Shown: in pieces, positions 1-64,000 of the stretch
Layout: each line of letters starts with the position of its first letter
How positions within the stretch are numbered: the stretch's first letter is position 1
Assembly (NCBI GenBank): GCA_902602695.1
Contig: CACKRO010000003.1
Coordinates: forward strand, 62,001-126,000
Direction of reading: 5' to 3'
DNA: 64,000 nt
DNA from: an uncultured Alphaproteobacteria bacterium
GTDB taxonomy: Bacteria; Pseudomonadota; Alphaproteobacteria; HIMB59; GCA-002718135
Translations under genes and position numbers: made by a program
Notes under the pieces: model-generated
Databases searched by the model: none
Seen by the model: only the letters and a program-made list of their open reading frames with translations
Told to the model about the DNA's origin: nothing

Positions 1-1332
1 TGGCAATGAAGGAAAATGAACATATTTCCATTTATTATTTCTAATGACAGATAGATTACATTGTTCGGGTGCTAATTTTTTATCTTTTACAAATGATGTA
101 CTTTCTCTAAAATCATAATCAAAAACAACATATTCTTTATTAGATAATTTTTCGTATTTATTATTGATATTGTGCATCAGTGATTGACCATTCCAATCAA
201 CGGGGATTTCACTATCAAGCCATTCTAAAATTGTAGGAGCAACGTCTACAGATTCTGTTAAGTGGTTAATTTCTTTTGGATTGTTTTGAGGCACATAGAT
301 AAATAATGGAATTCTATAAGACGAGTCCCACCAGCCTAATTTTCCCCATAAATTATTTTCATTAAGCATCTCTCCATGATCACTAGTAAAAATTATCATT
401 GTATTCTCTTCTTGCCCTGATTCTTTAAGTGCATTTAAAATTTTACCAATATTAAAATCTACTTCAGCACACATTCCAAAATATACACTCATAATATTTT
501 TAATATCTTGATCTTTAAGAAGATCATAATTAATCTCTGAAAAATTTTCTTTTAATAAAAATTTATTGCATAACTCTTTTAGCAAAGGATGTTTTTTGGA
601 CAATTCCTGAAGTGAAATATTATTTTTTGGTAAATCTATATTATTTGGATCAAATTTACTAAACCACGGATCAGCAACATGGAATGGTGGGTGTGGTTTT
701 AAAAAAGAAACATGCATAAAAAATGGATCTTTTATATTTTTTAAATCGTTAACTACTTTATCAGCTAAAAAAGCAGTATCAGAATATTCGGTTGGAATAT
801 AATATGGCTCGTATATGTATGCTTGATCATCTTTAGGTTTTCTTCCTTTGTAAAGATCTTCTGCTTTATTTATTTTTATACCATTCTCATTAAGATGATT
901 TGCCCAAGCCTCTGGTTTTCCTCCAGGTAAAACACAACCATCATCGAATCCTTCCATAGGAGATTCATATGTAAAATTCTTTTTATCCTTTGGATCTAAA
1001 AATCTTGGGTCCCACGATGTATCTGTGTAACCATAAAGACTTGGTTCATAATCAAGCTTACGAACTTCTTTAGCAATATTTGTAAATCTTTTATCAAGTG
1101 GTGCACCATTATATACTGAACGGTGAATAAATGGATATAAACCAGTTAGCATTGTTGTTCTCGAAGGACCACATGGAACAATACCAGCAAAGTGTGATTT
1201 AAAAATAATACTTTTTTTTGCTAACTTGTCCAAATAAGGAGTAAGAGCATATTGATGATTTAGAAAACTAAAGCAATCGAATCGCCACTGATCAGCACAT
1301 ATAAACAGTATAGATTTTTTGGTTTTCTTCAT
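1..1332 (-). CDS. Formylglycine-dependent sulfatase / phosphonate monoester hydrolase-like protein, C-terminus cut off
   Basis: The reading frame opens at the ATG at 1332 and stays open to the window edge, giving 444 codons without a stop, so the C-terminus is missing. It is an alkaline-phosphatase-superfamily type I sulfatase. The N-terminus carries the metal-binding Asp14 (CADQW), Cys54 lies in the CxPSR formylglycine motif (VPCGPSR), and TSDHGE near residue 317 supplies further metal ligands. The VPCGPSR context, followed by TGLY and a conserved His-Arg, resembles Rhizobium/Burkholderia phosphonate monoester hydrolases more than classic arylsulfatases. That subfamily hydrolyses phosphodiesters, phosphonate esters and some sulfate esters, so the substrate is open. 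No signal peptide is visible, so it is probably cytoplasmic. It diverges from a family-5 importer over a 145-base gap, which suggests it processes an imported sulfated or phosphorylated ester. It needs a formylglycine-generating enzyme, which is not in view. Confidence 0.85.
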   Translation of the reverse strand, partial: MKKTKKSILFICADQWRFDCFSFLNHQYALTPYLDKLAKKSIIFKSHFAGIVPCGPSRTTMLTGLYPFIHRSVYNGAPLDKRFTNIAKEVRKLDYEPSLYGYTDTSWDPRFLDPKDKKNFTYESPMEGFDDGCVLPGGKPEAWANHLNENGIKINKAEDLYKGRKPKDDQAYIYEPYYIPTEYSDTAFLADKVVNDLKNIKDPFFMHVSFLKPHPPFHVADPWFSKFDPNNIDLPKNNISLQELSKKHPLLKELCNKFLLKENFSEINYDLLKDQDIKNIMSVYFGMCAEVDFNIGKILNALKESGQEENTMIIFTSDHGEMLNENNLWGKLGWWDSSYRIPLFIYVPQNNPKEINHLTESVDVAPTILEWLDSEIPVDWNGQSLMHNINNKYEKLSNKEYVVFDYDFRESTSFVKDKKLAPEQCNLSVIRNNKWKYVHFPSLP

Positions 1333-1426
1333 TTCCTAACAAATACTAAAGTAATTAATAAGAAATACACAATTTTTTAAAAAAAAACGTAATAAATTTG
1401 TCAAATATTTTTGCTAAAAGTTCAAA

Positions 1427-1438
1427 TTTGTATACAAA
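1427..1438. promoter_or_regulatory. 12-bp perfect palindrome TTTGTATACAAA in the divergent sulfatase/importer promoter region
   Basis: This is a perfect palindrome centred between the sulfatase start (1332, minus) and the binding-protein start (1478, plus). It has the shape of a dimeric repressor operator; TNGTATACNA cores are common for GntR-type regulators. A weak promoter could overlap it: TTGTAT at 1428-1433, a 17-base spacer and TAAATT at 1451-1456. The downstream gene has a clear Shine-Dalgarno GGAG at 1467-1470. The palindrome is directly visible; its role is inferred. Confidence 0.35.
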
Positions 1439-1477
1439 AAATACATACGATAAATTTATCTTAATAGGAGAAAATAT

Positions 1478-3532
1478 ATGTTAAAAAAAATATTGGTAGC
1501 ATTGGTATTTTCTTCCGCAATGTTTGTATGGAGTGGAAGCTCTTTTGCAGGCGGTCATTGCATAGGCTCTACCATGAGCGATGCACATACAGGCGGAAAA
1601 TATCCTCAGCAATATGAGTTATCAGAATACGAAAGTGCAGCTAGTTGTGCGATGAAGTTTTCAGACAACCCAAGTATTGCAAGTATTAATGCAACAATTC
1701 AAGGGAACCCAGGCAGCCTACCTTCAGTAGAAGATAGATTACCTGATGAACCATTAGTAGTAGTTCCATATGATTCTGTTGGATCTTATGGCGGTACAAT
1801 AAACTTTTTATCAAACGCAACGGAAGCTGGTACTTCTGATATGTTATCAACAAGACACGTAAACTTAGTACGTTTTGCAGATGACCTTTCAACTATTGTT
1901 CCAAATGTTGCTAAAGAATATGAATGGAATAGTGATTTTACAACTTTAACTTTTACTCTTCGTAAAGGTCATAAGTGGTCAAATGGCGAGCCGTTCGTAG
2001 CTAGAGATGTAGAGTTTTGGTATGAAGATCTAATGATGAATACAAACATTAGAGAAAAACCATACCCTTATCTTCTTGTTGGTGGTGAACCAATGACTGT
2101 AGATGTTCTTGATGATACAACTGTAAGATTTAATTTACCATCTCCATTTCCAGGTTTGCTTGCTACATTAGCTACTTCTTATAACCAAGCTTTCATGCCT
2201 TCACATTTCTTAGAACAATTTCACCCAGAAATTGACTCTAACGCTGATGCGAATGCACAAGCTCTAGGGTTTGCAGATGGCTGGGATGCTTTAGCGGCTT
2301 ATTATGGTAACTCAGGTTGGACTGATACGCCAACTCCTTTACTTAGAAATCCTGAGCTAGTCGATGGACTTCCATATGCAGCTTATCCTTCTTTAGAAGC
2401 TTACATGACTATTGAAGATACAACTGAAGGAAGAGTTTACGCAGCTAATCCATATTTTTTCCAAGTAGATACAGCTGGGAATCAACTACCATATATTGAT
2501 TATCAAAATGAAAGATACATCAATGAAAATGAAATAAGATTATTGAAACTTGTTAATGGTGAAGTTGATTATAAATCTCAGTCTGTTCAACTAGAATCTG
2601 CACCTCAATTATTAGATGGAGCAGAGTCTGGAGGATATAATCTTCAGATTAATCCTGGTTGTGGTGCAGCTCTATTTAGCTTTAACGTTACTCATCCAGA
2701 TTTAGAGAAACGTAAAGTTTATGGAGATATTCGTTTTCGTCAAGCAATGTCTATTGCTCTTGATAGAAATGAAATCAATGACGTAGCTTATTATGGTATG
2801 GGTGTAGTTGAGCAGTTTACAGGTATGTCACCTGCTCCTGATTTTGTACCAGAGGCTATTAAAATGCATATGACTCAATTTGATCCAGATGGTGCAAATG
2901 CACTTCTTGATGAAGTTGGATTAAAAGACGTTGATGGTGATGGCTTTAGAGAACTTCCAAACGGAGAACCTTTTGCAATGAATATTGACTATGCTACTCA
3001 AGGTATAGGTGGTGTTGAAGTTGAGTTAGTTGCTCGTATGTGGAACGATGTTGGAGTTAAAACTTCTTTTAAAGAGGTAACCCCTGATGAATATCGTGGT
3101 TCACAATCTTCTAATGCATTAGATGTTCATGCTTGGGATAAAGGACAGCCATTAGCTATTATTGCAGGTGATCCAGAAACATTCAAAGCTCCTTTTGGTA
3201 ACTATTTTAACCATACGCAAGGAATGTTATGGGCCGCTTATATAGATAGTAATGGTGATGAAGGTGTAGAACCTCCTCAGTGGGTGTACGATTTAAGTGA
3301 TGGGATTGATAAATTTCAATCATACGCTTTAGGTACAGCAGAATCTAATGAGTGGGGTGAAAAAATTACAACAATGTTAACAGAGCAAACTTTGTTAATT
3401 GGAACTGTAAAAGCACCTTTCCCAACATATCATAGAAATGCTTTGAAGAATTTTGCTCAATTCAAAACTACTTCTTATGAGTATTATAGAACTTATCCAT
3501 ATCTAGCTACTCAGTGGTGGTTAGACGAGTAA
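1478..3532 (+). CDS. ABC transporter family-5 (oligopeptide/oligosaccharide type) periplasmic binding protein
   Basis: This 684-residue protein has an N-terminal Sec signal peptide: basic MLKKI, a hydrophobic stretch, and predicted cleavage after SSFA near residue 24. It then shows the family-5 binding-protein pattern: a WSNGEPFVARDV block near residue 170, FRQAMSIALDR near 425 and a large C-terminal lobe. The family delivers peptides, opines or oligosaccharides to Opp/Dpp-type permeases. At 684 residues it is longer than typical DppA (about 535), like the long versions often linked to oligosaccharide or opine uptake. The GGAG ribosome-binding site 8 bases before the ATG supports the start. 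A strong hairpin follows, then two permeases and two ATPases. The sulfatase upstream and sugar oxidoreductases downstream favour a sugar or sugar-derived ligand over a peptide, but the ligand cannot be read from sequence. Confidence 0.9.
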   Translation: MLKKILVALVFSSAMFVWSGSSFAGGHCIGSTMSDAHTGGKYPQQYELSEYESAASCAMKFSDNPSIASINATIQGNPGSLPSVEDRLPDEPLVVVPYDSVGSYGGTINFLSNATEAGTSDMLSTRHVNLVRFADDLSTIVPNVAKEYEWNSDFTTLTFTLRKGHKWSNGEPFVARDVEFWYEDLMMNTNIREKPYPYLLVGGEPMTVDVLDDTTVRFNLPSPFPGLLATLATSYNQAFMPSHFLEQFHPEIDSNADANAQALGFADGWDALAAYYGNSGWTDTPTPLLRNPELVDGLPYAAYPSLEAYMTIEDTTEGRVYAANPYFFQVDTAGNQLPYIDYQNERYINENEIRLLKLVNGEVDYKSQSVQLESAPQLLDGAESGGYNLQINPGCGAALFSFNVTHPDLEKRKVYGDIRFRQAMSIALDRNEINDVAYYGMGVVEQFTGMSPAPDFVPEAIKMHMTQFDPDGANALLDEVGLKDVDGDGFRELPNGEPFAMNIDYATQGIGGVEVELVARMWNDVGVKTSFKEVTPDEYRGSQSSNALDVHAWDKGQPLAIIAGDPETFKAPFGNYFNHTQGMLWAAYIDSNGDEGVEPPQWVYDLSDGIDKFQSYALGTAESNEWGEKITTMLTEQTLLIGTVKAPFPTYHRNALKNFAQFKTTSYEYYRTYPYLATQWWLDE

Positions 3533-3553
3533 GATAAGTAAATAAATATTGAT

Positions 3554-3582
3554 AAAAGCGGCAATTTTATATTGCCGCTTTT
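3554..3582 (+). terminator. Hairpin with T-tract between binding protein and permease
   Basis: A perfect 12-bp stem (AAAAGCGGCAAT pairing with ATTGCCGCTTTT) encloses a five-base TTTAT loop and is followed by a T-rich run, the form of an intrinsic terminator. It lies 21 bases after the binding-protein stop and 44 bases before the permease start. It probably gives partial termination or 3'-end protection, so that binding-protein mRNA exceeds permease mRNA. Confidence 0.8.
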
Positions 3583-3626
3583 CTTTTTTCTACTATTCTT
3601 AAAATACAATTAAGAGAAATCAGGCT

Positions 3627-4640
3627 ATGATTAATTTTATTCAGTTTACTTTTACAAGAGCATTTTTAGCAATTGTAACATTACTAATAGTTTGTTTTAT
3701 AGTTTTTTCTCTGATGGAATTAGTTCCTGGCACATGTGCCGAGAGATACTTAGCATTTAAGAATACACAGGGCTCACAAATAACATATGAAGATATTGAG
3801 GCTGAAAAGATTCGTTTAGGTTTAGATAAACCATTCCTTTACAGATATGGAAAATGGATATCTGATATAGTCGTCAATCAAGATTTTGGTGATAGCTGTA
3901 TTTTAAGAATGAATATTAATGAACTTCTAAGTGGTAGATTTACTCTGTCTTTAACGATTTGTTTAGTTGCATTAATATTTTCATATTTAATTGCAATTCC
4001 CGTTGGAATCATTTCAGCCACGACAAAATATGCATCTTTAGATAATACTCTTAAATTTGTTAGTTATCTTGGAATAGCATTACCAAATTTTTTGGTAGCA
4101 CTTTGTATAATGCTTTTTATGACAATCTATTACGGAGATACAATGACAGGTTTATTTTCACAAGAATATGAAAATGAATCTTGGTCATCGGCAAAGTTAA
4201 TGGATTTTTTAAGCAGGGCATGGTTACCTATTTTCGTATTAGGTTGGAATGCAACTGCTTTTGCACTTCAAACTGTGAGAGCGCTTATGTTAGATGAAAA
4301 TGATAAGCTATATGTAATGGCTGCAAGAGCAAGGGGTGTGTCAGGTATGAGTTTGCTGTGGCGTTACCCAGCTAAGCATTCACTAGGTCCTGTTATAAAT
4401 TCAATTGGTTTCGACTTAAATAGAATTTTTAGTGCACTTCCCATAGTCGCTTTAATATTAATTTTAACTGAAGCAGGAGCACTATTAATAGAAGCTTTAG
4501 CTAGATCTAATGATCAACAATTAGCAGGTGCAATTATTTTTTTACTTACAGCGACTATAGTTTTTGTTAATTTTATAACAGATATAATTTTAGCAATTAT
4601 GGATCCAAGAATAAGAAAAGGGGTTATGGGTGGAGGCTAA
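3627..4640 (+). CDS. ABC transporter permease, DppB/OppB family
   Basis: This is an inner-membrane permease of 337 residues. It begins with a hydrophobic helix (about residues 8-30) and the family hallmark LVPGT near 33-37, where DppB has P-G-D. A periplasmic segment follows, then five further hydrophobic segments. The cytoplasmic coupling EAA-type loop is around ARARGVSGMSLLWRYPAKH (residues about 233-251), and it ends DPRIRKG as DppB proteins do. It is the first membrane subunit of the importer whose binding protein lies upstream across the hairpin. The downstream permease overlaps its 3' end by 11 bases, so the two are translationally coupled. Confidence 0.9.
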   Translation: MINFIQFTFTRAFLAIVTLLIVCFIVFSLMELVPGTCAERYLAFKNTQGSQITYEDIEAEKIRLGLDKPFLYRYGKWISDIVVNQDFGDSCILRMNINELLSGRFTLSLTICLVALIFSYLIAIPVGIISATTKYASLDNTLKFVSYLGIALPNFLVALCIMLFMTIYYGDTMTGLFSQEYENESWSSAKLMDFLSRAWLPIFVLGWNATAFALQTVRALMLDENDKLYVMAARARGVSGMSLLWRYPAKHSLGPVINSIGFDLNRIFSALPIVALILILTEAGALLIEALARSNDQQLAGAIIFLLTATIVFVNFITDIILAIMDPRIRKGVMGGG

Positions 4641-5793
4641 TTTAAGTAAAAAAGAAGCGTACTATACTGCTACTCAAATGCAGTTAGTTAGAACTCGTTT
4701 TTTTGGAAATAAATCTGCGATGATTGCAGGTTCGATTTTACTTTTTATGATAGTATGCAGCCTATTTTCAGACTTCTTATCACCTTATGATCCGACTATT
4801 AACGGGCGTGACAAAGACTACGAAAATGGTGCACCTCAAATACCTATGTTCTGGGATGAAAATGGATTTTCACCAAGACCGTTTCTTCACACATTAACAA
4901 AATATAGGGGTGCAGACACAAATTTTAGATGGGTCTACAAAACTGATACTGAAAAAAGAAGATATGTTTATTTTTTTGTAAAAGGTTGGGAATACAAAGT
5001 ATTTGATTTTAAAATTAATCTTCCAGGAAAGATATTAGATTTTAAAATTCCAGGATTTACATTTCATACTCATTTATTTGGAGTAGACGAAGGTGGTATT
5101 CATCTTTTTGGTACTGATAAGGCAGGTAAAGATTTATTTAGTAGAACACTAAGTGCAATTTATGTTTCACTTGCAGTAGGAACCCTCGGCGTATTTATAT
5201 CATTTGTTTTATCATTAATTATTGGAGGTATTTCAGGATATTATGGCGGTTGGATAGACAGTTTACTCCAAATGTTTACAGATGCAATTAGAACAGTACC
5301 TCCAATACCTTTATTTATGTGCCTCGCTGCATTTGCTCCATTAGAATGGAGTTCTGAACTTCGATTTTTCTTTATATCTTGTTTGCTAGGATTGATTTCC
5401 TGGCCAACATTGGCAAGAAGAGTGAGAACACATTTACTTAGTGAAAGAAGTCAGGAGTATATACTAGCTGCAAAATTATGTGGAGCATCTTCAACACATA
5501 TAATTGGGAGACATTTATTACCAAGCTTCACGAGTTATATAATAGTAGATTTAGTAATTAGTTTTCCATACATGTTACTATCTGAAACTGCTCTTAGTTT
5601 TATTGGATTAGGCCTAAGAGAACCTGTGAATTCTTTAGGGGTACTTTTACAAAATGCAACAAAAGCAGATGTACTTCTCAATTATCAATGGTACTTCATA
5701 CCTGTTTTTTTTCTAGTAGTTTTAATACTTACTTTTGTCTATGTTGGTGATGGATTAAGGGATGCAGCTGATCCACATAAGATAAACAAATGA
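4630..5793 (+). CDS. ABC transporter permease, DppC/OppC family, with long periplasmic insert
   Basis: This is the second membrane subunit, 387 residues. The chosen start is GTG at 4630, overlapping the previous gene by 11 bases and preceded by a purine-rich AAGGGG; the first ATG in frame is at 4678. One hydrophobic helix (about 30-50) is followed by a roughly 125-residue extracytoplasmic stretch and then the BPD_transp_1 core. The core begins after the typical GTDKAGKDLFSR motif (about 161-172) and includes the coupling loop around KLCGASSTHIIGRHLLP. Ordinary DppC is near 300 residues, so the insert is unusual, though similar long OppC/YejE-like proteins exist. It ends GDGLRDAADP, the standard C-terminal signature. 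The ATPase gene overlaps its stop (ATGA). Confidence 0.9.
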   Translation: MEANLSKKEAYYTATQMQLVRTRFFGNKSAMIAGSILLFMIVCSLFSDFLSPYDPTINGRDKDYENGAPQIPMFWDENGFSPRPFLHTLTKYRGADTNFRWVYKTDTEKRRYVYFFVKGWEYKVFDFKINLPGKILDFKIPGFTFHTHLFGVDEGGIHLFGTDKAGKDLFSRTLSAIYVSLAVGTLGVFISFVLSLIIGGISGYYGGWIDSLLQMFTDAIRTVPPIPLFMCLAAFAPLEWSSELRFFFISCLLGLISWPTLARRVRTHLLSERSQEYILAAKLCGASSTHIIGRHLLPSFTSYIIVDLVISFPYMLLSETALSFIGLGLREPVNSLGVLLQNATKADVLLNYQWYFIPVFFLVVLILTFVYVGDGLRDAADPHKINK

Positions 5794-6779
5794 GTCATTT
5801 ATTAGAAGTTAAAAATTTAGATGTTAAATTCGATACTGATGAAGGTCGAATAACAGCAGTAGAAAATATATCCCTTTCCGTTGATCAAGGTGAAGTCCTT
5901 GGAATTGTTGGTGAGTCTGGGTCAGGAAAATCTGTTACTGCAAAATCAATAATGCAACTAAATCCAGGAAATACTTCATATAACGAAGATGCACAAATAA
6001 TATTGGATAATGAAAATGTTCTTAAATTTACTTCTAAACAAGATTTGAAAAAAATTAGAGGTGGTAAAGTATCAATGATTTTTCAAGAACCTATGGCAAG
6101 TTTTGCACCAGCTATAAAAATTGGAGCTCAAATGGTTGAGCAATTATTAATTCATAAAAATATTAATAAAGATGAGGCAAAATCCATATCTATAAACATG
6201 CTCAAAAGAGTAGGGATAGCTGATGCAGAAAAAAGGTTTAATCAATATGCATTTGAATTATCTGGAGGAATGAGACAAAGAGCTATGATAGCAATGGCAT
6301 TATCAACAATGCCCAAACTATTATTAGCAGATGAACCAACAACAGCATTAGATGTTACAATTCAAGCTCAAGTAATCAATTTGATTAAAGATATTATAAA
6401 AGAATATCAAATGGGAGTAATTTTTATAACTCATGATTTAGGTGTTATTGCTCAAGTAGCGGATCATGTAGCAGTGATGTATTTAGGTAGTGTGGTAGAA
6501 AAAGGTCCTGTAAATGAAATTCTTAAAAATCCAAAACATCCATATACTAAAGGATTGCTTCAAGCTCTGCCTGATATAAATAATTTAGATGAGCCATTAA
6601 AACCAATACCAGGTAATATTCCTAGTCCGTTAGATAGACCTACAGGATGTGTATTTAGAACTAGATGCCCTCATCATAATCCAGAAGGAAAAGATGGTAA
6701 AATAGAAATGAAATTAATTGAAGTTGAACCAGGTCACTGGGTTGATCAGTGTGGAATTCAGTGTGGTCAAAATGGGTGA
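5790..6779 (+). CDS. ABC transporter ATPase, DppD/OppD family
   Basis: This cytoplasmic nucleotide-binding subunit has 329 residues. It carries Walker A GESGSGKS (about 40-47), a Q-loop FQEPMASF, the signature LSGGMRQR, Walker B LLLADEPTTALD and the switch histidine in FITHD. The C-terminus carries the oligopeptide-type extension with cysteines (GCVFRTRCPHH and a late C-x3-C), which in some family members binds an iron-sulfur cluster. The start overlaps the permease stop as ATGA. It would pair with the next ATPase as a heterodimer under the two permeases. Confidence 0.93.
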   Translation: MSHLLEVKNLDVKFDTDEGRITAVENISLSVDQGEVLGIVGESGSGKSVTAKSIMQLNPGNTSYNEDAQIILDNENVLKFTSKQDLKKIRGGKVSMIFQEPMASFAPAIKIGAQMVEQLLIHKNINKDEAKSISINMLKRVGIADAEKRFNQYAFELSGGMRQRAMIAMALSTMPKLLLADEPTTALDVTIQAQVINLIKDIIKEYQMGVIFITHDLGVIAQVADHVAVMYLGSVVEKGPVNEILKNPKHPYTKGLLQALPDINNLDEPLKPIPGNIPSPLDRPTGCVFRTRCPHHNPEGKDGKIEMKLIEVEPGHWVDQCGIQCGQNG

Positions 6780-7758
6780 TAACTTAATTTCAGTAAATGA
6801 TGTTTCTGTAAATTTTGATTATCAAGAAAATTTTATTTCAAAAAAACAAAAAATACATGCTGTAAATAATATCAATATCAAAATTAAAAAAGGATCTTTT
6901 TTTGGTTTAGTTGGTGAGTCAGGTTCAGGAAAAACTACGCTTGGTAGAGCAATACTTGGAGCTAATAAAATTAGTTCAGGAAATGTTATTTTTCATGATG
7001 ATGAAAGAGATTATGATTTAACTAGTATGAACAAACAAGATTTAAAAGAATATAGAAAAAAAGCCCAACTAATTTTTCAAGATCCTTATGCTGCCTTAAG
7101 CCCAAGAATGACAGTCAGGGATATTATTGCAGAGCCTTTAGAAGTGATGAAAATAACAAACTCAAGACAAGAAACTGATGAAAGAGTAAGAGATATTGCA
7201 GCTAAATGTAGATTAAATATTGAGCATTTAAGAAGATTTCCTCATGCATTTTCTGGAGGACAAAGACAAAGAATATCAATTGCAAGAGCCTTAGTAAGTA
7301 ATCCAAAATTTATAGTAGCAGACGAAAGTGTTGCTGCTTTAGATGTATCAATACAAGCAGATATATTAAATCTTTTAAAACAACTTCAAACCGAGCTTAA
7401 CCTAACTTACTTATTCATAAGTCATGATTTAAGTGTAGTCGCTCATGTATGTGATATTGTTGCAGTTATGTATTTGGGGCACATAGTTGAAATGGGACCC
7501 GCAAGAGAATTATTTAAGAACCCAAAACATTCTTATACAAAAGCATTATTATCTTCTATTCCATCAATTGATCCTGAGAAAAGATCTGAAGCTATAGAGC
7601 TCAAAGGAGAAATTCCTAGTGCATTAAATCCACCTCCAGGTTGTGTGTTTAGAACTAGATGTCCTAATCCTGGAATAGATTGCAAAGGTGGAGAAATAAA
7701 AATGGGGCTTACTGAAGTTGAACCAGGTCATTGGGTCGATCAGTGTTGTGCTCTATAA
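6772..7758 (+). CDS. ABC transporter ATPase, DppF/OppF family
   Basis: This is the second ATPase of the importer. An upstream in-frame ATG at 6718 exists, but the ATG at 6772 gives an 8-base overlap with the previous gene and a normal N-terminus (MGDNLISVNDVS), so I use that start (328 residues). It carries Walker A GESGSGKTT, Q-loop FQDPYAAL, signature FSGGQRQR, Walker B FIVADESVAALD (Ser where Pro is usual) and switch His in FISHD. It shares the late EPGHWVDQC tail with its partner, which suggests duplication within the operon. Confidence 0.92.
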   Translation: MGDNLISVNDVSVNFDYQENFISKKQKIHAVNNINIKIKKGSFFGLVGESGSGKTTLGRAILGANKISSGNVIFHDDERDYDLTSMNKQDLKEYRKKAQLIFQDPYAALSPRMTVRDIIAEPLEVMKITNSRQETDERVRDIAAKCRLNIEHLRRFPHAFSGGQRQRISIARALVSNPKFIVADESVAALDVSIQADILNLLKQLQTELNLTYLFISHDLSVVAHVCDIVAVMYLGHIVEMGPARELFKNPKHSYTKALLSSIPSIDPEKRSEAIELKGEIPSALNPPPGCVFRTRCPNPGIDCKGGEIKMGLTEVEPGHWVDQCCAL

Positions 7759-7776
7759 GTAGTTTTTACAACTGTA

Positions 7777-8766
7777 ATGAAAAATATAGCATTTATTGGA
7801 ACCTCTCATATTCATACACCAAATTTTATTTCTAAGGTAATTTCAAATATTAAAATTAATTGTATTGGTGTTTGGGATAAAGATAAGAACAGGTCAAAAA
7901 GCGATTCTGAAAAACTAAAATGTAAGAATTATGATAACTATATTGATTTATTGAAACAACCTAATTTAGATGGTGTTATTGTATGTTCAGAAACTAATTT
8001 GCACTATGAATTAGTTAAAAGGATTACCGAGAATAAAAAACATTGTTTTATAGAAAAACCTTTGGGGATAGGAAAAAAAGACTCCTTTGAAATGGCAAAT
8101 TTAATTGAGTCATCAAAGATTATTTTCCAAACTGGATACTTTATGAGAAGCAATCCTGTTTATATAAAACTTAAAGAATTAATTACTGCTAATTATTTTG
8201 GTAATATTTCACGAATTCGACTCGTTAATTGTCACGATGGTATTATGAGAGATATTTTCAAAAACTATCAATGGATGACAGATCCTAAAGTTGCAGGAGT
8301 TGGAGCTTTTGGTGATTTAGGAACACATGTTTTAGATCTTCTTTTGTGGTTTTTTTCTGATGTTGAGTCAGTAAGTGCAACCTTTACTAAAGTATATAAT
8401 CAATATCCAGGTTGTGAAGAGAGTGGTGAAGCATTAATAAAATTTAAAAGTGGATTGATAGCTAGTATTGCTGCGGGATGGATTGATATAGCACAGCCAT
8501 ATACTATTTTTGTAAGTGGAACAAAAGCTCACGCAAGAACAACTAATGAGAAATTAATTATAAACGAGGACAAAGATGGTAAGAAAATAGAAAGAATAGA
8601 AGAAAATTTACCAGAAACATTACCTCATGCATTTGATTTGTTTCTTAATTCATTAATTGATACCAATACCAAAAACTTAGTAACTCCCTCGGAAGCTGCA
8701 TTGAGAAGTAGTATAATGGAATCAATTTACCAATCAGAAAAAGAAAAAAAATGGATAAATATCTAA
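7777..8766 (+). CDS. Gfo/Idh/MocA family oxidoreductase
   Basis: This is a 329-residue NAD(P)-dependent sugar or cyclitol dehydrogenase-type protein. The N-terminal Rossmann segment starts IAFIGTSHIHT, a variant of the usual GxGxxG. The catalytic EKP triad member is in FIEKPLG (about residues 91-97), and GDLGTHVLD (about 179-187) supplies the substrate-binding His and Asp. It follows the ATPase by 18 bases and precedes a second family member by 15, so it is probably co-transcribed with the importer. Substrates of this family range from inositol to glucose-type sugars and include NAD-dependent glycosidases (GH4/GH109/GH188-like chemistry). The substrate cannot be assigned. Confidence 0.88.
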   Translation: MKNIAFIGTSHIHTPNFISKVISNIKINCIGVWDKDKNRSKSDSEKLKCKNYDNYIDLLKQPNLDGVIVCSETNLHYELVKRITENKKHCFIEKPLGIGKKDSFEMANLIESSKIIFQTGYFMRSNPVYIKLKELITANYFGNISRIRLVNCHDGIMRDIFKNYQWMTDPKVAGVGAFGDLGTHVLDLLLWFFSDVESVSATFTKVYNQYPGCEESGEALIKFKSGLIASIAAGWIDIAQPYTIFVSGTKAHARTTNEKLIINEDKDGKKIERIEENLPETLPHAFDLFLNSLIDTNTKNLVTPSEAALRSSIMESIYQSEKEKKWINI

Positions 8767-8781
8767 ATAAAAAAAAGAAAT

Positions 8782-9843
8782 ATGAGTAAAATAAAAGTTG
8801 GCATTATTGGCGTCGGGGGTATTGCGAAACTGCATGTTCCTGGTTGGCATATGTCAGAACATGCGGAATTAATAGCAGGTTCTGATATAAACAAATCAAT
8901 TCTTGAAAATTGGGGTAATACAAATCAAATAAAAAAATTATATCTTAATCCCTTAGACATGATTAATGATCCAGATATAGATGTGATAGATATTTGTGCA
9001 CCTAATAACTATCATTGTGACTTAGCAATTAAAGCAATGCAAGCAGGCAAAGATGTTTTATGTGAAAAACCCTTAGCTCCTAATGCCTCACAAATAAAAA
9101 AAATGATTGAAGTAAGAGATCAAACGAAGAAAAAATTAATGTGTGCTCAACACTTTAGATTCAGAAAAGATTCTCAATTAATAAAAGATCAATCCACATC
9201 AATTGGTTCGATATATCATGCACGTTCTTGGATGCTTAGAAGAAATTATTTACCAGTCTCACTTGGTTTTTTAAAAAAAGAAAATTCAGGAGGAGGACCG
9301 TGTATTGATATAGGGGTGCATGTTTTAGATTTAACTCTTTGGTTTATGAACAACCCTGAACCACTTTCCGTGACGGGTGTGTCAAAAACAGAATTAGCAA
9401 AGCAGCCAACTTCTTTTAGTTATAATGGAGAGTACGATAAGGAAGCAATGAACGTTGAAGATTTTGCAGCTGCGTTTGTTAGGTTTAAAAATGGTGCAAC
9501 CTTAATGCTTGAAGTATCATGGATGCTTCATCATAAACTACCAGAAGATAAAATAGAAGATATGCAGGTATGGTTATACGGAAGAGAAGCTGGTTTGCAT
9601 TGGCCTAATTGTGAGATTATAAAAAATGATATCAATTCTCAAACTCACATAACTAAAAAAATTGAAGGCAATTTAAAAGACACTATTGAACCTCATGCAA
9701 AAGAATGTATCGAGTTTGCAGAGTTTATTGCAAAGGATAAACCAGTTACTATTCCTGCTGAACACTCTCTACAAGTAATGAAAATCTTAGATGGAATTTA
9801 TAAAAGTCAAGAAGTAGGAAAAGAAATTATTTTAGAAGAATAG
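8782..9843 (+). CDS. Gfo/Idh/MocA family oxidoreductase
   Basis: This 353-residue protein has a textbook nucleotide-binding GVGGIAKLH at residues 8-16, the CEKPLAP catalytic-lysine motif near 95, and GGGPCIDIGVHVLDLTLWF near 170 with the His and Asp that contact substrate. The C-terminal domain carries a long beta-sheet region and ends within an alpha-helical tail. It is the second of two tandem, dissimilar members, which suggests sequential oxidation and reduction of one imported compound. It lies in the same operon as the upstream importer and the downstream EamA transporter. Confidence 0.9.
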   Translation: MSKIKVGIIGVGGIAKLHVPGWHMSEHAELIAGSDINKSILENWGNTNQIKKLYLNPLDMINDPDIDVIDICAPNNYHCDLAIKAMQAGKDVLCEKPLAPNASQIKKMIEVRDQTKKKLMCAQHFRFRKDSQLIKDQSTSIGSIYHARSWMLRRNYLPVSLGFLKKENSGGGPCIDIGVHVLDLTLWFMNNPEPLSVTGVSKTELAKQPTSFSYNGEYDKEAMNVEDFAAAFVRFKNGATLMLEVSWMLHHKLPEDKIEDMQVWLYGREAGLHWPNCEIIKNDINSQTHITKKIEGNLKDTIEPHAKECIEFAEFIAKDKPVTIPAEHSLQVMKILDGIYKSQEVGKEIILEE

Positions 9844-9853
9844 ATTATGATTA

Positions 9854-10753
9854 ATGAAAAATAATTTATTTTTAGCTGTTATTCTATCACTTTCAGGTTT
9901 GTTCTTATTGGATTGTATGGGGATTGCGATAAAGTTTTTACGAAACGAATATCCAGCAGCTCAACTTTCTGTTTTTAGAAATTTATTTGGAATGATCCCA
10001 TGCGTTATTGCTTTATATTTTTCACATGATTGGTATCGAAACGGTAGACAAATAAAAATAAAGCAATGGAAATTAGGATTATTCCGCGGAGTATTTGTAG
10101 CATTGGCTCAATTATGTCTCTATACTTCTTATGCTTATCTCCCTTTTGCTTTAGTGGCGACAATGGAATATACTGGACCCATGATGGTTACCCTTCTTGC
10201 CATTCCAATATTAGGAGAAAAATTTGGTTGGTACAAAATGAGTGCAGTAATTTCTGGTTTTGTAGGTATTGTTTTAATTATGCAACCTTGGTCATCTGAT
10301 TTTAATTATATGTTATTACTCCCCATACTTGCTGCATTTGGTTATTCGTTAGCAAGAACAACATCACTAAGCTTTGAAGACAGTGTTCCATCACCACTTA
10401 TTAATTTATATGGTCAGACTGGAACAATAGTAGTTGCATGTTTGCTAGTATTAATTTTTGGTATGTGGGAAAATTTTAAAAGTATAAATGATTTCTTAGT
10501 AGTTTGTGTAATGGGAATAGCGGGAGGATCAGGAACTTTATTATTAATTTATGGTGCAAGAAGAGCAGAACTGAGTAAAATTATGCCATTTGATTATATA
10601 GAAATATTTTTTGCCCTTATTTTAGGTTGGGTATTTTTTGCAGAATGGCCAGTAGACCAGCTATTTCCAGGAGCTTTTTTCATAGTTCTAGGAGGATTAA
10701 TCATTTATCTTCAACAAAGAAAAAATAATTTTCAACGATTAAGGAAAGTATAA
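9854..10753 (+). CDS. EamA/DMT superfamily inner-membrane transporter
   Basis: This 299-residue hydrophobic protein has about ten transmembrane helices arranged as two EamA repeats. The first repeat begins near LDCMGIAIKFLRNEYPAAQLSVFRNL and ends in the PILGEKFGWYK turn; the second ends in FFAEWP and a positively charged tail. The family exports or exchanges metabolites, amino acids and nucleotide sugars. Placed between sugar oxidoreductases and an aldose epimerase, it may export a by-product or import a related small molecule; this is inference. The next gene's start overlaps its stop by one base. Confidence 0.85.
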   Translation: MKNNLFLAVILSLSGLFLLDCMGIAIKFLRNEYPAAQLSVFRNLFGMIPCVIALYFSHDWYRNGRQIKIKQWKLGLFRGVFVALAQLCLYTSYAYLPFALVATMEYTGPMMVTLLAIPILGEKFGWYKMSAVISGFVGIVLIMQPWSSDFNYMLLLPILAAFGYSLARTTSLSFEDSVPSPLINLYGQTGTIVVACLLVLIFGMWENFKSINDFLVVCVMGIAGGSGTLLLIYGARRAELSKIMPFDYIEIFFALILGWVFFAEWPVDQLFPGAFFIVLGGLIIYLQQRKNNFQRLRKV

Positions 10754-11805
10754 TGAAATATAATATTACTAAACTTCAAAACGAAAAAGGTTTGGATATT
10801 GATATAATCAAAATTACTAACTCAAATAATTATAGTTTTAGTTTTTATACGTATGGTGGTTACATGAATGAAGTTTGTATTCCAACTTCTTCGAATGTTT
10901 CTCAAACTGAGGATGTATTATTAGGTTATGGTAATTTAGATGATTGCCTAGAAGCTCATGGATATTTCAATTCAATTATTGGAAGAGTTTGTAATAGAAT
11001 AGGACAAAGTAAATTTACTCTTAATGGGGAGGATTATTATTTATATCCTAATACCGAGCCTGATCATCTTCATGGCGGAAAGGAAGGTTTTAATAAAAAG
11101 ATTTGGAAAATAGCTGATATTAATAAAACAAGTGTCAGCATAAAAGTAGAGCTAACTTATTACTCTAAACATTTAGAAGAAAATTATCCAGGAAACTTAA
11201 ATTGTAAAACTATTTATGAGCTTAATAACAATAACGAAATTCTAATTTCATTTAATGCTACCGCAGATCAAGATACCATTGTTAATATGACTAATCATAA
11301 CTATTGGAATTTCCATGGGCATAAAGATAATTACAAAAATATTACTAATCATGTTGTCAGAATATCATCTAATCAAATTTGTGAAACTGATGAGGGATCA
11401 ATTCCTACTGGTAAATTATTCGATGTAGTTAATACAAAATATGATCTTAATAATTCATTTGAAATAAATAATTCTTTTTTAGAAGGCGGGGGTATTGATC
11501 ACAATTATGTTCTCAAAGATCATTCTATCGATCAATCTATAGCTTCCATCTACAGTAACATTACTGGTATGGGAGTTGAATACTCGACTGATCAACCTGG
11601 TATACAATTTTATACTGGTAACATGATGAAGGAGTCATACAACGGGAAACATAATAGAAATTATGGTTTACAATATGGAATGTGTTTAGAGACACAAATC
11701 TTCCCCGATGCTATTAATCAACCAAATTTTCCATCAACTATTTTAAAAGTAGGCGAAACATATAATTCAAATACAAAAATAAAATTAAGAAATGATTTTA
11801 AATAA
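10753..11805 (+). CDS. Aldose 1-epimerase (mutarotase) family protein, GalM-like
   Basis: This 350-residue protein interconverts alpha and beta anomers of a hexose. It shows the family landmarks: NRIGQSKFTLNG (about residues 81-92), the substrate histidine in HLHGG (about 105-109), the catalytic histidine in NHNYWNFHG (about 181-189), and the catalytic glutamate in CLETQIFPDA. These match GalM in spacing and length. It starts on the last base of the EamA stop and precedes the ComDE-like genes by 46 bases. GalM-fold proteins include sulfoquinovose mutarotase (YihR), which matters given the next genes, but the sequence alone does not separate the two. Confidence 0.88.
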   Translation: MKYNITKLQNEKGLDIDIIKITNSNNYSFSFYTYGGYMNEVCIPTSSNVSQTEDVLLGYGNLDDCLEAHGYFNSIIGRVCNRIGQSKFTLNGEDYYLYPNTEPDHLHGGKEGFNKKIWKIADINKTSVSIKVELTYYSKHLEENYPGNLNCKTIYELNNNNEILISFNATADQDTIVNMTNHNYWNFHGHKDNYKNITNHVVRISSNQICETDEGSIPTGKLFDVVNTKYDLNNSFEINNSFLEGGGIDHNYVLKDHSIDQSIASIYSNITGMGVEYSTDQPGIQFYTGNMMKESYNGKHNRNYGLQYGMCLETQIFPDAINQPNFPSTILKVGETYNSNTKIKLRNDFK

Positions 11806-11851
11806 ATTAATTTATTGTTATATAATTTTATATCTATAGACATCCACATAA

Positions 11852-12352
11852 ATGAAAATCAGTAAAAAAATCATCGATAATTTAAAAAAAGGTGGAGTTG
11901 ATTTTTATTTAAGTGTTCCATGTAAGTTGTTAGCTAACATGATTGATATTCTTGAAAATGATAAAGATATTTATTATTCGGCTGTACCACGTGAGGAAGA
12001 AGGTATGGGTATTTGTGCTGGAGCTTATTTAGGAAATAAATTCCCGTGTATAATGATGCAGAATACAGGAATAGGAAATTCAGTGAATGCAATTGTTTCT
12101 TTATTACAATTATATCAAATACCTGTTGTTTTTCTAATAAGTTATAGAGGTACACCAGGTGAGCCAGTAGGAGCACAAGGTGGAATGGCTAAAATAACTG
12201 AAGATATTTTACAAACTTTAAGAATACCTATGCTGCATTGCTCTTCCGAAAAAGATTTAGACAAAATTTCAACATTTAGCAAACACGCAAAAGTTGTGGA
12301 GTCACCAGTTGCGATATTATGTGATTTTAATTTAATGAAAGATGATACATGA
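11852..12352 (+). CDS. comD: Sulfopyruvate decarboxylase-like alpha subunit (ComD-type, TPP enzyme Pyr domain)
   Basis: This 166-residue thiamine-diphosphate enzyme subunit corresponds to the N-terminal pyrimidine-binding domain. The cofactor-activating glutamate sits in PREEEGMGICAGAYLG (about residues 46-61), followed by MQNTGIGNSVNA (about 69-80). These blocks and the SVPC segment near 21-24 match methanogen ComD, the small subunit of sulfopyruvate decarboxylase, better than single-chain phosphonopyruvate decarboxylases, which are about 380 residues. The partner domain is the next gene, overlapping by four bases (ATGA), so an equimolar complex is likely. The reaction would be sulfopyruvate to sulfoacetaldehyde plus CO2. 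A related 2-oxo acid remains possible. Confidence 0.75.
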   Translation: MKISKKIIDNLKKGGVDFYLSVPCKLLANMIDILENDKDIYYSAVPREEEGMGICAGAYLGNKFPCIMMQNTGIGNSVNAIVSLLQLYQIPVVFLISYRGTPGEPVGAQGGMAKITEDILQTLRIPMLHCSSEKDLDKISTFSKHAKVVESPVAILCDFNLMKDDT

Positions 12353-12918
12353 ACCGTTTTGACTTATTAAATAAGATACAAAATATTCTTAAAGATAATT
12401 TAGTTATTTGTAATATAGGTCTTCCATCTCAAGAATTATATAAAATTAATGACCAACCAAATTTTTTTTATATGTTAGGAAGCATGGGCTTATCTTCTTC
12501 TATTGGTTTAGGTTTAGCACTATCTCAAAATAAACATGTCATTAGTATAGATGGTGATGGATCAGTTTTAATGAATATGAACACCTTAGCAACAATAGGC
12601 AATAGAGCACCTTCAAACTATACTTTATTGATAATTGATAATGGCTCCTATGGTTCAACAGGAGATCAACGAACATTTACTGATGAAAATACTTCCTTAA
12701 AGGACGTTGCAATAGGATCAGGCTGCAAAAAAGTGATTGAATGCTCTGGTGAGGAAACAGTGAATGAATTGTCCAAAGCTATTGATGATAAAGATAATTC
12801 TTATGTAATAATTTCAAAGATCAATCCTGGGAATGTTAAAATTGATCCTATTCCACTCAATCCTATAACTATAAGAGATAGGTTTCGAAAGTTTATTGGT
12901 ATAGTTAAATACCTTTAA
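12349..12918 (+). CDS. comE: Sulfopyruvate decarboxylase-like beta subunit (ComE-type, TPP-binding domain)
   Basis: This 189-residue subunit carries the diphosphate- and Mg-binding motif of TPP enzymes: DGDGS (residues 68-72) through DN (97-98). A conserved MLGSMGLSSSIGLGLALS block (about 42-59) and DNGSYGSTGDQ (about 97-107) follow ComE closely. Together with the preceding Pyr-domain subunit it makes a complete active site. The bacterial setting is notable, because ComDE is best known from coenzyme M biosynthesis in methanogens and from sulfolactate or DHPS breakdown in marine bacteria. The neighbouring kinase and 2-hydroxyacid dehydrogenase fit the catabolic reading. Confidence 0.75.
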   Translation: MNRFDLLNKIQNILKDNLVICNIGLPSQELYKINDQPNFFYMLGSMGLSSSIGLGLALSQNKHVISIDGDGSVLMNMNTLATIGNRAPSNYTLLIIDNGSYGSTGDQRTFTDENTSLKDVAIGSGCKKVIECSGEETVNELSKAIDDKDNSYVIISKINPGNVKIDPIPLNPITIRDRFRKFIGIVKYL

Positions 12919-12928
12919 TAAATATTTT

Positions 12929-13837
12929 ATGATCATTTGTGCAGGATCAATATTTACAGATTACATAAGTAGGATAGATAAGTTTCCAAAAAAACCAATT
13001 AAAGTTTTATCTAGAGGTATTGATAAAAGATTAGGTGGGTCAGCAGCGGTATCGGCATTTACTGCAAAAATATTGGGGTCTGAATCAAAATTTATTGGAA
13101 AATTTGGAGATGATGATTCTTCAATCTTTTTAAAAAATGAGTTAAAAAAATTTTCTATTAATATTAGTAAATCAATTTTCATAAAAAAATGTCAGTCTTC
13201 ACAAAGCTTTGTAATTGAAGATACAAAAGGTGAAAGATTACTAGCAGCTTACAATGATCCAAAGCTACTTAATTATAAGAAAATACCGAAATTAAATTTT
13301 AGAAAACAAGATATTTACTCAATAGATATGAGATGGATAGATATGGCCTTTAATATTGCTATTAATACTAATAAAAAAAAAATTAAATGTGTTGCAGATT
13401 TAGATAATTTTAAAAATTCAAATAAAATTTCTCAAATTGTTAACAAAGCTTCTCACCCTATATTTTCTGAAGAGGGTTTGAAAATTTATAAAAAAAATAT
13501 CAATATGCAAAAAGCTCTTTTTCAAATATTCAATGAAACAAATAAATTTGTTGCAGTTACTATGGGATCAAAAGGTGTTTATTGGGTTGAAAATAATTCA
13601 TTATATCATTGTAAAGTTCCAAAGGTGAAAACAATTGAAACAAATTGTGCAGGAGATGTTTTTCATGGCGCTTTTGCAACAGCTCTATCATTAAATAAAT
13701 CAAATTCTCAAAGTATTCAAATAGCAGCAGCAACGGCAACATTAAAATGCATGAAAAAGGGAGGAATATACTCAATTCCAAAAAAAAATATGGTAAATAA
13801 ATTTTTAAAAAAATTAAAGATAAAAAAAATTAAATGA
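12929..13837 (+). CDS. PfkB-family carbohydrate kinase, sulfofructose-kinase (YihV)-like
   Basis: This is a 302-residue ribokinase-fold sugar kinase. It has an N-terminal GG in RLGGSAA (34-40), SSQS followed by DTKGER (90-103), and a catalytic Asp243 in NCAGDVFHGAF (239-249). The canonical GAGD is CAGD here. The blocks SSQS/DTKGER, D-x-R-W at 133-136, FSEEGL at 179-184, DVFHGA, and LKC...GG...IP near the C-terminus match what I recall of E. coli YihV. Lys25 and Arg135 align with residues I recall as sulfonate contacts in YihV. A third contact, an Asn, aligns here with Ala, with Asn two positions later near 109. This makes sulfofructose a candidate substrate. A non-sulfonated ketohexose cannot be excluded. 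Confidence 0.85.
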   Translation: MIICAGSIFTDYISRIDKFPKKPIKVLSRGIDKRLGGSAAVSAFTAKILGSESKFIGKFGDDDSSIFLKNELKKFSINISKSIFIKKCQSSQSFVIEDTKGERLLAAYNDPKLLNYKKIPKLNFRKQDIYSIDMRWIDMAFNIAINTNKKKIKCVADLDNFKNSNKISQIVNKASHPIFSEEGLKIYKKNINMQKALFQIFNETNKFVAVTMGSKGVYWVENNSLYHCKVPKVKTIETNCAGDVFHGAFATALSLNKSNSQSIQIAAATATLKCMKKGGIYSIPKKNMVNKFLKKLKIKKIK

Positions 13838-14769
13838 TAAATATTCTAATTACTGAATTTTTAGATGAACAAGTTTTAAATAATTTAAATAAAGATTTTA
13901 ATGTAACTTATAATGATGAAATTTGGCAAAATAGAGATTACTTAGAAAAAGAAATACATAATTTTGATGGAATAATTGTAAGAAATCAAACAAATCTGGA
14001 TGAGAGTATTTTAGAAAAAGCAGTAAATTTAAAATATATTGGAAGACTAGGAGTTGGTCTTGATAACATAGACACTGATTACTGTAATAAAAATAATATT
14101 TTTGTTCAACCCGCAACAGGTATGAATGCAGATTCTGTTGCTGAATATGTGATTAATTCTTCTCTAATATTATTGAAAAAAACTTTAATTGTAAGTGATC
14201 AGACTAGAAAAGGAAATTGGCCAAGGAATTCTATTGTAACAAATGAGCTGAAAGGGAAGACATTAGGTTTAATAGGTTTTGGTTACATTGCAAAAAAAGT
14301 TTTTAAACTAGCTAACTCATTTGATATTTCAATTATTACGTACGATCCATTTATTTCTTTTGAACAAATAGAGAGTTTCAATATAAAAAAAGTATCTTTC
14401 AATGAGATTTTGAAGTTATCAGATATTATTTCAATACACGTGCCTTTAAGTGAAGAAACTAGATATATGTTTAATAACCAAGTTTTCTCCAAAATGAAAA
14501 AAAAACCTATTATTATCAACTCTTCAAGAGGTGGAATAATTAATGAAAGAGATTTACTATATGCTTACACAAACAATATTATTTCTGGTTTTGCTTTAGA
14601 TGTATTTGAGAATGAACCTATTGATGAAGAATTCTATAAAAATATCACAAAAAATATGAATTGTATCTTAACTCCACATACAGCTGGAGTAACTGAAGAG
14701 TCAAATACTAGAGTAAGTGATTTTATAATTGATACAACAAATAAATTTTTTCAAAGCTTTAAAGATTAA
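13834..14769 (+). CDS. D-isomer-specific 2-hydroxyacid dehydrogenase, candidate sulfolactate dehydrogenase (SlcC-like)
   Basis: This 311-residue NAD-dependent dehydrogenase belongs to the SerA/formate-dehydrogenase-like family. The nucleotide-binding GLIGFGYIA lies at 145-153. The catalytic triad is complete: Arg232 in SSRGG, Glu261 in ENEP, and His282 in PHTAG. It overlaps the kinase gene by four bases (ATGA). (S)-sulfolactate dehydrogenase SlcC belongs to this family and acts one step before sulfopyruvate decarboxylase, so adjacency to ComDE suggests sulfolactate to sulfopyruvate. From sequence alone, phosphoglycerate, hydroxypyruvate or another 2-hydroxy acid is equally allowed. Its 3' end overlaps the convergent minus-strand gene by 11 bases. 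Confidence 0.87.
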   Translation: MINILITEFLDEQVLNNLNKDFNVTYNDEIWQNRDYLEKEIHNFDGIIVRNQTNLDESILEKAVNLKYIGRLGVGLDNIDTDYCNKNNIFVQPATGMNADSVAEYVINSSLILLKKTLIVSDQTRKGNWPRNSIVTNELKGKTLGLIGFGYIAKKVFKLANSFDISIITYDPFISFEQIESFNIKKVSFNEILKLSDIISIHVPLSEETRYMFNNQVFSKMKKKPIIINSSRGGIINERDLLYAYTNNIISGFALDVFENEPIDEEFYKNITKNMNCILTPHTAGVTEESNTRVSDFIIDTTNKFFQSFKD

Positions 14770-15850
14770 ATTCACTCATTTTAACTACTCTTCCTTCTTT
14801 TGCTGATATCTCAGCTGCTTGGCCCATAGCAACAGAATACAGACCATCTTTAATTGAAACTTCCGCAGGTAGTTTATTATTTATACTATTTATAAAACCT
14901 AAATGTTCATAATATGTTGATCCATGGTGGTGACCAGCATCAAATATTTTTTTATCTACTGTAATATTTTCAAGAATAGGATTATTTTGATCTCTCATAC
15001 CAATTCTTAAAGTAGAAGAGTTTTTACCAGATCTATTAGATGGCACTCCAGTCTCTATTTTACCTAAGTTTCCAACAGCACAAAATTCTTCTTGTAAATC
15101 TGTATTTTCAGCAAACATACATAAATCTAAAGTACTCCTTACACCATTTTTAAAATCAACAATTACAAATGCATTATCAATAATATCTGGAACTTCATTA
15201 TTATATCTCTCTTCTAAATGATTTACATCCTGTCCAGCACTTGCAAATATTTTAGTTGGTTCACTTTGAATGATAAGTCTCATTAAATCAAAAAAATGAC
15301 AACATTTTTCAACAAGCGTTCCACCAGTATTTCGGGAAAATCTATTCCAATCTCTTACTTTTTCTAAAAAAGGCTGACGATGCTCTTTTATAGTTAGCAT
15401 TTTCAGATCTCCAATTTTCTTCATATGTATATATTCTGTCATTTTACTTACAGGCAGCATATATCTGTACTCCATAGCTATCCAAATTGTACTCTTATAA
15501 TTTTTAGTAATTTTTTGTAGTTCAAAACAGTCATCAACATTTGTACACATTGGTTTTTCTATTAGGAGATGTTTATTTGCTACTAAAATTTTTTTAACTA
15601 CATCTATATGTGTAAAGTTTGGTGTAGAAATAACATAAGCATCCACACTATCATCTTGAATCAAACTATCTATATTATTAAAACACTTAATACTTTTATT
15701 ATTTGCTAATTCATAACTTGCTTTTATTGAATCCTCAAATGTATCACACAAAGCAACAACTTCTGCATTATCAATGATTTCAATGTTCCTAATATGCTCT
15801 CTACCCATTGCCCCGGTACCAATTATTGCATATTTAATCTTTTGATTCAT
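14759..15850 (-). CDS. Gfo/Idh/MocA family oxidoreductase
   Basis: This 363-residue protein has the nucleotide-binding GTGAMGREH at 11-19 and the IEKPM catalytic-lysine motif near 97. Its substrate loop is GGTLVEKCCHFFD near 176-188; the EKCCHFFD form marks the inositol-2-dehydrogenase/IolG-like subgroup in my experience of the family. It is second in a two-gene minus-strand operon, starting within the stop of the FucI-like gene (ATGA overlap), so the two probably act on one substrate. It converges with the 2-hydroxyacid dehydrogenase. Confidence 0.9.
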   Translation of the reverse strand: MNQKIKYAIIGTGAMGREHIRNIEIIDNAEVVALCDTFEDSIKASYELANNKSIKCFNNIDSLIQDDSVDAYVISTPNFTHIDVVKKILVANKHLLIEKPMCTNVDDCFELQKITKNYKSTIWIAMEYRYMLPVSKMTEYIHMKKIGDLKMLTIKEHRQPFLEKVRDWNRFSRNTGGTLVEKCCHFFDLMRLIIQSEPTKIFASAGQDVNHLEERYNNEVPDIIDNAFVIVDFKNGVRSTLDLCMFAENTDLQEEFCAVGNLGKIETGVPSNRSGKNSSTLRIGMRDQNNPILENITVDKKIFDAGHHHGSTYYEHLGFINSINNKLPAEVSIKDGLYSVAMGQAAEISAKEGRVVKMSEFNL

Positions 15851-17220
15851 AAAGTGTATACCGGTATTTTTAATTGATTACCTAATGATAATAGATCTTC
15901 GTATATATCTCCATAAGTAAATGCAATATGATGTTCCATTCCACTAAGCAAAAATTCTTCAATCATTCTTGTAGTAGATTTACCAAATGAAACAACACCA
16001 GATGTTCCAGAAAAAGAATTTTTCTCATCCAAAACTTTTCCTTTTAAAATAAAAAATTTTAGCTTGTTATGGGATTTTGAAACTCTAAATATTGTTATCC
16101 TTCCTTTTTTAAATGCAAAATCAAACAACAGTGGTTTTTTTCTATTAGAATGAAGAATGGCTTTAGACTTTTTTTTATTTGACATACTAATTGGTGCAAG
16201 CCCACAATGCCAAAACACAACATTATTTTTTTTATAATCTAAATCCACAATATCAACTAATAATGATGGTTTATTGTTAATTTGGTTAAGAATTCTACAA
16301 CTAATACTCCCTAATACATCAGCTTCACATGCTGAGCTAATTTTTTTTTCATTAAGCATAGCCATAGGACCACAAGCAGCACATCCAAATTTAGTAAACA
16401 TTTCTGGCCAACATCTTATTGCAAAAGAATCAATATCTTTATCCTTCTTTATATTTTGTAAACCATGAAAAATTGAAAGACTTTTATTTAATTCAACTGA
16501 GTTTAGTTTCTCTAAACCTGAGGTATAATTATTTATGTTATTTTTTGTGTGATTTATCTCTTCCCTTGATATTTGTTTTGATTCTGCAAATAATTTATCT
16601 AGACTTATTTTTTTAATATTTGTTTTAAGTCTATTTTTTATTTCTAACTCATTATAATCACACGTGTAAAAACCATTTGGTCTTTCCCCCACTAATCCTA
16701 AATTTAACTTTTCAATTTTTGGAATAATATTTTTTTTATTTTTAGTGATTACTTTTTTTAAATAATTTAAATTGCCAATGCTTTCACGATCTACGAAATC
16801 TTTTATTTTTTCTTTAATAGTTCTAGAGTTGTTGTTAAATATTACAAATTCACCTTTTTTATTATTTTTACCTAAAGCATGTAATGCTAAATTTACTCCA
16901 CAAATAGAATTTAATCTTAATCTTTTTCCGCTTCTTGGTTCTTTTATTGAAATAAAAAGTATTGGTTTATTAAATTCTAAGGCAAATTTTAGAATAAATT
17001 CAGCGTCTGTAAATGTAGATTGAATAACTATATATTTTTCACATTCTTTATTCTTAAAAAACTTAATTGCTTTATCTGCATCATTTTGTGATAAAATTAA
17101 TTTCTCAAATTCATAAATTTTGTAATCAAGTTTTGTAAGTACCTTAGATATAATGTTAATTTTTTGTTTAGCATACTTAATATCAAAAGTATCTCTTCCT
17201 AAACTTAAATAACCAATCAT
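15847..17220 (-). CDS. L-fucose/L-arabinose isomerase-like protein
   Basis: This 457-residue protein resembles the FucI/AraA-like superfamily of metal-dependent aldose-ketose isomerases. Candidate Mn-binding and catalytic residues are Glu273 in RCWPE, Glu299 in CEADVLG and His338 in FWHCG, with another His pair in GMEHHIA near 442. The block RCWPEMFTKFGCAACGPMAML is typical of the family. The N-terminal substrate domain is divergent and lysine-rich. Members of this superfamily, as I recall, include sulfoquinovose isomerases of transaldolase-type sulfoglycolysis, so it could supply the isomerase step next to the YihV-like kinase. Fucose or another sugar is also possible. It is divergent from the alpha/beta hydrolase. 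Confidence 0.75.
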   Translation of the reverse strand: MIGYLSLGRDTFDIKYAKQKINIISKVLTKLDYKIYEFEKLILSQNDADKAIKFFKNKECEKYIVIQSTFTDAEFILKFALEFNKPILFISIKEPRSGKRLRLNSICGVNLALHALGKNNKKGEFVIFNNNSRTIKEKIKDFVDRESIGNLNYLKKVITKNKKNIIPKIEKLNLGLVGERPNGFYTCDYNELEIKNRLKTNIKKISLDKLFAESKQISREEINHTKNNINNYTSGLEKLNSVELNKSLSIFHGLQNIKKDKDIDSFAIRCWPEMFTKFGCAACGPMAMLNEKKISSACEADVLGSISCRILNQINNKPSLLVDIVDLDYKKNNVVFWHCGLAPISMSNKKKSKAILHSNRKKPLLFDFAFKKGRITIFRVSKSHNKLKFFILKGKVLDEKNSFSGTSGVVSFGKSTTRMIEEFLLSGMEHHIAFTYGDIYEDLLSLGNQLKIPVYTL

Positions 17221-17286
17221 TTATTCTTCAATTTAATTATATTTTGAAATAGTAGTTTAATTTATTATTATTTAAAGGATTTTAAT

Positions 17287-18186
17287 TTGAACTCTACATT
17301 TTTAAGAAAAAATTTACTATCTTTATTAAAAATTGATAACAAAAATAATATTTTTAAAAAAAAATTAATCTCAAAGACAAATTGGAAAAACTATGTTTTA
17401 GAGGATTGGATATTTATTAATAATAAAAAAGAAAGAATTCCTTTTTATTTTATAAAACCAGATCAAATAAATGTTTTCCCTGCAGTTTTATATTGCCATG
17501 CTCATGGGGGTGACTATTCAATAGGAAGAAAAGAATTATTAAATGGTAGAGCAGCATTGTTATCCAATTATGCTTCTTTTTTTTTAAAAAGGAATATAGC
17601 AGTTTTATGTATTGAAATGCCAACTTTTGGAAGCAGGCAAATACCAAATGAATCTAGTTTATCAAAATCTTTAAGTTGGAATGGAAAAAACTTATTTGGA
17701 AAAATGATTTCAGAACTATTGATAGGCGTAGATTTTCTATATGAAAATAAATCTATAAATAAAAAAAAAATAATAACATTTGGTTTTTCTATGGGTGCAA
17801 CTCATTCATATTGGGTTGCAGCTTTAGACAGAAGAATAACAGCTTCAATACATTTGTGTTCTTTTGCAGATCTTAGAAATTTGATTAAAAAAAATAATCA
17901 TGATGGACATGGGCATTATATGACTGTACCAGGTTTATTAGAAAAATTTAGTACTTCAAAAATTGCTGGTCTTATTGCACCTAGAAATCAATTAATATGT
18001 GTAGGATTAAAAGATAAATTTACTGATTATAAATCATTTTATATTTCAAAGAATGAACTTACAAAAATTTATAGAAAAAAACAATGTGAGACTAATCTGG
18101 AATTTTGTGTCGAAAGAAAATCAGGCCATATTGAAACTTTAAAATTTAGAAAAAAAATAGCTAATTTTTTAAATAAAATTATGTAA
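17287..18186 (+). CDS. Alpha/beta hydrolase, dienelactone-hydrolase/acetyl-esterase-like
   Basis: This 299-residue protein has a recognisable catalytic triad. The nucleophile Ser is in GFSMG (about residues 165-169), the acid is probably Asp in CVGLKDKFTD (about 239-248), and the His is in KSGHIET near 279-285. An oxyanion loop CHAHGGDYS lies at about 72-80. The start is TTG at 17287 with AAAGGA eight bases upstream; there is no good ATG near it. No signal peptide is visible, so it acts in the cytoplasm. It sits just before the CUT1 importer, so a role in removing acyl groups from imported sugars is reasonable but unproven. It is lysine- and asparagine-rich like its neighbours. Confidence 0.75.
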   Translation: MNSTFLRKNLLSLLKIDNKNNIFKKKLISKTNWKNYVLEDWIFINNKKERIPFYFIKPDQINVFPAVLYCHAHGGDYSIGRKELLNGRAALLSNYASFFLKRNIAVLCIEMPTFGSRQIPNESSLSKSLSWNGKNLFGKMISELLIGVDFLYENKSINKKKIITFGFSMGATHSYWVAALDRRITASIHLCSFADLRNLIKKNNHDGHGHYMTVPGLLEKFSTSKIAGLIAPRNQLICVGLKDKFTDYKSFYISKNELTKIYRKKQCETNLEFCVERKSGHIETLKFRKKIANFLNKIM

Positions 18187-18228
18187 AAAAATTACAAATA
18201 TTTAACAATTTCTTAATATAACTAACTG

Positions 18229-18255
18229 TTGACATGAAATACATTGATTGTATGG
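18229..18255 (+). promoter_or_regulatory. Putative sigma70 promoter with embedded inverted repeat upstream of the CUT1 binding protein
   Basis: TTGACA at 18229-18234 is separated by 16 bases from TATGGT (18250-18255). An inverted repeat ATACA-TTGAT-TGTAT (18239-18253) fills the spacer and overlaps the -10, where a repressor could act. The gene start at 18278 follows a GGAGGA Shine-Dalgarno at 18269-18274. Confidence 0.45.
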
Positions 18256-18277
18256 TTTCTATATTAATGGAGGAATT

Positions 18278-19564
18278 ATGAAAATTTTCTTAAATTTAAA
18301 AAATAAACTATCTGTATTTGTTACAGGTTTATTTATTTTATCAACTTCATTTGCTGCTTCATCTACTAATTTATCTATTATGATGAGTGCGGATGGCCCA
18401 GAAGTTGAATTAATGGAAAGTTTAATTTCAAAATATGGATCTATCGAGCCAGATGTAAATATTGAAATTAACTTAGTAGGTTATAATGTTATTCGTGAAC
18501 AGCTCCCTGTTCAATTGGAAGCAGGAACTGGACCCGATATAGGAAAAATTACTGATCTTGGTGGTTTAAATCCATATTATGTTGATTTAACTCCATATGT
18601 TGATGTTGCTGAATGGAATAAACAATACGGTGGAGTACTGCCTTGGTATAGAGCTGGTAAACCAGATGGAATATTTGGTTTTCACAATGAAATGACAGTA
18701 ACTGGACCATATGTAAATCTGTCAATGTTCGAAGAAGCCGGAGTTGAAGTACCTTCTCCTGGAGCAACTTGGGATGATTGGGCTGATGCTACAAGGCAGG
18801 TAATGGAAAACACTGGAAGTTATGCTGGTATGGTTATGGATCGTTCTGGTCATAGAATGGCTGGACCAGCTATGTCATATGGAGCAAAATATTTTGACTC
18901 AAACGGCAACATGATTGTTGACGATGGTTTTAAAACATTTGCACAAAAAATGGTTGATTGGCATGCTGAAGGTTTAATGCCAGCAGATATTTGGCCTGCT
19001 GTCTCCGGTTCGAAATATGCAAATGGTAACGAAATGTTTTTCAACCAAGATGTACCTTTTTATATGTCTGGATCATGGAATGTTACAAATGTTATGAACA
19101 GTGTTGGAGATAGTTTTGAATGGACAAAAGTTCCAGTTCCTTGTGGTCCTGCTGGATGTGGTATTATGCCTGGTGGATCAGGATTTGTTGCCTTTAATCA
19201 TTCTCCTAATGCGGAAGCTGCAGCAAAATTTGTTGCTTGGCTCGGAGAATATGATCAAGCTAGACATTGGTATACTCACAGAATGGCTATTCCTGCACAT
19301 GCTCAAATTCAAGCAGAAGGTATTGATTACTCTGAAGCAGGTGCAAGTGAAGCAGTTTCTAATGCACTAAACGTTTTTGCTGCTGATGCTGCAAACGCGG
19401 CCAAAGAAACTCCTCAAGCATATCAATTACAAGGAAGTAAATTTGGATTTGTTATTTATAATGCAACTACTCAATATTTAGGTGGTGTTATGAATGGAGA
19501 ATATGACTTAGATACTGCAATTGAAAGAATTAAATCTGAAGTTGCAGAAAAGACTGGTCAGTAA
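18278..19564 (+). CDS. ABC sugar transporter binding protein, family 1 (CUT1/MalE-UgpB type)
   Basis: An upstream in-frame ATG at 18248 exists, but GGAGGA directly before the ATG at 18278 and a signal peptide beginning MKIFLNLKNKL fix the start. The protein is 428 residues, with predicted cleavage after SFAA near residue 28. The mature part has the family-1 pattern: ISKYG.. lobe, AGTGPDIGKI (about 85-94), and GGSGFVAFNHSPNAEAAAKF (about 299-318). CUT1 systems import di- and oligosaccharides, glycerol-phosphate esters or glycosides; SmoF, which binds sulfoquinovosyl glycerol, is also of this type. A hairpin follows, then two permeases and an ATPase. Confidence 0.9.
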   Translation: MKIFLNLKNKLSVFVTGLFILSTSFAASSTNLSIMMSADGPEVELMESLISKYGSIEPDVNIEINLVGYNVIREQLPVQLEAGTGPDIGKITDLGGLNPYYVDLTPYVDVAEWNKQYGGVLPWYRAGKPDGIFGFHNEMTVTGPYVNLSMFEEAGVEVPSPGATWDDWADATRQVMENTGSYAGMVMDRSGHRMAGPAMSYGAKYFDSNGNMIVDDGFKTFAQKMVDWHAEGLMPADIWPAVSGSKYANGNEMFFNQDVPFYMSGSWNVTNVMNSVGDSFEWTKVPVPCGPAGCGIMPGGSGFVAFNHSPNAEAAAKFVAWLGEYDQARHWYTHRMAIPAHAQIQAEGIDYSEAGASEAVSNALNVFAADAANAAKETPQAYQLQGSKFGFVIYNATTQYLGGVMNGEYDLDTAIERIKSEVAEKTGQ

Positions 19565-19577
19565 AAATTATTAAATT

Positions 19578-19602
19578 AGGCCGCATTAATTGCGGCCTTT
19601 TT
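19578..19602 (+). terminator. Hairpin with T-tract between binding protein and permease
   Basis: An eight-base-pair GC-rich stem (AGGCCGCA pairing with TGCGGCCT) encloses a TTAAT loop and is followed by five T residues. It begins 13 bases after the binding-protein stop. The permease ATG at 19608 comes five bases after the T-tract and has no other Shine-Dalgarno, so the hairpin is positioned to affect both transcription and translation of the permease. Confidence 0.85.
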
Positions 19603-19607
19603 AATTT

Positions 19608-21050
19608 ATGAATTATACAGGAAGTTTATTAGTAGGCGTTCTACTGGCATGGGTTTTTTTAGGAGGCTTTTGGCTTTTTAAAGAAAGAAAATATAAATTT
19701 TATCAAATACCTCAATTTTTTATAGATTTAGTTGGCTTACCTGTTGAACTATCACAAAAAATATGGGGTAAGTCTGGGGTCCCATATGCACTTTTACTTC
19801 CTAATCTTTTAATATTTGGGTTTTTTACTTTCCTACCTTTAATTTTAAATTTTTGGGTATCTTTGACAGGTGGGGATTCTATTTTATTATACAAAAGACC
19901 ATTTATTGGCTGGAAACATTATTTTGATATTTTTAATTGTGATTCTATTTTCAACCCTTCAACATGTTCTAATGCAGGTTATGATTTTTGGAGTTCTTTA
20001 TATAATACATTTACATTCGTATTTTTTCAGGTTCCAATTATGTGTGTAGTAGCATTAACAACAGCTATAATTCTAAATAAATCTTTTGTAGGTAGAGGTT
20101 TTTGGAGAGCTGTATTCTTTTATCCTGTATTGCTTTCACCTGTCGTAATTGCAAATATTTGGACATGGGTTCTTCACCGAAAAGGTGTTTTAAATGATAT
20201 GGTTGGGTCATCAGTAAAAGGAATTAATTTAATTGCTGGTAGAGCTGGTTTCGATCTTATTGTTACTGTTATTTTTGGTATTGTCTTAATTTTCGTTGTT
20301 CAAAAATTAATTAAATCAAAAAAGCAAATATCGGTATCATGGTCTTTTGTTTTTGCTACAATATTTTTCTTAATATTTATTTGGTCTAACCCCCTTTATT
20401 TATTAAGTGAGACTTTATCTGAATATAATATTTATTTTGGTCTACTTTTGACTTTTATTTATTTATATTTAGTAATTAACGAAAGTAATTATAGTTATAT
20501 AATTAGTATACTACTCTCTGTAGCGGCTTCATTATTATTACTCACCATACAATTTGATAGTGTTTTCGATTTTGGTAAATTCAGGCCAATAAATTGGTTG
20601 GTAACACCTAAATCTGGTTGGCCTTTTTTTTGGCTAGTATTTGTATTTTGCTGGTCTCACATGGGTTTTTATATGTTAATAATTTTAGCTGGCTTACAGG
20701 CTATTCCAAAAGATTTATACGAAGCTGCAGAAATGGACGCTGCAAAACCATCAAGAGTATTCTTTAGAATTACCTTTCCTCTTTTGATGCCAACATTTAC
20801 AGTTGTTGTTGTCCTTTGTTTAATAAGAAGTTTTCAAATTTTTGATGAAGTTTATTTATTAACTGGCGGTGGACCAGGAAAAGAAACTTTTATGATGGTT
20901 CAGAACATATATGAAGAAGCTTTTACTGTCTCAGCTGGATCTTCACCAAACTATGGTGGAGCAGCAGCAGCATCTGTATTGATGGCAATAGTAATTGGTA
21001 TATTTACTTTTTTTCAGCTTTATATAACAAGAAAGCAATCAGAGCTTTAA
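19608..21050 (+). CDS. ABC sugar transporter permease, MalF/UgpA family, with extra membrane segments
   Basis: This is a 480-residue inner-membrane protein. Beyond the usual six helices of CUT1 permeases (about 290 residues), it has an N-terminal helix (about 5-22) before a short amphipathic stretch, and a central block of about four hydrophobic segments (about 222-325) inserted into the fold. The coupling EAA loop is YEAAEMDAAKPSRVFFRITFPLL near 373-395, and it ends with GGGPGKET and a final helix. MalF itself carries extra segments, so an enlarged CUT1 subunit has precedent. It pairs with the next gene. Confidence 0.9.
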   Translation: MNYTGSLLVGVLLAWVFLGGFWLFKERKYKFYQIPQFFIDLVGLPVELSQKIWGKSGVPYALLLPNLLIFGFFTFLPLILNFWVSLTGGDSILLYKRPFIGWKHYFDIFNCDSIFNPSTCSNAGYDFWSSLYNTFTFVFFQVPIMCVVALTTAIILNKSFVGRGFWRAVFFYPVLLSPVVIANIWTWVLHRKGVLNDMVGSSVKGINLIAGRAGFDLIVTVIFGIVLIFVVQKLIKSKKQISVSWSFVFATIFFLIFIWSNPLYLLSETLSEYNIYFGLLLTFIYLYLVINESNYSYIISILLSVAASLLLLTIQFDSVFDFGKFRPINWLVTPKSGWPFFWLVFVFCWSHMGFYMLIILAGLQAIPKDLYEAAEMDAAKPSRVFFRITFPLLMPTFTVVVVLCLIRSFQIFDEVYLLTGGGPGKETFMMVQNIYEEAFTVSAGSSPNYGGAAAASVLMAIVIGIFTFFQLYITRKQSEL

Positions 21051-21056
21051 AATCAG

Positions 21057-22133
21057 ATGTCAAAAAAAATATATAAATTTCTCACCGCTACTAAGGGTTC
21101 TAAAAATAATGGTCGAATAGGAATGCAAGATATTATCTCTTATATTTATTTGTTTTTTGGCTTTGTAATAATATTTTTGCCGGTAACTTGGACACTATTA
21201 AGTTCATTTAAATCTAAAGAGTCATTAGAAAAATTTGATACTAGAGTAATGCCCTACGAACAAGTAACATCAATTGTAGAAGGTATAGGCGAAAAATTTC
21301 TTTATGAAATTCCTTCAGAGAATAATAAAGTTGTTTTTAAAGCAGGACCAACAAAAAAACTCACTAAGGTAGCAACAATTGAAAACCCTGATGAAGTTTT
21401 TGAGATTGAAAAAAAGAAACTTACACCCAAAGAGGATGTTCGAATTTCAATTGAAAATTATTTGGATCCAATATTAAGGATAAATGGACAAGAAAGATTT
21501 TTATTCTTTACATATTTTTTTAACAGTATTTTCATTACCGTAGTTGCAACTGCAATAACTCTTATAATTAATTCTATGGCTGCTTTTGCATTATCAAAAT
21601 ACGAATTTAAAGGCAGACTTACATTTACACTATTAATTGTAGCAACGTTGTTAGTTCCTTCAACTATAATTTTAGTAGCTTTATTTTTTGTAGTTTGGTC
21701 TTTTGGAATATTTGGATCACTTTGGGGAGTAATTATACCCGCAGCTGCCACACCAACAGGTGTTTTCTTATTAAGACAATATATGTTAACTATTCCCAAT
21801 GAACTTCTTGAAGCTGCAAGGATGGACGCTGCATCTGAGTGGAGAATCTATTGGAGAATAATCATGCCATTATCTTTACCAGCTTTGTCAGTTTTAGCCA
21901 TATTAAGTATTATATGGAGATGGAATGACTTCCTATGGCCATTAATTGTTCTAATATCAGATCCTCAACAACATACTTTGCAAATTGGTTTGACTACTTT
22001 TGCTGGGGAATTTGATACTGATTATAATTATATCTTAGCAATGACAGTCACAACTTTAATTCCTGTAACTATAGTATTTGCTTACCTCCAAAAATATATA
22101 ACAACTGGTATTGCAACTACAGGACTCAAATAA
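21057..22133 (+). CDS. ABC sugar transporter permease, MalG/UgpE family
   Basis: This is a 358-residue partner permease. The first helix (about 25-50) is followed by a roughly 80-residue extracytoplasmic segment, longer than in most MalG proteins. The six-helix core follows, with the coupling loop LLEAARMDAASEWRIYWRIIMPL near 243-265. A central FGSLWGVIIPAAATPTGVFLLRQY block is characteristic. It lies six bases after the first permease and ends on the first base of the ATPase ATG, so the operon is tightly coupled. Together the subunits form the membrane channel for the sugar bound by the upstream protein. Confidence 0.92.
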   Translation: MSKKIYKFLTATKGSKNNGRIGMQDIISYIYLFFGFVIIFLPVTWTLLSSFKSKESLEKFDTRVMPYEQVTSIVEGIGEKFLYEIPSENNKVVFKAGPTKKLTKVATIENPDEVFEIEKKKLTPKEDVRISIENYLDPILRINGQERFLFFTYFFNSIFITVVATAITLIINSMAAFALSKYEFKGRLTFTLLIVATLLVPSTIILVALFFVVWSFGIFGSLWGVIIPAAATPTGVFLLRQYMLTIPNELLEAARMDAASEWRIYWRIIMPLSLPALSVLAILSIIWRWNDFLWPLIVLISDPQQHTLQIGLTTFAGEFDTDYNYILAMTVTTLIPVTIVFAYLQKYITTGIATTGLK

Positions 22134-23215
22134 TGACGTCTAAAGCTTTAAAATTAGAACAAATCCATAAATCTTTTGGAGATGTAAAGGTTTTGAAAGA
22201 TATAAATTTAGAAATTAATGAAGGTGAGTTTGTAGTATTTGTTGGGCCATCTGGTTGTGGAAAATCAACTCTTTTAAGAATTATTTCTGGTCTTGAAGTC
22301 CCATCAGAAGGTGAAATTGTTATAAGAGATAATGTAGTTAATAATATTCCTGCATCAGAGAGAGATTTATCGATGGTATTCCAATCATACGCTTTGTATC
22401 CGCATATGTCAGTTAAAAAAAATCTTTCATTTGGTTTAGAAAATTTAAGAATAGATAAGAGTGAAATAGAAGAAAGAATTAAATCTGCAGCAAAATTACT
22501 AAGAATTGAAGAACTTATGGCAAGAAGACCAGGACAATTATCCGGAGGTCAAAGACAAAGAGTTGCTATAGGAAGATCAATAGTAAGAAAACCAATTATT
22601 TTTCTATTTGATGAACCTTTATCAAATCTCGATGCCGAATTAAGAATGCAAATGAGGGTCGAATTATCAGACTTGCATGAAGAACTTGGAAATACAATGA
22701 TTTATGTAACACATGATCAGATTGAAGCTATGACAATGGCAGATAGAATTGTCGTAATGAGAGACGGGGTAATTGAACAAATTGGTACACCTTTGGAATT
22801 ATATAATTATCCTACTAACAAATTTGTTGCTGGATTTATTGGTGCTCCACAAATGAATTTTATAAATGCAAAAAAAATGCCTGATGGTCTTACAATAGTA
22901 AATAATCATCATATTAAATCAGTTTATAATAATGATAATCAAAACAGTGAATTGATATTAGGAATTAGACCTGAACATATAGAAGTATCTCTTGAGGGTG
23001 AAGGTGATTTAAAAGCAATTATAGATAATTTTGAACAACTAGGCTCTGTTACATATATTTATTTAAAACTGGAGTCTAATGAGTCACTTACTGTACAACT
23101 GCCTTATCAAGTATCTTTAAAAAGAAATCAAAAAATTGCAGTTTCATTTGATAATGAAAAAATACATATATTTGACGGTGAAACTGAAAAAATTTTGAAT
23201 AGTAAAAAACCTTGA
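22133..23215 (+). CDS. ABC sugar transporter ATPase, UgpC/MsmK/MalK family
   Basis: This 360-residue ATPase has Walker A GPSGCGKST (about 37-45), Q-loop FQSYALYPHM, signature LSGGQRQR, Walker B IIFLFDEPLSNLD and the switch His in VTHDQ. A C-terminal TOBE/OB domain (about 240-355), with LGIRPEH near 279-285, places it in the MalK/UgpC group rather than the Opp group. It energises the upstream CUT1 permeases. The next gene begins with a TTG overlapping its TGA. Confidence 0.95.
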   Translation: MTSKALKLEQIHKSFGDVKVLKDINLEINEGEFVVFVGPSGCGKSTLLRIISGLEVPSEGEIVIRDNVVNNIPASERDLSMVFQSYALYPHMSVKKNLSFGLENLRIDKSEIEERIKSAAKLLRIEELMARRPGQLSGGQRQRVAIGRSIVRKPIIFLFDEPLSNLDAELRMQMRVELSDLHEELGNTMIYVTHDQIEAMTMADRIVVMRDGVIEQIGTPLELYNYPTNKFVAGFIGAPQMNFINAKKMPDGLTIVNNHHIKSVYNNDNQNSELILGIRPEHIEVSLEGEGDLKAIIDNFEQLGSVTYIYLKLESNESLTVQLPYQVSLKRNQKIAVSFDNEKIHIFDGETEKILNSKKP

Positions 23216-24276
23216 ACGCTTCCAAAAAATATGGAGTTGTCCTTATTGGATTAGGCATGGTTAGTAAAGTCTATGTTGAAGCATTAAATTCATTGTCAAA
23301 TAATATATCTGTTGTAGGAATTATTGCTTCAAATATTAATTCAAGTAATAAATTTTTATCCCGCAATGAAATTGAGATTTTTAAAAATATTAAAATTTTT
23401 TCTAGCATTGAAGAGATTTGTAATAATGATTCTATAGATTTTGCAATTTTAACTACACCACCAAATGCACGAATTGGAATAGTTAAAAAATTAATACAAA
23501 GTAAAATACCTATATTAATGGAAAAACCAATTGAAAGGAACTTGTCTAATGCAAAAGAAATTGAAATTTTAAGTCTAAAAGCTCAAATACCTATTGGAAT
23601 TATGCTCCAACATCGAGCAAGACCCTCAGCTATTAAATGGAAACAAATATTATCTGAAGATTTTCAAAAAATTGGAAAATTATCAGCAGTTGAAATTTAT
23701 ATCCCATGGTGGAGAGAACAATCTTACTATGATCAACCTGGAAGGGGAACTTACAGTAGAGATGGAGGCGGTGTATTAATAAGCCAAGCAATTCATACAT
23801 TGGATCTTGCCTTACAGTTTACGGGACAAATTAATGCTGTTACTTCAATGAATAAAACATCCTCTTTTCATTCAATGGAGTCTGAAGATTTCGTAAGTGC
23901 AGGATTAGAATTTGAAGATCAGGTCTTCGGCACATTATTTGCTTCAACCGCATCCTATCCAGGAAGAACAGAAGAAATAATTCTGCATTATAAAAATGTA
24001 ACAGTTTTATTAAAATCTAATCTTTTAAAGCTATTTTGGCAAAATGGAAAAGAAGAAACTATAGGGGGTCAAGAATCTTCAGGAGCAGGAGCAGATCCCA
24101 TGGCATTCACAAGTGATTGGCATAGAGATATGATTTTAGATTTTCAGAACTCAATTAAAGACGAACGTGAACCAATAGCTTCAATAAGTTCTGCAATAGA
24201 GGTTCATAGATTAATATCTATGCTTGAATATTCTTCAAAAAAACAAATAAGAATAAAAAGAGAAGAAATTAAATGA
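23212..24276 (+). CDS. Gfo/Idh/MocA family oxidoreductase
   Basis: This 354-residue protein uses a TTG start overlapping the ATPase stop (TTGA); the coupling and the immediate Rossmann N-terminus (VVLIGLGMVSKVY) support that start. The catalytic lysine lies in LMEKPI near 101-106, and the substrate loop is GGGVLISQAIHTLDLAL near 184-200 with its His and Asp. It is the first of three tandem, dissimilar family members following the CUT1 importer. The SQAIHTLD form resembles members acting on acidic or amino sugars; this subgroup assignment is tentative. Confidence 0.87.
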   Translation: MNASKKYGVVLIGLGMVSKVYVEALNSLSNNISVVGIIASNINSSNKFLSRNEIEIFKNIKIFSSIEEICNNDSIDFAILTTPPNARIGIVKKLIQSKIPILMEKPIERNLSNAKEIEILSLKAQIPIGIMLQHRARPSAIKWKQILSEDFQKIGKLSAVEIYIPWWREQSYYDQPGRGTYSRDGGGVLISQAIHTLDLALQFTGQINAVTSMNKTSSFHSMESEDFVSAGLEFEDQVFGTLFASTASYPGRTEEIILHYKNVTVLLKSNLLKLFWQNGKEETIGGQESSGAGADPMAFTSDWHRDMILDFQNSIKDEREPIASISSAIEVHRLISMLEYSSKKQIRIKREEIK

Positions 24277-25283
24277 AAAAGTTAAAACTAGGGGTATTGG
24301 GAATCGATCACGGGCATATTTACGATATGCTAGGCGAAATGTTAAATTTAGGCTGCACATGTGATTATTGGTGGACAAAAGAAGAAACAAATAACAATAA
24401 ATCTTTCCAAGATAAATTTCCTTTCCTATCTAAAGTTGAAGATAAAATGAAAATAATTGAAGATGATACAATTGATATGATTTTAATTTCTTCGATACCT
24501 AAAGATCGAGCTAATTTAGCAATTTTAGCAATGCAAAATGGTAAAGATATAATGGTTGATAAACCAGGATGCACAACTTTAGAGCAACTTGACCAAATTA
24601 AATCAGTAGTAAAAAAACATCGAAGAATATGGTCAGTAAATTTTTCTGAAAGATTTCAAGTTCCAGCTGTTGCAAAAGCAGAAGATTTAGTCAACAGTGG
24701 TGTGATAGGAAAAGTTATACAAACTATTGGAACAGGTCCACATAGACAAGGAAATTATGCAAGACCAGATTGGTTCTATGATAGAGAATCGTACGGAGGA
24801 ATATTAACTGATATTGGTTCTCATCAAGTACATCAGTTTTTAATTTTTACAGGATCAACTACTGCAAAAATAAACCATGCATTAGTGCAAAATTCTAGTA
24901 TGCCAGAAAAAAAAGGTTTTCAAGATTTTGGTGAAATAAATTTGACTGGAGACTCCGGTCATGGATATATAAGATTGGATTGGTTTACTCCAGATGCTTT
25001 ACCAACTTGGGGAGATGGCAGATTATTTATACTAGGTGAAAAAGGTTATATTGAACTTAGAAAATACACGGACATAGCTAAAAAATCTTCGGGGGATCAT
25101 TTATTTTATGCAAACAATACAGAAGTTAAATACATTGATTGTACCAATATAAAGCTTCCATATTTTTCAAACTTAATAAGCGATGTATTAAACAGAACTG
25201 AAACGGCAACATCACAAAAAATTACATTTTTATCAATGGAGCTTGCATTGCAAGCTCAAAGAATTGCAGAAAATGATCAATAG
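24273..25283 (+). CDS. Gfo/Idh/MocA family protein with altered catalytic motifs
   Basis: This 336-residue protein starts in an ATGA overlap. The N-terminal LGVLGIDHGHIYD replaces the usual glycine-rich GxGxxG. The EKP motif is DKPG (near residues 96-99), and the substrate loop is GGILTDIGSHQVHQF, in which the usual second Asp after the His is also His. The fold is otherwise intact, including a long C-terminal sheet domain. Such divergence suggests an unusual reaction or a partner role rather than a standard dehydrogenase. It lies between two better-conserved paralogues in one operon. Confidence 0.8.
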   Translation: MKKLKLGVLGIDHGHIYDMLGEMLNLGCTCDYWWTKEETNNNKSFQDKFPFLSKVEDKMKIIEDDTIDMILISSIPKDRANLAILAMQNGKDIMVDKPGCTTLEQLDQIKSVVKKHRRIWSVNFSERFQVPAVAKAEDLVNSGVIGKVIQTIGTGPHRQGNYARPDWFYDRESYGGILTDIGSHQVHQFLIFTGSTTAKINHALVQNSSMPEKKGFQDFGEINLTGDSGHGYIRLDWFTPDALPTWGDGRLFILGEKGYIELRKYTDIAKKSSGDHLFYANNTEVKYIDCTNIKLPYFSNLISDVLNRTETATSQKITFLSMELALQAQRIAENDQ

Positions 25284-26355
25284 ACTATTTAAAGTAGCTA
25301 TAATTGGAGCAGGTATTGGTAAGAATCACTTGAATGCATTTAATACGCAATTGGATAGATTTAGCGTAAAATATATTTGTGATTTAGATGTTGATAAAGC
25401 AAATAGATTAATTTCAAATAATAATACAAAAATAACTGAAGATTATGAAGAAGTCCTCAATGATGATGAAGTAGATCTAATTGATATATGTTTACCTCCT
25501 GATTTACATTTTGAATATGTGAAAAAAGCCTTAGAAGCAGGTAAGCACGCTATTTGTGAAAAACCATTAGCAGGTAGTCTTGAAGAGGTGGATCAATTAA
25601 TAAAAATTTCTAAAAAAACAAAAAAGAATATTTACCCAGTTTTTCAATATAGATTTGGTAAAGGAACAAAACAATTAAACTTATTAATAGAAAGTGGATT
25701 AGCTGGAAAACCTTTTGTTGCTTCTCTAGAGACATATTGGAATAGGGACTCAAATTATTATGATGTTGAATGGAGAGGAACATGGAAGGGTGAAAGAGGG
25801 GGAGCTATTCTTGGTCACGCTATACATATTCATGATTTATTAACTATGATATTTGGTGATATATTTTCTGTTTATGCTAAATTATCAACTAGAGTAAATA
25901 ATATTGAAGTAGAGGATTGTGCTGCACTATCAATCCAAATGCAAAATGGCTCTCTTGTTACTAGCTCAATTACTCTAGGAGCTGCAAATGATACGTCAAG
26001 ACTAAAGTTTTCATTTGAGAATTTAACAGCTACTTCAGGAAATTCACCTTATAAGCCAGCAGAAGATACTTGGAGTTTTGAGGCCAGAAAACCAAATGAT
26101 CAAAAAAAAATTGATGAAGTGATTGGAAACGTTGGAAACATTTCATCAGGTTATGCAGGTTTGTTTAATGAGATTGCTAACAACTTAGAAGGAAAAAAAA
26201 GTAATGAGGTAGATTTAAATGATGGAAGAAAATCAATAGAATTTGTAACTGCCGTTTATAAATCATTTAATGAAGATAAAAATATCATTTTACCAATAGA
26301 AAAAGAGAGTATTTATTATAAATCTTGGATACCTAAAAAATATAATAAAAATTAA
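25273..26355 (+). CDS. Gfo/Idh/MocA family oxidoreductase
   Basis: The start chosen is ATG at 25273, overlapping the previous gene by 11 bases; an in-frame ATG at 25243 would add ten residues that do not belong to the fold. The 360-residue protein has GAGIGKNHL as nucleotide loop, CEKPLAG near 95-101 and GGAILGHAIHIHDLLT near 178-193. It is the third of the tandem set after the CUT1 ATPase and overlaps the next gene by one base. Substrate unknown. Confidence 0.88.
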   Translation: MINRLFKVAIIGAGIGKNHLNAFNTQLDRFSVKYICDLDVDKANRLISNNNTKITEDYEEVLNDDEVDLIDICLPPDLHFEYVKKALEAGKHAICEKPLAGSLEEVDQLIKISKKTKKNIYPVFQYRFGKGTKQLNLLIESGLAGKPFVASLETYWNRDSNYYDVEWRGTWKGERGGAILGHAIHIHDLLTMIFGDIFSVYAKLSTRVNNIEVEDCAALSIQMQNGSLVTSSITLGAANDTSRLKFSFENLTATSGNSPYKPAEDTWSFEARKPNDQKKIDEVIGNVGNISSGYAGLFNEIANNLEGKKSNEVDLNDGRKSIEFVTAVYKSFNEDKNIILPIEKESIYYKSWIPKKYNKN

Positions 26356-27365
26356 TGGTAAAGCCTTTAATTTTTTTTGACCCTTATCCAAGAACTAAAG
26401 AAATGGTTTTATCATCAAATTTAGAAAAAAAATTAAAAAAAATTTCTAGATTAAAAACTTATTTCGGTAAAAGAGCACCAATAAATATTGTTGAGAGTAT
26501 TTTACCAGATGTAGAAATTCTTGTAGGTCAAACTTCAATGGACAAGAGAAGATTAAAATTATCTAAAAAACTAAAAGCAATTATCAACGTTAAGGGTAAT
26601 TGGGAAAATAATATTGATTATAAAGAAGCATATAAAAAAGGAATATATGTCTTATCTGCAGCTCCTGCTATGGCCCCAGCAGTGGCAGAGGCTTGCATTG
26701 GTTATGCTATTGCACTATCAAGAAATACTTATGCAAATCACAACGATTTTGTTGTTGCTAAAGAAAAATATGGAATTGAAGGAAATAGAAATTCATATAA
26801 TTTATACGATGCAAAAGTAGGTTTTATTGGATTTGGGAATCTAGCTAAATCTCTTATTAAATTGCTTAAACCATTTAATTGTAAAATTTCATCCTATGAT
26901 CCATGGTTAACAAAACAAGAATTTGATAAATTTAATGTCAAAAAGACCAATTTAAACTCAATTTTAAAAAATAATCAATTTATATTTATTTTATCTGGTG
27001 TCACAAAAGATAATATAAATTTTTTAAATAGAACTAAGTTAAAAATGATTAAAAAAGATTCATCAGTTATTTTGATAAGTAGAGCAGAGGTTGTAGATTT
27101 TGAAGCATTTATTGAATTAGCTGAAAAAAAATATTTTAGAGCAGCTATAGATGTTTTTCCAGAAGAGCCTGTTCCATCAGATTCTTCTTTGAGAAAGAAA
27201 AAAAATATTATTTTTAATTCACATTTAGCAGGTGGTATGTATTTTTCTTATATGAAAATTAGAGATATGATGTTTGATGATATATTAAGCATACTTAATA
27301 ATAAAAAACCAAGAAATTTAGAGCATGCAATTCCAGATAAAGCAAAATTGAGAATCGATAAATGA
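26355..27365 (+). CDS. D-isomer-specific 2-hydroxyacid dehydrogenase
   Basis: This 336-residue NAD-dependent dehydrogenase has the nucleotide loop GFIGFGNLA (156-164) and the complete triad Arg243 (ISRAE), Glu271 (PEEP) and His290 (NSHLAGG). It is only distantly similar to the 13834-14769 protein; the substrate loop before the Rossmann domain (APAMAPAVAEA) is different. It sits between a Gfo/Idh/MocA gene and a uronate-isomerase-like gene with overlapping ends, so it probably acts on a sugar-derived 2-hydroxy or 2-keto acid. Glyoxylate or hydroxypyruvate reduction is the usual alternative. Confidence 0.85.
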   Translation: MVKPLIFFDPYPRTKEMVLSSNLEKKLKKISRLKTYFGKRAPINIVESILPDVEILVGQTSMDKRRLKLSKKLKAIINVKGNWENNIDYKEAYKKGIYVLSAAPAMAPAVAEACIGYAIALSRNTYANHNDFVVAKEKYGIEGNRNSYNLYDAKVGFIGFGNLAKSLIKLLKPFNCKISSYDPWLTKQEFDKFNVKKTNLNSILKNNQFIFILSGVTKDNINFLNRTKLKMIKKDSSVILISRAEVVDFEAFIELAEKKYFRAAIDVFPEEPVPSDSSLRKKKNIIFNSHLAGGMYFSYMKIRDMMFDDILSILNNKKPRNLEHAIPDKAKLRIDK

Positions 27366-28570
27366 AAAAAGTAGAAGTTCAAACTATTGTAGAAAATACA
27401 TTAAACAAAATTAAAATTTTAGATATTCATACACATTTATTCCCTCCACAACATGAAAACTATTATTTAAGCGGACTCGTGGATACTTTAAATTATCATT
27501 ATCTAATTGCAGAGTTATTTGTTTCAACAAATATTAATATTGAGAAATTTAAATCACTAGATAAATTACAAAAGGCAGAAATGGTATGGAATGAATTATT
27601 TGATAAAAGAACTCCAGTATCTGAAGCTTGTAAAGGTGTTTTAACAATACTAAAATCACTATCTATTCCGATAAAAGATAAAAATTTTTTACAAATAAAC
27701 GAACTATACTGTGGTTTAAAGTTAACTGATAAAGAAATATTCAAAAAAAGTAACATAGATTCAATAGTCATGACAAATAATCCATTTAATGAAGATGAAT
27801 GGTCAATTTTTTCTTCTAAAGCATGGGATAAAAAAAGATATCGTTCTTCCTTAAGATTGGATAGTCTTATGTTGGAATTTAATAAATCGATTTCAATAGC
27901 TCAAAATTTTAGTAATGAAACTTCAAATAAATCTATTCAAATAATTGATTATTTAGAACTTTGTTTTCAAAAATCTCAACCAATCTATGCTGCAATTTCT
28001 CTAGATACAGAAAAATTTAGAGAAATGCTTAAAAGTGATTTATGGAAAGAAATATTAAAATGGTTATTAAGAAAGAACCTACCATTATCTTTAATGTTGG
28101 GAGTTAAAAGAGGAGTAAATAAGAATTTTGATGAAGCAGGTGATGGGATTGGAAATATTGATTTAAAAGATTTATCTAAACTTTGTAACAATTATCCTGA
28201 AAATAAATTTTTAGTAACTTGTTTATCATTAAATGATCAACATGAGCTAACTGTTTTAGGAAGAAAACATCAAAATTTAAAAATTTTTGGTTTCTGGTGG
28301 TTTATGAATCAACCAAGTATAATTGAACCAATTTTAAAAATGAGAATAGATTTATTAGGTCTTTCCTTTGTCCCTCAACATTCTGATGCTAGAATTACAG
28401 ATCAATTAATATATAAATGGTCTCATTTTAAAGAAATTTTATCTTCAGTAATGATAGAAAATTACGAGCATTTAATAAAAAAAAATTATCCATTAAGTAA
28501 GGAAATTATAAATAGAGACTTAAATAATCTCTTAAGTAACAATGCAAAAAATTTTTTAGGAATTAAATAA
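27362..28570 (+). CDS. uxaC: Glucuronate isomerase-like (UxaC family) amidohydrolase-fold protein
   Basis: This 402-residue protein has the N-terminal HxH metal motif in LDIHTHLFPP (residues 20-29) and FWWFMNQPS near 316-324, as in UxaC-type isomerases. UxaC converts D-glucuronate to D-fructuronate (or galacturonate to tagaturonate). It is shorter and more divergent than E. coli UxaC (470 residues), so the substrate may differ. The following genes encode the UxuB and UxuA steps, which supports a uronate role. It starts in an ATGA overlap with the dehydrogenase and ends four bases before a convergent SDR gene. Confidence 0.7.
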   Translation: MKKVEVQTIVENTLNKIKILDIHTHLFPPQHENYYLSGLVDTLNYHYLIAELFVSTNINIEKFKSLDKLQKAEMVWNELFDKRTPVSEACKGVLTILKSLSIPIKDKNFLQINELYCGLKLTDKEIFKKSNIDSIVMTNNPFNEDEWSIFSSKAWDKKRYRSSLRLDSLMLEFNKSISIAQNFSNETSNKSIQIIDYLELCFQKSQPIYAAISLDTEKFREMLKSDLWKEILKWLLRKNLPLSLMLGVKRGVNKNFDEAGDGIGNIDLKDLSKLCNNYPENKFLVTCLSLNDQHELTVLGRKHQNLKIFGFWWFMNQPSIIEPILKMRIDLLGLSFVPQHSDARITDQLIYKWSHFKEILSSVMIENYEHLIKKNYPLSKEIINRDLNNLLSNNAKNFLGIK

Positions 28571-28574
28571 ATTT

Positions 28575-29327
28575 CTAACTTAAAATTGGGTCTTTAACAG
28601 GAATAATTGGTACTCCACCTGGGGATTGTTCTGTACCAGAAATTTCAATAGTGCTAATATTGCTTCGCCATCTAACACTTAAAGCAAACATTATAGCATC
28701 AGCAATATCTCTTGGTTCGAGAAGGGTAAAACCAGACATAAATTTTTTGGCTTTATTTTTATCTGTAAATGCAGCTTTACCAAAATTTGTTTTAGTTCTT
28801 CCGGGACATATCTCAGAAACTTTTACTCTTGAACCACTAAGTTCAATTCTTAAGCTCTGAGCAATTCTATGTATAGCACCTTTTTGACCACCATAAACAG
28901 TGCTCATTTGTGGGTATAGACCTGCAAGAGACCCCATTAAAACTACATGCCCCTTTCTTCTTTTTATCATTCCTGGAACAATAGTTTTTAAGGTATGAAG
29001 ATAAGACTCCACATTTAATCTTGTAGATAATTCAATATCTTCTCTGGAGGCTTTTAATATACCTTCAGCTCCTCTGCCAATACCTGCATTACAAACTACA
29101 ACATCAACTTTTAGTTTGGTGAGTTTTTTATAAATTTGATCTGTGTCAAAGAGATCAATTTGAATGATTTCAAATTTATGTTTTTTTTTCAATTTCTCTA
29201 ATATTGAGGCGTCTTTATCAAGAGCATAAACTTTTACATTTTCTTTTAAAAATCTTTTAAGTGTTTCTAAGCCAATACCACTTGATGCACCGGTTATAAG
29301 TACACTTTTATATATTTTATTGATCAT
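28575..29327 (-). CDS. Short-chain dehydrogenase/reductase
   Basis: This 250-residue SDR has the cofactor motif TGASSGIG (13-20), NNAG-equivalent CNAGIG near 79-84, and the active-site Ser plus YGGQK (Y-x3-K) near 144-148. The C-terminal TEQSPGG region resembles YdfG/serine-dehydrogenase-like SDRs. It is a lone minus-strand gene between the isomerase-like gene and uxuB, whose start lies 30 bases away in the opposite direction. In this setting it may reduce or oxidise a uronate or deoxyketoacid intermediate; a 2-keto-3-deoxy-fuconate dehydrogenase is one candidate, because that pathway step is otherwise missing. Confidence 0.88.
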   Translation of the reverse strand: MINKIYKSVLITGASSGIGLETLKRFLKENVKVYALDKDASILEKLKKKHKFEIIQIDLFDTDQIYKKLTKLKVDVVVCNAGIGRGAEGILKASREDIELSTRLNVESYLHTLKTIVPGMIKRRKGHVVLMGSLAGLYPQMSTVYGGQKGAIHRIAQSLRIELSGSRVKVSEICPGRTKTNFGKAAFTDKNKAKKFMSGFTLLEPRDIADAIMFALSVRWRSNISTIEISGTEQSPGGVPIIPVKDPILS

Positions 29328-29357
29328 CTTCTTTTTAAGTATATTTTAATTATTAAT

Positions 29358-30794
29358 ATGCAATTAAATAAAAACATAAACAGAAATCTTTTAAAAGAAC
29401 AATCATTTCCAAATTATAATATTAATAATAATCAAAATTGCATACTTCATTTCGGTATTGGTAATTTTCATAGAGCTCATCAAGCACTATATATTCATGA
29501 AATATTAGAAAATAACAAAAACATTTCTATAATTGGGATCAATTTAAGGTCTGAAGAAACAAATAATAAAATGCAAGTACAAGATTACTTGTATTCATTG
29601 GTAAGGATATCAAATAATTACAAGAAAGTTGATATTTTAAATCCAATAAAAAAAATTTTATTTGGCTTAAAACACAAGAATGAAATTAGAAATCTAATTG
29701 TATCTGAAGAAATCAAATTAATTACAATTACTGTTACAGAGAAGGGATATCACTTTGATAAAAATAAAAAATTAAATTTTTCTAATCAAATTATTAATGA
29801 TCTTGAAGATAGAGATTTATCGACTTTGATAGGTCATCTAGGTTTTGGAATAATAGAAAGATATAAAAAAAACAAAAAAAAATTAATTGTTTTAAGTTGT
29901 GATAATTTATCTGAAAATGGAACAATTTTAAAAAATTTAATTAAGCAATTTATAGAAAAAAAATATCCTAATTGTTTAGATTGGTTTGAAAGTCATATTG
30001 AATTTCCATTATCTATGATTGATGGAATTGTACCAAATAATAATAAACAATCTGAATTTTTTAACTTGCCATATAATGATAATGCAATTGTGGTTACTGA
30101 ACCTTATAGAGATTGGTTTATTCAATCAAACAATGATGAGCTAAAAAATATTTTATCAAATAATAAAATAAAATTTGTTGAAGATGTAAAGTTTTATGAA
30201 AATAATAAACTTAAAATACTCAATGCTTCCCACTCAGCATTAGCATACATTGGTCATTTGTGTGGCTACACATATGTTCATGAAGCAATAGAAGATAAAA
30301 ATATTTATAATTTTATTTTAAATTTTTTAGACCAAGAAGTATTACCCACTTTAGAAACTAAAGATGATTTTAATATTAACGAATACAAAATGAAAATATT
30401 AGAAAGATTTAAAAATACTTATATAGAAGATAAATTATTAAGAATTGCAATGGATGGTTCTTTAAAAATACCTATAAGAATACTCGATACCTACAATAAT
30501 AGTAAAGGGGAAACTAAATATATTCAATTTATTATAGCTTCTTGGTTATTCTTCTTATTTCAAATTATAGAAGATAATCAAAATAGACTTGATGATGCAA
30601 ATAAAGAATACTTTTACAGTGTTTACAAAAATAATAAGGATAATTTTTTTGAAGAAATTATTAATAATAAAAATATTTTTAATCTTTCTGTAAGTAAAAG
30701 AGAAGAAATGTTAAAAGCAGTTAAAAAAAAATCTAAATTTAATGAAAGAAAATTCTTTAAAATTATTATTAAAAGAAATAATTTCATAGGATGA
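29358..30794 (+). CDS. uxuB: Mannitol dehydrogenase family protein, probable fructuronate reductase
   Basis: This 478-residue long-chain dehydrogenase has the nucleotide motif HFGIGNFHRAHQA near 32-44, the family block NWFDESH-like CLDWFESHIEFPLSMID near 204-220, and the catalytic lysine region KLKILNASHS near 283-292. The family includes UxuB (fructuronate to mannonate), tagaturonate reductase and mannitol dehydrogenase. UxuA immediately beyond the next gene makes fructuronate reductase the best guess. It is very rich in Asn, Lys and Ile, as are the surrounding genes. The next gene starts in an ATGA overlap. Confidence 0.8.
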   Translation: MQLNKNINRNLLKEQSFPNYNINNNQNCILHFGIGNFHRAHQALYIHEILENNKNISIIGINLRSEETNNKMQVQDYLYSLVRISNNYKKVDILNPIKKILFGLKHKNEIRNLIVSEEIKLITITVTEKGYHFDKNKKLNFSNQIINDLEDRDLSTLIGHLGFGIIERYKKNKKKLIVLSCDNLSENGTILKNLIKQFIEKKYPNCLDWFESHIEFPLSMIDGIVPNNNKQSEFFNLPYNDNAIVVTEPYRDWFIQSNNDELKNILSNNKIKFVEDVKFYENNKLKILNASHSALAYIGHLCGYTYVHEAIEDKNIYNFILNFLDQEVLPTLETKDDFNINEYKMKILERFKNTYIEDKLLRIAMDGSLKIPIRILDTYNNSKGETKYIQFIIASWLFFLFQIIEDNQNRLDDANKEYFYSVYKNNKDNFFEEIINNKNIFNLSVSKREEMLKAVKKKSKFNERKFFKIIIKRNNFIG

Positions 30795-31840
30795 AAATTT
30801 TACCTAACAAAATAAATAAATTTTTTGACAGTATCTTGTCAAAACTATTTGTTCCAAAAAAAGATAGAAATTTACTTATAAAATCACTTTTAGATTCTTC
30901 CATTAGAGGTGTCGATAGTCACGGTATTAGATTATTTTCTCATTATGTAAAATGTATTGAGAATGGAAGAATAAAAGCAAAACCTAAAATGAAACTGATA
31001 AAAAAAAACAGAGGTGTAGCTGTCTATGATGCTGATGATGGCTTAGGGCATGTTGCAGCTTTAAAGGCATCAGCAATAGTATCATCTATGGCAAAGAAGA
31101 ATGGAATTGCTTCAATTGGCATAATAAACTCCTCACACTATGGCGCTGCAGGTGTATATTCTATGGAAATTGCACAAAATGACTGTGTTGGTTTTTCATT
31201 TACACACTCCGATGCATTTGCCATTCCTTACAATGGAAAAAATCCATTTCATGGAACTAACCCTTATTCATTTACAACACCAATAAACAAAAAAGACTTT
31301 ATACATGCAGATTTTTCTTCAACTTCGATAGCCTGGAATAAAGTAATGAGAGCTAGAGCAAATTCTACTAAATTAAATTCTGAGATTGCGCTTGATAAAT
31401 CCGGCAACTATACAACTAACCCTTACAATGCTGTTTCTTTGGCTCCTCTTGGAGGTAAGGAATATGGATATAAGGGTTTTGGATTATCCTCCTCTGTAGA
31501 AATAATGTGTGGACCACTTATAGGAATGGCTCATGGATACCGTTTATTATCAATGATTGGACCAGATTTTAGTACACCAAGAAAATTAGGACACTTCTTA
31601 ATTGCCATTTCATTAGATGCTTTTACTACTAAAAAACAATATTTTAAGGGTATGCAAAACTATATGAGTGATCTAAAAAAACAAAAGTCAAAAAAAAATA
31701 CTAATCCAATATTATATCCAGGCGAAAAAGAAAACATAACTTCTAAGAAAAGATTGAAATCAGGTATTCCAATAGATAAGGAATTAAAAACTGATTTTTT
31801 ATATCTAGCAGATAAATACGAAATAAAAATTAATTTATAG
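30791..31840 (+). CDS. Ldh2/malate-lactate-ureidoglycolate dehydrogenase family oxidoreductase
   Basis: This 349-residue NAD(P)-dependent dehydrogenase belongs to the family with its own non-Rossmann fold. Its hallmarks are RGVDSHGIRLF (about 37-47) with the conserved His, and NSSHYGAAG (about 113-121) with a second His. The family oxidises 2-hydroxy acids: L-malate, L-sulfolactate (ComC), ureidoglycolate or 2,3-diketo-L-gulonate. ComC belongs to this family, so a sulfolactate role is worth testing given ComDE at 11.9 kb, but the immediate neighbours uxuB and uxuA point to sugar acids. It ends 11 bases inside the convergent uxuA. Confidence 0.87.
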   Translation: MKILPNKINKFFDSILSKLFVPKKDRNLLIKSLLDSSIRGVDSHGIRLFSHYVKCIENGRIKAKPKMKLIKKNRGVAVYDADDGLGHVAALKASAIVSSMAKKNGIASIGIINSSHYGAAGVYSMEIAQNDCVGFSFTHSDAFAIPYNGKNPFHGTNPYSFTTPINKKDFIHADFSSTSIAWNKVMRARANSTKLNSEIALDKSGNYTTNPYNAVSLAPLGGKEYGYKGFGLSSSVEIMCGPLIGMAHGYRLLSMIGPDFSTPRKLGHFLIAISLDAFTTKKQYFKGMQNYMSDLKKQKSKKNTNPILYPGEKENITSKKRLKSGIPIDKELKTDFLYLADKYEIKINL

Positions 31841-33017
31841 CTTTTATTACACCTTTAAGTTGGTCCAACCCCTTCATTCTACCTAATAAAGAATACCCAG
31901 GTATGATTGAATTAAATTGGTCATGAAGTATTGTATGCCCATGGTCAGGCCTCATAGGAATTTGTTTAATAGGGTGATTATTATTTTTTCTTTTCTTTTC
32001 CTCTTTTAATATTGCTTTGATAATAGATACCATGTCCAGACTCCCATTAAGATGGTCATCTTCATAAAAATCAAGAGATTTTGGAATATGTCTTATATTT
32101 CTTAAATGAATAAAATTAATATAAGAACCGTATTTTTTAATTATATTTACTAAATTATTTTTTTTGTTAACACCAAGAGAACCTGTACAAAAAGTTAAAC
32201 CAACATTCGTATCTTTTTTTATATTCACTATAAAATTAATATCTTTCTCATTCGAAACAATTCTAGGTAACCCATAAACATTATACGGAGGATCATCTGG
32301 ATGAATATTATAATGGATATTATATTTTTTTATGATTGGATAAATTTCTTCTATAAAATCTTTTAAGTTATTTTGTAAATCACTATGATTCAATTCTTCA
32401 AATTGATCAATTTCATAATTTAAATCTTTTATTGTGTACTTTCTATCATTTGCAGCTAACCCACCAAGTAAAGACAGCTTAAGTTTTTTTAAATCACTAG
32501 AATTCATTTTTTGTAATATTTTTTTTGAATTATATATATCTTTGGATGAATACCTCTTTTTTGCAGTTTTAGATTTCAAAATAAAATTTTCAAATGCACA
32601 GACATGAAGGTGATTATATTTGAGAGCTAAAGCACCATTTGGAAGTCGATGATTTAAATCTGTTCTCACCCAATCAATTAAAGGCATAAAATTATAACAA
32701 ATATTTTTAATATTATTCTTTCCTAAATTTACCAAAGACTCTTTATATTGATCTATGTAATATCTATACTTTCCTGATCTTTTTTTTATATCATTATGAA
32801 CAGGTAGACTTTCAACAACACTCCAAGTTAATTTTTTATTTTTACTAATGTTGAAACTTTCAATAAATTTTTTTCTTTTCTTAATTTCGATTGAGCTCCA
32901 TTTATCACCATATTTTATTTGCGCTAGTGATGATACAATTCCTTCGACTCCAATTTGTCGAATTTGATCTAATTGTGAAGGATCATTATGACCAAACCAT
33001 CTAAATGAATACAGCAT
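31830..33017 (-). CDS. uxuA: Mannonate dehydratase
   Basis: This 395-residue enzyme converts D-mannonate to 2-keto-3-deoxy-D-gluconate. The N-terminal SFRWFGHNDP (4-13) is a strong UxuA signature. Metal-binding residues are visible as NIHPDDPPY near 261-269 and CTGSLG near 298-303, and the late block RPDHGH near 360 is also typical. It is transcribed away from the ribose-type importer and converges on the Ldh2 gene. With the UxaC-like and UxuB proteins it makes a hexuronate route ending in KDG, for which a kinase and aldolase lie at 42.6-44.0 kb. Confidence 0.93.
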   Translation of the reverse strand: MLYSFRWFGHNDPSQLDQIRQIGVEGIVSSLAQIKYGDKWSSIEIKKRKKFIESFNISKNKKLTWSVVESLPVHNDIKKRSGKYRYYIDQYKESLVNLGKNNIKNICYNFMPLIDWVRTDLNHRLPNGALALKYNHLHVCAFENFILKSKTAKKRYSSKDIYNSKKILQKMNSSDLKKLKLSLLGGLAANDRKYTIKDLNYEIDQFEELNHSDLQNNLKDFIEEIYPIIKKYNIHYNIHPDDPPYNVYGLPRIVSNEKDINFIVNIKKDTNVGLTFCTGSLGVNKKNNLVNIIKKYGSYINFIHLRNIRHIPKSLDFYEDDHLNGSLDMVSIIKAILKEEKKRKNNNHPIKQIPMRPDHGHTILHDQFNSIIPGYSLLGRMKGLDQLKGVIKAIN

Positions 33018-33045
33018 GCGACAATAGTATAATTAATATAAAGAT

Positions 33046-33065
33046 AAATAAATAGTTATTTATTT
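33046..33065. promoter_or_regulatory. Inverted repeat in the divergent uxuA / ribose-type importer promoter region
   Basis: Nine-base arms AAATAAATA and TATTTATTT flank a two-base centre. The element lies between the minus-strand uxuA start (33017) and the binding-protein start (33117), where one regulator could control both. In such AT-rich DNA a chance palindrome is possible. Confidence 0.3.
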
Positions 33066-33116
33066 TTAGTTGATTTAATATTAATCTTATCATTAAATAA
33101 ATTTTAAGGAGGAATG

Positions 33117-34145
33117 ATGAAAAAATTTATAACATTAATAGTTTCTTTTTTCGCTTTAATATCATCACCTGTTTTTGCAGGCGGTCATGGTGTTACTAAA
33201 GTAGCTCTAGTTCCAGGTGGCCCGCACCCTTATTTTGCTGCGTGGGAACAAGCTGGATTAGATGCTGTAAAAGATTTTGGATTAGGTAAAGCTGATTACA
33301 GAGTCCCTGCAGAGTGGGATCTTAGTCAACAAAATGAACTAATTGAAAGTTTAGTTGGTCAAGGTTACAACGCAGTTCTTGTGTTCCCTGGTGATGCAGT
33401 TGGAACAAATAAAATTCTAGGTGAACTTGATGATGCTGGTGTACCTACTGCTGCTTTAGCAGGTTGTGTAGAACAGCCAACTCAAGCTAAGTTTTGCTTT
33501 GGAACTGATACAGGTCACTCAGCTTATCTTGGTACTAAAGAATTAATTAAAGCACTTGGTGGAAAAGGTAAAATTGCTCACTTCACTGGCTTCCTAGTTG
33601 ATCCTAATACAACACTAAGAATTAATGCTGTTGAACAAGCTGTTTCAGAAGCAGGTGGCGGAGTTGAAATTATACAAGTAATTGCAGATATTGATGCTTA
33701 CGAACCAGCTGATGAAAAAATCAATGCTTTTATGGCAGCTCAAGGTGGTGAAGTTGATGGTATTGTTACTACAGCATGGGTTCCAGCTGTTGTAGCTGCT
33801 CAAGCTTTAACTAACATGGGTGATAAAAGAATTAAAATGGTTGGAATTGATCATGATGAAGTAGTTTTAAAAGCTATTAAAGATGGTTTTGTACATGGAA
33901 CAATGTTGCAAAATCCATATGGTCAAGGATACATTGGTTCTTATGTAATGGATAAAGTTAGACAAGGCTGTGAATTTAAATCAGATGCACCTTGGAAATC
34001 CACTGCACAAACTGATCAATTTATTGACTCTGGAACAGTATTTGTAGACATCAGTGATGTTGATACTTACGTAATGGCTATGAGAGGAATTTCATTAGAA
34101 ATCCTTGAAACATTTGATAGCACTTACTTAAACTGCCCAAGTTAA
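33117..34145 (+). CDS. Ribose-type (periplasmic-binding family 4) sugar-binding protein
   Basis: ATG codons occur at 33114 and 33117. The strong AAGGAGG at 33106-33112 is better spaced for 33117, giving 342 residues starting MKKFITLIV. The signal peptide is cleaved after VFA near residue 21. The mature protein has the LacI/RbsB-like two-lobe pattern: PYFAAWEQAG, QQNELIESLVGQGYNAVLVFPGD (about 69-91) and DGIVTTAWVPAVVAAQAL. Four cysteines are retained (including CVEQPTQAKFC), possibly a disulfide. It feeds a CUT2 importer whose gene cluster runs straight into L-fucose catabolic genes, so L-fucose or a fucoside is the leading ligand guess. Confidence 0.9.
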   Translation: MKKFITLIVSFFALISSPVFAGGHGVTKVALVPGGPHPYFAAWEQAGLDAVKDFGLGKADYRVPAEWDLSQQNELIESLVGQGYNAVLVFPGDAVGTNKILGELDDAGVPTAALAGCVEQPTQAKFCFGTDTGHSAYLGTKELIKALGGKGKIAHFTGFLVDPNTTLRINAVEQAVSEAGGGVEIIQVIADIDAYEPADEKINAFMAAQGGEVDGIVTTAWVPAVVAAQALTNMGDKRIKMVGIDHDEVVLKAIKDGFVHGTMLQNPYGQGYIGSYVMDKVRQGCEFKSDAPWKSTAQTDQFIDSGTVFVDISDVDTYVMAMRGISLEILETFDSTYLNCPS

Positions 34146-34155
34146 AAAAATTAAT

Positions 34156-34180
34156 AGGGGGCTTAAAGGCCCCCTTTTTT
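34156..34180 (+). terminator. Hairpin with T-tract between binding protein and permease
   Basis: A seven-base-pair stem (AGGGGGC pairing with GCCCCCT) encloses a TTAAAG loop and runs into six T residues. The permease ATG at 34183 is only two bases after the T-tract. The G-rich left arm is the only purine-rich stretch that could act as a ribosome-binding site, so it would be sequestered when folded. Confidence 0.85.
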
Positions 34181-34182
34181 CT

Positions 34183-35169
34183 ATGAATTTCAAAATACCT
34201 AATTTTGTAAAAACAAATCAATTTGGTTTGTTGTGTCTTGTAATTATTTTTATTTGTATTTTTTCATTCTCTACTGATGGTTTTACATCAAGGTTTAATA
34301 TTTATGCATTATCTAGAGTAGTAGCATTAGATATTATGATAGGCCTTGCAATGATGGTTGTCATTTTAACTGGAGGATTAAATTTATCTTTAGGAGCATT
34401 AGGTGTTTCAGCAGCAATGTTTGGAGGTTGGTGCATGGAGAGTATGGGTATACCAATTTCAATTTCAATAATTCTAGTTTTAGCTTTTGGATCATTCTTA
34501 GGTTGGATTAATGGTTTTGTAACTGTGAGAACAGGTGTTCATAGTTTTATAGTGACTTTAGCAACTATGAGTATTTATTTTGGTTTTATGACTCTTCTTA
34601 CAGAAGCAGAAGCATTTAGAAAACTACCTGAAATTTTTACAGATTTTGGAAGTTTAAAACTTTTTAATAAATATATCTCTCCACTTTTAATAATAAGTGT
34701 CTTAACTTGTTTTATTCTTTATTATGTTTTTAAATATACTGATATTGGCAGAAAATTAATTGCAGCTGGAGCAAATCCTGATGCAGCAGAGCTATCAGGT
34801 ATTTCAGTTGATAGAATGTTTATTTATTGCCACATGCTATCTGGATTTTTAGCAGCTTTAGCAGGAATAATGTTAACAGCAAGAATTGGTGCTGCAATTC
34901 CTTCTATGGCAGGTCATTTAGGTTTTGATTGGTTGTTACCAGCATTCTTAGCACCAGTTTTAGGAGGCACACTTTTATCCGGAGGAAAAGTAACAGTTTT
35001 TGGAACTATGCTTGGAGCTATACTTGTTACTTTAATTAATAATGGATTATATCTTATTGATGTTGGAGAATTTTGGGTAAGATTTTTTCTTGGAATGATT
35101 TTATTAGGAGCAGTTTTATTAGACAGAGCTAGAGAATATTTCACAGTTAAAAATTCAATTGTATCATGA
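34183..35169 (+). CDS. ABC sugar transporter permease, RbsC family
   Basis: This 328-residue protein has about eight to ten hydrophobic segments and the RbsC-type signature GGLNLSLGALGVSAAMFGG near 64-82. GFVTVRTGVHSFIVTLATMSIYFG near 110-133 is a second family hallmark, and GAILVTLINNGLYLIDVGEFW near 285-305 closes the core. It is one of two consecutive, dissimilar permeases, so the channel is a heterodimer, unlike the RbsC homodimer. Its start is nearly fused to the preceding hairpin, and the second permease overlaps its stop by ATGA. Confidence 0.92.
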   Translation: MNFKIPNFVKTNQFGLLCLVIIFICIFSFSTDGFTSRFNIYALSRVVALDIMIGLAMMVVILTGGLNLSLGALGVSAAMFGGWCMESMGIPISISIILVLAFGSFLGWINGFVTVRTGVHSFIVTLATMSIYFGFMTLLTEAEAFRKLPEIFTDFGSLKLFNKYISPLLIISVLTCFILYYVFKYTDIGRKLIAAGANPDAAELSGISVDRMFIYCHMLSGFLAALAGIMLTARIGAAIPSMAGHLGFDWLLPAFLAPVLGGTLLSGGKVTVFGTMLGAILVTLINNGLYLIDVGEFWVRFFLGMILLGAVLLDRAREYFTVKNSIVS

Positions 35170-36134
35170 GTAATCTACTTAAAAAAGATTGGTTTGGACT
35201 TGGCTTAGTTATAATACTTGGTTCAATTTTAATTTCATTTTTTAAGCCAGCATTTATCTCTCCATTTAATTTATATGTTTTAATGCTGAGTGTAAGTCTT
35301 ATGCTAGTTGTTGCTATGTCTCAGATGATAATAATTGCTATTGGTCAAATGAATTTGTCTGTTGGAGCTATTGGTGGTTTAGTTGCTATTTCCTTTACCG
35401 GTTTAATGGAAGTTTATTCCATGTCTATATTACCTGCTATGTTAATTGGATTATTAATAGGATTAGCTTGTGGTTTTATTAATGGATATATAACTGTTAA
35501 AACAGGCATTTCTGCTTTTATTATTACACTGGCAACACTCTATATTTTTAAAGGAATGAATTTAGGTATAACAGAAGCACAGCCTTTTTATGAAATTCCT
35601 GATGCTGTTAAATTTTTTGGAAACGCTAAAATTCTTGGACCAATTCCATATCTAGTAATAATTCCAATAATTATAACCATTTTGATGTGGATTTTAATGA
35701 ATAGAACATCACTTGGAAGATACATGTTAGCTTATGGAAACAATGTTCAATCATCTGAACTTATAGGAATATCTTCAACCAAAATAGTTATTTATGCTCA
35801 TGTTATATCAGGTCTTTTAGCTGCAATAGGAGGGATGTTGGTGGTGTGCAGATTACAACTTGGAACACCTAATATTGGTGACTCGTGGCTATTACCATCT
35901 TTTGCTGCTCCTGTTATCGGAGGTGCAATTTTAGCTGGTGGAAAAGTTGATGTAATAGCTACTGCTTTTGGAGTCATATTAGTTTCAATAATTTCACAAG
36001 CTTTAGTAATTTTTAAAATCGATCCATTTTTTGTACAAATATTTTTAGGTTTTATGATTTTATTAGCTGTCTTTATAAATAGATATAGAGAGTATAGAGA
36101 AGAAAGAAGAACAAAGGTGTTTTCTTATGAGTGA
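35166..36134 (+). CDS. ABC sugar transporter permease, RbsC family
   Basis: This is a second CUT2 permease of 322 residues, with QMNLSVGAIGGLVAISFTG near 61-79, GFINGYITVKTGISAFIITLATLYIFKG near 102-129 and a C-terminal FMILLAVFINRYRE. Its pairing with the first permease and a single double-domain ATPase is the usual arrangement for heterodimeric CUT2 systems. The ATPase gene overlaps its end by eight bases. Confidence 0.92.
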   Translation: MSNLLKKDWFGLGLVIILGSILISFFKPAFISPFNLYVLMLSVSLMLVVAMSQMIIIAIGQMNLSVGAIGGLVAISFTGLMEVYSMSILPAMLIGLLIGLACGFINGYITVKTGISAFIITLATLYIFKGMNLGITEAQPFYEIPDAVKFFGNAKILGPIPYLVIIPIIITILMWILMNRTSLGRYMLAYGNNVQSSELIGISSTKIVIYAHVISGLLAAIGGMLVVCRLQLGTPNIGDSWLLPSFAAPVIGGAILAGGKVDVIATAFGVILVSIISQALVIFKIDPFFVQIFLGFMILLAVFINRYREYREERRTKVFSYE

Positions 36135-37635
36135 TAATATACTCGAGCTCAAAAAAATCACAAAAAATTTTCCTGGTGTTAAAGCATTAGATAATGCAAA
36201 CTTTAGACTTAAAAAAAAATCAATCCATGCTTTACTTGGTGAAAATGGCGCAGGTAAATCTACATTAATTAAAATAATTACAGGTGTTTACAATCAAAAT
36301 GAAGGTGAATTATTTTTGAATAATAAAGCTCAATCTTTTAATTCACCTAATGAAGCAATGAATTCAGGAATTTCAGTTGTTCACCAAGAAAGAAATCTTA
36401 TTAGAAGATTTTCAGTTGGTGAAAATTTAATGTTAACTAACCTACCTAAAAATAATCTAGGTTTAATAGATTATAACGCAGTTGCTAAAGAATCAAAAAA
36501 ATGGCTTGATATTATGGAATTAGATATCGATCCAAACACGATAGTTTCAGACTTAACTGTAGCAAAAATGCAATTATGCGAAATAGCAAAAGCTCTTTCA
36601 TTAGAATCAAAAATATTATTATTAGATGAACCAACTTCATCGTTATCCCCACAGGATACAAAAAACTTATTTGTATTACTCAAGAGACTAGTTGCTGAGC
36701 AAGACGTCAGTATTGTTTTTGTAAGTCATAAACTTGAAGAAGTTTTTGAGATCTGTGATGAGGTCACTGTTTTAAGAGATGGTAAAAATGCATGTGAGTC
36801 AGAACAAATTACAAATCTTAATAGACAACAATTAGTAAAATTAATGATTGGTCGGGATGAGCAAATAATTAATTCAAAAAAAGAAGTAAATTTTGATGAT
36901 AAAAATTTATTAAATTTACAATCTATAAACACTGATTTAGGTCATAAAGACATCAATTTAAATCTTAAAAAGGGTGAAATTCTTGGTTTGTATGGCTTAG
37001 TCGGAGCTGGAAGAACAGAGCTTTTAAAATGCATTTTAGGTTTAGAAAAAATAAATTCTGGTCAAATTTTACTTAATGATAAAGAAATAAAAATTAAATC
37101 TCCAAAAGATGCATTAGAAAAATTTAAAATTGGATACATTAGTGAAGATAGAAAAAAAGAGGGGTTAATTTTAATGCATGATGTTTTATCCAACGCAGGA
37201 ATAACAGTCTGGTCAAATCTTAAAAAAATTCTTTCATTTTTAAATGATCAAATAGTTTATAATAAAGTAGATCCTTATGTAAAACAACTAGAAGTAAAAA
37301 CACCCTCTTATCAACAGATCGTATCCAATCTTTCAGGAGGTAATCAGCAAAAAATAAGTGTAGCAAAGTGGTTAGCATCTGGAACTGATATACTCTTTAT
37401 TGATGAACCTACTGTTGGTATAGATATAAAAACTAAATCTTATTTACACGAATTAATAATAGATCTATCATTAAAAGGTACTTCTATTATTTTGATAACA
37501 AGTGATATGCCTGAAATGATTAGCCTTGCGGATAGGATTATTACAATGAAAGATTTTAAAGTTGTTGGGGAAACAATTAACAATCATAACTATGAACAAA
37601 TGAGTTCTTCAATAATGGATAATATTCATGAATAA
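36127..37635 (+). CDS. ABC sugar transporter ATPase, RbsA/MglA family (two nucleotide-binding domains)
   Basis: This 502-residue protein has two fused ABC domains. The first has Walker A GENGAGKST (about 37-45) and Walker B LLLDEPTSSL, but its signature is degenerate (LTVAKMQLCEIAKAL where LSVGQQQMVEIAKAL is usual). The second has the typical non-canonical P-loop GLVGAGRTELL and an intact LSGGNQQK near 399-406, as in RbsA/MglA. The asymmetry is a family trait, so ATP hydrolysis should be driven mainly at one site. The fucose dehydrogenase gene overlaps its end by eight bases, which ties the importer to fucose catabolism. Confidence 0.95.
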   Translation: MSDNILELKKITKNFPGVKALDNANFRLKKKSIHALLGENGAGKSTLIKIITGVYNQNEGELFLNNKAQSFNSPNEAMNSGISVVHQERNLIRRFSVGENLMLTNLPKNNLGLIDYNAVAKESKKWLDIMELDIDPNTIVSDLTVAKMQLCEIAKALSLESKILLLDEPTSSLSPQDTKNLFVLLKRLVAEQDVSIVFVSHKLEEVFEICDEVTVLRDGKNACESEQITNLNRQQLVKLMIGRDEQIINSKKEVNFDDKNLLNLQSINTDLGHKDINLNLKKGEILGLYGLVGAGRTELLKCILGLEKINSGQILLNDKEIKIKSPKDALEKFKIGYISEDRKKEGLILMHDVLSNAGITVWSNLKKILSFLNDQIVYNKVDPYVKQLEVKTPSYQQIVSNLSGGNQQKISVAKWLASGTDILFIDEPTVGIDIKTKSYLHELIIDLSLKGTSIILITSDMPEMISLADRIITMKDFKVVGETINNHNYEQMSSSIMDNIHE

Positions 37636-38629
37636 AAGACAGCTAGGAAAAACAAATATTAATCTTACTGCTGTTGGTTTTGGAGGCGCTCCCTTAGGTA
37701 ACTTATTTGAAAGTTTAGATGAACGTAGTTGTTATGATATTTTAGAAAAAACTTATGAAACTGGTATTAATATTTATGATACATCACCACTTTATGGGTA
37801 TGGTCTCAGTGAACACAGATTAGGTAATTTTTTAAAAACAGTAGATGAAGAAAGTTATTTTTTATCAACTAAGGTTGGTCGATATCTAACCCCAGCTAAG
37901 AAAGAAAATATAGATAGAGGAAGATTTGCAGGAAGTTTAAATTTTTCTCCCAATCTTGATTATTCTTATGATGGGGTTATGAGAGCATTTGAGCAATCAT
38001 TACTAAGATTAGCTGTTTCGAAAATAGATATTTGCTTAATTCATGATGTAGATCGATTTAATTTTGGTGACGAGGTTGATCATTATTTTAAATTAGCAAT
38101 GGATGGTGCGTATAAAGCTGTTCAAAAACTAAAAGAAGAAAAAGTAATTAAGGCTATTGGAGTTGGAGTAAATGACTCTGATATATGTGCAAGATTTGCA
38201 AATGCTGGAGATTTTGACTGCATGGTATTAGCTGGGAGATATTCATTATTAGATCAAAATGCTTTAAACGATTTTTTTCCAATTGCTGAAAAAAATAATA
38301 TAGGAATTATTCTTGCAGGAATTTTTAATTCAGGAATTTTAGCTAAAGGTGTAGGTGAAAACATTACCTACTTTTATGATAAAATTCCCGAAGATGTTAG
38401 ACAAAGATATCTAAAAATAGCTAATATTTGTAAGAAATATGAAGTGCCTGTTCCTGCAGCAGCTATCCAATTTTGTTATAAAAATGAACTTGTTACTTCT
38501 ATGATACTGGGAATGGATAGACTTGATCAAGTTTCACAAAACTTGGAGTTTTTAAATTTACCTATTCCTGAAGATTTATGGAAAGATTTAGTTAATGAAA
38601 AGTTAATTGATGAGAGATGTCCAATATGA
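37628..38629 (+). CDS. Aldo/keto reductase, probable L-fucose (aldose 1-)dehydrogenase
   Basis: This 333-residue NAD(P)-dependent enzyme has the aldo/keto reductase pattern: FGGAPLGN at 18-25, the catalytic Asp and Tyr in YDTSPLYGYGLSEHRLG near 49-65, a Lys in LSTKVGR near 78-84, and the late catalytic-region IHDVDR. The GGAPLGN and YGYGLSEHRLG forms match D-threo-aldose 1-dehydrogenase/L-fucose dehydrogenase, which oxidises L-fucopyranose to the lactone. The following lactonase and dehydratase genes agree. The cofactor preference is not readable here. Confidence 0.88.
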   Translation: MNKRQLGKTNINLTAVGFGGAPLGNLFESLDERSCYDILEKTYETGINIYDTSPLYGYGLSEHRLGNFLKTVDEESYFLSTKVGRYLTPAKKENIDRGRFAGSLNFSPNLDYSYDGVMRAFEQSLLRLAVSKIDICLIHDVDRFNFGDEVDHYFKLAMDGAYKAVQKLKEEKVIKAIGVGVNDSDICARFANAGDFDCMVLAGRYSLLDQNALNDFFPIAEKNNIGIILAGIFNSGILAKGVGENITYFYDKIPEDVRQRYLKIANICKKYEVPVPAAAIQFCYKNELVTSMILGMDRLDQVSQNLEFLNLPIPEDLWKDLVNEKLIDERCPI

Positions 38630-39912
38630 AAATAATCGATATTAAAACTCAGGATGTTCGTTTTCCAACATCAAAAGATAATTTAGGAACTGATGCTGTC
38701 CATGTTGATTGTGATTATTCTGCAACTTATGTCACCATACTTACTGATCAAAAAGACTTATCTGGAATCGGTTTAACATTTACTATTGGAAAAGGTAATG
38801 ATCTTTGTTGTACAGTCATTGAATATTTTAAAGAATTTATTATTGGAAAAGATATTGAAGAAATAGAAAGAGACATTGCATCCATATGGGAAAAAATCAC
38901 AAATCATAGTCAACTACGATGGGTAGGGCCACAAAAGGGTGTTACGCATCTTGCAGCTGCAGCTTTTTTTAATGCAATATGGGATTTAATTTCTAAATAT
39001 CATAAAAAACCACTTTGGAGATACATAATAGAATTAAAAACAAGAGATTTATTAGATAAACTTTCATTTTCATACATTGATGATGTTATTACTAAAGATG
39101 AAGCTGCTAAAATAATCGATCAGAAAAAAACAAATCTACCTTCAAATTTAGATGATTTAAATTCCACTATTTTCCCAGCATATACAACAGCAGCAGGATG
39201 GTTAGGTTATTCAGATGAAAAAATGAAGGGACTAGTTGAGGAAAATTTAAATAAGGGCTGGACTCATTTTAAAATGAAGGTTGGTCAAGATATTGAAAGG
39301 GACATTCATCGCTGTAAGTTAGTAAGAGAATTAATAGGTGATAATAATAAATTGATGGTAGATTCCAATCAAATATGGAGCGTTAATGAGACTATTGAAA
39401 ATATTGGAAAATTAAAACAATTCGATATTTTATTTTATGAAGAACCGACTAATCCTGATGATGTTTTAGGTTTTAAAAAAATTAAAGATGCACATCCCGA
39501 CGTTAATCTTGCAACTGGAGAAATGATACAAAATAAAGTTATGTTTAAGCAATTTATAGAACATAAATCTTTAGATTACTGTCAAATTGATAGTTGTAGA
39601 ATTGCAAGTATAAATGAAATTTTACCTGTTCTTTTAATAGCTAGTAAGTTTAATACCCCTGTTATTCCTCATGCAGGTGGCGTTGGTTTATGCGAATATG
39701 TTCAACATTTAAATCTAATCAACAAGTTTATAATTTCTAATCATGAATTATTATTAAGTGAATATGCAGAAAGTTGCTCTGAACATTTTGAAAATCCAGC
39801 AATAATTAAAGATGGTGGATATGTAACTCCTACAAATCCAGGATATTCTGTAAAAATTAAGGATAGTTCTCTTAATGAATTTGATTATAATAATGGTACT
39901 TATTGGAAATAA
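38626..39912 (+). CDS. L-fuconate dehydratase (enolase superfamily)
   Basis: ATG codons occur at 38617 and 38626. The second forms an ATGA overlap with the dehydrogenase stop and gives a natural N-terminus (MKIIDIKTQDVRFPTS), so I use it (428 residues). It belongs to the mandelate-racemase group: the KxK acid/base motif FKMKVG lies near residues 215-220, with metal ligands Asp in MVDSNQ near 246, Glu in FYEEPT near 272 and Glu in TGEM near 298, and a His in PHAGGVGL near 351. The N-terminal DNLGTDAVHVDCDYSATYV block is characteristic of L-fuconate dehydratase. The product is 2-keto-3-deoxy-L-fuconate. Confidence 0.92.
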   Translation: MKIIDIKTQDVRFPTSKDNLGTDAVHVDCDYSATYVTILTDQKDLSGIGLTFTIGKGNDLCCTVIEYFKEFIIGKDIEEIERDIASIWEKITNHSQLRWVGPQKGVTHLAAAAFFNAIWDLISKYHKKPLWRYIIELKTRDLLDKLSFSYIDDVITKDEAAKIIDQKKTNLPSNLDDLNSTIFPAYTTAAGWLGYSDEKMKGLVEENLNKGWTHFKMKVGQDIERDIHRCKLVRELIGDNNKLMVDSNQIWSVNETIENIGKLKQFDILFYEEPTNPDDVLGFKKIKDAHPDVNLATGEMIQNKVMFKQFIEHKSLDYCQIDSCRIASINEILPVLLIASKFNTPVIPHAGGVGLCEYVQHLNLINKFIISNHELLLSEYAESCSEHFENPAIIKDGGYVTPTNPGYSVKIKDSSLNEFDYNNGTYWK

Positions 39913-40737
39913 ATGTACGTAGATAGTCATCAACATTTTTGGAAACTTTCAAGAGGAGATTACTCTTGGATGACTCCAGATATGAAAGTGTTATATAAAG
40001 ATTTTTTTCCAGAAGATCTTGAGCCAATTATAAAACAAAAAAATATTACTAAAACAGTAATTGTCCAAGCTGCTGACACTGTTGCTGAAACAGAATTTAC
40101 ATTAAGTTTAGCATCTAAATATGAATTTATTGCAGGTGTGGTGGGTTGGGTTGATTTAGATAGTAACAACGCTAAAGATGATATCGATAAACTTTGTGAG
40201 AGTAAATTTTTAAAAGGTTTCAGACCTATGATACACGATATTCAAGATGATGCTTGGATGTTAAATGATCACCTAAAAGAAAATATAAAATATTTAAATG
40301 AAAATAATTTAACTTTTGATGCTTTAGTTCGACCAAATCATCTTCAACATCTTATACAATTTGTTAAAAAATATGATTTCCTTCCTATAGTTATTGATCA
40401 TATCGCTAAGCCCGTGATTATTAAGTCTGAAATTGATCAATGGAAAAAGGATATGACTGAACTATCAAAAGCAAGTAATGTTTTTTGTAAATTCTCTGGA
40501 ATTCTTACAGAAGTTGGTCAAGATTATACAAAAGAACAGTTAGATCCTTATATTGATTTTATTCTAAATACTTTTGGATCTGATAAATTAATGTGGGGAA
40601 GTGATTGGCCTGTTTTAACAATGGCAGATAATTATTCAAATTGGTTTGATTTAGCAATGAATTATTGCAATTCTTTTTCTGAAGACGAAAAAAATAAAAT
40701 ATTTTCTCAAAATGCAACTCAATTTTATAGTCTTTAA
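39913..40737 (+). CDS. L-fuconolactonase (amidohydrolase-2 family)
   Basis: This 274-residue hydrolase opens L-fucono-lactone to L-fuconate. The amidohydrolase HxH is in DSHQHFW (4-10), the metal and catalytic residues include His in IDHIAKP near 158-164, and Asp in WGSDWPV near 231-237. The SRGDYSWM stretch near 15-22 is typical of lactonases of this group, and the length fits the family. It begins on the base after the dehydratase stop, so the two are coupled. Confidence 0.92.
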   Translation: MYVDSHQHFWKLSRGDYSWMTPDMKVLYKDFFPEDLEPIIKQKNITKTVIVQAADTVAETEFTLSLASKYEFIAGVVGWVDLDSNNAKDDIDKLCESKFLKGFRPMIHDIQDDAWMLNDHLKENIKYLNENNLTFDALVRPNHLQHLIQFVKKYDFLPIVIDHIAKPVIIKSEIDQWKKDMTELSKASNVFCKFSGILTEVGQDYTKEQLDPYIDFILNTFGSDKLMWGSDWPVLTMADNYSNWFDLAMNYCNSFSEDEKNKIFSQNATQFYSL

Positions 40738-40765
40738 AAGATTATATAAATTTAAGTTTAATTAA

Positions 40766-42229
40766 ATGATGAAACAAAACTATTTTGTGCCAACTTGGTC
40801 ATCAATAAAACAACATCAAACACCAAATTGGTTTAAAAAAGCAAAGTTTGGAATTTATGCTCATTGGGGAATCTATTCTGTTCCAGCTGCTGGACCCAAT
40901 GTAACATGGTATCCTTATTGGATGTATAGACCACCTAGTCCTCAGTATGATTATCATTGTAAACATTATGGTCATCCATCTAAATTTGGATACAAAGATT
41001 TTATACCAATGTTTACTGCTGAAAAATTTAATGCAGAAGAGTGGGCAGATTTGTATTATCGATCTGGAGCAAAATTTGCTGGACCAGTAGCAGAGCATCA
41101 TGATGGTTTTCCTATGTGGGATTGTTCTGATACCGAATGGTGTGCATCCAAGATGGGGCCAAAAAGAGATATTGTAGGAGAACTTGAAAAAGCAATTAGA
41201 AATAAAGGGTTGAAATATATGGTAGCAATGCATCACGCTGAAAACTGGTTTTTTTTCCCACATTGGAATAATGATTTTGATACCTCTAAAAAAGAATATG
41301 AAAGTTTATATGGTGAACTTCACAATTTAGATTTGATAGGAAATCAAGCTATATATCCGGACCATTGGGATAGAAAAAATGAACATCAAGATAAGCCTAG
41401 TAAAGCTTTTCATGATAGATGGTTAAATAGATTAAAAGAAGTAGTAGATAATTATAAACCAGACTATGTCTGGTTTGATTTTGGAATTAGATTTATTCAT
41501 GAAAAGTATAAAAAAGATTTTCTTTCATATTATTATAACAAAGAAATTGAGTGGGGTAATGAAGTAGTCGTATCTTATAAATGGCATGATCTTCCTCCTG
41601 GTTCTGGATTATTAGATCTTGAACTAGGTAGAGAGTCAGAATTAACACACTATGATTGGATTACTGATACAACAGTTCACGATGGAAGTGCTTGGGCTTA
41701 TATGAAGAATTCAAAATATAAAACTACGACAGATTTAGTTCACTACTTAATAGATAATGTTAGTAAAAATGGATACATGCTCTTAAATATTGGGCCAAAA
41801 CCTGATGGAACAATTCCAGAAGAAGATAAAAATCTTTTAGAAGGTATTGGAAATTGGCTTGATGTAAATGGAGAAGCAATATTTGAAACAGAAACATGGG
41901 ATCAATTTGGAGAAGGTCCAACTAAAATGAATGAAGCAGGACCTTTTTCAGATAATCGAGCAAAACTAATTTATACTGCCAAAGATTTTCGATTCACTAC
42001 AAAAGATAATTTTTTGTATGCAACTGCATTAGGATGGCCTAGCAAAGATTTTACGATAGAAAGTATATATAAACTTTTTGATAATGAAATTGAAAGGGTA
42101 GAATTATTAGGAAGTACTGATAAAGTAGCATGGAAACATACCAGAGATGGACTCCATATAACAAGACCAGATAATAAACCATGCGAGCATGCATACAGTT
42201 TTAAAATAACAAGAAAGGAATATTTATAA
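40766..42229 (+). CDS. Alpha-L-fucosidase, glycoside hydrolase family 29, cytoplasmic
   Basis: This 487-residue enzyme removes terminal L-fucose. It shows KFGIYAHWGIYSVPA near 27-41, the substrate-binding HH in AEHHDGFPMWDC near 109-120, the nucleophile Asp238 in VWFDFG, and the family end-block GYMLLNIGPKPDGTIPE. A C-terminal beta domain follows from about 400. There is no signal peptide, so it should act on fucosides that have already been imported. A second ATG at 40769 is equally possible as start. It lies 28 bases after the lactonase and directly abuts the mutarotase gene. Confidence 0.95.
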   Translation: MMKQNYFVPTWSSIKQHQTPNWFKKAKFGIYAHWGIYSVPAAGPNVTWYPYWMYRPPSPQYDYHCKHYGHPSKFGYKDFIPMFTAEKFNAEEWADLYYRSGAKFAGPVAEHHDGFPMWDCSDTEWCASKMGPKRDIVGELEKAIRNKGLKYMVAMHHAENWFFFPHWNNDFDTSKKEYESLYGELHNLDLIGNQAIYPDHWDRKNEHQDKPSKAFHDRWLNRLKEVVDNYKPDYVWFDFGIRFIHEKYKKDFLSYYYNKEIEWGNEVVVSYKWHDLPPGSGLLDLELGRESELTHYDWITDTTVHDGSAWAYMKNSKYKTTTDLVHYLIDNVSKNGYMLLNIGPKPDGTIPEEDKNLLEGIGNWLDVNGEAIFETETWDQFGEGPTKMNEAGPFSDNRAKLIYTAKDFRFTTKDNFLYATALGWPSKDFTIESIYKLFDNEIERVELLGSTDKVAWKHTRDGLHITRPDNKPCEHAYSFKITRKEYL

Positions 42230-42553
42230 ATGATTAGATTAGGTATGACTCTTGGAATTAAAGAAGAAAAAATAGAAGAATATAAAAAACTTCATGCAAA
42301 TGTTTGGCCTGAAGTCTTAGAAAATTTAACAGAACTTAATTTTAAGAATTATTCTATATATTTGCATAAAAATACCCTTTTTGGATATGTTGAATATCAT
42401 GGAGACAATCTTGATAGAGATAACAAGCTAATGGCTTCAAACCCTAAAGTTCAAGAGTGGTGGAGTGTTTGTGGACCATGTCAAATTCCAGATCCTAATA
42501 GAAAAAAAGGTGAATGGTGGTCTAGTATGGAAGAAGTTTTTCATCACGACTAA
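42230..42553 (+). CDS. L-rhamnose/L-fucose mutarotase family protein
   Basis: This 107-residue single-domain protein of the RhaM-type mutarotase family (DUF718) matches the family length of about 104. Landmarks are the active-site His in KKLHANVWPEV near 21-31, the Tyr/Phe-rich core near NYSIYLH, FGYVEY, and the terminal PCQIPDP...WWSSMEEVFH segment. It interconverts anomers of 6-deoxyhexoses. In this operon it would supply the anomer used by the fucose dehydrogenase after GH29 cleavage. It starts on the base after the fucosidase stop. Confidence 0.93.
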   Translation: MIRLGMTLGIKEEKIEEYKKLHANVWPEVLENLTELNFKNYSIYLHKNTLFGYVEYHGDNLDRDNKLMASNPKVQEWWSVCGPCQIPDPNRKKGEWWSSMEEVFHHD

Positions 42554-42561
42554 AGTTAATT

Positions 42562-43458
42562 ATGAAAACAAAAATTTGCTCAGTTGGTGAATGTATGATT
42601 GAAATTGCCAATACTAAGAATAACATTTTTCAGCAATCATTTGCTGGTGATACGCTAAATTTTTGTAACTATATTGAAAAAAAATATTTTGATGTCTCTT
42701 TTCTTACAGCTATTGGTAAAAATAGTTTAAACAGATCAGTTTTGGAATTTATAAATTCTAAAAAAATTTCAACAAAATTAATTAAGCAAATTAATAGTCA
42801 TGAAATTGGTTTATATTTAATTAAGAACAAAAATAATGGAGAAAAACAATTTTTTTATTGGAGAGATAATAGTGCAGCAAAAAATTATTTTAATAAGATA
42901 GATTTTGTTTCATTGTTTAAAAATTTGAAGAATTTTGATTATATATATTTTTCTGGAATTACACTTTCTATTATTGATCCATCAAAAATAAGCAATTTTA
43001 TTGATTTGTTAAAATTATTAAAGAACAAAAAAGTAAAAATTATATTCGATTTTAATATTAGAATTAATCGATGGACTAAAAAAAATTTAAACAATTTTTT
43101 GCATTCTATTTTAAACTTTGTTGATATTTGTTTTGTGTCAGGTGAAGATCTAAAATTTTGGAAAAATGATAATAGTTTAAAAAATTTTGAAAAATTAATA
43201 AATAAATACAAAATAGATCATGGTATATTTAGAAAAAATGCTAAATTAACTTACTCAATTCAAAATAAAAAAAAATATACAATAAAAAATAAATTTATTA
43301 GAAAAGTAGTTGATACTTCAGGAGCTGGAGATGGATTTAATGCTGCCTATGTATCAAATTTTATTATTCATAATGATCCAGCTTTAGCTCTAAAAGAAGC
43401 CAGTCTTCTGGGCTCGAAGATAATCATGCAAAAAGGAGCAATAGTTGATGTTAAATAG
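42562..43458 (+). CDS. kdgK: PfkB-family kinase, probable 2-keto-3-deoxygluconate kinase
   Basis: This 298-residue ribokinase-fold protein has the N-terminal GECMIEI (6-12), AGDTLNF near 29-35, YWRDNSAAK near 99-107 and the catalytic DTSGAGDGFNAAY near 251-263. YWRxxSAA is characteristic of KdgK. It phosphorylates KDG at C6, giving KDPG, and the aldolase gene overlaps its end by 11 bases. KDG would come from UxuA. The fuconate dehydratase product lacks a 6-hydroxyl and so cannot be its substrate in the usual way. The protein is extremely Lys/Asn/Ile rich. Confidence 0.88.
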   Translation: MKTKICSVGECMIEIANTKNNIFQQSFAGDTLNFCNYIEKKYFDVSFLTAIGKNSLNRSVLEFINSKKISTKLIKQINSHEIGLYLIKNKNNGEKQFFYWRDNSAAKNYFNKIDFVSLFKNLKNFDYIYFSGITLSIIDPSKISNFIDLLKLLKNKKVKIIFDFNIRINRWTKKNLNNFLHSILNFVDICFVSGEDLKFWKNDNSLKNFEKLINKYKIDHGIFRKNAKLTYSIQNKKKYTIKNKFIRKVVDTSGAGDGFNAAYVSNFIIHNDPALALKEASLLGSKIIMQKGAIVDVK

Positions 43459-44008
43459 CGAATTACAATTAAATCTAAAAGAACAAAAAATTTTACCAAT
43501 TCTTAATACTACAACTTTAAGCAATGATATTGACCGCTTAAGCAAATATTTAGAGAAGAATAGAGCTATTCGATATATTGAAATAACACTGAGAGAAAAT
43601 CAATCTTTTGATATAGCACTAGAATTGAAAAAACATTTTACCAAACATAAATTTGGATTGGGCTCAGTTTTAACAAAAGAAGATTTTATTAAGGGTCAAG
43701 ATCATAATTTTCACTTTTTTGTTTCTCCTGGCATTGTTGATGAGATTTTAGAAATTAATAATTTATCATATATTCCTGGAGCTGAAACAATTAGTGAGTT
43801 TATGCATCTTAATAAAAAAGGTTATAAAATAATTAAATTTTTTCCAGCAAATTTAAATGGAGAGGAAAAAAAATTACAATCAATTGAAAATATTCTAAAG
43901 GATATAAAATTTATCCCAACAGGTGGGGTCAATAAAAATAATATCAATAAATATCTAGATTTAAAAAATGTTTTATGTGTTGGAACTTCAAATTTTGAAG
44001 AGTTTTAA
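43448..44008 (+). CDS. eda: KDPG/KHG aldolase
   Basis: This 186-residue class I aldolase splits 2-keto-3-deoxy-6-phosphogluconate into pyruvate and glyceraldehyde 3-phosphate. I use the ATG at 43448 rather than the adjacent in-frame TTG at 43445. The catalytic Glu is in IEITLRE near 46-52, the Schiff-base Lys in IIKFFPA near 129-135, and the phosphate-binding FIPTGGVN near 154-161. Eda is usually near 210 residues, so it is slightly short. It may also have relaxed specificity for 2-keto-3-deoxy-fuconate, but that is a guess. Its stop codon shares four bases with the convergent ureohydrolase. Confidence 0.92.
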   Translation: MLNSELQLNLKEQKILPILNTTTLSNDIDRLSKYLEKNRAIRYIEITLRENQSFDIALELKKHFTKHKFGLGSVLTKEDFIKGQDHNFHFFVSPGIVDEILEINNLSYIPGAETISEFMHLNKKGYKIIKFFPANLNGEEKKLQSIENILKDIKFIPTGGVNKNNINKYLDLKNVLCVGTSNFEEF

Positions 44009-44943
44009 TTTACTTTTGTCATAGTACAAAGCATTTCAAAGGCAATCGTTGCTCCTACCAATGAAGTCATATTATTCACATCAAATGGAGGCGAAACTTC
44101 AACAACATCGCCGCCTACAAAATTGATTTTGTTTAGTGCTCTTATAATAGTTTGTGCCTCTCTCACATTAAAGCCTCCAACTTCTGGAGTTCCAGTACCT
44201 GGAGCAAAAGTTGGGTCTATTCCATCAATATCAAATGTAAAATAAGAATCTGTATTAGCTAGAACTTCATAAATTTTTTCAATACATTTATCAAATCCCA
44301 TTTCATAATAATCATCTATAGTAATAATAGTTACACCTTGTTCTCTAGCCCAACTCAAATCTTCAGGATCATACAAAGCCCCACGAAGACCAAGGATTAC
44401 ATATCTTTTAGGGTCTATTAGATTTTCTTCTATAGCTCTTCTAAATGGCGTACCATGAGTATATTTAAATCCTCCAAAATAGGTATCCCAAGTATCAGAA
44501 TGAGAATCAAACTGAAATAAACCTATTGGTTTTTCTTTTGCAATACCTCTTAAAATTGGTAAGCTAATTAAATGATCACCTCCAATTGATAATGGTATTG
44601 TTTTGGAATTATAAATATTTGAGTAAAATTTTTCTATTTTATCTAAACTATCATTTAAGTCTGCTGGATTTACAGGACAATCGCCAATATCTGCAATATT
44701 AAATTTATCATAAGGACTCTTAAGCGAGACGGGGTGATATAGCCTTACAAGTGATGATGCATTTCTAATTTCTCTTGGCCCATGTCTTGCGCCAGGTCTA
44801 TTGGTAGTTCCACCATCCCATGGTACACCTGCAATACAGTAGTCTAATTTTTTTAAATCTTTAACTATAGGTAACCGAAAAAAAGTAGCAATATCAGCAA
44901 AGCGAGGAGTTTCCATACTTGATAGAGGTTTAATTTGAGTCAT
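44005..44943 (-). CDS. Agmatinase/guanidinobutyrase-type ureohydrolase
   Basis: This 312-residue binuclear-manganese hydrolase has GGDHLISLP near 122-130, FDSHSDTWD near 145-153 and FDIDGIDPTFAPGTGTPE near 228-245, all carrying metal ligands of the arginase/agmatinase family. The N-terminal SMETPRFADIATFFRLP stretch resembles guanidino-acid hydrolases (guanidinobutyrase/guanidinopropionase) as much as SpeB. It releases urea from a guanidino compound. No polyamine or urease gene is near. It overlaps the convergent eda by four bases and diverges from the peroxiredoxin. Confidence 0.9.
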   Translation of the reverse strand: MTQIKPLSSMETPRFADIATFFRLPIVKDLKKLDYCIAGVPWDGGTTNRPGARHGPREIRNASSLVRLYHPVSLKSPYDKFNIADIGDCPVNPADLNDSLDKIEKFYSNIYNSKTIPLSIGGDHLISLPILRGIAKEKPIGLFQFDSHSDTWDTYFGGFKYTHGTPFRRAIEENLIDPKRYVILGLRGALYDPEDLSWAREQGVTIITIDDYYEMGFDKCIEKIYEVLANTDSYFTFDIDGIDPTFAPGTGTPEVGGFNVREAQTIIRALNKINFVGGDVVEVSPPFDVNNMTSLVGATIAFEMLCTMTKVN

Positions 44944-44991
44944 AAAAGTATCTTATGTTATATAGAGTTGGATTATACAAGAAAAATTATT

Positions 44992-45534
44992 ATGGATTAT
45001 AGCAAATTTTCTAAACCACAAAATGATGGAAAAGCTGATCATCTTTTAAATAAGTTTTTGCCAGATATTTCTCTTAAAAATCAACAGGGAAATCTGTTAA
45101 AATTAAAAAGATCTGACACTTTTCGTTTAATTTTATATTTTTATCCCATGACAGGTAATCCAAATGAAAGTTTACCTAAAAATTGGAATCAAACACCAGG
45201 AGCCATTGGCTGTACTGTGGAGACCTGTAGTTTTAGAGATAATTATGAAGAGTTAATCAAACTTAATGCGCTCCCTGTAGGGATATCCACTCAAACAATA
45301 GATTATATTAAGGAAATGACAGATAGATTATTAATCCCTTATGATGTTTTAAGTGATTCTGAAAATATCTTGCTCAATTTATTAAAAATGCCCTATTTTG
45401 AAATTGAAAACAAAATCTATTTTAAAAGATTAACTCTTATTGTGGAAAAAAATATTGTTAAAAAAGTATTCTACCCTATTTTTCCTCCCAACAAACATAT
45501 AAATGAAGTTTTACAATGGCTAAAAGAAAACTAA
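44992..45534 (+). CDS. Peroxiredoxin (AhpC/TSA-Prx family)
   Basis: A longer frame opens at 44935 inside the divergent gene, but ATG 44992 gives a normal N-terminus (MDYSKFSKPQNDGKADHL) and 180 residues. The peroxidatic and resolving cysteines are in GCTVETCSFRD, spaced as in Prx-Q/BCP. Between FYP and the first Cys is a longer loop (MTGNP...NWNQTPGAI) that I recognise from an alphaproteobacterial Prx subfamily. It reduces peroxides in the cytoplasm. The next gene starts inside its end. Confidence 0.88.
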   Translation: MDYSKFSKPQNDGKADHLLNKFLPDISLKNQQGNLLKLKRSDTFRLILYFYPMTGNPNESLPKNWNQTPGAIGCTVETCSFRDNYEELIKLNALPVGISTQTIDYIKEMTDRLLIPYDVLSDSENILLNLLKMPYFEIENKIYFKRLTLIVEKNIVKKVFYPIFPPNKHINEVLQWLKEN

Positions 45535-45851
45535 CTATTTTTCTATTTTCAGTATTTTTATGTTTTTCTAACCTATCAATAGCTAATCCAAATATAGATC
45601 AATGGTTGGAGTCAGAGAAATCATACAAAGATCTTATTAATGAAGGATTTGAAGTAAAGAGCTACGCTATAAGTGATATAGAGGTTGGAAATGATTTAAC
45701 AATAATCTTATTTGTTACCGTTCTCCAAAAAGATCAAGAATTATATGAGTGTCAGGAATATCAAACTATAGATAAAAATGTTGAAACATTAGATATGAAT
45801 TTAATCTGTAAAGAATTAGTGCAACCTTATGAGAGAGGCATAGGAACTTAA
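45516..45851 (+). CDS. Small secreted protein of unknown function
   Basis: This 111-residue protein has a clear signal peptide: MAKRK, a hydrophobic run to about residue 22, and likely cleavage after SIA. The mature part, about 87 residues, starts NPNIDQW and includes two cysteines (YECQEY and LICKEL) that could form a disulfide. I recognise no domain. The gene overlaps the peroxiredoxin by 19 bases, so the pair is coupled, and its stop overlaps the convergent Nudix gene by four bases. A periplasmic accessory role is likely but unsupported. Confidence 0.75.
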   Translation: MAKRKLTIFLFSVFLCFSNLSIANPNIDQWLESEKSYKDLINEGFEVKSYAISDIEVGNDLTIILFVTVLQKDQELYECQEYQTIDKNVETLDMNLICKELVQPYERGIGT

Positions 45852-46429
45852 GATTTATAAATATTCAAAAAAAACCATTGTAATGCAATTAAAGTAAGTC
45901 CATTCAAAATCCGTCTTTTTTCCATCTTTGTTTTTACTTCCTCAAAGCTATAACTTTTTACTAGTATATCTTCATTTTCATTCTCTAGCCCTTTTATAAT
46001 TTCTTTGTCTGGAGCAACAACTTCGCCTAAATAAAGATTATAGAAAGATTCCGATGATCCTGGTGCAGGAAAATACCCCTGTATTGATCTGAGATTATTT
46101 ACCTCACAGCCTGTTTCTTCTAAGCATTCTCTTTTTGCTGTATCTTCAGGAGTTTCACCGGGATCAATTATTCCAGCAACTATTTCGTCTAGATAATTTT
46201 CACTATCCTTAGAAATCGTTCCTGGTCTGAATTGTTGAATTAAAACAATTTTTTTATTTTTAGGGTCATATGGTAATACCGCAGATACTTGAGCACCACC
46301 AAATAGCTCTCTTTTTATTTCATTGCTCCAATTTCCATCATATTTTTGGTATTTAAGAGTAACTTCATTCATCTTAAAGAAGCCATCGTGAATATTCTTT
46401 TTATCTAAAATTTTAAATTTTGAACTCAT
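45848..46429 (-). CDS. Nudix hydrolase, ADP-ribose pyrophosphatase type
   Basis: This 193-residue protein carries the complete Nudix box: GIIDPGE at about residues 88-94, then REclEETG near 102-109 (G-x5-E-x7-RE-x2-EE-x-G). An upstream LIQQFRPG near 70-77 and downstream QGYFPAPGSSESFYNLYLGE match the NudF/ADP-ribose pyrophosphatase subfamily. It hydrolyses nucleoside diphosphate derivatives, probably ADP-ribose or ADP-sugars. It is divergent from msrA by 40 bases. Confidence 0.92.
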   Translation of the reverse strand: MSSKFKILDKKNIHDGFFKMNEVTLKYQKYDGNWSNEIKRELFGGAQVSAVLPYDPKNKKIVLIQQFRPGTISKDSENYLDEIVAGIIDPGETPEDTAKRECLEETGCEVNNLRSIQGYFPAPGSSESFYNLYLGEVVAPDKEIIKGLENENEDILVKSYSFEEVKTKMEKRRILNGLTLIALQWFFLNIYKS

Positions 46430-46469
46430 ATAAATTGATATATTTTATATTACATATATATTTATAATT

Positions 46470-46931
46470 ATGGAAAAAGCTTTATTTGGTGCAGGTTGTT
46501 TCTGGGGTGTGGAAGAAACATTTTGTAAAACTCCAGGTGTAATAAGTACCTTGGTTGGTTATTCTGGAGGTAATACTGTTAACCCTTCTTATGAAAGTAT
46601 CTGCCAAGGAAATACAAATCACACCGAGGTTGTTTTAGTTGAATTTGATAATACTAAAATATCTTATGAAGAGCTTTTGAAGGTTTTCTGGAAGTGTCAT
46701 AATCCTACTACTCTCAATAGACAAGGTCCTGATATTGGGACACAATACAGATCAGCCATATATTATTATAACGAAGATCAAAAAAATAAATCTATTTATT
46801 CTAAAAATGAATACGCTAAAAGCGCAGGATTAAATATTGTTACTGAAATATCAGAAGCAAAGGAATTCTACAAAGCTGAAGAATATCATCAAAAATATAT
46901 CCAGAAAACAGGTTTACACTGCGCTATATAA
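46470..46931 (+). CDS. msrA: Peptide-methionine (S)-S-oxide reductase
   Basis: This 153-residue enzyme repairs oxidised methionine. The catalytic cysteine is in GAGCFWGVEE (7-16), VGYSGG lies near 28-33, and the structural block GTQYRSAIYY near 89-98 and EYHQKYIQKTGLHCAI at the end are typical. A late Cys (residue 151) can act as recycling residue. It fits with the peroxiredoxin just upstream as an oxidative-stress pair, though the Nudix gene lies between them. Confidence 0.95.
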   Translation: MEKALFGAGCFWGVEETFCKTPGVISTLVGYSGGNTVNPSYESICQGNTNHTEVVLVEFDNTKISYEELLKVFWKCHNPTTLNRQGPDIGTQYRSAIYYYNEDQKNKSIYSKNEYAKSAGLNIVTEISEAKEFYKAEEYHQKYIQKTGLHCAI

Positions 46932-46950
46932 ATTATTTTTTTAAGAACAA

Positions 46951-47133
46951 ATGTCTGTTGATTTCTATTATGCATTTATAACAGGTTGGGTAATACTTTT
47001 AATATTCTGGAGTACTATCGTTTTCTTTATATATTTAAGAAAACCTCCAAAATCCAAATTAACTAAAAGTTTTGTAATTAAATCCTATCTGTTTTTTTCG
47101 GTATTATTACTTTCAATTTTATATTTTGGATAA
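46951..47133 (+). CDS. Small two-helix membrane protein, unknown
   Basis: This is a 60-residue protein. A hydrophobic segment spans about residues 6-28 (ending in VFFIYL), followed by a basic stretch RKPPKSKLTK and a second hydrophobic segment to the end. It lies 19 bases after msrA on the same strand, with a weak purine-rich sequence (TTAAGAACAA) before the ATG. The alternation of membrane segment, basic loop and membrane segment argues for a real product, but I recognise no family. Confidence 0.5.
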   Translation: MSVDFYYAFITGWVILLIFWSTIVFFIYLRKPPKSKLTKSFVIKSYLFFSVLLLSILYFG

Positions 47134-47161
47134 ACCGATTCGTTTTTTTTATGAATCAGAC

Positions 47162-47207
47162 ATCAACATATAGTAGGTGAAAATGATTTTGATACTAACA
47201 TGTTGAT
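47162..47207. repeat. Inverted repeat ATCAACAT / ATGTTGAT in the leader of the gcrA-like gene
   Basis: Two perfect eight-base arms (47162-47169 and 47200-47207) are separated by 30 bases in the 155-base gap before the GcrA-like gene. They could be paired operator half-sites or the base of a large RNA loop. No T-tract follows, so it is not a terminator. The rest of the gap holds only a weak GATTC/GAATC hairpin around 47137-47157. Confidence 0.35.
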
Positions 47208-47288
47208 AATTAACAACTTTTTTATATTTAGTGTTGAATACTGGTTTTTTCATAAATATAAACTACCTCGAAATTATAATTAACTACT

Positions 47289-47513
47289 ATGTCTATATTA
47301 AAAAACTATTTTAAACAAAACAGCGTGATGCACAGTTTCTCAAGTTGCCAATGGCCAATTGGTGATCCTCAGGAAAAAGACTTTCATTTTTGTGAGGCTG
47401 ATACCGTTGCTGGAAAACCTTATTGCCAGAGCCACTGTGATGTTGCTTATATTGACGAAAAAGAGCTTAAAAAAGAAAAAGAAGCTCAAAAAAATCGTCC
47501 AATTGCTGCTTAA
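47289..47513 (+). CDS. GcrA-family C-terminal domain protein (truncated form)
   Basis: This 74-residue protein matches the C-terminal part of GcrA, the alphaproteobacterial cell-cycle regulator that partners sigma70 at methylated promoters. The match is CQWPIGDP (20-27), FHFC (32-35), GKPYCQSHC (42-50) and AY (53-54), including the conserved Cys/His set C20, C35, C46, H49, C50. GcrA in Caulobacter is about 170 residues with an N-terminal helix-turn-helix DNA-binding domain. Here only about 19 residues precede the domain, so DNA binding by that domain is lost. No frameshifted HTH is visible upstream. A highly charged tail ends the protein. It may be a sigma-interacting remnant or a streamlined-lineage version. 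Confidence 0.85.
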   Translation: MSILKNYFKQNSVMHSFSSCQWPIGDPQEKDFHFCEADTVAGKPYCQSHCDVAYIDEKELKKEKEAQKNRPIAA

Positions 47514-47563
47514 GTCTACCTCTACAAATTATTTTCTCATCAAAAGTTAATAATTTAGGGTTA

Positions 47564-47591
47564 TTGACATAAGTAATGATTTTCTTAAAAT
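47564..47591 (+). promoter_or_regulatory. Strong putative sigma70 promoter for the Cfa-like gene
   Basis: TTGACA at 47564-47569, a 16-base spacer and TAAAAT at 47586-47591 form a near-consensus promoter. The start codon at 47602 is only 11 bases after the -10 box, so the mRNA would have a leader of a few bases or none, and there is no Shine-Dalgarno. Confidence 0.5.
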
Positions 47592-47601
47592 AATAAAAAT
47601 T

Positions 47602-48786
47602 ATGCTCTTCAGTGTACTGAAAAAATTAAATTTTGACGGAACATTAGAAATAATAGACTCTAATGATAAAGTCTATAAATATGGGAATTCAAATCCACAT
47701 GTTTGTATAAGATTAAAAAATAAATCTATCGAGAGAAAATTATTCATAAACCCCAACCTTTATCTAGGTGAAGCATATATGAATGAGGATTTAGTTGTTG
47801 AAAAAGGAACTTTAGAAGAATTTATTGATCTAATAACAAACTCTTATGATGACTTTATTTCAAATAATAAATTTTATAAATTTTACGAATATTTATCATC
47901 TATTTTTATGCCTTTTCAGCAAATCAATCAGCTTGTAAATTCTAAAAAAAATGTTGCCCACCACTACGACATAAATGAAGATTTATATAAATTATTTCTT
48001 GATCAAGACATGCAATATTCTTGTGCTTATTTTCATAACCCAAATATTAGTTTAGACCAAGCACAGAAAGATAAAAAACAACATATAATTAAAAAACTTC
48101 AAATTACAGAAAATATGGATGTTCTTGATATTGGATGTGGTTGGGGAGGAATGGCAATTGAAATAGCTAAATCTACTGGAGCCAAAGTTAAAGGTATCAC
48201 ACTTTCAGAAAATCAATATAAAACTGCGTCTGAAAGAGCACAAAAAGAAGGTTTGAGTGATAAAGTTTCTTTTGCAATACAAGATTATAGAAATGAGAAT
48301 GAAAAATATGATCGCATAGTATCAGTTGGAATGTTTGAGCATGTTGGTGTTAAATATTTTAAAACTTATTTAAGTAAAGCTAATGATATTTTAAAAGAGA
48401 ATGGGGTTTTTCTTTTGCATACAATTGGTCAAAGAAGTAAACCAACTGCTACTAGCCCTTGGATTAGAAAATATATTTTTCCTGGTGGTTATATTCCATC
48501 TTTATCTGAAGTAATGAGCGAAACACAAAAACTTAATATAAATGTTACTGATGTTGAAGTACTAAGACTACATTATGCACATACACTTTCTAAATGGTAT
48601 CAAAATGTTATGATAAATAAAGATAAAATTATAAAGATGTTTGATCAACGTTTTTTTAGAATGTGGGAGTTTTATCTTTTGGCAAGTAAGTATTCTTTTG
48701 TAAATATGGGTAATGTTGTTTTTCAAATACAAATAGCAAAGGATATTAACAATTTGCCTCTCACGAGAAATTATATCTACAATTAA
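47602..48786 (+). CDS. cfa: Cyclopropane-fatty-acyl-phospholipid synthase family methyltransferase
   Basis: This 394-residue SAM-dependent enzyme methylenates unsaturated acyl chains of membrane phospholipids. An N-terminal lipid-binding domain (about 1-110) precedes the catalytic domain: NVAHHYDINEDLYKLFLD near 117-134, MQYSCAYF near 138-145, the SAM motif VLDIGCGWGGMA near 174-185, and the active-site bicarbonate region GMFEHVGVKYF near 246-256. The length matches Cfa (382 in E. coli). The transcript is probably nearly leaderless. No partner gene is adjacent. Confidence 0.92.
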   Translation: MLFSVLKKLNFDGTLEIIDSNDKVYKYGNSNPHVCIRLKNKSIERKLFINPNLYLGEAYMNEDLVVEKGTLEEFIDLITNSYDDFISNNKFYKFYEYLSSIFMPFQQINQLVNSKKNVAHHYDINEDLYKLFLDQDMQYSCAYFHNPNISLDQAQKDKKQHIIKKLQITENMDVLDIGCGWGGMAIEIAKSTGAKVKGITLSENQYKTASERAQKEGLSDKVSFAIQDYRNENEKYDRIVSVGMFEHVGVKYFKTYLSKANDILKENGVFLLHTIGQRSKPTATSPWIRKYIFPGGYIPSLSEVMSETQKLNINVTDVEVLRLHYAHTLSKWYQNVMINKDKIIKMFDQRFFRMWEFYLLASKYSFVNMGNVVFQIQIAKDINNLPLTRNYIYN

Positions 48787-48836
48787 GTACTTTATATTTA
48801 TTGAATTTACAACACAGGTGATATAATCCTTTACAA

Positions 48837-49862
48837 ATGGCACAATCACTAAACAATTACATAATCAGAGCTTCGATATTTTTAGTTGCTGTTTTTGTAA
48901 TAGTCGTTTTATTATACCCAGTTTTACAAAATGCTTTTTTATCAAATATCTTTATTAACATTATAATTTTATTAGCTTTATTAACTGGAATTGTGTTTAA
49001 TTTTTTTCATCTCATTAATTTAAATTATAAATATATATCTTATTCCAACTTTAACATTACCAATTCTGTAGAAGCATTTTCAAATTTAAGGGGTCAGGAC
49101 AAAAATATTTCTCTTGAATTGAAAAATCTTGAAGGAAAATTTGTTTTTAAAAGTTCTTCAATAAATAGGTTGATAGAGAATTCTGATATGACTTTGATAA
49201 GTATAAGAGAAACTTCTCGATATTTAGTTGGATTACTTGTCTTTTTAGGACTCCTTGGAACTTTCTGGGGACTTCTTAAAACTATTGGATCTGTAGGTAA
49301 TGTTATTAGTGGTCTAGGTATAGATGATACAAATGTTGCTGGTTTTTTTAATTCTCTAAAAGATGGTTTAAATGCACCACTAGAAGGAATGAGTATTGCA
49401 TTTAGTAGTTCATTGTTGGGTTTAGCGGGCTCTTTAATATTAGGGTTGCTTGATTTAAACCTTGGTCAAGCTCAAAATAAATTTAGTCAATACTTTGAAA
49501 AAATACTTAACTCTAATTCATCACCAGATTTCTCTAAAGTTGAAGATAAACCAACAGTTGAAGCAATTCAAAAAATTTATGATAATTTAGAAAATCTTTT
49601 AAATACTTTTAAAAAATCATCTGATAATCAAACGAAAATTTCAAACAATTTAGATAAATTTAATGAAATACTTAATAAAATAAATTCAAACTCATCCAAT
49701 CTTGATAAACAACTTTCAAACTTTCTATCTTCTCAATTAAATACTCAGTCTTCACTTATGAACTTAACAGAAGCTTTAAGTAAAAATGGAATATTAGAAG
49801 CAAAAAAAGTTAAAGAGTATTTTCAGAAAATTGAAAAAGAATTAAAGAAAATTAAAAAATAA
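48837..49862 (+). CDS. MotA/TolQ/ExbB-like proton-channel family membrane protein
   Basis: This 341-residue protein has an N-terminal hydrophobic pair (about 11-34 and 38-58), a cytoplasmic stretch, then two further helices. The third contains GLLVFLGLLGTFWGLLKTIGSV near 131-152, a TolQ/ExbB hallmark, and the fourth GMSIAFSSSLLGLAGSLILGLLDL near 184-207. The C-terminal 110 residues are Asn/Ser/Lys rich and probably coiled coil. It is translated two bases before the OmpA/MotB-like gene, a pair conserved in alphaproteobacteria, and probably forms a proton-driven complex acting on the cell wall. Its precise role is unknown. Confidence 0.8.
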   Translation: MAQSLNNYIIRASIFLVAVFVIVVLLYPVLQNAFLSNIFINIIILLALLTGIVFNFFHLINLNYKYISYSNFNITNSVEAFSNLRGQDKNISLELKNLEGKFVFKSSSINRLIENSDMTLISIRETSRYLVGLLVFLGLLGTFWGLLKTIGSVGNVISGLGIDDTNVAGFFNSLKDGLNAPLEGMSIAFSSSLLGLAGSLILGLLDLNLGQAQNKFSQYFEKILNSNSSPDFSKVEDKPTVEAIQKIYDNLENLLNTFKKSSDNQTKISNNLDKFNEILNKINSNSSNLDKQLSNFLSSQLNTQSSLMNLTEALSKNGILEAKKVKEYFQKIEKELKKIKK

Positions 49863-49864
49863 TA

Positions 49865-51631
49865 ATGTCTACTAGGTCTTTAAGAAATAGACTTGCTGAT
49901 ACAACAAATATTTGGCCAGGGTTTGTAGATGTTTTAGCAACCTTACTAATTGTAATTATCTTTGTCTTAATGGTTTTTACAGTTTCACAAATATACTTAA
50001 GCGACGCTATATCTGGAAGAGATAAGGCACTCCAAGATTTAAGAACACAAATCAATGAATTATCAAAAATATTAGTTATTGAAACTCAAGACAAAGAGGA
50101 AGCTCTTTCAACTCTCTCTGAAACGGAGAAAAAACTTGAAGATACGCAATCAAATTTACAGAGTGAACAGTTATTAAGTGAACAATTGCAAACAGATATA
50201 GCAAAAAAACGATCAGAAATATTTGTTCAAGAACAAAATATTATTGCTTTATCAGAGCAAATTAGCAGTCTTTTAAAAGAGTTAAGAATAGTTGCAAATG
50301 CTCTAGAAACTTATGAAGGACAAGAAATTGCTTTACTCGAAACCGAAGGTTTAGGTGAAAGGATTAATAAAGCGCTAGCAACAAGGATTGATCAGCTTAA
50401 AATACTTAATCAAGAATTAGATAATGCTAATTTTAAACTAATAGAAAGTGAGAAATCTCTTAAAGCAATAATTTCAGAATTAAATGAAAAGAATAATAAT
50501 TTAATGGCAATCAACGAAAGTTTAGGTTTAGAAGATGGAGGAATTGAAGAGCAATTGTTGGCTATAAAAAACAAAAATGAGGAACTACTAAGTTTAAATA
50601 ACGAGTTAGAGAAAACAAATATTGAATTATCTTTAAGAGATGAAGAATTACAAAATCAAATATCTCAATATCAACAATTAATGAATGATCTTTTAGAAAT
50701 TAATGATAGTCTTGGCTTAAAAGATGCATCACTTAATGAGCAACTTGATGCAATTAGATTTAAAAACGAAGAACTAGCAAGATTAAATAAAGATTTACTA
50801 CAGAAAGATAATACCATTTTCAATCTTCGTGGAAAAATTTCTGAATTAAATAATGTACTTTCTTTATCTGAAGAAAAACAAAAACAGCAACTTGAAAAAC
50901 TTGAACTGCTCCAAAATCAAATTGTTTCTTTAGAAGAAGAGAATCAAGCACAAAAGGAAACGTCACTTGAAGAAATTGAAAATATGGAAATACAGGCTTC
51001 AAAAACATTAGAACAGGTAGAAATTCTCTCTAATCAAATTGATACTTTGCAAAAAGAAATAGCTTTACTTAATAGTGCTCTAGAAGCAAGTGAAAGTCAG
51101 GCTTTAATCAAGGATTTAGAGATTGAAGTACTTGGTGAAAAATTAAACAAAGCCCTTACATCTAAAGTATTTGAACTCCAAAAATATAGATCTGAATTTT
51201 TTGGTAAATTACAATCAATTTTAGGTGATAGAAAAGACATTAAAATTGTAGGAGATAGATTTATTTTTGAATCAGAGCTATTATTTGATTCTGCTTCAGC
51301 TGATTTACAACTATCTGGTAAAGAAAAGTTAAGTGAAATTGGCCTTACTTTAAAAGAGACTACTAATGATATCCCATCAGAAATTGACTGGATTATTATG
51401 GTAGAAGGACACACTGACAAACGACCTATACAGACAATACGATATCCATCTAACTGGGAACTATCTTCAGCTAGAGCTAATACAGTTTTAAAACTTCTTC
51501 TCGATCTTGGTTTTCCACCAAATAGATTAGCATCAGCAGGATATGGAGAGTTTTATCCTATCAGTGATGGAGAAACTGAGAGTGATCTGCAGCAAAATAG
51601 AAGGATTGAATTAAAACTGACTTCTCGTTAA
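49865..51631 (+). CDS. Membrane-anchored coiled-coil protein with C-terminal OmpA/MotB peptidoglycan-binding domain
   Basis: The protein has 588 residues. A MotB/ExbD-like N-terminus (WPGFVDVLATLLIVIIFVLMVF, about 17-38) gives one transmembrane helix. A periplasmic coiled coil runs from about 45 to 430, and an OmpA-like domain from about 455: FIFESELLFDSASADL, VEGHTDKRPI near 517-526, the SxxRA block near 543-547, and a terminal QNRRIELKL. An internal duplication is visible: the NESLGL..EEQL..KNEELL segment at 217-245 recurs at 280-308, exactly 63 residues (nine heptads) later. A second pair (GERINKALATR and GEKLNKALTSK) is separated by the coiled coil. It is the likely stator or cell-wall anchor of the upstream channel. 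Confidence 0.85.
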   Translation: MSTRSLRNRLADTTNIWPGFVDVLATLLIVIIFVLMVFTVSQIYLSDAISGRDKALQDLRTQINELSKILVIETQDKEEALSTLSETEKKLEDTQSNLQSEQLLSEQLQTDIAKKRSEIFVQEQNIIALSEQISSLLKELRIVANALETYEGQEIALLETEGLGERINKALATRIDQLKILNQELDNANFKLIESEKSLKAIISELNEKNNNLMAINESLGLEDGGIEEQLLAIKNKNEELLSLNNELEKTNIELSLRDEELQNQISQYQQLMNDLLEINDSLGLKDASLNEQLDAIRFKNEELARLNKDLLQKDNTIFNLRGKISELNNVLSLSEEKQKQQLEKLELLQNQIVSLEEENQAQKETSLEEIENMEIQASKTLEQVEILSNQIDTLQKEIALLNSALEASESQALIKDLEIEVLGEKLNKALTSKVFELQKYRSEFFGKLQSILGDRKDIKIVGDRFIFESELLFDSASADLQLSGKEKLSEIGLTLKETTNDIPSEIDWIIMVEGHTDKRPIQTIRYPSNWELSSARANTVLKLLLDLGFPPNRLASAGYGEFYPISDGETESDLQQNRRIELKLTSR

Positions 51632-51672
51632 TCTGCCTTAAATTTAACATAAAATGATCATAAAAAATCAAA

Positions 51673-52176
51673 ATGAGATTCTTAATTTTTTTTATTTTTA
51701 GTTTCTTCAGTTCATATTCTGTATTTGCTGCATGTAGTGATCAGCCAGCAAATGAGGTTGATTGGACAAATTGTAATTTTGTAGAAAATCTAGATCTTTC
51801 TGGTACTGGTTTGGCAAACTCTCAAATGTCAGGAGTTAATTTATCTTTGTCTAATTTTGAAAAATCCCAGCTTAATAATTCAAATCTATCTATTGGTAAT
51901 TTTATCTTTTCAAATTTTAGTAATTCAAATTTATATGCTTCAAATTTACAAGGAGCAAATTGTAATAATGCTAATTTTGACAATGCAAATCTTGCTAAAG
52001 TAAACTTCGAAGGATCTAATCTTTTTGGTGCTACTTTTAAAGGTGCAAACTTGTATGAGGCAAACCTACTTGGCGCTAACATATCAGGTGCAATTTTTGA
52101 TGAAGCAAATTTGTCTAATGCAGTTTGGATAGATGGTAAAAAATGTGCTCTTGGATCTATAGGCAGTTGCCAATAA
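51673..52176 (+). CDS. Secreted pentapeptide-repeat protein
   Basis: This 167-residue protein has a signal peptide (MRFLIFFIFSFFSSYSVFA, cleavage near residue 19). It then has a right-handed beta-helix of roughly eighteen A(N/D)LxX-type five-residue repeats from about residue 38 to 150, with Leu or Phe at the centre and Asn/Ser at the preceding position. Cys20 and further cysteines (CSDQP, DWTNCNF, CALGSIGSC) may form disulfides. Such helices are scaffolds without fixed enzymatic role. It is probably periplasmic. The next small ORF overlaps its stop. Confidence 0.85.
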   Translation: MRFLIFFIFSFFSSYSVFAACSDQPANEVDWTNCNFVENLDLSGTGLANSQMSGVNLSLSNFEKSQLNNSNLSIGNFIFSNFSNSNLYASNLQGANCNNANFDNANLAKVNFEGSNLFGATFKGANLYEANLLGANISGAIFDEANLSNAVWIDGKKCALGSIGSCQ

Positions 52177-52304
52177 TTTTTTTATTTCTTTTTATTTACA
52201 GTTGCAAAATGTCAACCGTATCTGAAATACAAAAAAATGATGATAATAAAGTTAATTTTAAAATCTCAGGAAGTAAAGAAACCGGTATTCAAATAAATAA
52301 CTAA
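52167..52304 (+). CDS. Putative 45-residue lipoprotein
   Basis: A short frame opens with TTG at 52167, overlapping the pentapeptide gene stop, and ends at 52304. It encodes a hydrophobic N-terminus (PIIFLFLFIYSC) with an acceptable lipobox (IYSC, Cys13), then about 32 polar residues (MSTVSEIQKNDDNK...). The signal-peptide-plus-lipobox arrangement is unlikely by chance, although no positive residue precedes the hydrophobic run, and this lowers confidence. An ATG at 52209 would instead give a 31-residue soluble peptide. It occupies most of the 174-base gap before the EamA gene. Confidence 0.4.
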   Translation: MPIIFLFLFIYSCKMSTVSEIQKNDDNKVNFKISGSKETGIQINN

Positions 52305-52350
52305 AATATTAATTTACTTTTATTAAATTTAATGATTTGACCTTTTAACA

Positions 52351-53253
52351 ATGAGTCAAAATTCTTATTTATATGCTTTTAGTGTAGTTTTTCTTGCTGG
52401 AATTTTTTGGAGTTTTGGCGCTTTGACCGTTAGATATATGGTGGATGGTCATCAATATGTTTTTCAATATTTATTTTATAGAGGGATAACAATTTCAGTT
52501 ATACTTTTAATATATTTATTTCTTCGTGAAGGTTTTACTTTTTATAAAAATTTTCTCAAAATAGGAACATCATCAATACTTGGTGGATTATTCTTAGCAA
52601 CAGCTTTTACTGGGTTCATCTTTTCTATTACTATGACTACTGCTGCTGTTACTTTATTTATGTTAGCAGCCATGCCATTTATTGCAGCCATTGTTGGTTA
52701 TTTTGTTCTTGGCGAAATACTTAAAAGATCAACATTAATTGCAATGGTTGTAGCTTTTATAGGTGTATGTGTGATGATTATAAATGATAGTATTTCAGGT
52801 ACTGCCTTAGGCGCTATAATCGGATTTATTTCTGCAACTGGCTTTGCTTTATATACAGTAACAATAAGATGGAAACCTGAAACACCAAAATTCACAACAG
52901 TTGTTTTAGCTGGATTATTTTGTGCAATATTTGCTTTCTTTATTTTAGGCTTTTCATTTGAACCTTTTATTCTAATGCCTGAAATAAATAGTTATTTGAG
53001 CATACTTCATGGATTAATTGTTGCAGCTGGTTTGATACTTTATAGTCTTGGAGCAAAATATTTACCATCAGCTGAGCTTGCACTTTTATCGTTAATGGAA
53101 GTAGTTGGAGGAGTACTTTGGGTATGGATTCCTATTTTCGGAATTAATGAAGTGCCAAGTACAACTGTAATAATTGGAGGTCTTATTATAACACTAGCTG
53201 TTGTTTATTATGGTTTTGCTGCAAGGCAGATAGATATGAATATTAAAACCTAA
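52351..53253 (+). CDS. EamA/DMT superfamily inner-membrane transporter
   Basis: This 300-residue protein has about ten transmembrane helices in two EamA repeats. [12 protein letters not shown] near 19-30 opens the first; it closes at [23 protein letters not shown]. The second ends [28 protein letters not shown]. It is a different paralogue from the one at 9854. It is not obviously linked to a pathway. Its stop codon shares four bases with the convergent hemA. Confidence 0.87.
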
Positions 53254-54485
53254 ATATTGGCAGTCACTTTATTAATATTTTTCCTTGGCAAATTATTTTT
53301 AGACCAAACAGTATCAAGAGACTTAATCATTTTTTCAATATGCTCTTTTCTATGTTTTGGAGTAACTGTTATTCTCAGTCTTTCTAAACCTTTAGGCACA
53401 GTAGGGTAAAAAATTGGTTGTGCGTAAATACCATGATCATCGATCAGATCTTTAGATACCTTCTTACATAAAAAAGGATCATTAACTAACACAGCTACAA
53501 TATGAGAATTTGTATCTAAGTAGGGAATAGCTAAAGAGTCTAAGTTTTGTCTAATTAGAGCTGCATTTTCTCTTATTCTTATCCTTAATTGTTCTGCAAG
53601 AGAAACGATATCTATAGCTTTAGCTGCTCCTGCAGCAATTGAAGGGCAAATAGACGTTGTAAAGATAAAACCTGGTGCAAAACTCCTAATATAGTCGATT
53701 ATTTCAGAACTAGCCGCAATGTATCCACCCATTTGGCCAAATGCTTTAGCTAAAGTTCCATTAATAATATCTATTTTATCTTCAATACCCATTTCAACTG
53801 CAATACCTTTACCTTCTTTACCGTAAAGTCCAACTGAATGAACTTCATCAAGATAAGTCATACAATTATATTTTTTCGCTAATTCAACTATTTTTATAAT
53901 TGGAGATCTTATACCTTCCATAGAATATAAACTTTCAAATACTATCAACTTAGGGGTATCAGCATCAGCTTGTTTTAATAATTCTTCTAAATGATCGACA
54001 TCATTATGATTAAAAATATGACATTTAGCTCCACTATTTTTGATACCTTGAATTAATGAAGCATGATTTAATTCATCAGAAAATATTTCTATATCTTTAA
54101 TTTTTTTTCCTAAAGTCCATAAAGTTGATTGGTTTGCTGTATATGCTGAAGCGAAAACTAATGCCGCATCTTTATTATGAACGTTTGCAAGTTTTTTTTC
54201 AAGTTCAGTATGATATGTAGATGTACCTGAAATATTTCGCGTTCCACCAGAACCTGATCCATATTCGAGAAGTGTTTTTACTATTTCATTTACCACTTCT
54301 GGATGCTGACTCATATTTAAATAATCATTAGAGCACCAAACCTCTACTTCTCTTTCTTTATTTCTGAAAGTTTCATCTGCATTTGGGAAACTTTTTATAG
54401 GTCTATCTATGTTTCTAAAGTCTCTATAAAGACCTTGTTCTTTAAGATTTTTCAATTCAGATTTGAAGAATTTGTTGTATTGCAT
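53250..54485 (-). CDS. hemA: 5-aminolevulinate synthase
   Basis: This PLP enzyme condenses glycine and succinyl-CoA to 5-aminolevulinate, the first heme step of alphaproteobacteria. I start it at ATG 54485 (411 residues, [11 protein letters not shown]), since ALAS proteins begin this way; an upstream ATG at 54506 would add seven residues. Landmarks: [13 protein letters not shown] near 49-61, [14 protein letters not shown] near 78-91, [12 protein letters not shown] near 210-221, and the PLP lysine in [12 protein letters not shown] near 245-256. It is convergent with the EamA gene and lies beside the heme operon but on the other strand. Confidence 0.96.
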
Positions 54486-54540
54486 ATTGAATAGATATCT
54501 CACCACATCTTTAATTGTAAGTGTTTAATTGAATGAATTG

Positions 54541-55104
54541 TCACACCTTATTTTTGTTAAAAGACATTCTCTTCCAAACACCATATTTATCCTTAATCAT
54601 GAACCGGTGGTACAACGCTGCAGTTATATGAAGTGAAAAAACAGCTGTTAAAATAAGTGCTGAGTAATAGTGTATAGTTAGTGCCTCAGGGTAAAGAATA
54701 AAGTTTTCTTCAATAAGAGGTGGTATTTTAATTAATCCCAAAAGGTAAACATCTCCACCTTCTAACCAGGTCATAAAAGTACCTTGTATGGGTATAAGAA
54801 TTACTAGACCATACAGAATAAAATGAACTAAATTTGAAACTAATTTATGAAATAATGGAATGTTTTCATATCTTGGATGAGTATTAAATATGTATTTCCA
54901 AATTAATCTAAGCACAACTAAACTAAATACTACAGTGCCAAAAAATTTATGGGTAATAATAAAACCCATCTTAAGAGGCGAAAATTCCATATTATGAAGG
55001 GTAATACCTGTTGCAACTTGCCAAAAAAGGACAAGTGCTAATGACCAGTGAAATAGCTTAGCAACTAAGCCCCAAGAAGATTTTGTACCTTTAAATTCAA
55101 CCAT
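54541..55104 (-). CDS. Cytochrome b561-family membrane protein
   Basis: This 187-residue protein has four hydrophobic helices with paired histidines suited to two b-type hemes: KLFHWSLAL (His near 19), ITHKFFG (near 51), and LTIHYYSALILTAVFSLHITAALYH (several near 143-165). This matches the bacterial prokaryotic b561/CybB group, which transfers electrons from quinol, for example to superoxide or respiratory partners. It is divergent from hemC by 42 bases, fitting shared expression with heme supply. Confidence 0.9.
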   Translation of the reverse strand: MVEFKGTKSSWGLVAKLFHWSLALVLFWQVATGITLHNMEFSPLKMGFIITHKFFGTVVFSLVVLRLIWKYIFNTHPRYENIPLFHKLVSNLVHFILYGLVILIPIQGTFMTWLEGGDVYLLGLIKIPPLIEENFILYPEALTIHYYSALILTAVFSLHITAALYHRFMIKDKYGVWKRMSFNKNKV

Positions 55105-55146
55105 TACTTATTTTATTATATAGTGCTATCTAAAGAAATATAATCA

Positions 55147-56655
55147 ATGAAAATTAGAGTTTTATCGAGAAAAAGTGACTTAGCAGTAATTCAAGCTCGT
55201 GAATTTTCTGAGTATTTGCAATCAAAATATCCTTTTGTAGAAATAGAATTTTTAACAAGAAGTACCTCTGGTGATAAAGATCTAAAAACACCTCTTTCTG
55301 AAATGCCAACGGAAGGAGTTTTTACAAATGATTTAAGGGATGAATTAATAAATAATAAATGTGATCTAATTGTTCACTCTTGGAAGGATCTTCCAATTGA
55401 AGTTGGTGATAAAACTAAAATAGCCGCAACATTAAAACGAGCTGATAAACGAGATATATTATTCTTAAAAAAAAATAAAACTATGGATAGTAATAAAATT
55501 ACTATTCTTTGCTCGTCTCCAAGAAGACAATACAATTTAGAAAATTTTATTAAAAATTATCTTCCCCAAAAGTTTGATAAAGTTAATTTTGAAAATATAA
55601 GGGGCAATATACCTACTAGATTTAAAAAATTTTTGGAAAACCCTGATAGTGATGGCTTTATTGTTGCTAAAGCAGCAATTGATAGAATGCTTTTAAATAA
55701 TTATTCTGAATTCAATCAATTAAAAACAACTTTAAAAAAATATATTAATGAATGTTTATGGTCTGTTTTACCATTGTCTATAAACCCTTGTTCTCCTGGA
55801 CAGGGTGCTCTAGCGATTGAAACAAGAATTAAAGATAATAAACTTAATGAAATTTTAAAAGAAATTAATGTTACTGAAGATTATTCAAATGTTACTGAAG
55901 AAAGAAGTATTTTAAAAAACTATGGTGGAGGATGTCATCAAAAAATAGGAGTATCTTATATATCACATAAATTAGGGCTGGTTGTATCTAAAAGAGGTGA
56001 AGACGAAAATGGAAATCACTTTGAAAGTTGGGATTTAATTAATTCAAAAAATTTTAATTTTTCATGTAATAATATTGATGAGATATATCCGGAAGATATA
56101 AAATCTTACAAAATATTTTCCAGAAAACAATTAAGTGAAAATGTATCTGATGTATCTAATTTAGTAAATAAATGTATTTATATTTCACGAATAAGTTCAA
56201 TTCAAGATGATGCTAAGCTTAGATCAAATAATGTTATTTGGGCGAGCGGTTTAAGAACGTGGAAAAATTTAGCTGAAAGAGGCTTTTGGGTTAATGGAAC
56301 TTCTGATGGTCTTGGTGAAGATTTTGAAAATGATATTAATTCGCTCACTAATTTTCCTTGGGTTAAATTAACTCATAGTGAATCCCCCGATAGTTCAATA
56401 AAAAATAAAATTGAAACTTATCGATTAGAGCCTATTGGTTTTGAAATTGATATTCATAAAAAAAAATACTTTTATTGGATGAGTAGCTCAGCTTTTAGAG
56501 CAACTATAGATAAATATCCTGAAATTAAAAAAAAACATCACTTCTGTGGGCCAGGAAATACTTATAAGGAGATCCTAAAAATATTAGGTAAAGATAAAAA
56601 TCTTTTTGCTGAACTATCTTATGATAGTTGGAAGAACAAATTATTAAATTCATAA
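55147..56655 (+). CDS. hemC: Hydroxymethylbilane synthase with C-terminal HemD-like extension
   Basis: The first 300 residues are porphobilinogen deaminase: SRKSDLAVIQA near 7-17, the catalytic Asp81 in VHSWKDLP, SPRRQ near 124-128, GNIPTR near 153-158, SPGQGALAIE near 216-225 and the dipyrromethane-cofactor Cys263 in GGGCH. HemC is normally about 310 residues, but this one is 502. The extra 200 residues include WASGLRTWKNLAERGFWVNG and a final YWMSSSAFRATIDKYPE...HFCGPGNTYKEI, which resembles the C-terminal lobe of uroporphyrinogen-III synthase (HemD). Fusions like this exist in Leptospira and Bacteroidetes. No separate hemD is in this window. It heads the hem operon. Confidence 0.93.
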   Translation: MKIRVLSRKSDLAVIQAREFSEYLQSKYPFVEIEFLTRSTSGDKDLKTPLSEMPTEGVFTNDLRDELINNKCDLIVHSWKDLPIEVGDKTKIAATLKRADKRDILFLKKNKTMDSNKITILCSSPRRQYNLENFIKNYLPQKFDKVNFENIRGNIPTRFKKFLENPDSDGFIVAKAAIDRMLLNNYSEFNQLKTTLKKYINECLWSVLPLSINPCSPGQGALAIETRIKDNKLNEILKEINVTEDYSNVTEERSILKNYGGGCHQKIGVSYISHKLGLVVSKRGEDENGNHFESWDLINSKNFNFSCNNIDEIYPEDIKSYKIFSRKQLSENVSDVSNLVNKCIYISRISSIQDDAKLRSNNVIWASGLRTWKNLAERGFWVNGTSDGLGEDFENDINSLTNFPWVKLTHSESPDSSIKNKIETYRLEPIGFEIDIHKKKYFYWMSSSAFRATIDKYPEIKKKHHFCGPGNTYKEILKILGKDKNLFAELSYDSWKNKLLNS

Positions 56656-56656
56656 A

Positions 56657-57655
56657 ATGTCTAATATTTTATTTCAAAATGCACTTAAAAGAATTGAACA
56701 AAAAACGCCACCTATTTGGTTTATGAGACAGGCAGGAAGATACCATTCACATTATCGTAAACTCAAAGAAAAATATTCTTTTGAAGAACTTTGTAAAACA
56801 CCAGATCTTGCCGCTGAAGTAGCTTTTGGTCCAATACAAGAATTTGATTATGATGTTGCAATTTTATTTAGTGATATCTTATTTATTTTAGAGGGACTTG
56901 GTTTAAAATTAAAGTTTGATCCAGGACCTAAATTTCACTCTTATATAAATTCAGATAACATCAATGACTACAATAATATTGATCAAGCAATTGAACACAT
57001 GCACTTTCAATTTGAAGCAATAAAAGTAACAAAAGAGAGATTACCTAATAATAAAAGTTTAATAGGATTTGTTGGTGGTCCTTGGACATTATCAAAGTAT
57101 GCATTTGGAAAGAATAATTCTAATTTAATTGATACAAAAATAAATTTAGAATTTATTTCTACAATTCTCATCCCTCTTCTTAAAAAAAATATTCAACTAC
57201 AACTTGATGCTGGTGTTGAAGTCGTAATGGTATTTGATAGCTCTTTATATGATTTAGATAAAATAAATTTTAATGAAATATATGTTAAATTACTCAAAGA
57301 TATAGCAATTTCTTTTCCAAATAAAATTGGATATTACTCAAGAGGTAAAAATTGGGAAGACCTGAATTCTGCTATAAATTTTCCATTCGCTGGTTTTGGT
57401 TATGATCATACAATAGATTTATCATCTGTTTTTAAAGATCAAAATTCTGGATTTATTCAAGGCAATTTTAATGAGCAATTGATTTTGAATGAAACAGATA
57501 TATTTTTAAATGATCTGAAAAAATTTATCGAACAAATGAAATCAAATGAACACCTAAATGGTTGGGTTTGTGGACTTGGTCATGGAATAAACAAAAACAC
57601 TCCTGAAAAAAATGTTCATTTATTTATAGAAAATATCAGAAAAGAATTTAGCTAA
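56657..57655 (+). CDS. hemE: Uroporphyrinogen decarboxylase
   Basis: This 332-residue enzyme makes coproporphyrinogen III. The signature PIWFMRQAGRYH is at 19-30, the catalytic Asp lies in ILFSDILFI near 69-77, GFVGGPWTLSKYAF lies near 137-150, and the late GLGHGINKNTPE near 305-316 is also diagnostic. It follows hemC by one base and precedes hemH by five bases, so it is translationally linked. Length is normal for the family. Confidence 0.97.
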   Translation: MSNILFQNALKRIEQKTPPIWFMRQAGRYHSHYRKLKEKYSFEELCKTPDLAAEVAFGPIQEFDYDVAILFSDILFILEGLGLKLKFDPGPKFHSYINSDNINDYNNIDQAIEHMHFQFEAIKVTKERLPNNKSLIGFVGGPWTLSKYAFGKNNSNLIDTKINLEFISTILIPLLKKNIQLQLDAGVEVVMVFDSSLYDLDKINFNEIYVKLLKDIAISFPNKIGYYSRGKNWEDLNSAINFPFAGFGYDHTIDLSSVFKDQNSGFIQGNFNEQLILNETDIFLNDLKKFIEQMKSNEHLNGWVCGLGHGINKNTPEKNVHLFIENIRKEFS

Positions 57656-57660
57656 TAGAT

Positions 57661-58686
57661 ATGATTAAATACATAGGTGAAAAAGATTACGAGCATGGAA
57701 GTAAAGAAAAAATTGGTGTCTTAATTACCAACCTTGGAACTCCAGATGCCCCAAATAGAAAAGAACTAAAAGTTTATCTCAATCAATTTTTATCAGATCC
57801 AAGAGTAATTGAATTACCTAAAATTCTTTGGCAAATTTTATTAAAGCTTGTAATTTTGCAAGTAAGACCATCTAAGTCTGCAGAGGCATACAAACAAATA
57901 TGGACTGATAACGGTTCTCCTCTTTTAGATATAGCGAATAGACAATTAAGTAAAATTCAATCATCCTTTTCCTCCAAAAGTGAGAATATAGTTTTTGAAG
58001 TTGGAATGCGTTATGGAAATCCTTCAATTCCTAATGCTTTATTAAAACTTCAAAACAAACAAGTAAGAAGATTATTAGTTTTACCTATGTATCCTCAATA
58101 TTGTGCAGCTACCACCGGAAGTACATTTGATGAAGTAACAAATGTTTTACAAAAATGGCGTTGGATACCTGAAATGCGTTTTATAAATCAGTATTTTGAA
58201 GAAAAAAATTATATAGAAGCTTTATCTAATTCAATAAATAGCTTTTGGAAAAATAATCAAAAACCACAAAAAATAATTTTTAGTTATCATGGTATACCAA
58301 AAAGATACTTAACAAATGGGGATCCTTATCACTGTTTTTGTCTGAAAACTACAAGACTGGTTAAAGAACATATGGGTTTATCTGATGATGAAATAATGAC
58401 AACTTTTCAAAGTAGATTTGGTAGGGAAGAGTGGCTAAAACCCTATACAAGTGAAACTTTAAAAGAATTACCAAAACAAGGAATTAAAAATATTCATATA
58501 ATTTCACCTGGATTTAGTAGTGATTGTCTTGAAACACTTGAAGAACTTGAGGAAGAAAATAAAGAATATTTTATGGAGTCAGGTGGTGAGAGTTACAATT
58601 ATATACCTTGCTTAAATGATAATGAAGATCACATAGATGTTTTTGTAAATCTTATAAAAAAACATATTCAAGGTTGGCCATTATGA
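57661..58686 (+). CDS. hemH: Ferrochelatase
   Basis: This 341-residue enzyme inserts iron into protoporphyrin IX. It has GVLITNLGTPDAP near 19-31, YPQYCAATTGSTFDEV near 144-159, the catalytic His in SYHGIPKRY near 208-216, and the late PGFSSDCLETLEEL near 285-298, which carries the Glu of the active site. Its stop is overlapped by the hemF start (ATGA). Confidence 0.97.
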   Translation: MIKYIGEKDYEHGSKEKIGVLITNLGTPDAPNRKELKVYLNQFLSDPRVIELPKILWQILLKLVILQVRPSKSAEAYKQIWTDNGSPLLDIANRQLSKIQSSFSSKSENIVFEVGMRYGNPSIPNALLKLQNKQVRRLLVLPMYPQYCAATTGSTFDEVTNVLQKWRWIPEMRFINQYFEEKNYIEALSNSINSFWKNNQKPQKIIFSYHGIPKRYLTNGDPYHCFCLKTTRLVKEHMGLSDDEIMTTFQSRFGREEWLKPYTSETLKELPKQGIKNIHIISPGFSSDCLETLEELEEENKEYFMESGGESYNYIPCLNDNEDHIDVFVNLIKKHIQGWPL

Positions 58687-59492
58687 TAGCAGATCCAAAA
58701 TTTAATACTGCAAAAGATTGGTTCGAAAAATTAAGAGAAAATCTAATTAAAACAATAGAATCTATTGATGGAAATAATTTTGAAATAACTAATTGGGATC
58801 ATAAAGATGATGGTGGTGGTACGATGAGTAAAATTAAAGGAAATATTATTGAAAAAGGAGGTGTTAATATTTCTTCAGTGGGTGGATCTTTTAATGAAAC
58901 TATGAGAGACGCAATTCCAGGAGCAAAAGAAAATCCAAATTATAATGCCACTGGAATAAGTGTAGTTTTGCATCCCATCTCACCTAAAATCCCATCAATG
59001 CATTTCAATACTAGATTTATAAAAACAACTCAAGAGTGGTTTGGTGGTGGAATGGATGTTACGCCTTGTTTAAAATTTAATAACGAAGAAAAATATCACA
59101 AAGGTTTAGAAAATTTATGTAATAAATTTGATAAATCTTATTATCCTAAATTTAAGAAATGGTGTGATGATTATTTTTTTATAAAACATAGGAATGAATC
59201 TAGGGGAATTGGTGGTATTTTTTTTGATTACGTGCAAACAGGTGATTGGGGTAGGGATTTTGAGTTTGTTCAAGAAGTTGGAATGTATTTTCATAAATTT
59301 ATGAAAGATACATTAATAACTCTTAGAGATCATCAATGGAATGAAGAAGATAAAAAGAAGCAGTTAGTTAAAAGAAGTCGTTATGCTGAATTTAATCTTC
59401 TGTATGATAGAGGAACAAAATTTGGCTTAGAAACAGGAGGTAATATTGATGCTATATTAATGTCAATGCCACCTCAGGCCTCTTGGGAATAA
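58683..59492 (+). CDS. hemF: Oxygen-dependent coproporphyrinogen III oxidase
   Basis: I start at ATG 58683 because it forms an ATGA overlap with hemH; an in-frame ATG at 58674 would add three residues. The protein is 269 residues. Key motifs: SSVGGSFNETM near 62-72, STRFIKT-like NTRFIKTTQEWFGGGMDVTPCL near 104-125, KHRNESRGIGGIFFDYV near 165-181, and RGTKFGLETGGNIDAILMSMPP near the end. It decarboxylates two propionates using O2, so the organism is aerobic. Length is slightly below E. coli HemF (299). Confidence 0.96.
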   Translation: MIADPKFNTAKDWFEKLRENLIKTIESIDGNNFEITNWDHKDDGGGTMSKIKGNIIEKGGVNISSVGGSFNETMRDAIPGAKENPNYNATGISVVLHPISPKIPSMHFNTRFIKTTQEWFGGGMDVTPCLKFNNEEKYHKGLENLCNKFDKSYYPKFKKWCDDYFFIKHRNESRGIGGIFFDYVQTGDWGRDFEFVQEVGMYFHKFMKDTLITLRDHQWNEEDKKKQLVKRSRYAEFNLLYDRGTKFGLETGGNIDAILMSMPPQASWE

Positions 59493-59495
59493 TTT

Positions 59496-59915
59496 ATGAT
59501 ATTTAATACAATTAAAGTAATACATATTTTTAGTATGATTGCATGGATGGTAGGTCTTTTGTATCTTCCTCGTTTATTTGTTAATCATGCAAATCCAGAA
59601 ATAACAAAAGAGACATCTGAAACTTTTAAATTAATGGAAAGAAAACTTTATAGGATAATAATGTTTCCAGCATTTATTGTGACCTGGATATCTGGAATAT
59701 CAATGTTACATTATGTCGGTATTGATACCTGGTTAATTTTAAAAATTATTTTTGTAATTTTATTATCAGCTTATCACTTTTTTTGTCTTAAGTGTATTAA
59801 CGACTTTAAAAATGATAGAAATAAACATTCAGCTAAATTTTTTAGAATTACAAATGAACTTCCATCTGTGGCTTTAATTTTCATAATTATTCTTGTTGTA
59901 TTTCAGCCTTTTTAA
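59496..59915 (+). CDS. hemJ: HemJ-type protoporphyrinogen IX oxidase
   Basis: This 139-residue membrane protein has four hydrophobic helices. IKVIHIFSMIAWMVGLLYLPRLFVNHAN covers residues 6-33 with the conserved His at 10 and a second in NHA. A Lys in LILKIIFV (near 83) and the DFKNDRNKHSAKFFRITNELP segment near 106-126 are the family's other landmarks. HemJ replaces HemG/HemY in many alphaproteobacteria. It closes the heme operon, completing hemC-E-H-F-J, and it is convergent with nth one base away. Confidence 0.93.
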   Translation: MIFNTIKVIHIFSMIAWMVGLLYLPRLFVNHANPEITKETSETFKLMERKLYRIIMFPAFIVTWISGISMLHYVGIDTWLILKIIFVILLSAYHFFCLKCINDFKNDRNKHSAKFFRITNELPSVALIFIIILVVFQPF

Positions 59916-59916
59916 A

Positions 59917-60570
59917 TCAAGGTTTTTTAGTTATGAATGGTTTTTTTCTTCTTGGATTACAAGATTTACATATTTCACATTCTAAACCATAACAACTTCT
60001 AGCCTGACAATATTCTCTACCATAAAATATTATTTGTAGATGAAGTTTGTTCCATGATTTTTCTGGAAATAGATTTTTTAAATCTTTTTCTGTTTGAACA
60101 ACATTTTTTCCATTCGTTAAACCCCAGCGTTGAGCTAAACGATGAATGTGTGTATCAACTGGAAATGCTGGATGACCAAATCCTTGAGACATAACAACAC
60201 TGGCAGTTTTGTGACCAACACCGGGTAACTTTTCTAATTCCTCAAAACTTTCTGGAACTTTTCCTTTAAATTTTTTTACAAGTATTCTTGAAAGTTCAAA
60301 TATTGCTTTAGATTTTTGAGGTGCTAATCCACATGGACGAATAATATTATAAATTGTTTTTTTGGGTACCTTTGTCATCTTTATAGCTGTGTTTGCTTTC
60401 TTAAAAAGCGATGGTGTAACTTGGTTAACTCTTTCATCTGTACATTGAGCACTAAGAAGAACAGCCACAACTAATTCAAATTTATTTTTGTGTTTTAGAG
60501 GGATAGGAACGTTTCTATATATACGATTGAGTATTCTAGAGACCTCTTGCGCCTTTTCTATTCTTTTCAC
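59917..60570 (-). CDS. nth: Endonuclease III
   Basis: This 217-residue DNA glycosylase/AP lyase acts on oxidised pyrimidines. The helix-hairpin-helix LPGVGHKTASVVM near 116-128 includes the catalytic Lys, and the catalytic Asp is in PVDTHIHRLAQRWG near 138-151. The C-terminal iron-sulfur loop has cysteines spaced C-x4-C-x4-C-x2-C-x2-C (YCQARSCYGLECEICKSC) instead of E. coli C-x6-C-x2-C-x5-C. Related spacing occurs in some other phyla, so the cluster probably remains. A basic tail follows. Confidence 0.95.
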   Translation of the reverse strand: MKRIEKAQEVSRILNRIYRNVPIPLKHKNKFELVVAVLLSAQCTDERVNQVTPSLFKKANTAIKMTKVPKKTIYNIIRPCGLAPQKSKAIFELSRILVKKFKGKVPESFEELEKLPGVGHKTASVVMSQGFGHPAFPVDTHIHRLAQRWGLTNGKNVVQTEKDLKNLFPEKSWNKLHLQIIFYGREYCQARSCYGLECEICKSCNPRRKKPFITKKP

Positions 60571-60596
60571 TGTTTAAAGCCTCCTTCAAGAGTTAC

Positions 60597-60652
60597 GTAT
60601 TAAGTAATACTAATAATTATGACAAAATATAGCACTTATTAATACTAATAAT
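60597..60652. promoter_or_regulatory. Repeated TAATACTAATAAT elements and inverted repeats in the divergent nth/importer region
   Basis: A 13-base direct repeat occurs at 60605-60617 and 60640-60652, start to start 35 bases. The first copy forms GTATTA-AG-TAATAC (60597-60610) with upstream sequence, and the second forms TTATTA-ATAC-TAATAA (60636-60651). A weak promoter TTGAAT (60654-60659), 16 bases, TATGGG (60676-60681) follows. A duplicated operator on one face of the helix is plausible. Confidence 0.4.
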
Positions 60653-60712
60653 ATTGAATATTTCCATTGAAGTAGTATGGGTCTACCATCAAATTTCTAT
60701 GGAGGAAATAAT

Positions 60713-62287
60713 ATGAAAAAGACTTTAAGCATAGTTTTGTCTTTGCTTTTCATGGGTATTTTTTCACCAGCAATTGCAAATAATATTAAGTGGTCAATGC
60801 CAGGTGATTCATTAACTCTTGATCCGCACGCACAAAACGAAGGACCAACTCATATGGTGTCTCGTCAGGTTTACGAAAGTTTAGTAACTCGAGGTATCAA
60901 TATGGAAATAGAAGCTCAGCTTGCTGAGTCATGGGATGCAACTGCTCCAGACACATGGATTTTCAATATTCGAAAAGGTGTTAAATTTCATGATGGATCT
61001 TCTTTAACTGCCAGTGATATAGCTTTTAGTATCAATAGAGCAAAAACTGCTCCTTCTGATATGGTTGATTTAATTAAAAGTATTAAATCAGCAAGAGCAA
61101 TCGATGATCACACAGTTGAAGTAAAAACTGATGGACCAAACCCAATTCTTTTGAGTCAGCTAACTCAGATTTTTGTAATGTCTGAAGCATGGTCAAAAGC
61201 AAACGGTTGTGAAGTATCATACAATTGGGATGCAGGAGAAACATCTTATTGTGCATCTAATTCAAACGGATCTGGACCTTTCAAAATTACACTTAGAGAA
61301 CAAGATGTAAGAACTGTTCTTGAAAAAAATAATGATTGGTGGGGAGATGATAGTACATTTAATGTTGATACCATTGAATTATTACCAATAGCAAATGATG
61401 CAACAAGAGTTGCAGCTCTTCTTTCTGGAGAAATTGATTACACGAATGTTGTACCAGTGCAAGATATCGAAAGAATTAAATCTTCTTCTGGACACAATGT
61501 AAAAATGACTCCTCAAAATAGAACAATATTTTTTGGTATGGATCAAGGTTCGGCTGAATTAAATTCATCTAACATTAAAGGTAAAAATCCTTTTGCAGAT
61601 AAAAGAGTTCGTCTAGCTATGTATCATGCATTAGATATGGAAGCTATTAAGGACAAGGTAATGAGGGGTCAAAGTGCTCCTGCAGGAATTATTACTGCTC
61701 CTGGTGTTAATGGCCATACAGCAGAACGTGATCAAAGAATGCCTTATGATCCTGAGATGTCGAAAAAACTTTTAGCAGAAGCTGGATATCCAGATGGTTT
61801 TGACGTGACTCTAGATTGTCCGAATGATCGTTACATAAACGATGAAGCAATCTGTGTTGCTGCAATTGGTATGTTTGCTAAAATTGGAGTTAATGTAACT
61901 CTTGATGCAAAAACTAAAAGCCAACACTTCTCAGAAGTTAAAGAGGGTGATGCAAATGGCATGACTAGTGACATGTACATGTTAGGTTGGGGTGTTCCAA
62001 CTTTTGACAGTCATTATGTATACTCATACTTATTTGATAGCGCTGGTAGCTGGAACAAAGTTAATTTTAGCAATGCTAGAGTTGATGAGTTAGTAGCAGC
62101 AATGGGTGTTGAAACTGATCTAGATAAAAGAAATGCTATGATTGCAGAAGCTTGGGATATTACTCAAGATGATGTAACATATCTTCCTTTACATCACCAA
62201 GTTGTTAACCAAGCATCAAAAAGTAATGTCGATGTTCCAATTAGAATGAACAACGAGCCATTATTTAGATTTGCAAACGTAAACTAA
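60713..62287 (+). CDS. ABC transporter family-5 periplasmic binding protein
   Basis: An upstream in-frame ATG at 60677 exists, but GGAGGAAAT at 60701-60709 and a signal peptide starting MKKTLSIVLSLLF place the start at 60713 (524 residues, cleavage near residue 23 after AIA). The mature protein has NIKWSMPGDSLTLDPHAQNEGPT, WIFNIRKGVKFHDGSSLTASDIAFSINRA near 81-109, and DKRVRLAMYHALDMEAIKD near 295-313, all family-5 hallmarks. It matches DppA-type length, in contrast to the long protein at 1478. Ligand: dipeptides, peptides or other; not readable. A hairpin and Opp-type permeases follow. Confidence 0.93.
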   Translation: MKKTLSIVLSLLFMGIFSPAIANNIKWSMPGDSLTLDPHAQNEGPTHMVSRQVYESLVTRGINMEIEAQLAESWDATAPDTWIFNIRKGVKFHDGSSLTASDIAFSINRAKTAPSDMVDLIKSIKSARAIDDHTVEVKTDGPNPILLSQLTQIFVMSEAWSKANGCEVSYNWDAGETSYCASNSNGSGPFKITLREQDVRTVLEKNNDWWGDDSTFNVDTIELLPIANDATRVAALLSGEIDYTNVVPVQDIERIKSSSGHNVKMTPQNRTIFFGMDQGSAELNSSNIKGKNPFADKRVRLAMYHALDMEAIKDKVMRGQSAPAGIITAPGVNGHTAERDQRMPYDPEMSKKLLAEAGYPDGFDVTLDCPNDRYINDEAICVAAIGMFAKIGVNVTLDAKTKSQHFSEVKEGDANGMTSDMYMLGWGVPTFDSHYVYSYLFDSAGSWNKVNFSNARVDELVAAMGVETDLDKRNAMIAEAWDITQDDVTYLPLHHQVVNQASKSNVDVPIRMNNEPLFRFANVN

Positions 62288-62300
62288 TAAATATTACATT

Positions 62301-62324
62301 TTCTGGCCAGTTTACTGGCCAGAA
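62301..62324 (+). other. Perfect 10-bp hairpin without T-tract immediately before the permease start
   Basis: TTCTGGCCAG and CTGGCCAGAA pair perfectly around a four-base TTTA loop. Downstream are A residues, not T, so it is not an intrinsic terminator on this strand. It begins 13 bases after the binding-protein stop and ends eight bases before the permease ATG at 62333, covering where a ribosome-binding site would be. It more likely protects the upstream mRNA 3' end or limits permease translation. Confidence 0.8.
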
Positions 62325-62332
62325 AAAAATCC

Positions 62333-63310
62333 ATGTTCACCTATTTCTTTAAAAGACTCCTTCAATCAATTCTTGTTATGATTGTTGTCGCTTTTGTTTC
62401 TTTTTCTTTATTTAATTTTGTTGGCGATCCAGTAAATAGTATGACCGGAGAAGATGCTTCAGATGAAAGGCGCGCTGAAGTTAGAGAAGTATTAGGTTTA
62501 AATGACCCAGTCTATGTTCAATTTTCCCGTTTTTTAGGTAATATAATTCAAGGTGATTTTGGTATATCATACCAATTAAAAAGAGAAGTATCAGATTTAA
62601 TTGCAGAAAGAATGCCTGCCACTTTAGAATTAGTTTTTGTATCTGCATTGATTGCTATCATCAGTGGTGTTATCTTGGGCGTCTATACCGGTATTCACAG
62701 AGACAGTTTTATTTCTAATATTATTCTTGTGATTTCTCTAGCTGGAGTTTCTCTGCCAACATTCATAATAGGAATAATGTTAATTTATTTATTTTCAGTA
62801 ATCTTAGGAGTTCTTCCATCTTTTGGAAGAGGTGAGGTAACGCAAATAGGTTTTTGGACTACAGGTTTTTTAACTACTTCTGGTCTAAAAGCACTCATAC
62901 TTCCATCTGTTACTTTAAGTCTATTTCAAATGACTTATGTCATCAGATTAGTTCGTGCTGAAATGATGGAAATTTTACAAACAGATTATATCAAATTTGC
63001 AAAAGCAAGAGGTATTAAAAGAAGTGTTATTAATTACAAACATGCACTCAAAAATGGATTAATCCCAGTAATTACTATTACGGGTATAAACATCGGCACA
63101 TTAATTGCTTTCTCAATAATTACAGAAACAGTTTTCCAATGGCCTGGTATGGGATCATTGTTTATCAAGGCTGTATACTTTGTCGACATTCCCATAATGT
63201 CAGCATACATGATTATGGTAGCTTTTATATTTGTTATGATAAATTTTATAGTAGATATCACTTACTATTTTATAGATCCAAGAATTAGACTGAAGGAAGA
63301 AGGAAGTTAG
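62333..63310 (+). CDS. ABC transporter permease, DppB/OppB family
   Basis: This 325-residue inner-membrane protein has an N-terminal helix (about 9-29), the GDPVN motif near 31-35, and a periplasmic loop ending GDFGISY. Five further helices carry the core, with the coupling loop FAKARGIKRSVINYKHALKN near 222-241 and the ending DPRIRLKEEG. It has DppB architecture and length. The start codon follows the hairpin by eight bases with no Shine-Dalgarno. The second permease begins two bases after its stop. Confidence 0.93.
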   Translation: MFTYFFKRLLQSILVMIVVAFVSFSLFNFVGDPVNSMTGEDASDERRAEVREVLGLNDPVYVQFSRFLGNIIQGDFGISYQLKREVSDLIAERMPATLELVFVSALIAIISGVILGVYTGIHRDSFISNIILVISLAGVSLPTFIIGIMLIYLFSVILGVLPSFGRGEVTQIGFWTTGFLTTSGLKALILPSVTLSLFQMTYVIRLVRAEMMEILQTDYIKFAKARGIKRSVINYKHALKNGLIPVITITGINIGTLIAFSIITETVFQWPGMGSLFIKAVYFVDIPIMSAYMIMVAFIFVMINFIVDITYYFIDPRIRLKEEGS

Positions 63311-63312
63311 AA

Positions 63313-64000
63313 ATGTTGCTTAAAACATTTAATAAAATTTATGATACTGATATTGGATATAGTTTCTTTAATTCTAAATTAGCAGTAATTTCTTCAACCA
63401 TATTTTTTATTATATTATTTTGTTCTGTATTTGCTGGGATAGTAGCTCCTTATAATCCTTTTGATCCAGCATCAGTTTCTTTAATGGATGCATTTACTCC
63501 TCCAGTATGGTCAGAAGGAGGAAATTTTAGTTTTATCTTAGGTACTGATCAACAGGGAAGAGATATGTTTTCAACAATGATTTATGGCTCAAGGATTTCA
63601 CTTATAGTTGGTTTTGCTTCTATAATTTTTGCAATGATACTTGGAATATTTCTTGGAATAACTGCTGGATATATTGGAGGTAGATATGAAATCATTGTAA
63701 TGCGTCTTACAGATGTACAATTAACTATTCCAAGCATTTTAATGGCTTTACTTGTAGATGGAATTGCAAGAGCAATTATTACACAATCAATGCATGATGA
63801 AATGGCAATTTATGTTTTGATATTTGCTATTGGTATTTCTGAATGGCCACAGTTTGCAAGAGTATCAAGAGCGTCAACTTTAGTAGAAAAAAATAAAGAG
63901 TATGTCTCGGCTTCAAGAATTATTGGACTATCAAATATATTAATTATGTTTAAGCATATTTTACCAAATATACTTAGACCCATTTTGGTAATTGCTACAA
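63313..64000 (+). CDS. ABC transporter permease, DppC/OppC family, cut by window end
   Basis: The frame opens at ATG 63313 and runs off the window after 229 codons. The N-terminal helix (about 20-45) ends in the IVAPYNPFDP motif typical of DppC. LGTDQQGRDMFS near 74-85 precedes the membrane core, then SLIVGFASIIFAMILGIFLG and the coupling-loop beginning EYVSASRIIGLSN near 199-212. Unlike the permease at 4630 it has only a short first periplasmic segment. The remaining helices and presumably the ATPase genes lie beyond the window. Confidence 0.9.
   Translation, partial: MLLKTFNKIYDTDIGYSFFNSKLAVISSTIFFIILFCSVFAGIVAPYNPFDPASVSLMDAFTPPVWSEGGNFSFILGTDQQGRDMFSTMIYGSRISLIVGFASIIFAMILGIFLGITAGYIGGRYEIIVMRLTDVQLTIPSILMALLVDGIARAIITQSMHDEMAIYVLIFAIGISEWPQFARVSRASTLVEKNKEYVSASRIIGLSNILIMFKHILPNILRPILVIAT

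Follow-up and report, generated by a model that had tools for sequence, protein, structure and literature searches.

The closest relative with a solved structure of the kinase under study is YihV, the sulfofructose kinase of the sulfo-EMP pathway of E. coli; the two share the PfkB family, the order of their conserved sequence blocks, equivalents of K27 and R138, the DVFHGA block and a neighbourhood of sulfoquinovose genes. The kinase of the window (the whole 64,000-nucleotide stretch of DNA analysed) differs from YihV in being 34-35% identical to it, in having Ala for N109 and in having CAGD for the catalytic GAGD; the isomerase, glycosidase and downstream genes around it also do not correspond in type to yihS, yihQ and yihU of the E. 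coli cluster. K27, N109 and R138 are residues which we take to be the sulfonate contacts of YihV.

The genome that contains the window belongs to the same genus as single-cell genome AG-891-K05 (locus L067, whose kinase coordinates are the same as in genome G078), the reference of genomospecies GCA002718135-1.A in the order HIMB59 (PMC10734472). HIMB59 is the AEGEAN-169 of 16S studies (PMC10734472, PMC10308909), and the lineage is reported to make up almost 5% of the bacterioplankton in the epipelagic samples of a single-cell study quoted in PMC10734472; sulfoquinovose is described as one of the most plentiful organosulfur compounds (PMC12890257). Judged from its gene surroundings, the kinase very probably belongs to a sulfoquinovose-degradation cluster of these abundant, little-studied open-ocean bacteria; if the cluster works as proposed, a streamlined open-ocean group would take sulfoquinovose to sulfite within one cell. 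A term search of the available text of two HIMB59 genome papers (PMC10308909, PMC10734472) did not return "sulfoquinovose"; the word stem "sulfo" is absent from the available main text of the former, and "sulf" appears once in that of the latter, in a reference title. A term search of a 2026 study on sulfoquinovose degraders active in marine and fresh waters (PMC13372026) found no mention of HIMB59, SAR11 or Pelagibacter. The results listed by literature searches on sulfoquinovose with SAR11, with HIMB59/AEGEAN-169 and related terms, or with sulfopyruvate decarboxylase included no description of the cluster; a similar one may be in print elsewhere.

Gene content and synteny of the cluster

The kinase gene (12929-13837, + strand) is an open frame of 302 aa with a Pfam PfkB match (E=4e-36), and is proposed to encode a 6-deoxy-6-sulfofructose 1-kinase. 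Its best PDB sequence match is E. coli YihV (7ag6, E=5e-44), followed by the "sugar kinase" 2rbc (E=5e-26); the best curated model is that of ribokinase, with a score far below the cut-off. Among the 162 genomes of the order, 66 have a match to the kinase, the window's own genome included, all within one genus (two of the 66 are fragments at contig ends), so the frame is not due to chance; the other genus kinases are 50-98% identical to that of the window.

Upstream of the cluster lies a gene for an EamA/DMT-type membrane protein (9854-10753, +; type assigned by eye), a possible exporter that is kept in most genus loci. It is followed by an aldose 1-epimerase (10753-11805, +; Pfam Aldose_epim, E=4e-68), the proposed sulfoquinovose mutarotase, and by the alpha (11852-12352, +; TIGR03845, 163 bits against a cut-off of 148) and beta (12349-12918, +; TIGR03846, 225 bits against 221.5) subunits of sulfopyruvate decarboxylase; the beta subunit reaches only 135 on the phosphonopyruvate decarboxylase model, against a cut-off of 312.5. 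The two subunit genes overlap each other and end ten bases upstream of the kinase gene, whose own end is overlapped by 4 bases by the start of a D-2-hydroxyacid dehydrogenase gene (13834-14769, +). This dehydrogenase is assigned by Pfam 2-Hacid_dh and is a proposed (S)-sulfolactate dehydrogenase (SlcC-like); its homologue adjoins sulfopyruvate decarboxylase in L194, a locus of a distant alphaproteobacterium outside the order.

On the opposite strand is a GH188 NAD+-dependent sulfoquinovosidase of the Gfo/Idh/MocA family (14759-15850, -; 8qc2, E=4e-103; 8qc3, E=3e-100). Alignment shows that it keeps the sulfonate-binding R-x3-L-x-K and His motifs, the residue roles being those given in PMC11465081 and PMC10755693, and the motifs recur in all 52 genus sequences that exceed 350 aa; GH188 has been characterised on sulfoquinovose glycosides (PMC10755693). 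Six Gfo/Idh/MocA-type genes, three recognised by Pfam and three by eye, are present in 19 kb of the window (7777-8766, 8782-9843, 14759-15850 on the minus strand, 23212-24276, 24273-25283 and 25243-26355). Genomospecies GCA002718135-1.A is reported to be enriched in alpha-N-acetylgalactosaminidase (PMC10734472); as the GH109 fold is related, part of this signal may come from GH188 or other NAD-dependent glycosidases.

The adjoining gene encodes a member of the sulfoquinovose isomerase family (15847-17220, -; SftI/SqvD type, L-fucose isomerase-like; NF048012, E=3e-97), whose 326 bits fall below the equivalog cut-off of 700, so that membership of SftI holds at family level only; the homologue in L194 scores 252, and a paralogue that belongs to a cluster of a different type scores 138. 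With the isomerase taken at this level, the isomerase and sulfofructose kinase pair of sulfo-EMP is present in the window. A sugar ABC importer comprising a binding protein, two permeases and an ATPase (18248-23215, +; types by eye) follows as a candidate importer of the substrate; its binding protein has nine sugar-type PDB matches, of which none is labelled sulfoquinovose-binding. Farther along, a run of genes at 37628-44008 appears by eye to be an L-fucose use cluster, with fucosidase-like, fucose-mutarotase-like and enolase-superfamily genes, a KDPG-type aldolase and a second PfkB kinase.

Elsewhere in the same genome, Xsc is encoded on the same contig (C3:35222-36949; 946 bits against a cut-off of 676) and ends 25 kb before the window. 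As a specific partner of the kinase it was set aside, being found in 88 of 162 genomes and in six of seven genera, including genomes that have no such kinase. A TauE/SafE-like membrane protein, recognised by eye on contig C11 (L030:8086-8820), is a possible sulfite exporter.

From family-level gene identities, conserved synteny and the Xsc gene, which are observed directly, we infer every reaction and substrate of the following route. Glycosides of sulfoquinovose would be imported and GH188 would release sulfoquinovose, which the epimerase and isomerase would convert to sulfofructose; the window kinase would then form sulfofructose 1-phosphate, and an aldolase would cleave this to DHAP and sulfolactaldehyde. 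An aldehyde dehydrogenase would yield sulfolactate, the 2-hydroxyacid dehydrogenase sulfopyruvate, and sulfopyruvate decarboxylase sulfoacetaldehyde, from which Xsc would produce sulfite and acetyl phosphate.

The genus set comprises 59 loci (53 named contigs and six genome stretches), and in every one of them the kinase stands together with both decarboxylase subunits. Of the 59 loci, 58 have the epimerase, 54 the dehydrogenase, 53 GH188 and 51 the isomerase; in the loci with gene lists inspected, the missing genes fall at contig ends. L194 carries nine consecutive genes in the order kinase, YihT-like aldolase, isomerase, GH188, epimerase, SSADH-type aldehyde dehydrogenase, 2-hydroxyacid dehydrogenase, and decarboxylase alpha and beta, of which GH188 and the epimerase are assigned by similarity to the window proteins alone. 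As read from these assignments, the run is a gene-by-gene outline of a putative route from sulfoquinovose glycosides to sulfoacetaldehyde. L195 and L197 carry the first seven of the L194 genes, the aldehyde dehydrogenase being assigned from its resemblance to the L194 protein, and no decarboxylase was found within the stretch covered.

When window positions 2927-23215 are compared with L064-L116, protein identity to L067 falls stepwise from 94% for the kinase through 71% for the dehydrogenase, 62% for GH188 and 53% for the isomerase to 43% for the binding protein; the window's transporter half and an alpha/beta hydrolase (17287-18186) are common to L064 and L065 only, with L066 alike up to its contig end. 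The right half of the cluster looks like the product of cassette exchange. In L102:14459-20868 and L122:436-4737 and, by gene lengths, in L089, L093, L096, L098, L113 and L119, the gene after the isomerase begins a transporter of another type; most of these loci also encode a 424-aa sulfatase-like protein, in which a CSPSR-type motif was recognised by eye, and several a 230-aa formylglycine-enzyme-like protein. In L100:19274-20878 and L110:19277-20872, and likewise in L101, L104, L105, L107, L108, L109 and L115, the transporter is followed by a GH31-like protein that shares 22-24% identity with E. coli YihQ.

Contact residues and the substrate of the kinase

The initial annotation had compared the kinase with sequence blocks of YihV, and the order of the SSQS, DTKGER, DxRW, FSExGL, DVFHGA and LKC...GG...IP blocks is indeed shared by the two proteins; the spacing of the last, given as LKC-x4-GG-x4-IP, is in fact LKC-x3-GG-x3-IP. 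Its residue pairings were borne out by alignment with YihV, which pairs K25 with K27 and R135 with R138 and places A107 opposite N109, with an Asn (N109 of the window kinase) two positions further on; CAGD in place of the catalytic GAGD was likewise read correctly. K25, A107, R135 and CAGD are invariant among the 58 distinct full-length genus sequences, the window included. As a possible stand-in for the third contact, the Asn two positions after A107 is weakened by Ser (4) or Thr (1) in 5 of the 58 sequences, the other 53 having Asn. An AlphaFold model of the kinase has a mean pLDDT of 59, with residues 1-31 (which hold K25) and 109-136 (which hold R135) below 50.

The value of the three columns was surveyed across the class by searching 385 genomes with an alignment of YihV and the genus kinases. 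At E<=1e-35, 27 genomes matched, two of them in the genus, and 26 hits outside the genus were tabulated with their surroundings; a homologue of the isomerase, GH188, YihT or YihQ within about 9 kb was taken as sulfoquinovose context. Such context is found for 8 of the 26 homologues, all of which have both Lys and Arg, with N (six) or T (two) in the third column, so Asn at this position may not be strictly required. For the other 18 no such context was seen, several of the stretches ending at a contig end; 17 of these keep Lys and Arg, with P (14), V (1), I (1) or N (1) in the third column, and L196 has none of the three residues. The Lys/Arg pair therefore does not single out sulfofructose kinases; its earlier use as a sign of a sulfonated substrate is rejected, and the survey warns against taking the conserved pair as a marker of such kinases. 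By the alignment, the third column separates the groups better (N or T against mostly P), and the genus has Ala there; the residue evidence on the predicted kinase role is neutral, with one presumed contact lost.

The sulfofructose kinase role itself, argued earlier from those residues, is probably right, because of the neighbouring genes and not the two residues. With good confidence, the kinase is expected to phosphorylate 6-deoxy-6-sulfofructose at C1 in a sulfo-EMP-type pathway; it is most likely the sulfofructose kinase of such a pathway with a sulfopyruvate decarboxylase branch, a role for which the contextual evidence argues strongly. Counted against the proposal are Ala at the third contact in 58 of 58 sequences, an isomerase below its equivalog cut-off, a kinase tree in which the place of the genus is not resolved, an unspecific Xsc, the failure to find a YihT-type aldolase in the own genome, a binding protein without a sulfoquinovose-labelled match, and the lack of the words HIMB59, SAR11 and Pelagibacter in PMC13372026 by term search.

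Alternatively, the gene could encode an ordinary sugar kinase from the broader YihV/2rbc-like PfkB subfamily that stands in the cluster by chance and whose substrate is a ketose without a sulfonate or a sugar like ribose. Such a kinase would agree with the commonness of Lys and Arg among kinases with no sulfoquinovose-type gene seen nearby, with Ala in place of the third contact, with ribokinase as the best curated model (far below cut-off), and with overall identity, which does not favour the sulfoquinovose-context kinases (25-34% to these, YihV included; 24-31% to the others). Placement by chance is, however, hard to square with linkage to sulfopyruvate decarboxylase in 59 of 59 loci, with a GH188 sulfoquinovosidase and an isomerase-family gene adjoining the kinase, and with homologues in operon-like runs that carry the complete set. 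The kinase tree puts the genus on a long branch and does not resolve its place among the sulfoquinovose-context kinases; it does contain a clade of 14 no-context kinases (support 98/96) from which the genus kinase is excluded, and an ordinary kinase is considered improbable. Action of the kinase and cluster on another sulfosugar, for example sulfotagatose from sulfofucose with Ala reflecting another substrate geometry, is the least probable reading, for although the isomerase is like SftI at family level only, the YihT-like aldolases of sister loci and of L194 exceed the cut-off of a tagatose-bisphosphate aldolase subfamily model and PMC12421959 discusses an EMP-like route for sulfofucose, the GH188 family is known from sulfoquinovose glycosides (PMC10755693) with its sulfonate-binding residues kept here, and sulfofucose is reported to have raised ED-type proteins, not PfkB/aldolase/isomerase homologues (PMC12421959).

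The proposed aldolase and aldehyde dehydrogenase steps

For the sulfofructose kinase reading, the cluster of the window lineage leaves two steps to be accounted for: neither an aldolase nor an aldehyde dehydrogenase was found in it, so the genome must supply both from outside the cluster. A YihT-like aldolase (26-27% identical to YihT) lies between isomerase and transporter in four of the five genus loci with a divergent kinase (50-54% identical to that of the window) that were read; the fifth, L120 of G002, holds an aldolase remnant in which only the ends are left (about residues 7-39 and 305-339) and the middle is gone. No aldolase was found at the isomerase/transporter junction in any of the 37 other genus loci that cover it. 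Searched across all 162 genomes, a YihT-like query returns close orthologues (at least 65%) in 8 of them, besides the remnant in G002; a LacD-like paralogue that is more distant turns up in 15 genus genomes, besides two fragments in G060. A YihT-type aldolase was found neither in the own genome (74% complete) nor in G078 (96%), and an intact copy in none of the six kinase-bearing genomes that are at least 90% complete. A PF01791 search of those six, which recovered the clustered aldolases of G060 and G067 as positive controls, gave one match each, a deoxyribose-phosphate aldolase 75-98% identical to that of the own genome. Most cluster copies that can be checked are, by these searches, without a dedicated aldolase, and the step would then be done in some other way.

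The own genome encodes two class II aldolases, an FBA-type (open frame of 376 aa) and an IolJ-like one (276 aa), both unlinked to the cluster; an aldolase of the SqiA type may be among them. Both types are present in G078, G038, G050 and G088, G032 has the FBA-type only, and the sole class II match of G002 has an E-value that fits the IolJ-like type; neither type was found in all six near-complete genomes. Because no intact YihT copy is found in these six genomes and class II aldolases are present, a class II enzyme may take over the step. It is tentatively proposed, as a reading just short of an even chance, that most genus lineages lost the dedicated sulfofructose-phosphate aldolase from an otherwise intact pathway and that a generic class II aldolase (FBA or IolJ-like) cleaves sulfofructose 1-phosphate, the 6-sulfonate mimicking the 6-phosphate of fructose bisphosphate. 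If true, sulfoglycolysis in an abundant ocean clade would use ordinary glycolytic enzymes and escape searches for yihT; the apparent loss makes it possible to test directly if sulfoglycolysis can run on core aldolases. For sulfolactaldehyde oxidation, an unlinked 483-aa aldehyde dehydrogenase of the own genome, 51% identical to that of L194, is a candidate.

The LacD-like aldolases, considered as the missing aldolase, are not taken as partners of the kinase: in the six loci inspected they lie in a different cluster, beside DhaK/DhaL-like and YihU-like genes, and one carrier, G061 (79% complete), has no kinase match. An inositol cluster on C11, in which a kinase and a class II aldolase are close, was considered as sulfo-EMP2 and set aside, as the gene between them looks like iolB by eye. 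A second cluster, seen in six genomes (L143-L148, e.g. L145:2220-12262), contains DhaK/DhaL-like and enolase-superfamily-like genes; it also encodes isomerase-like (26-27% identical to the window isomerase), YihT-like (30-34%) and YihU-like (37-39%) proteins, and possibly serves another sugar or sulfosugar route.

Comparison with hybrid and actinobacterial clusters

The cluster resembles the hybrid sulfo-EMP/EMP2 clusters mentioned in PMC12890257, in which a YihV-type kinase is combined with an SftI/SqvD-type isomerase; it differs from them in that the window lineage is without a clustered aldolase and aldehyde dehydrogenase and has sulfopyruvate decarboxylase in addition. It is also like the actinobacterial clusters of the GH188 Tyr variant (PMC11465081), where GH188, fucose-isomerase, SF kinase and D-3-phosphoglycerate dehydrogenase genes stand together; one of the two types of these clusters described there is likewise without an SFP aldolase. 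The actinobacterial clusters carry sulfolactate sulfolyase genes where the window has sulfopyruvate decarboxylase (PMC11465081), and the sulfonate site of the window GH188 is of the Leu type (R-x3-L-x-K), in contrast to the actinobacterial Tyr variant (PMC11465081).
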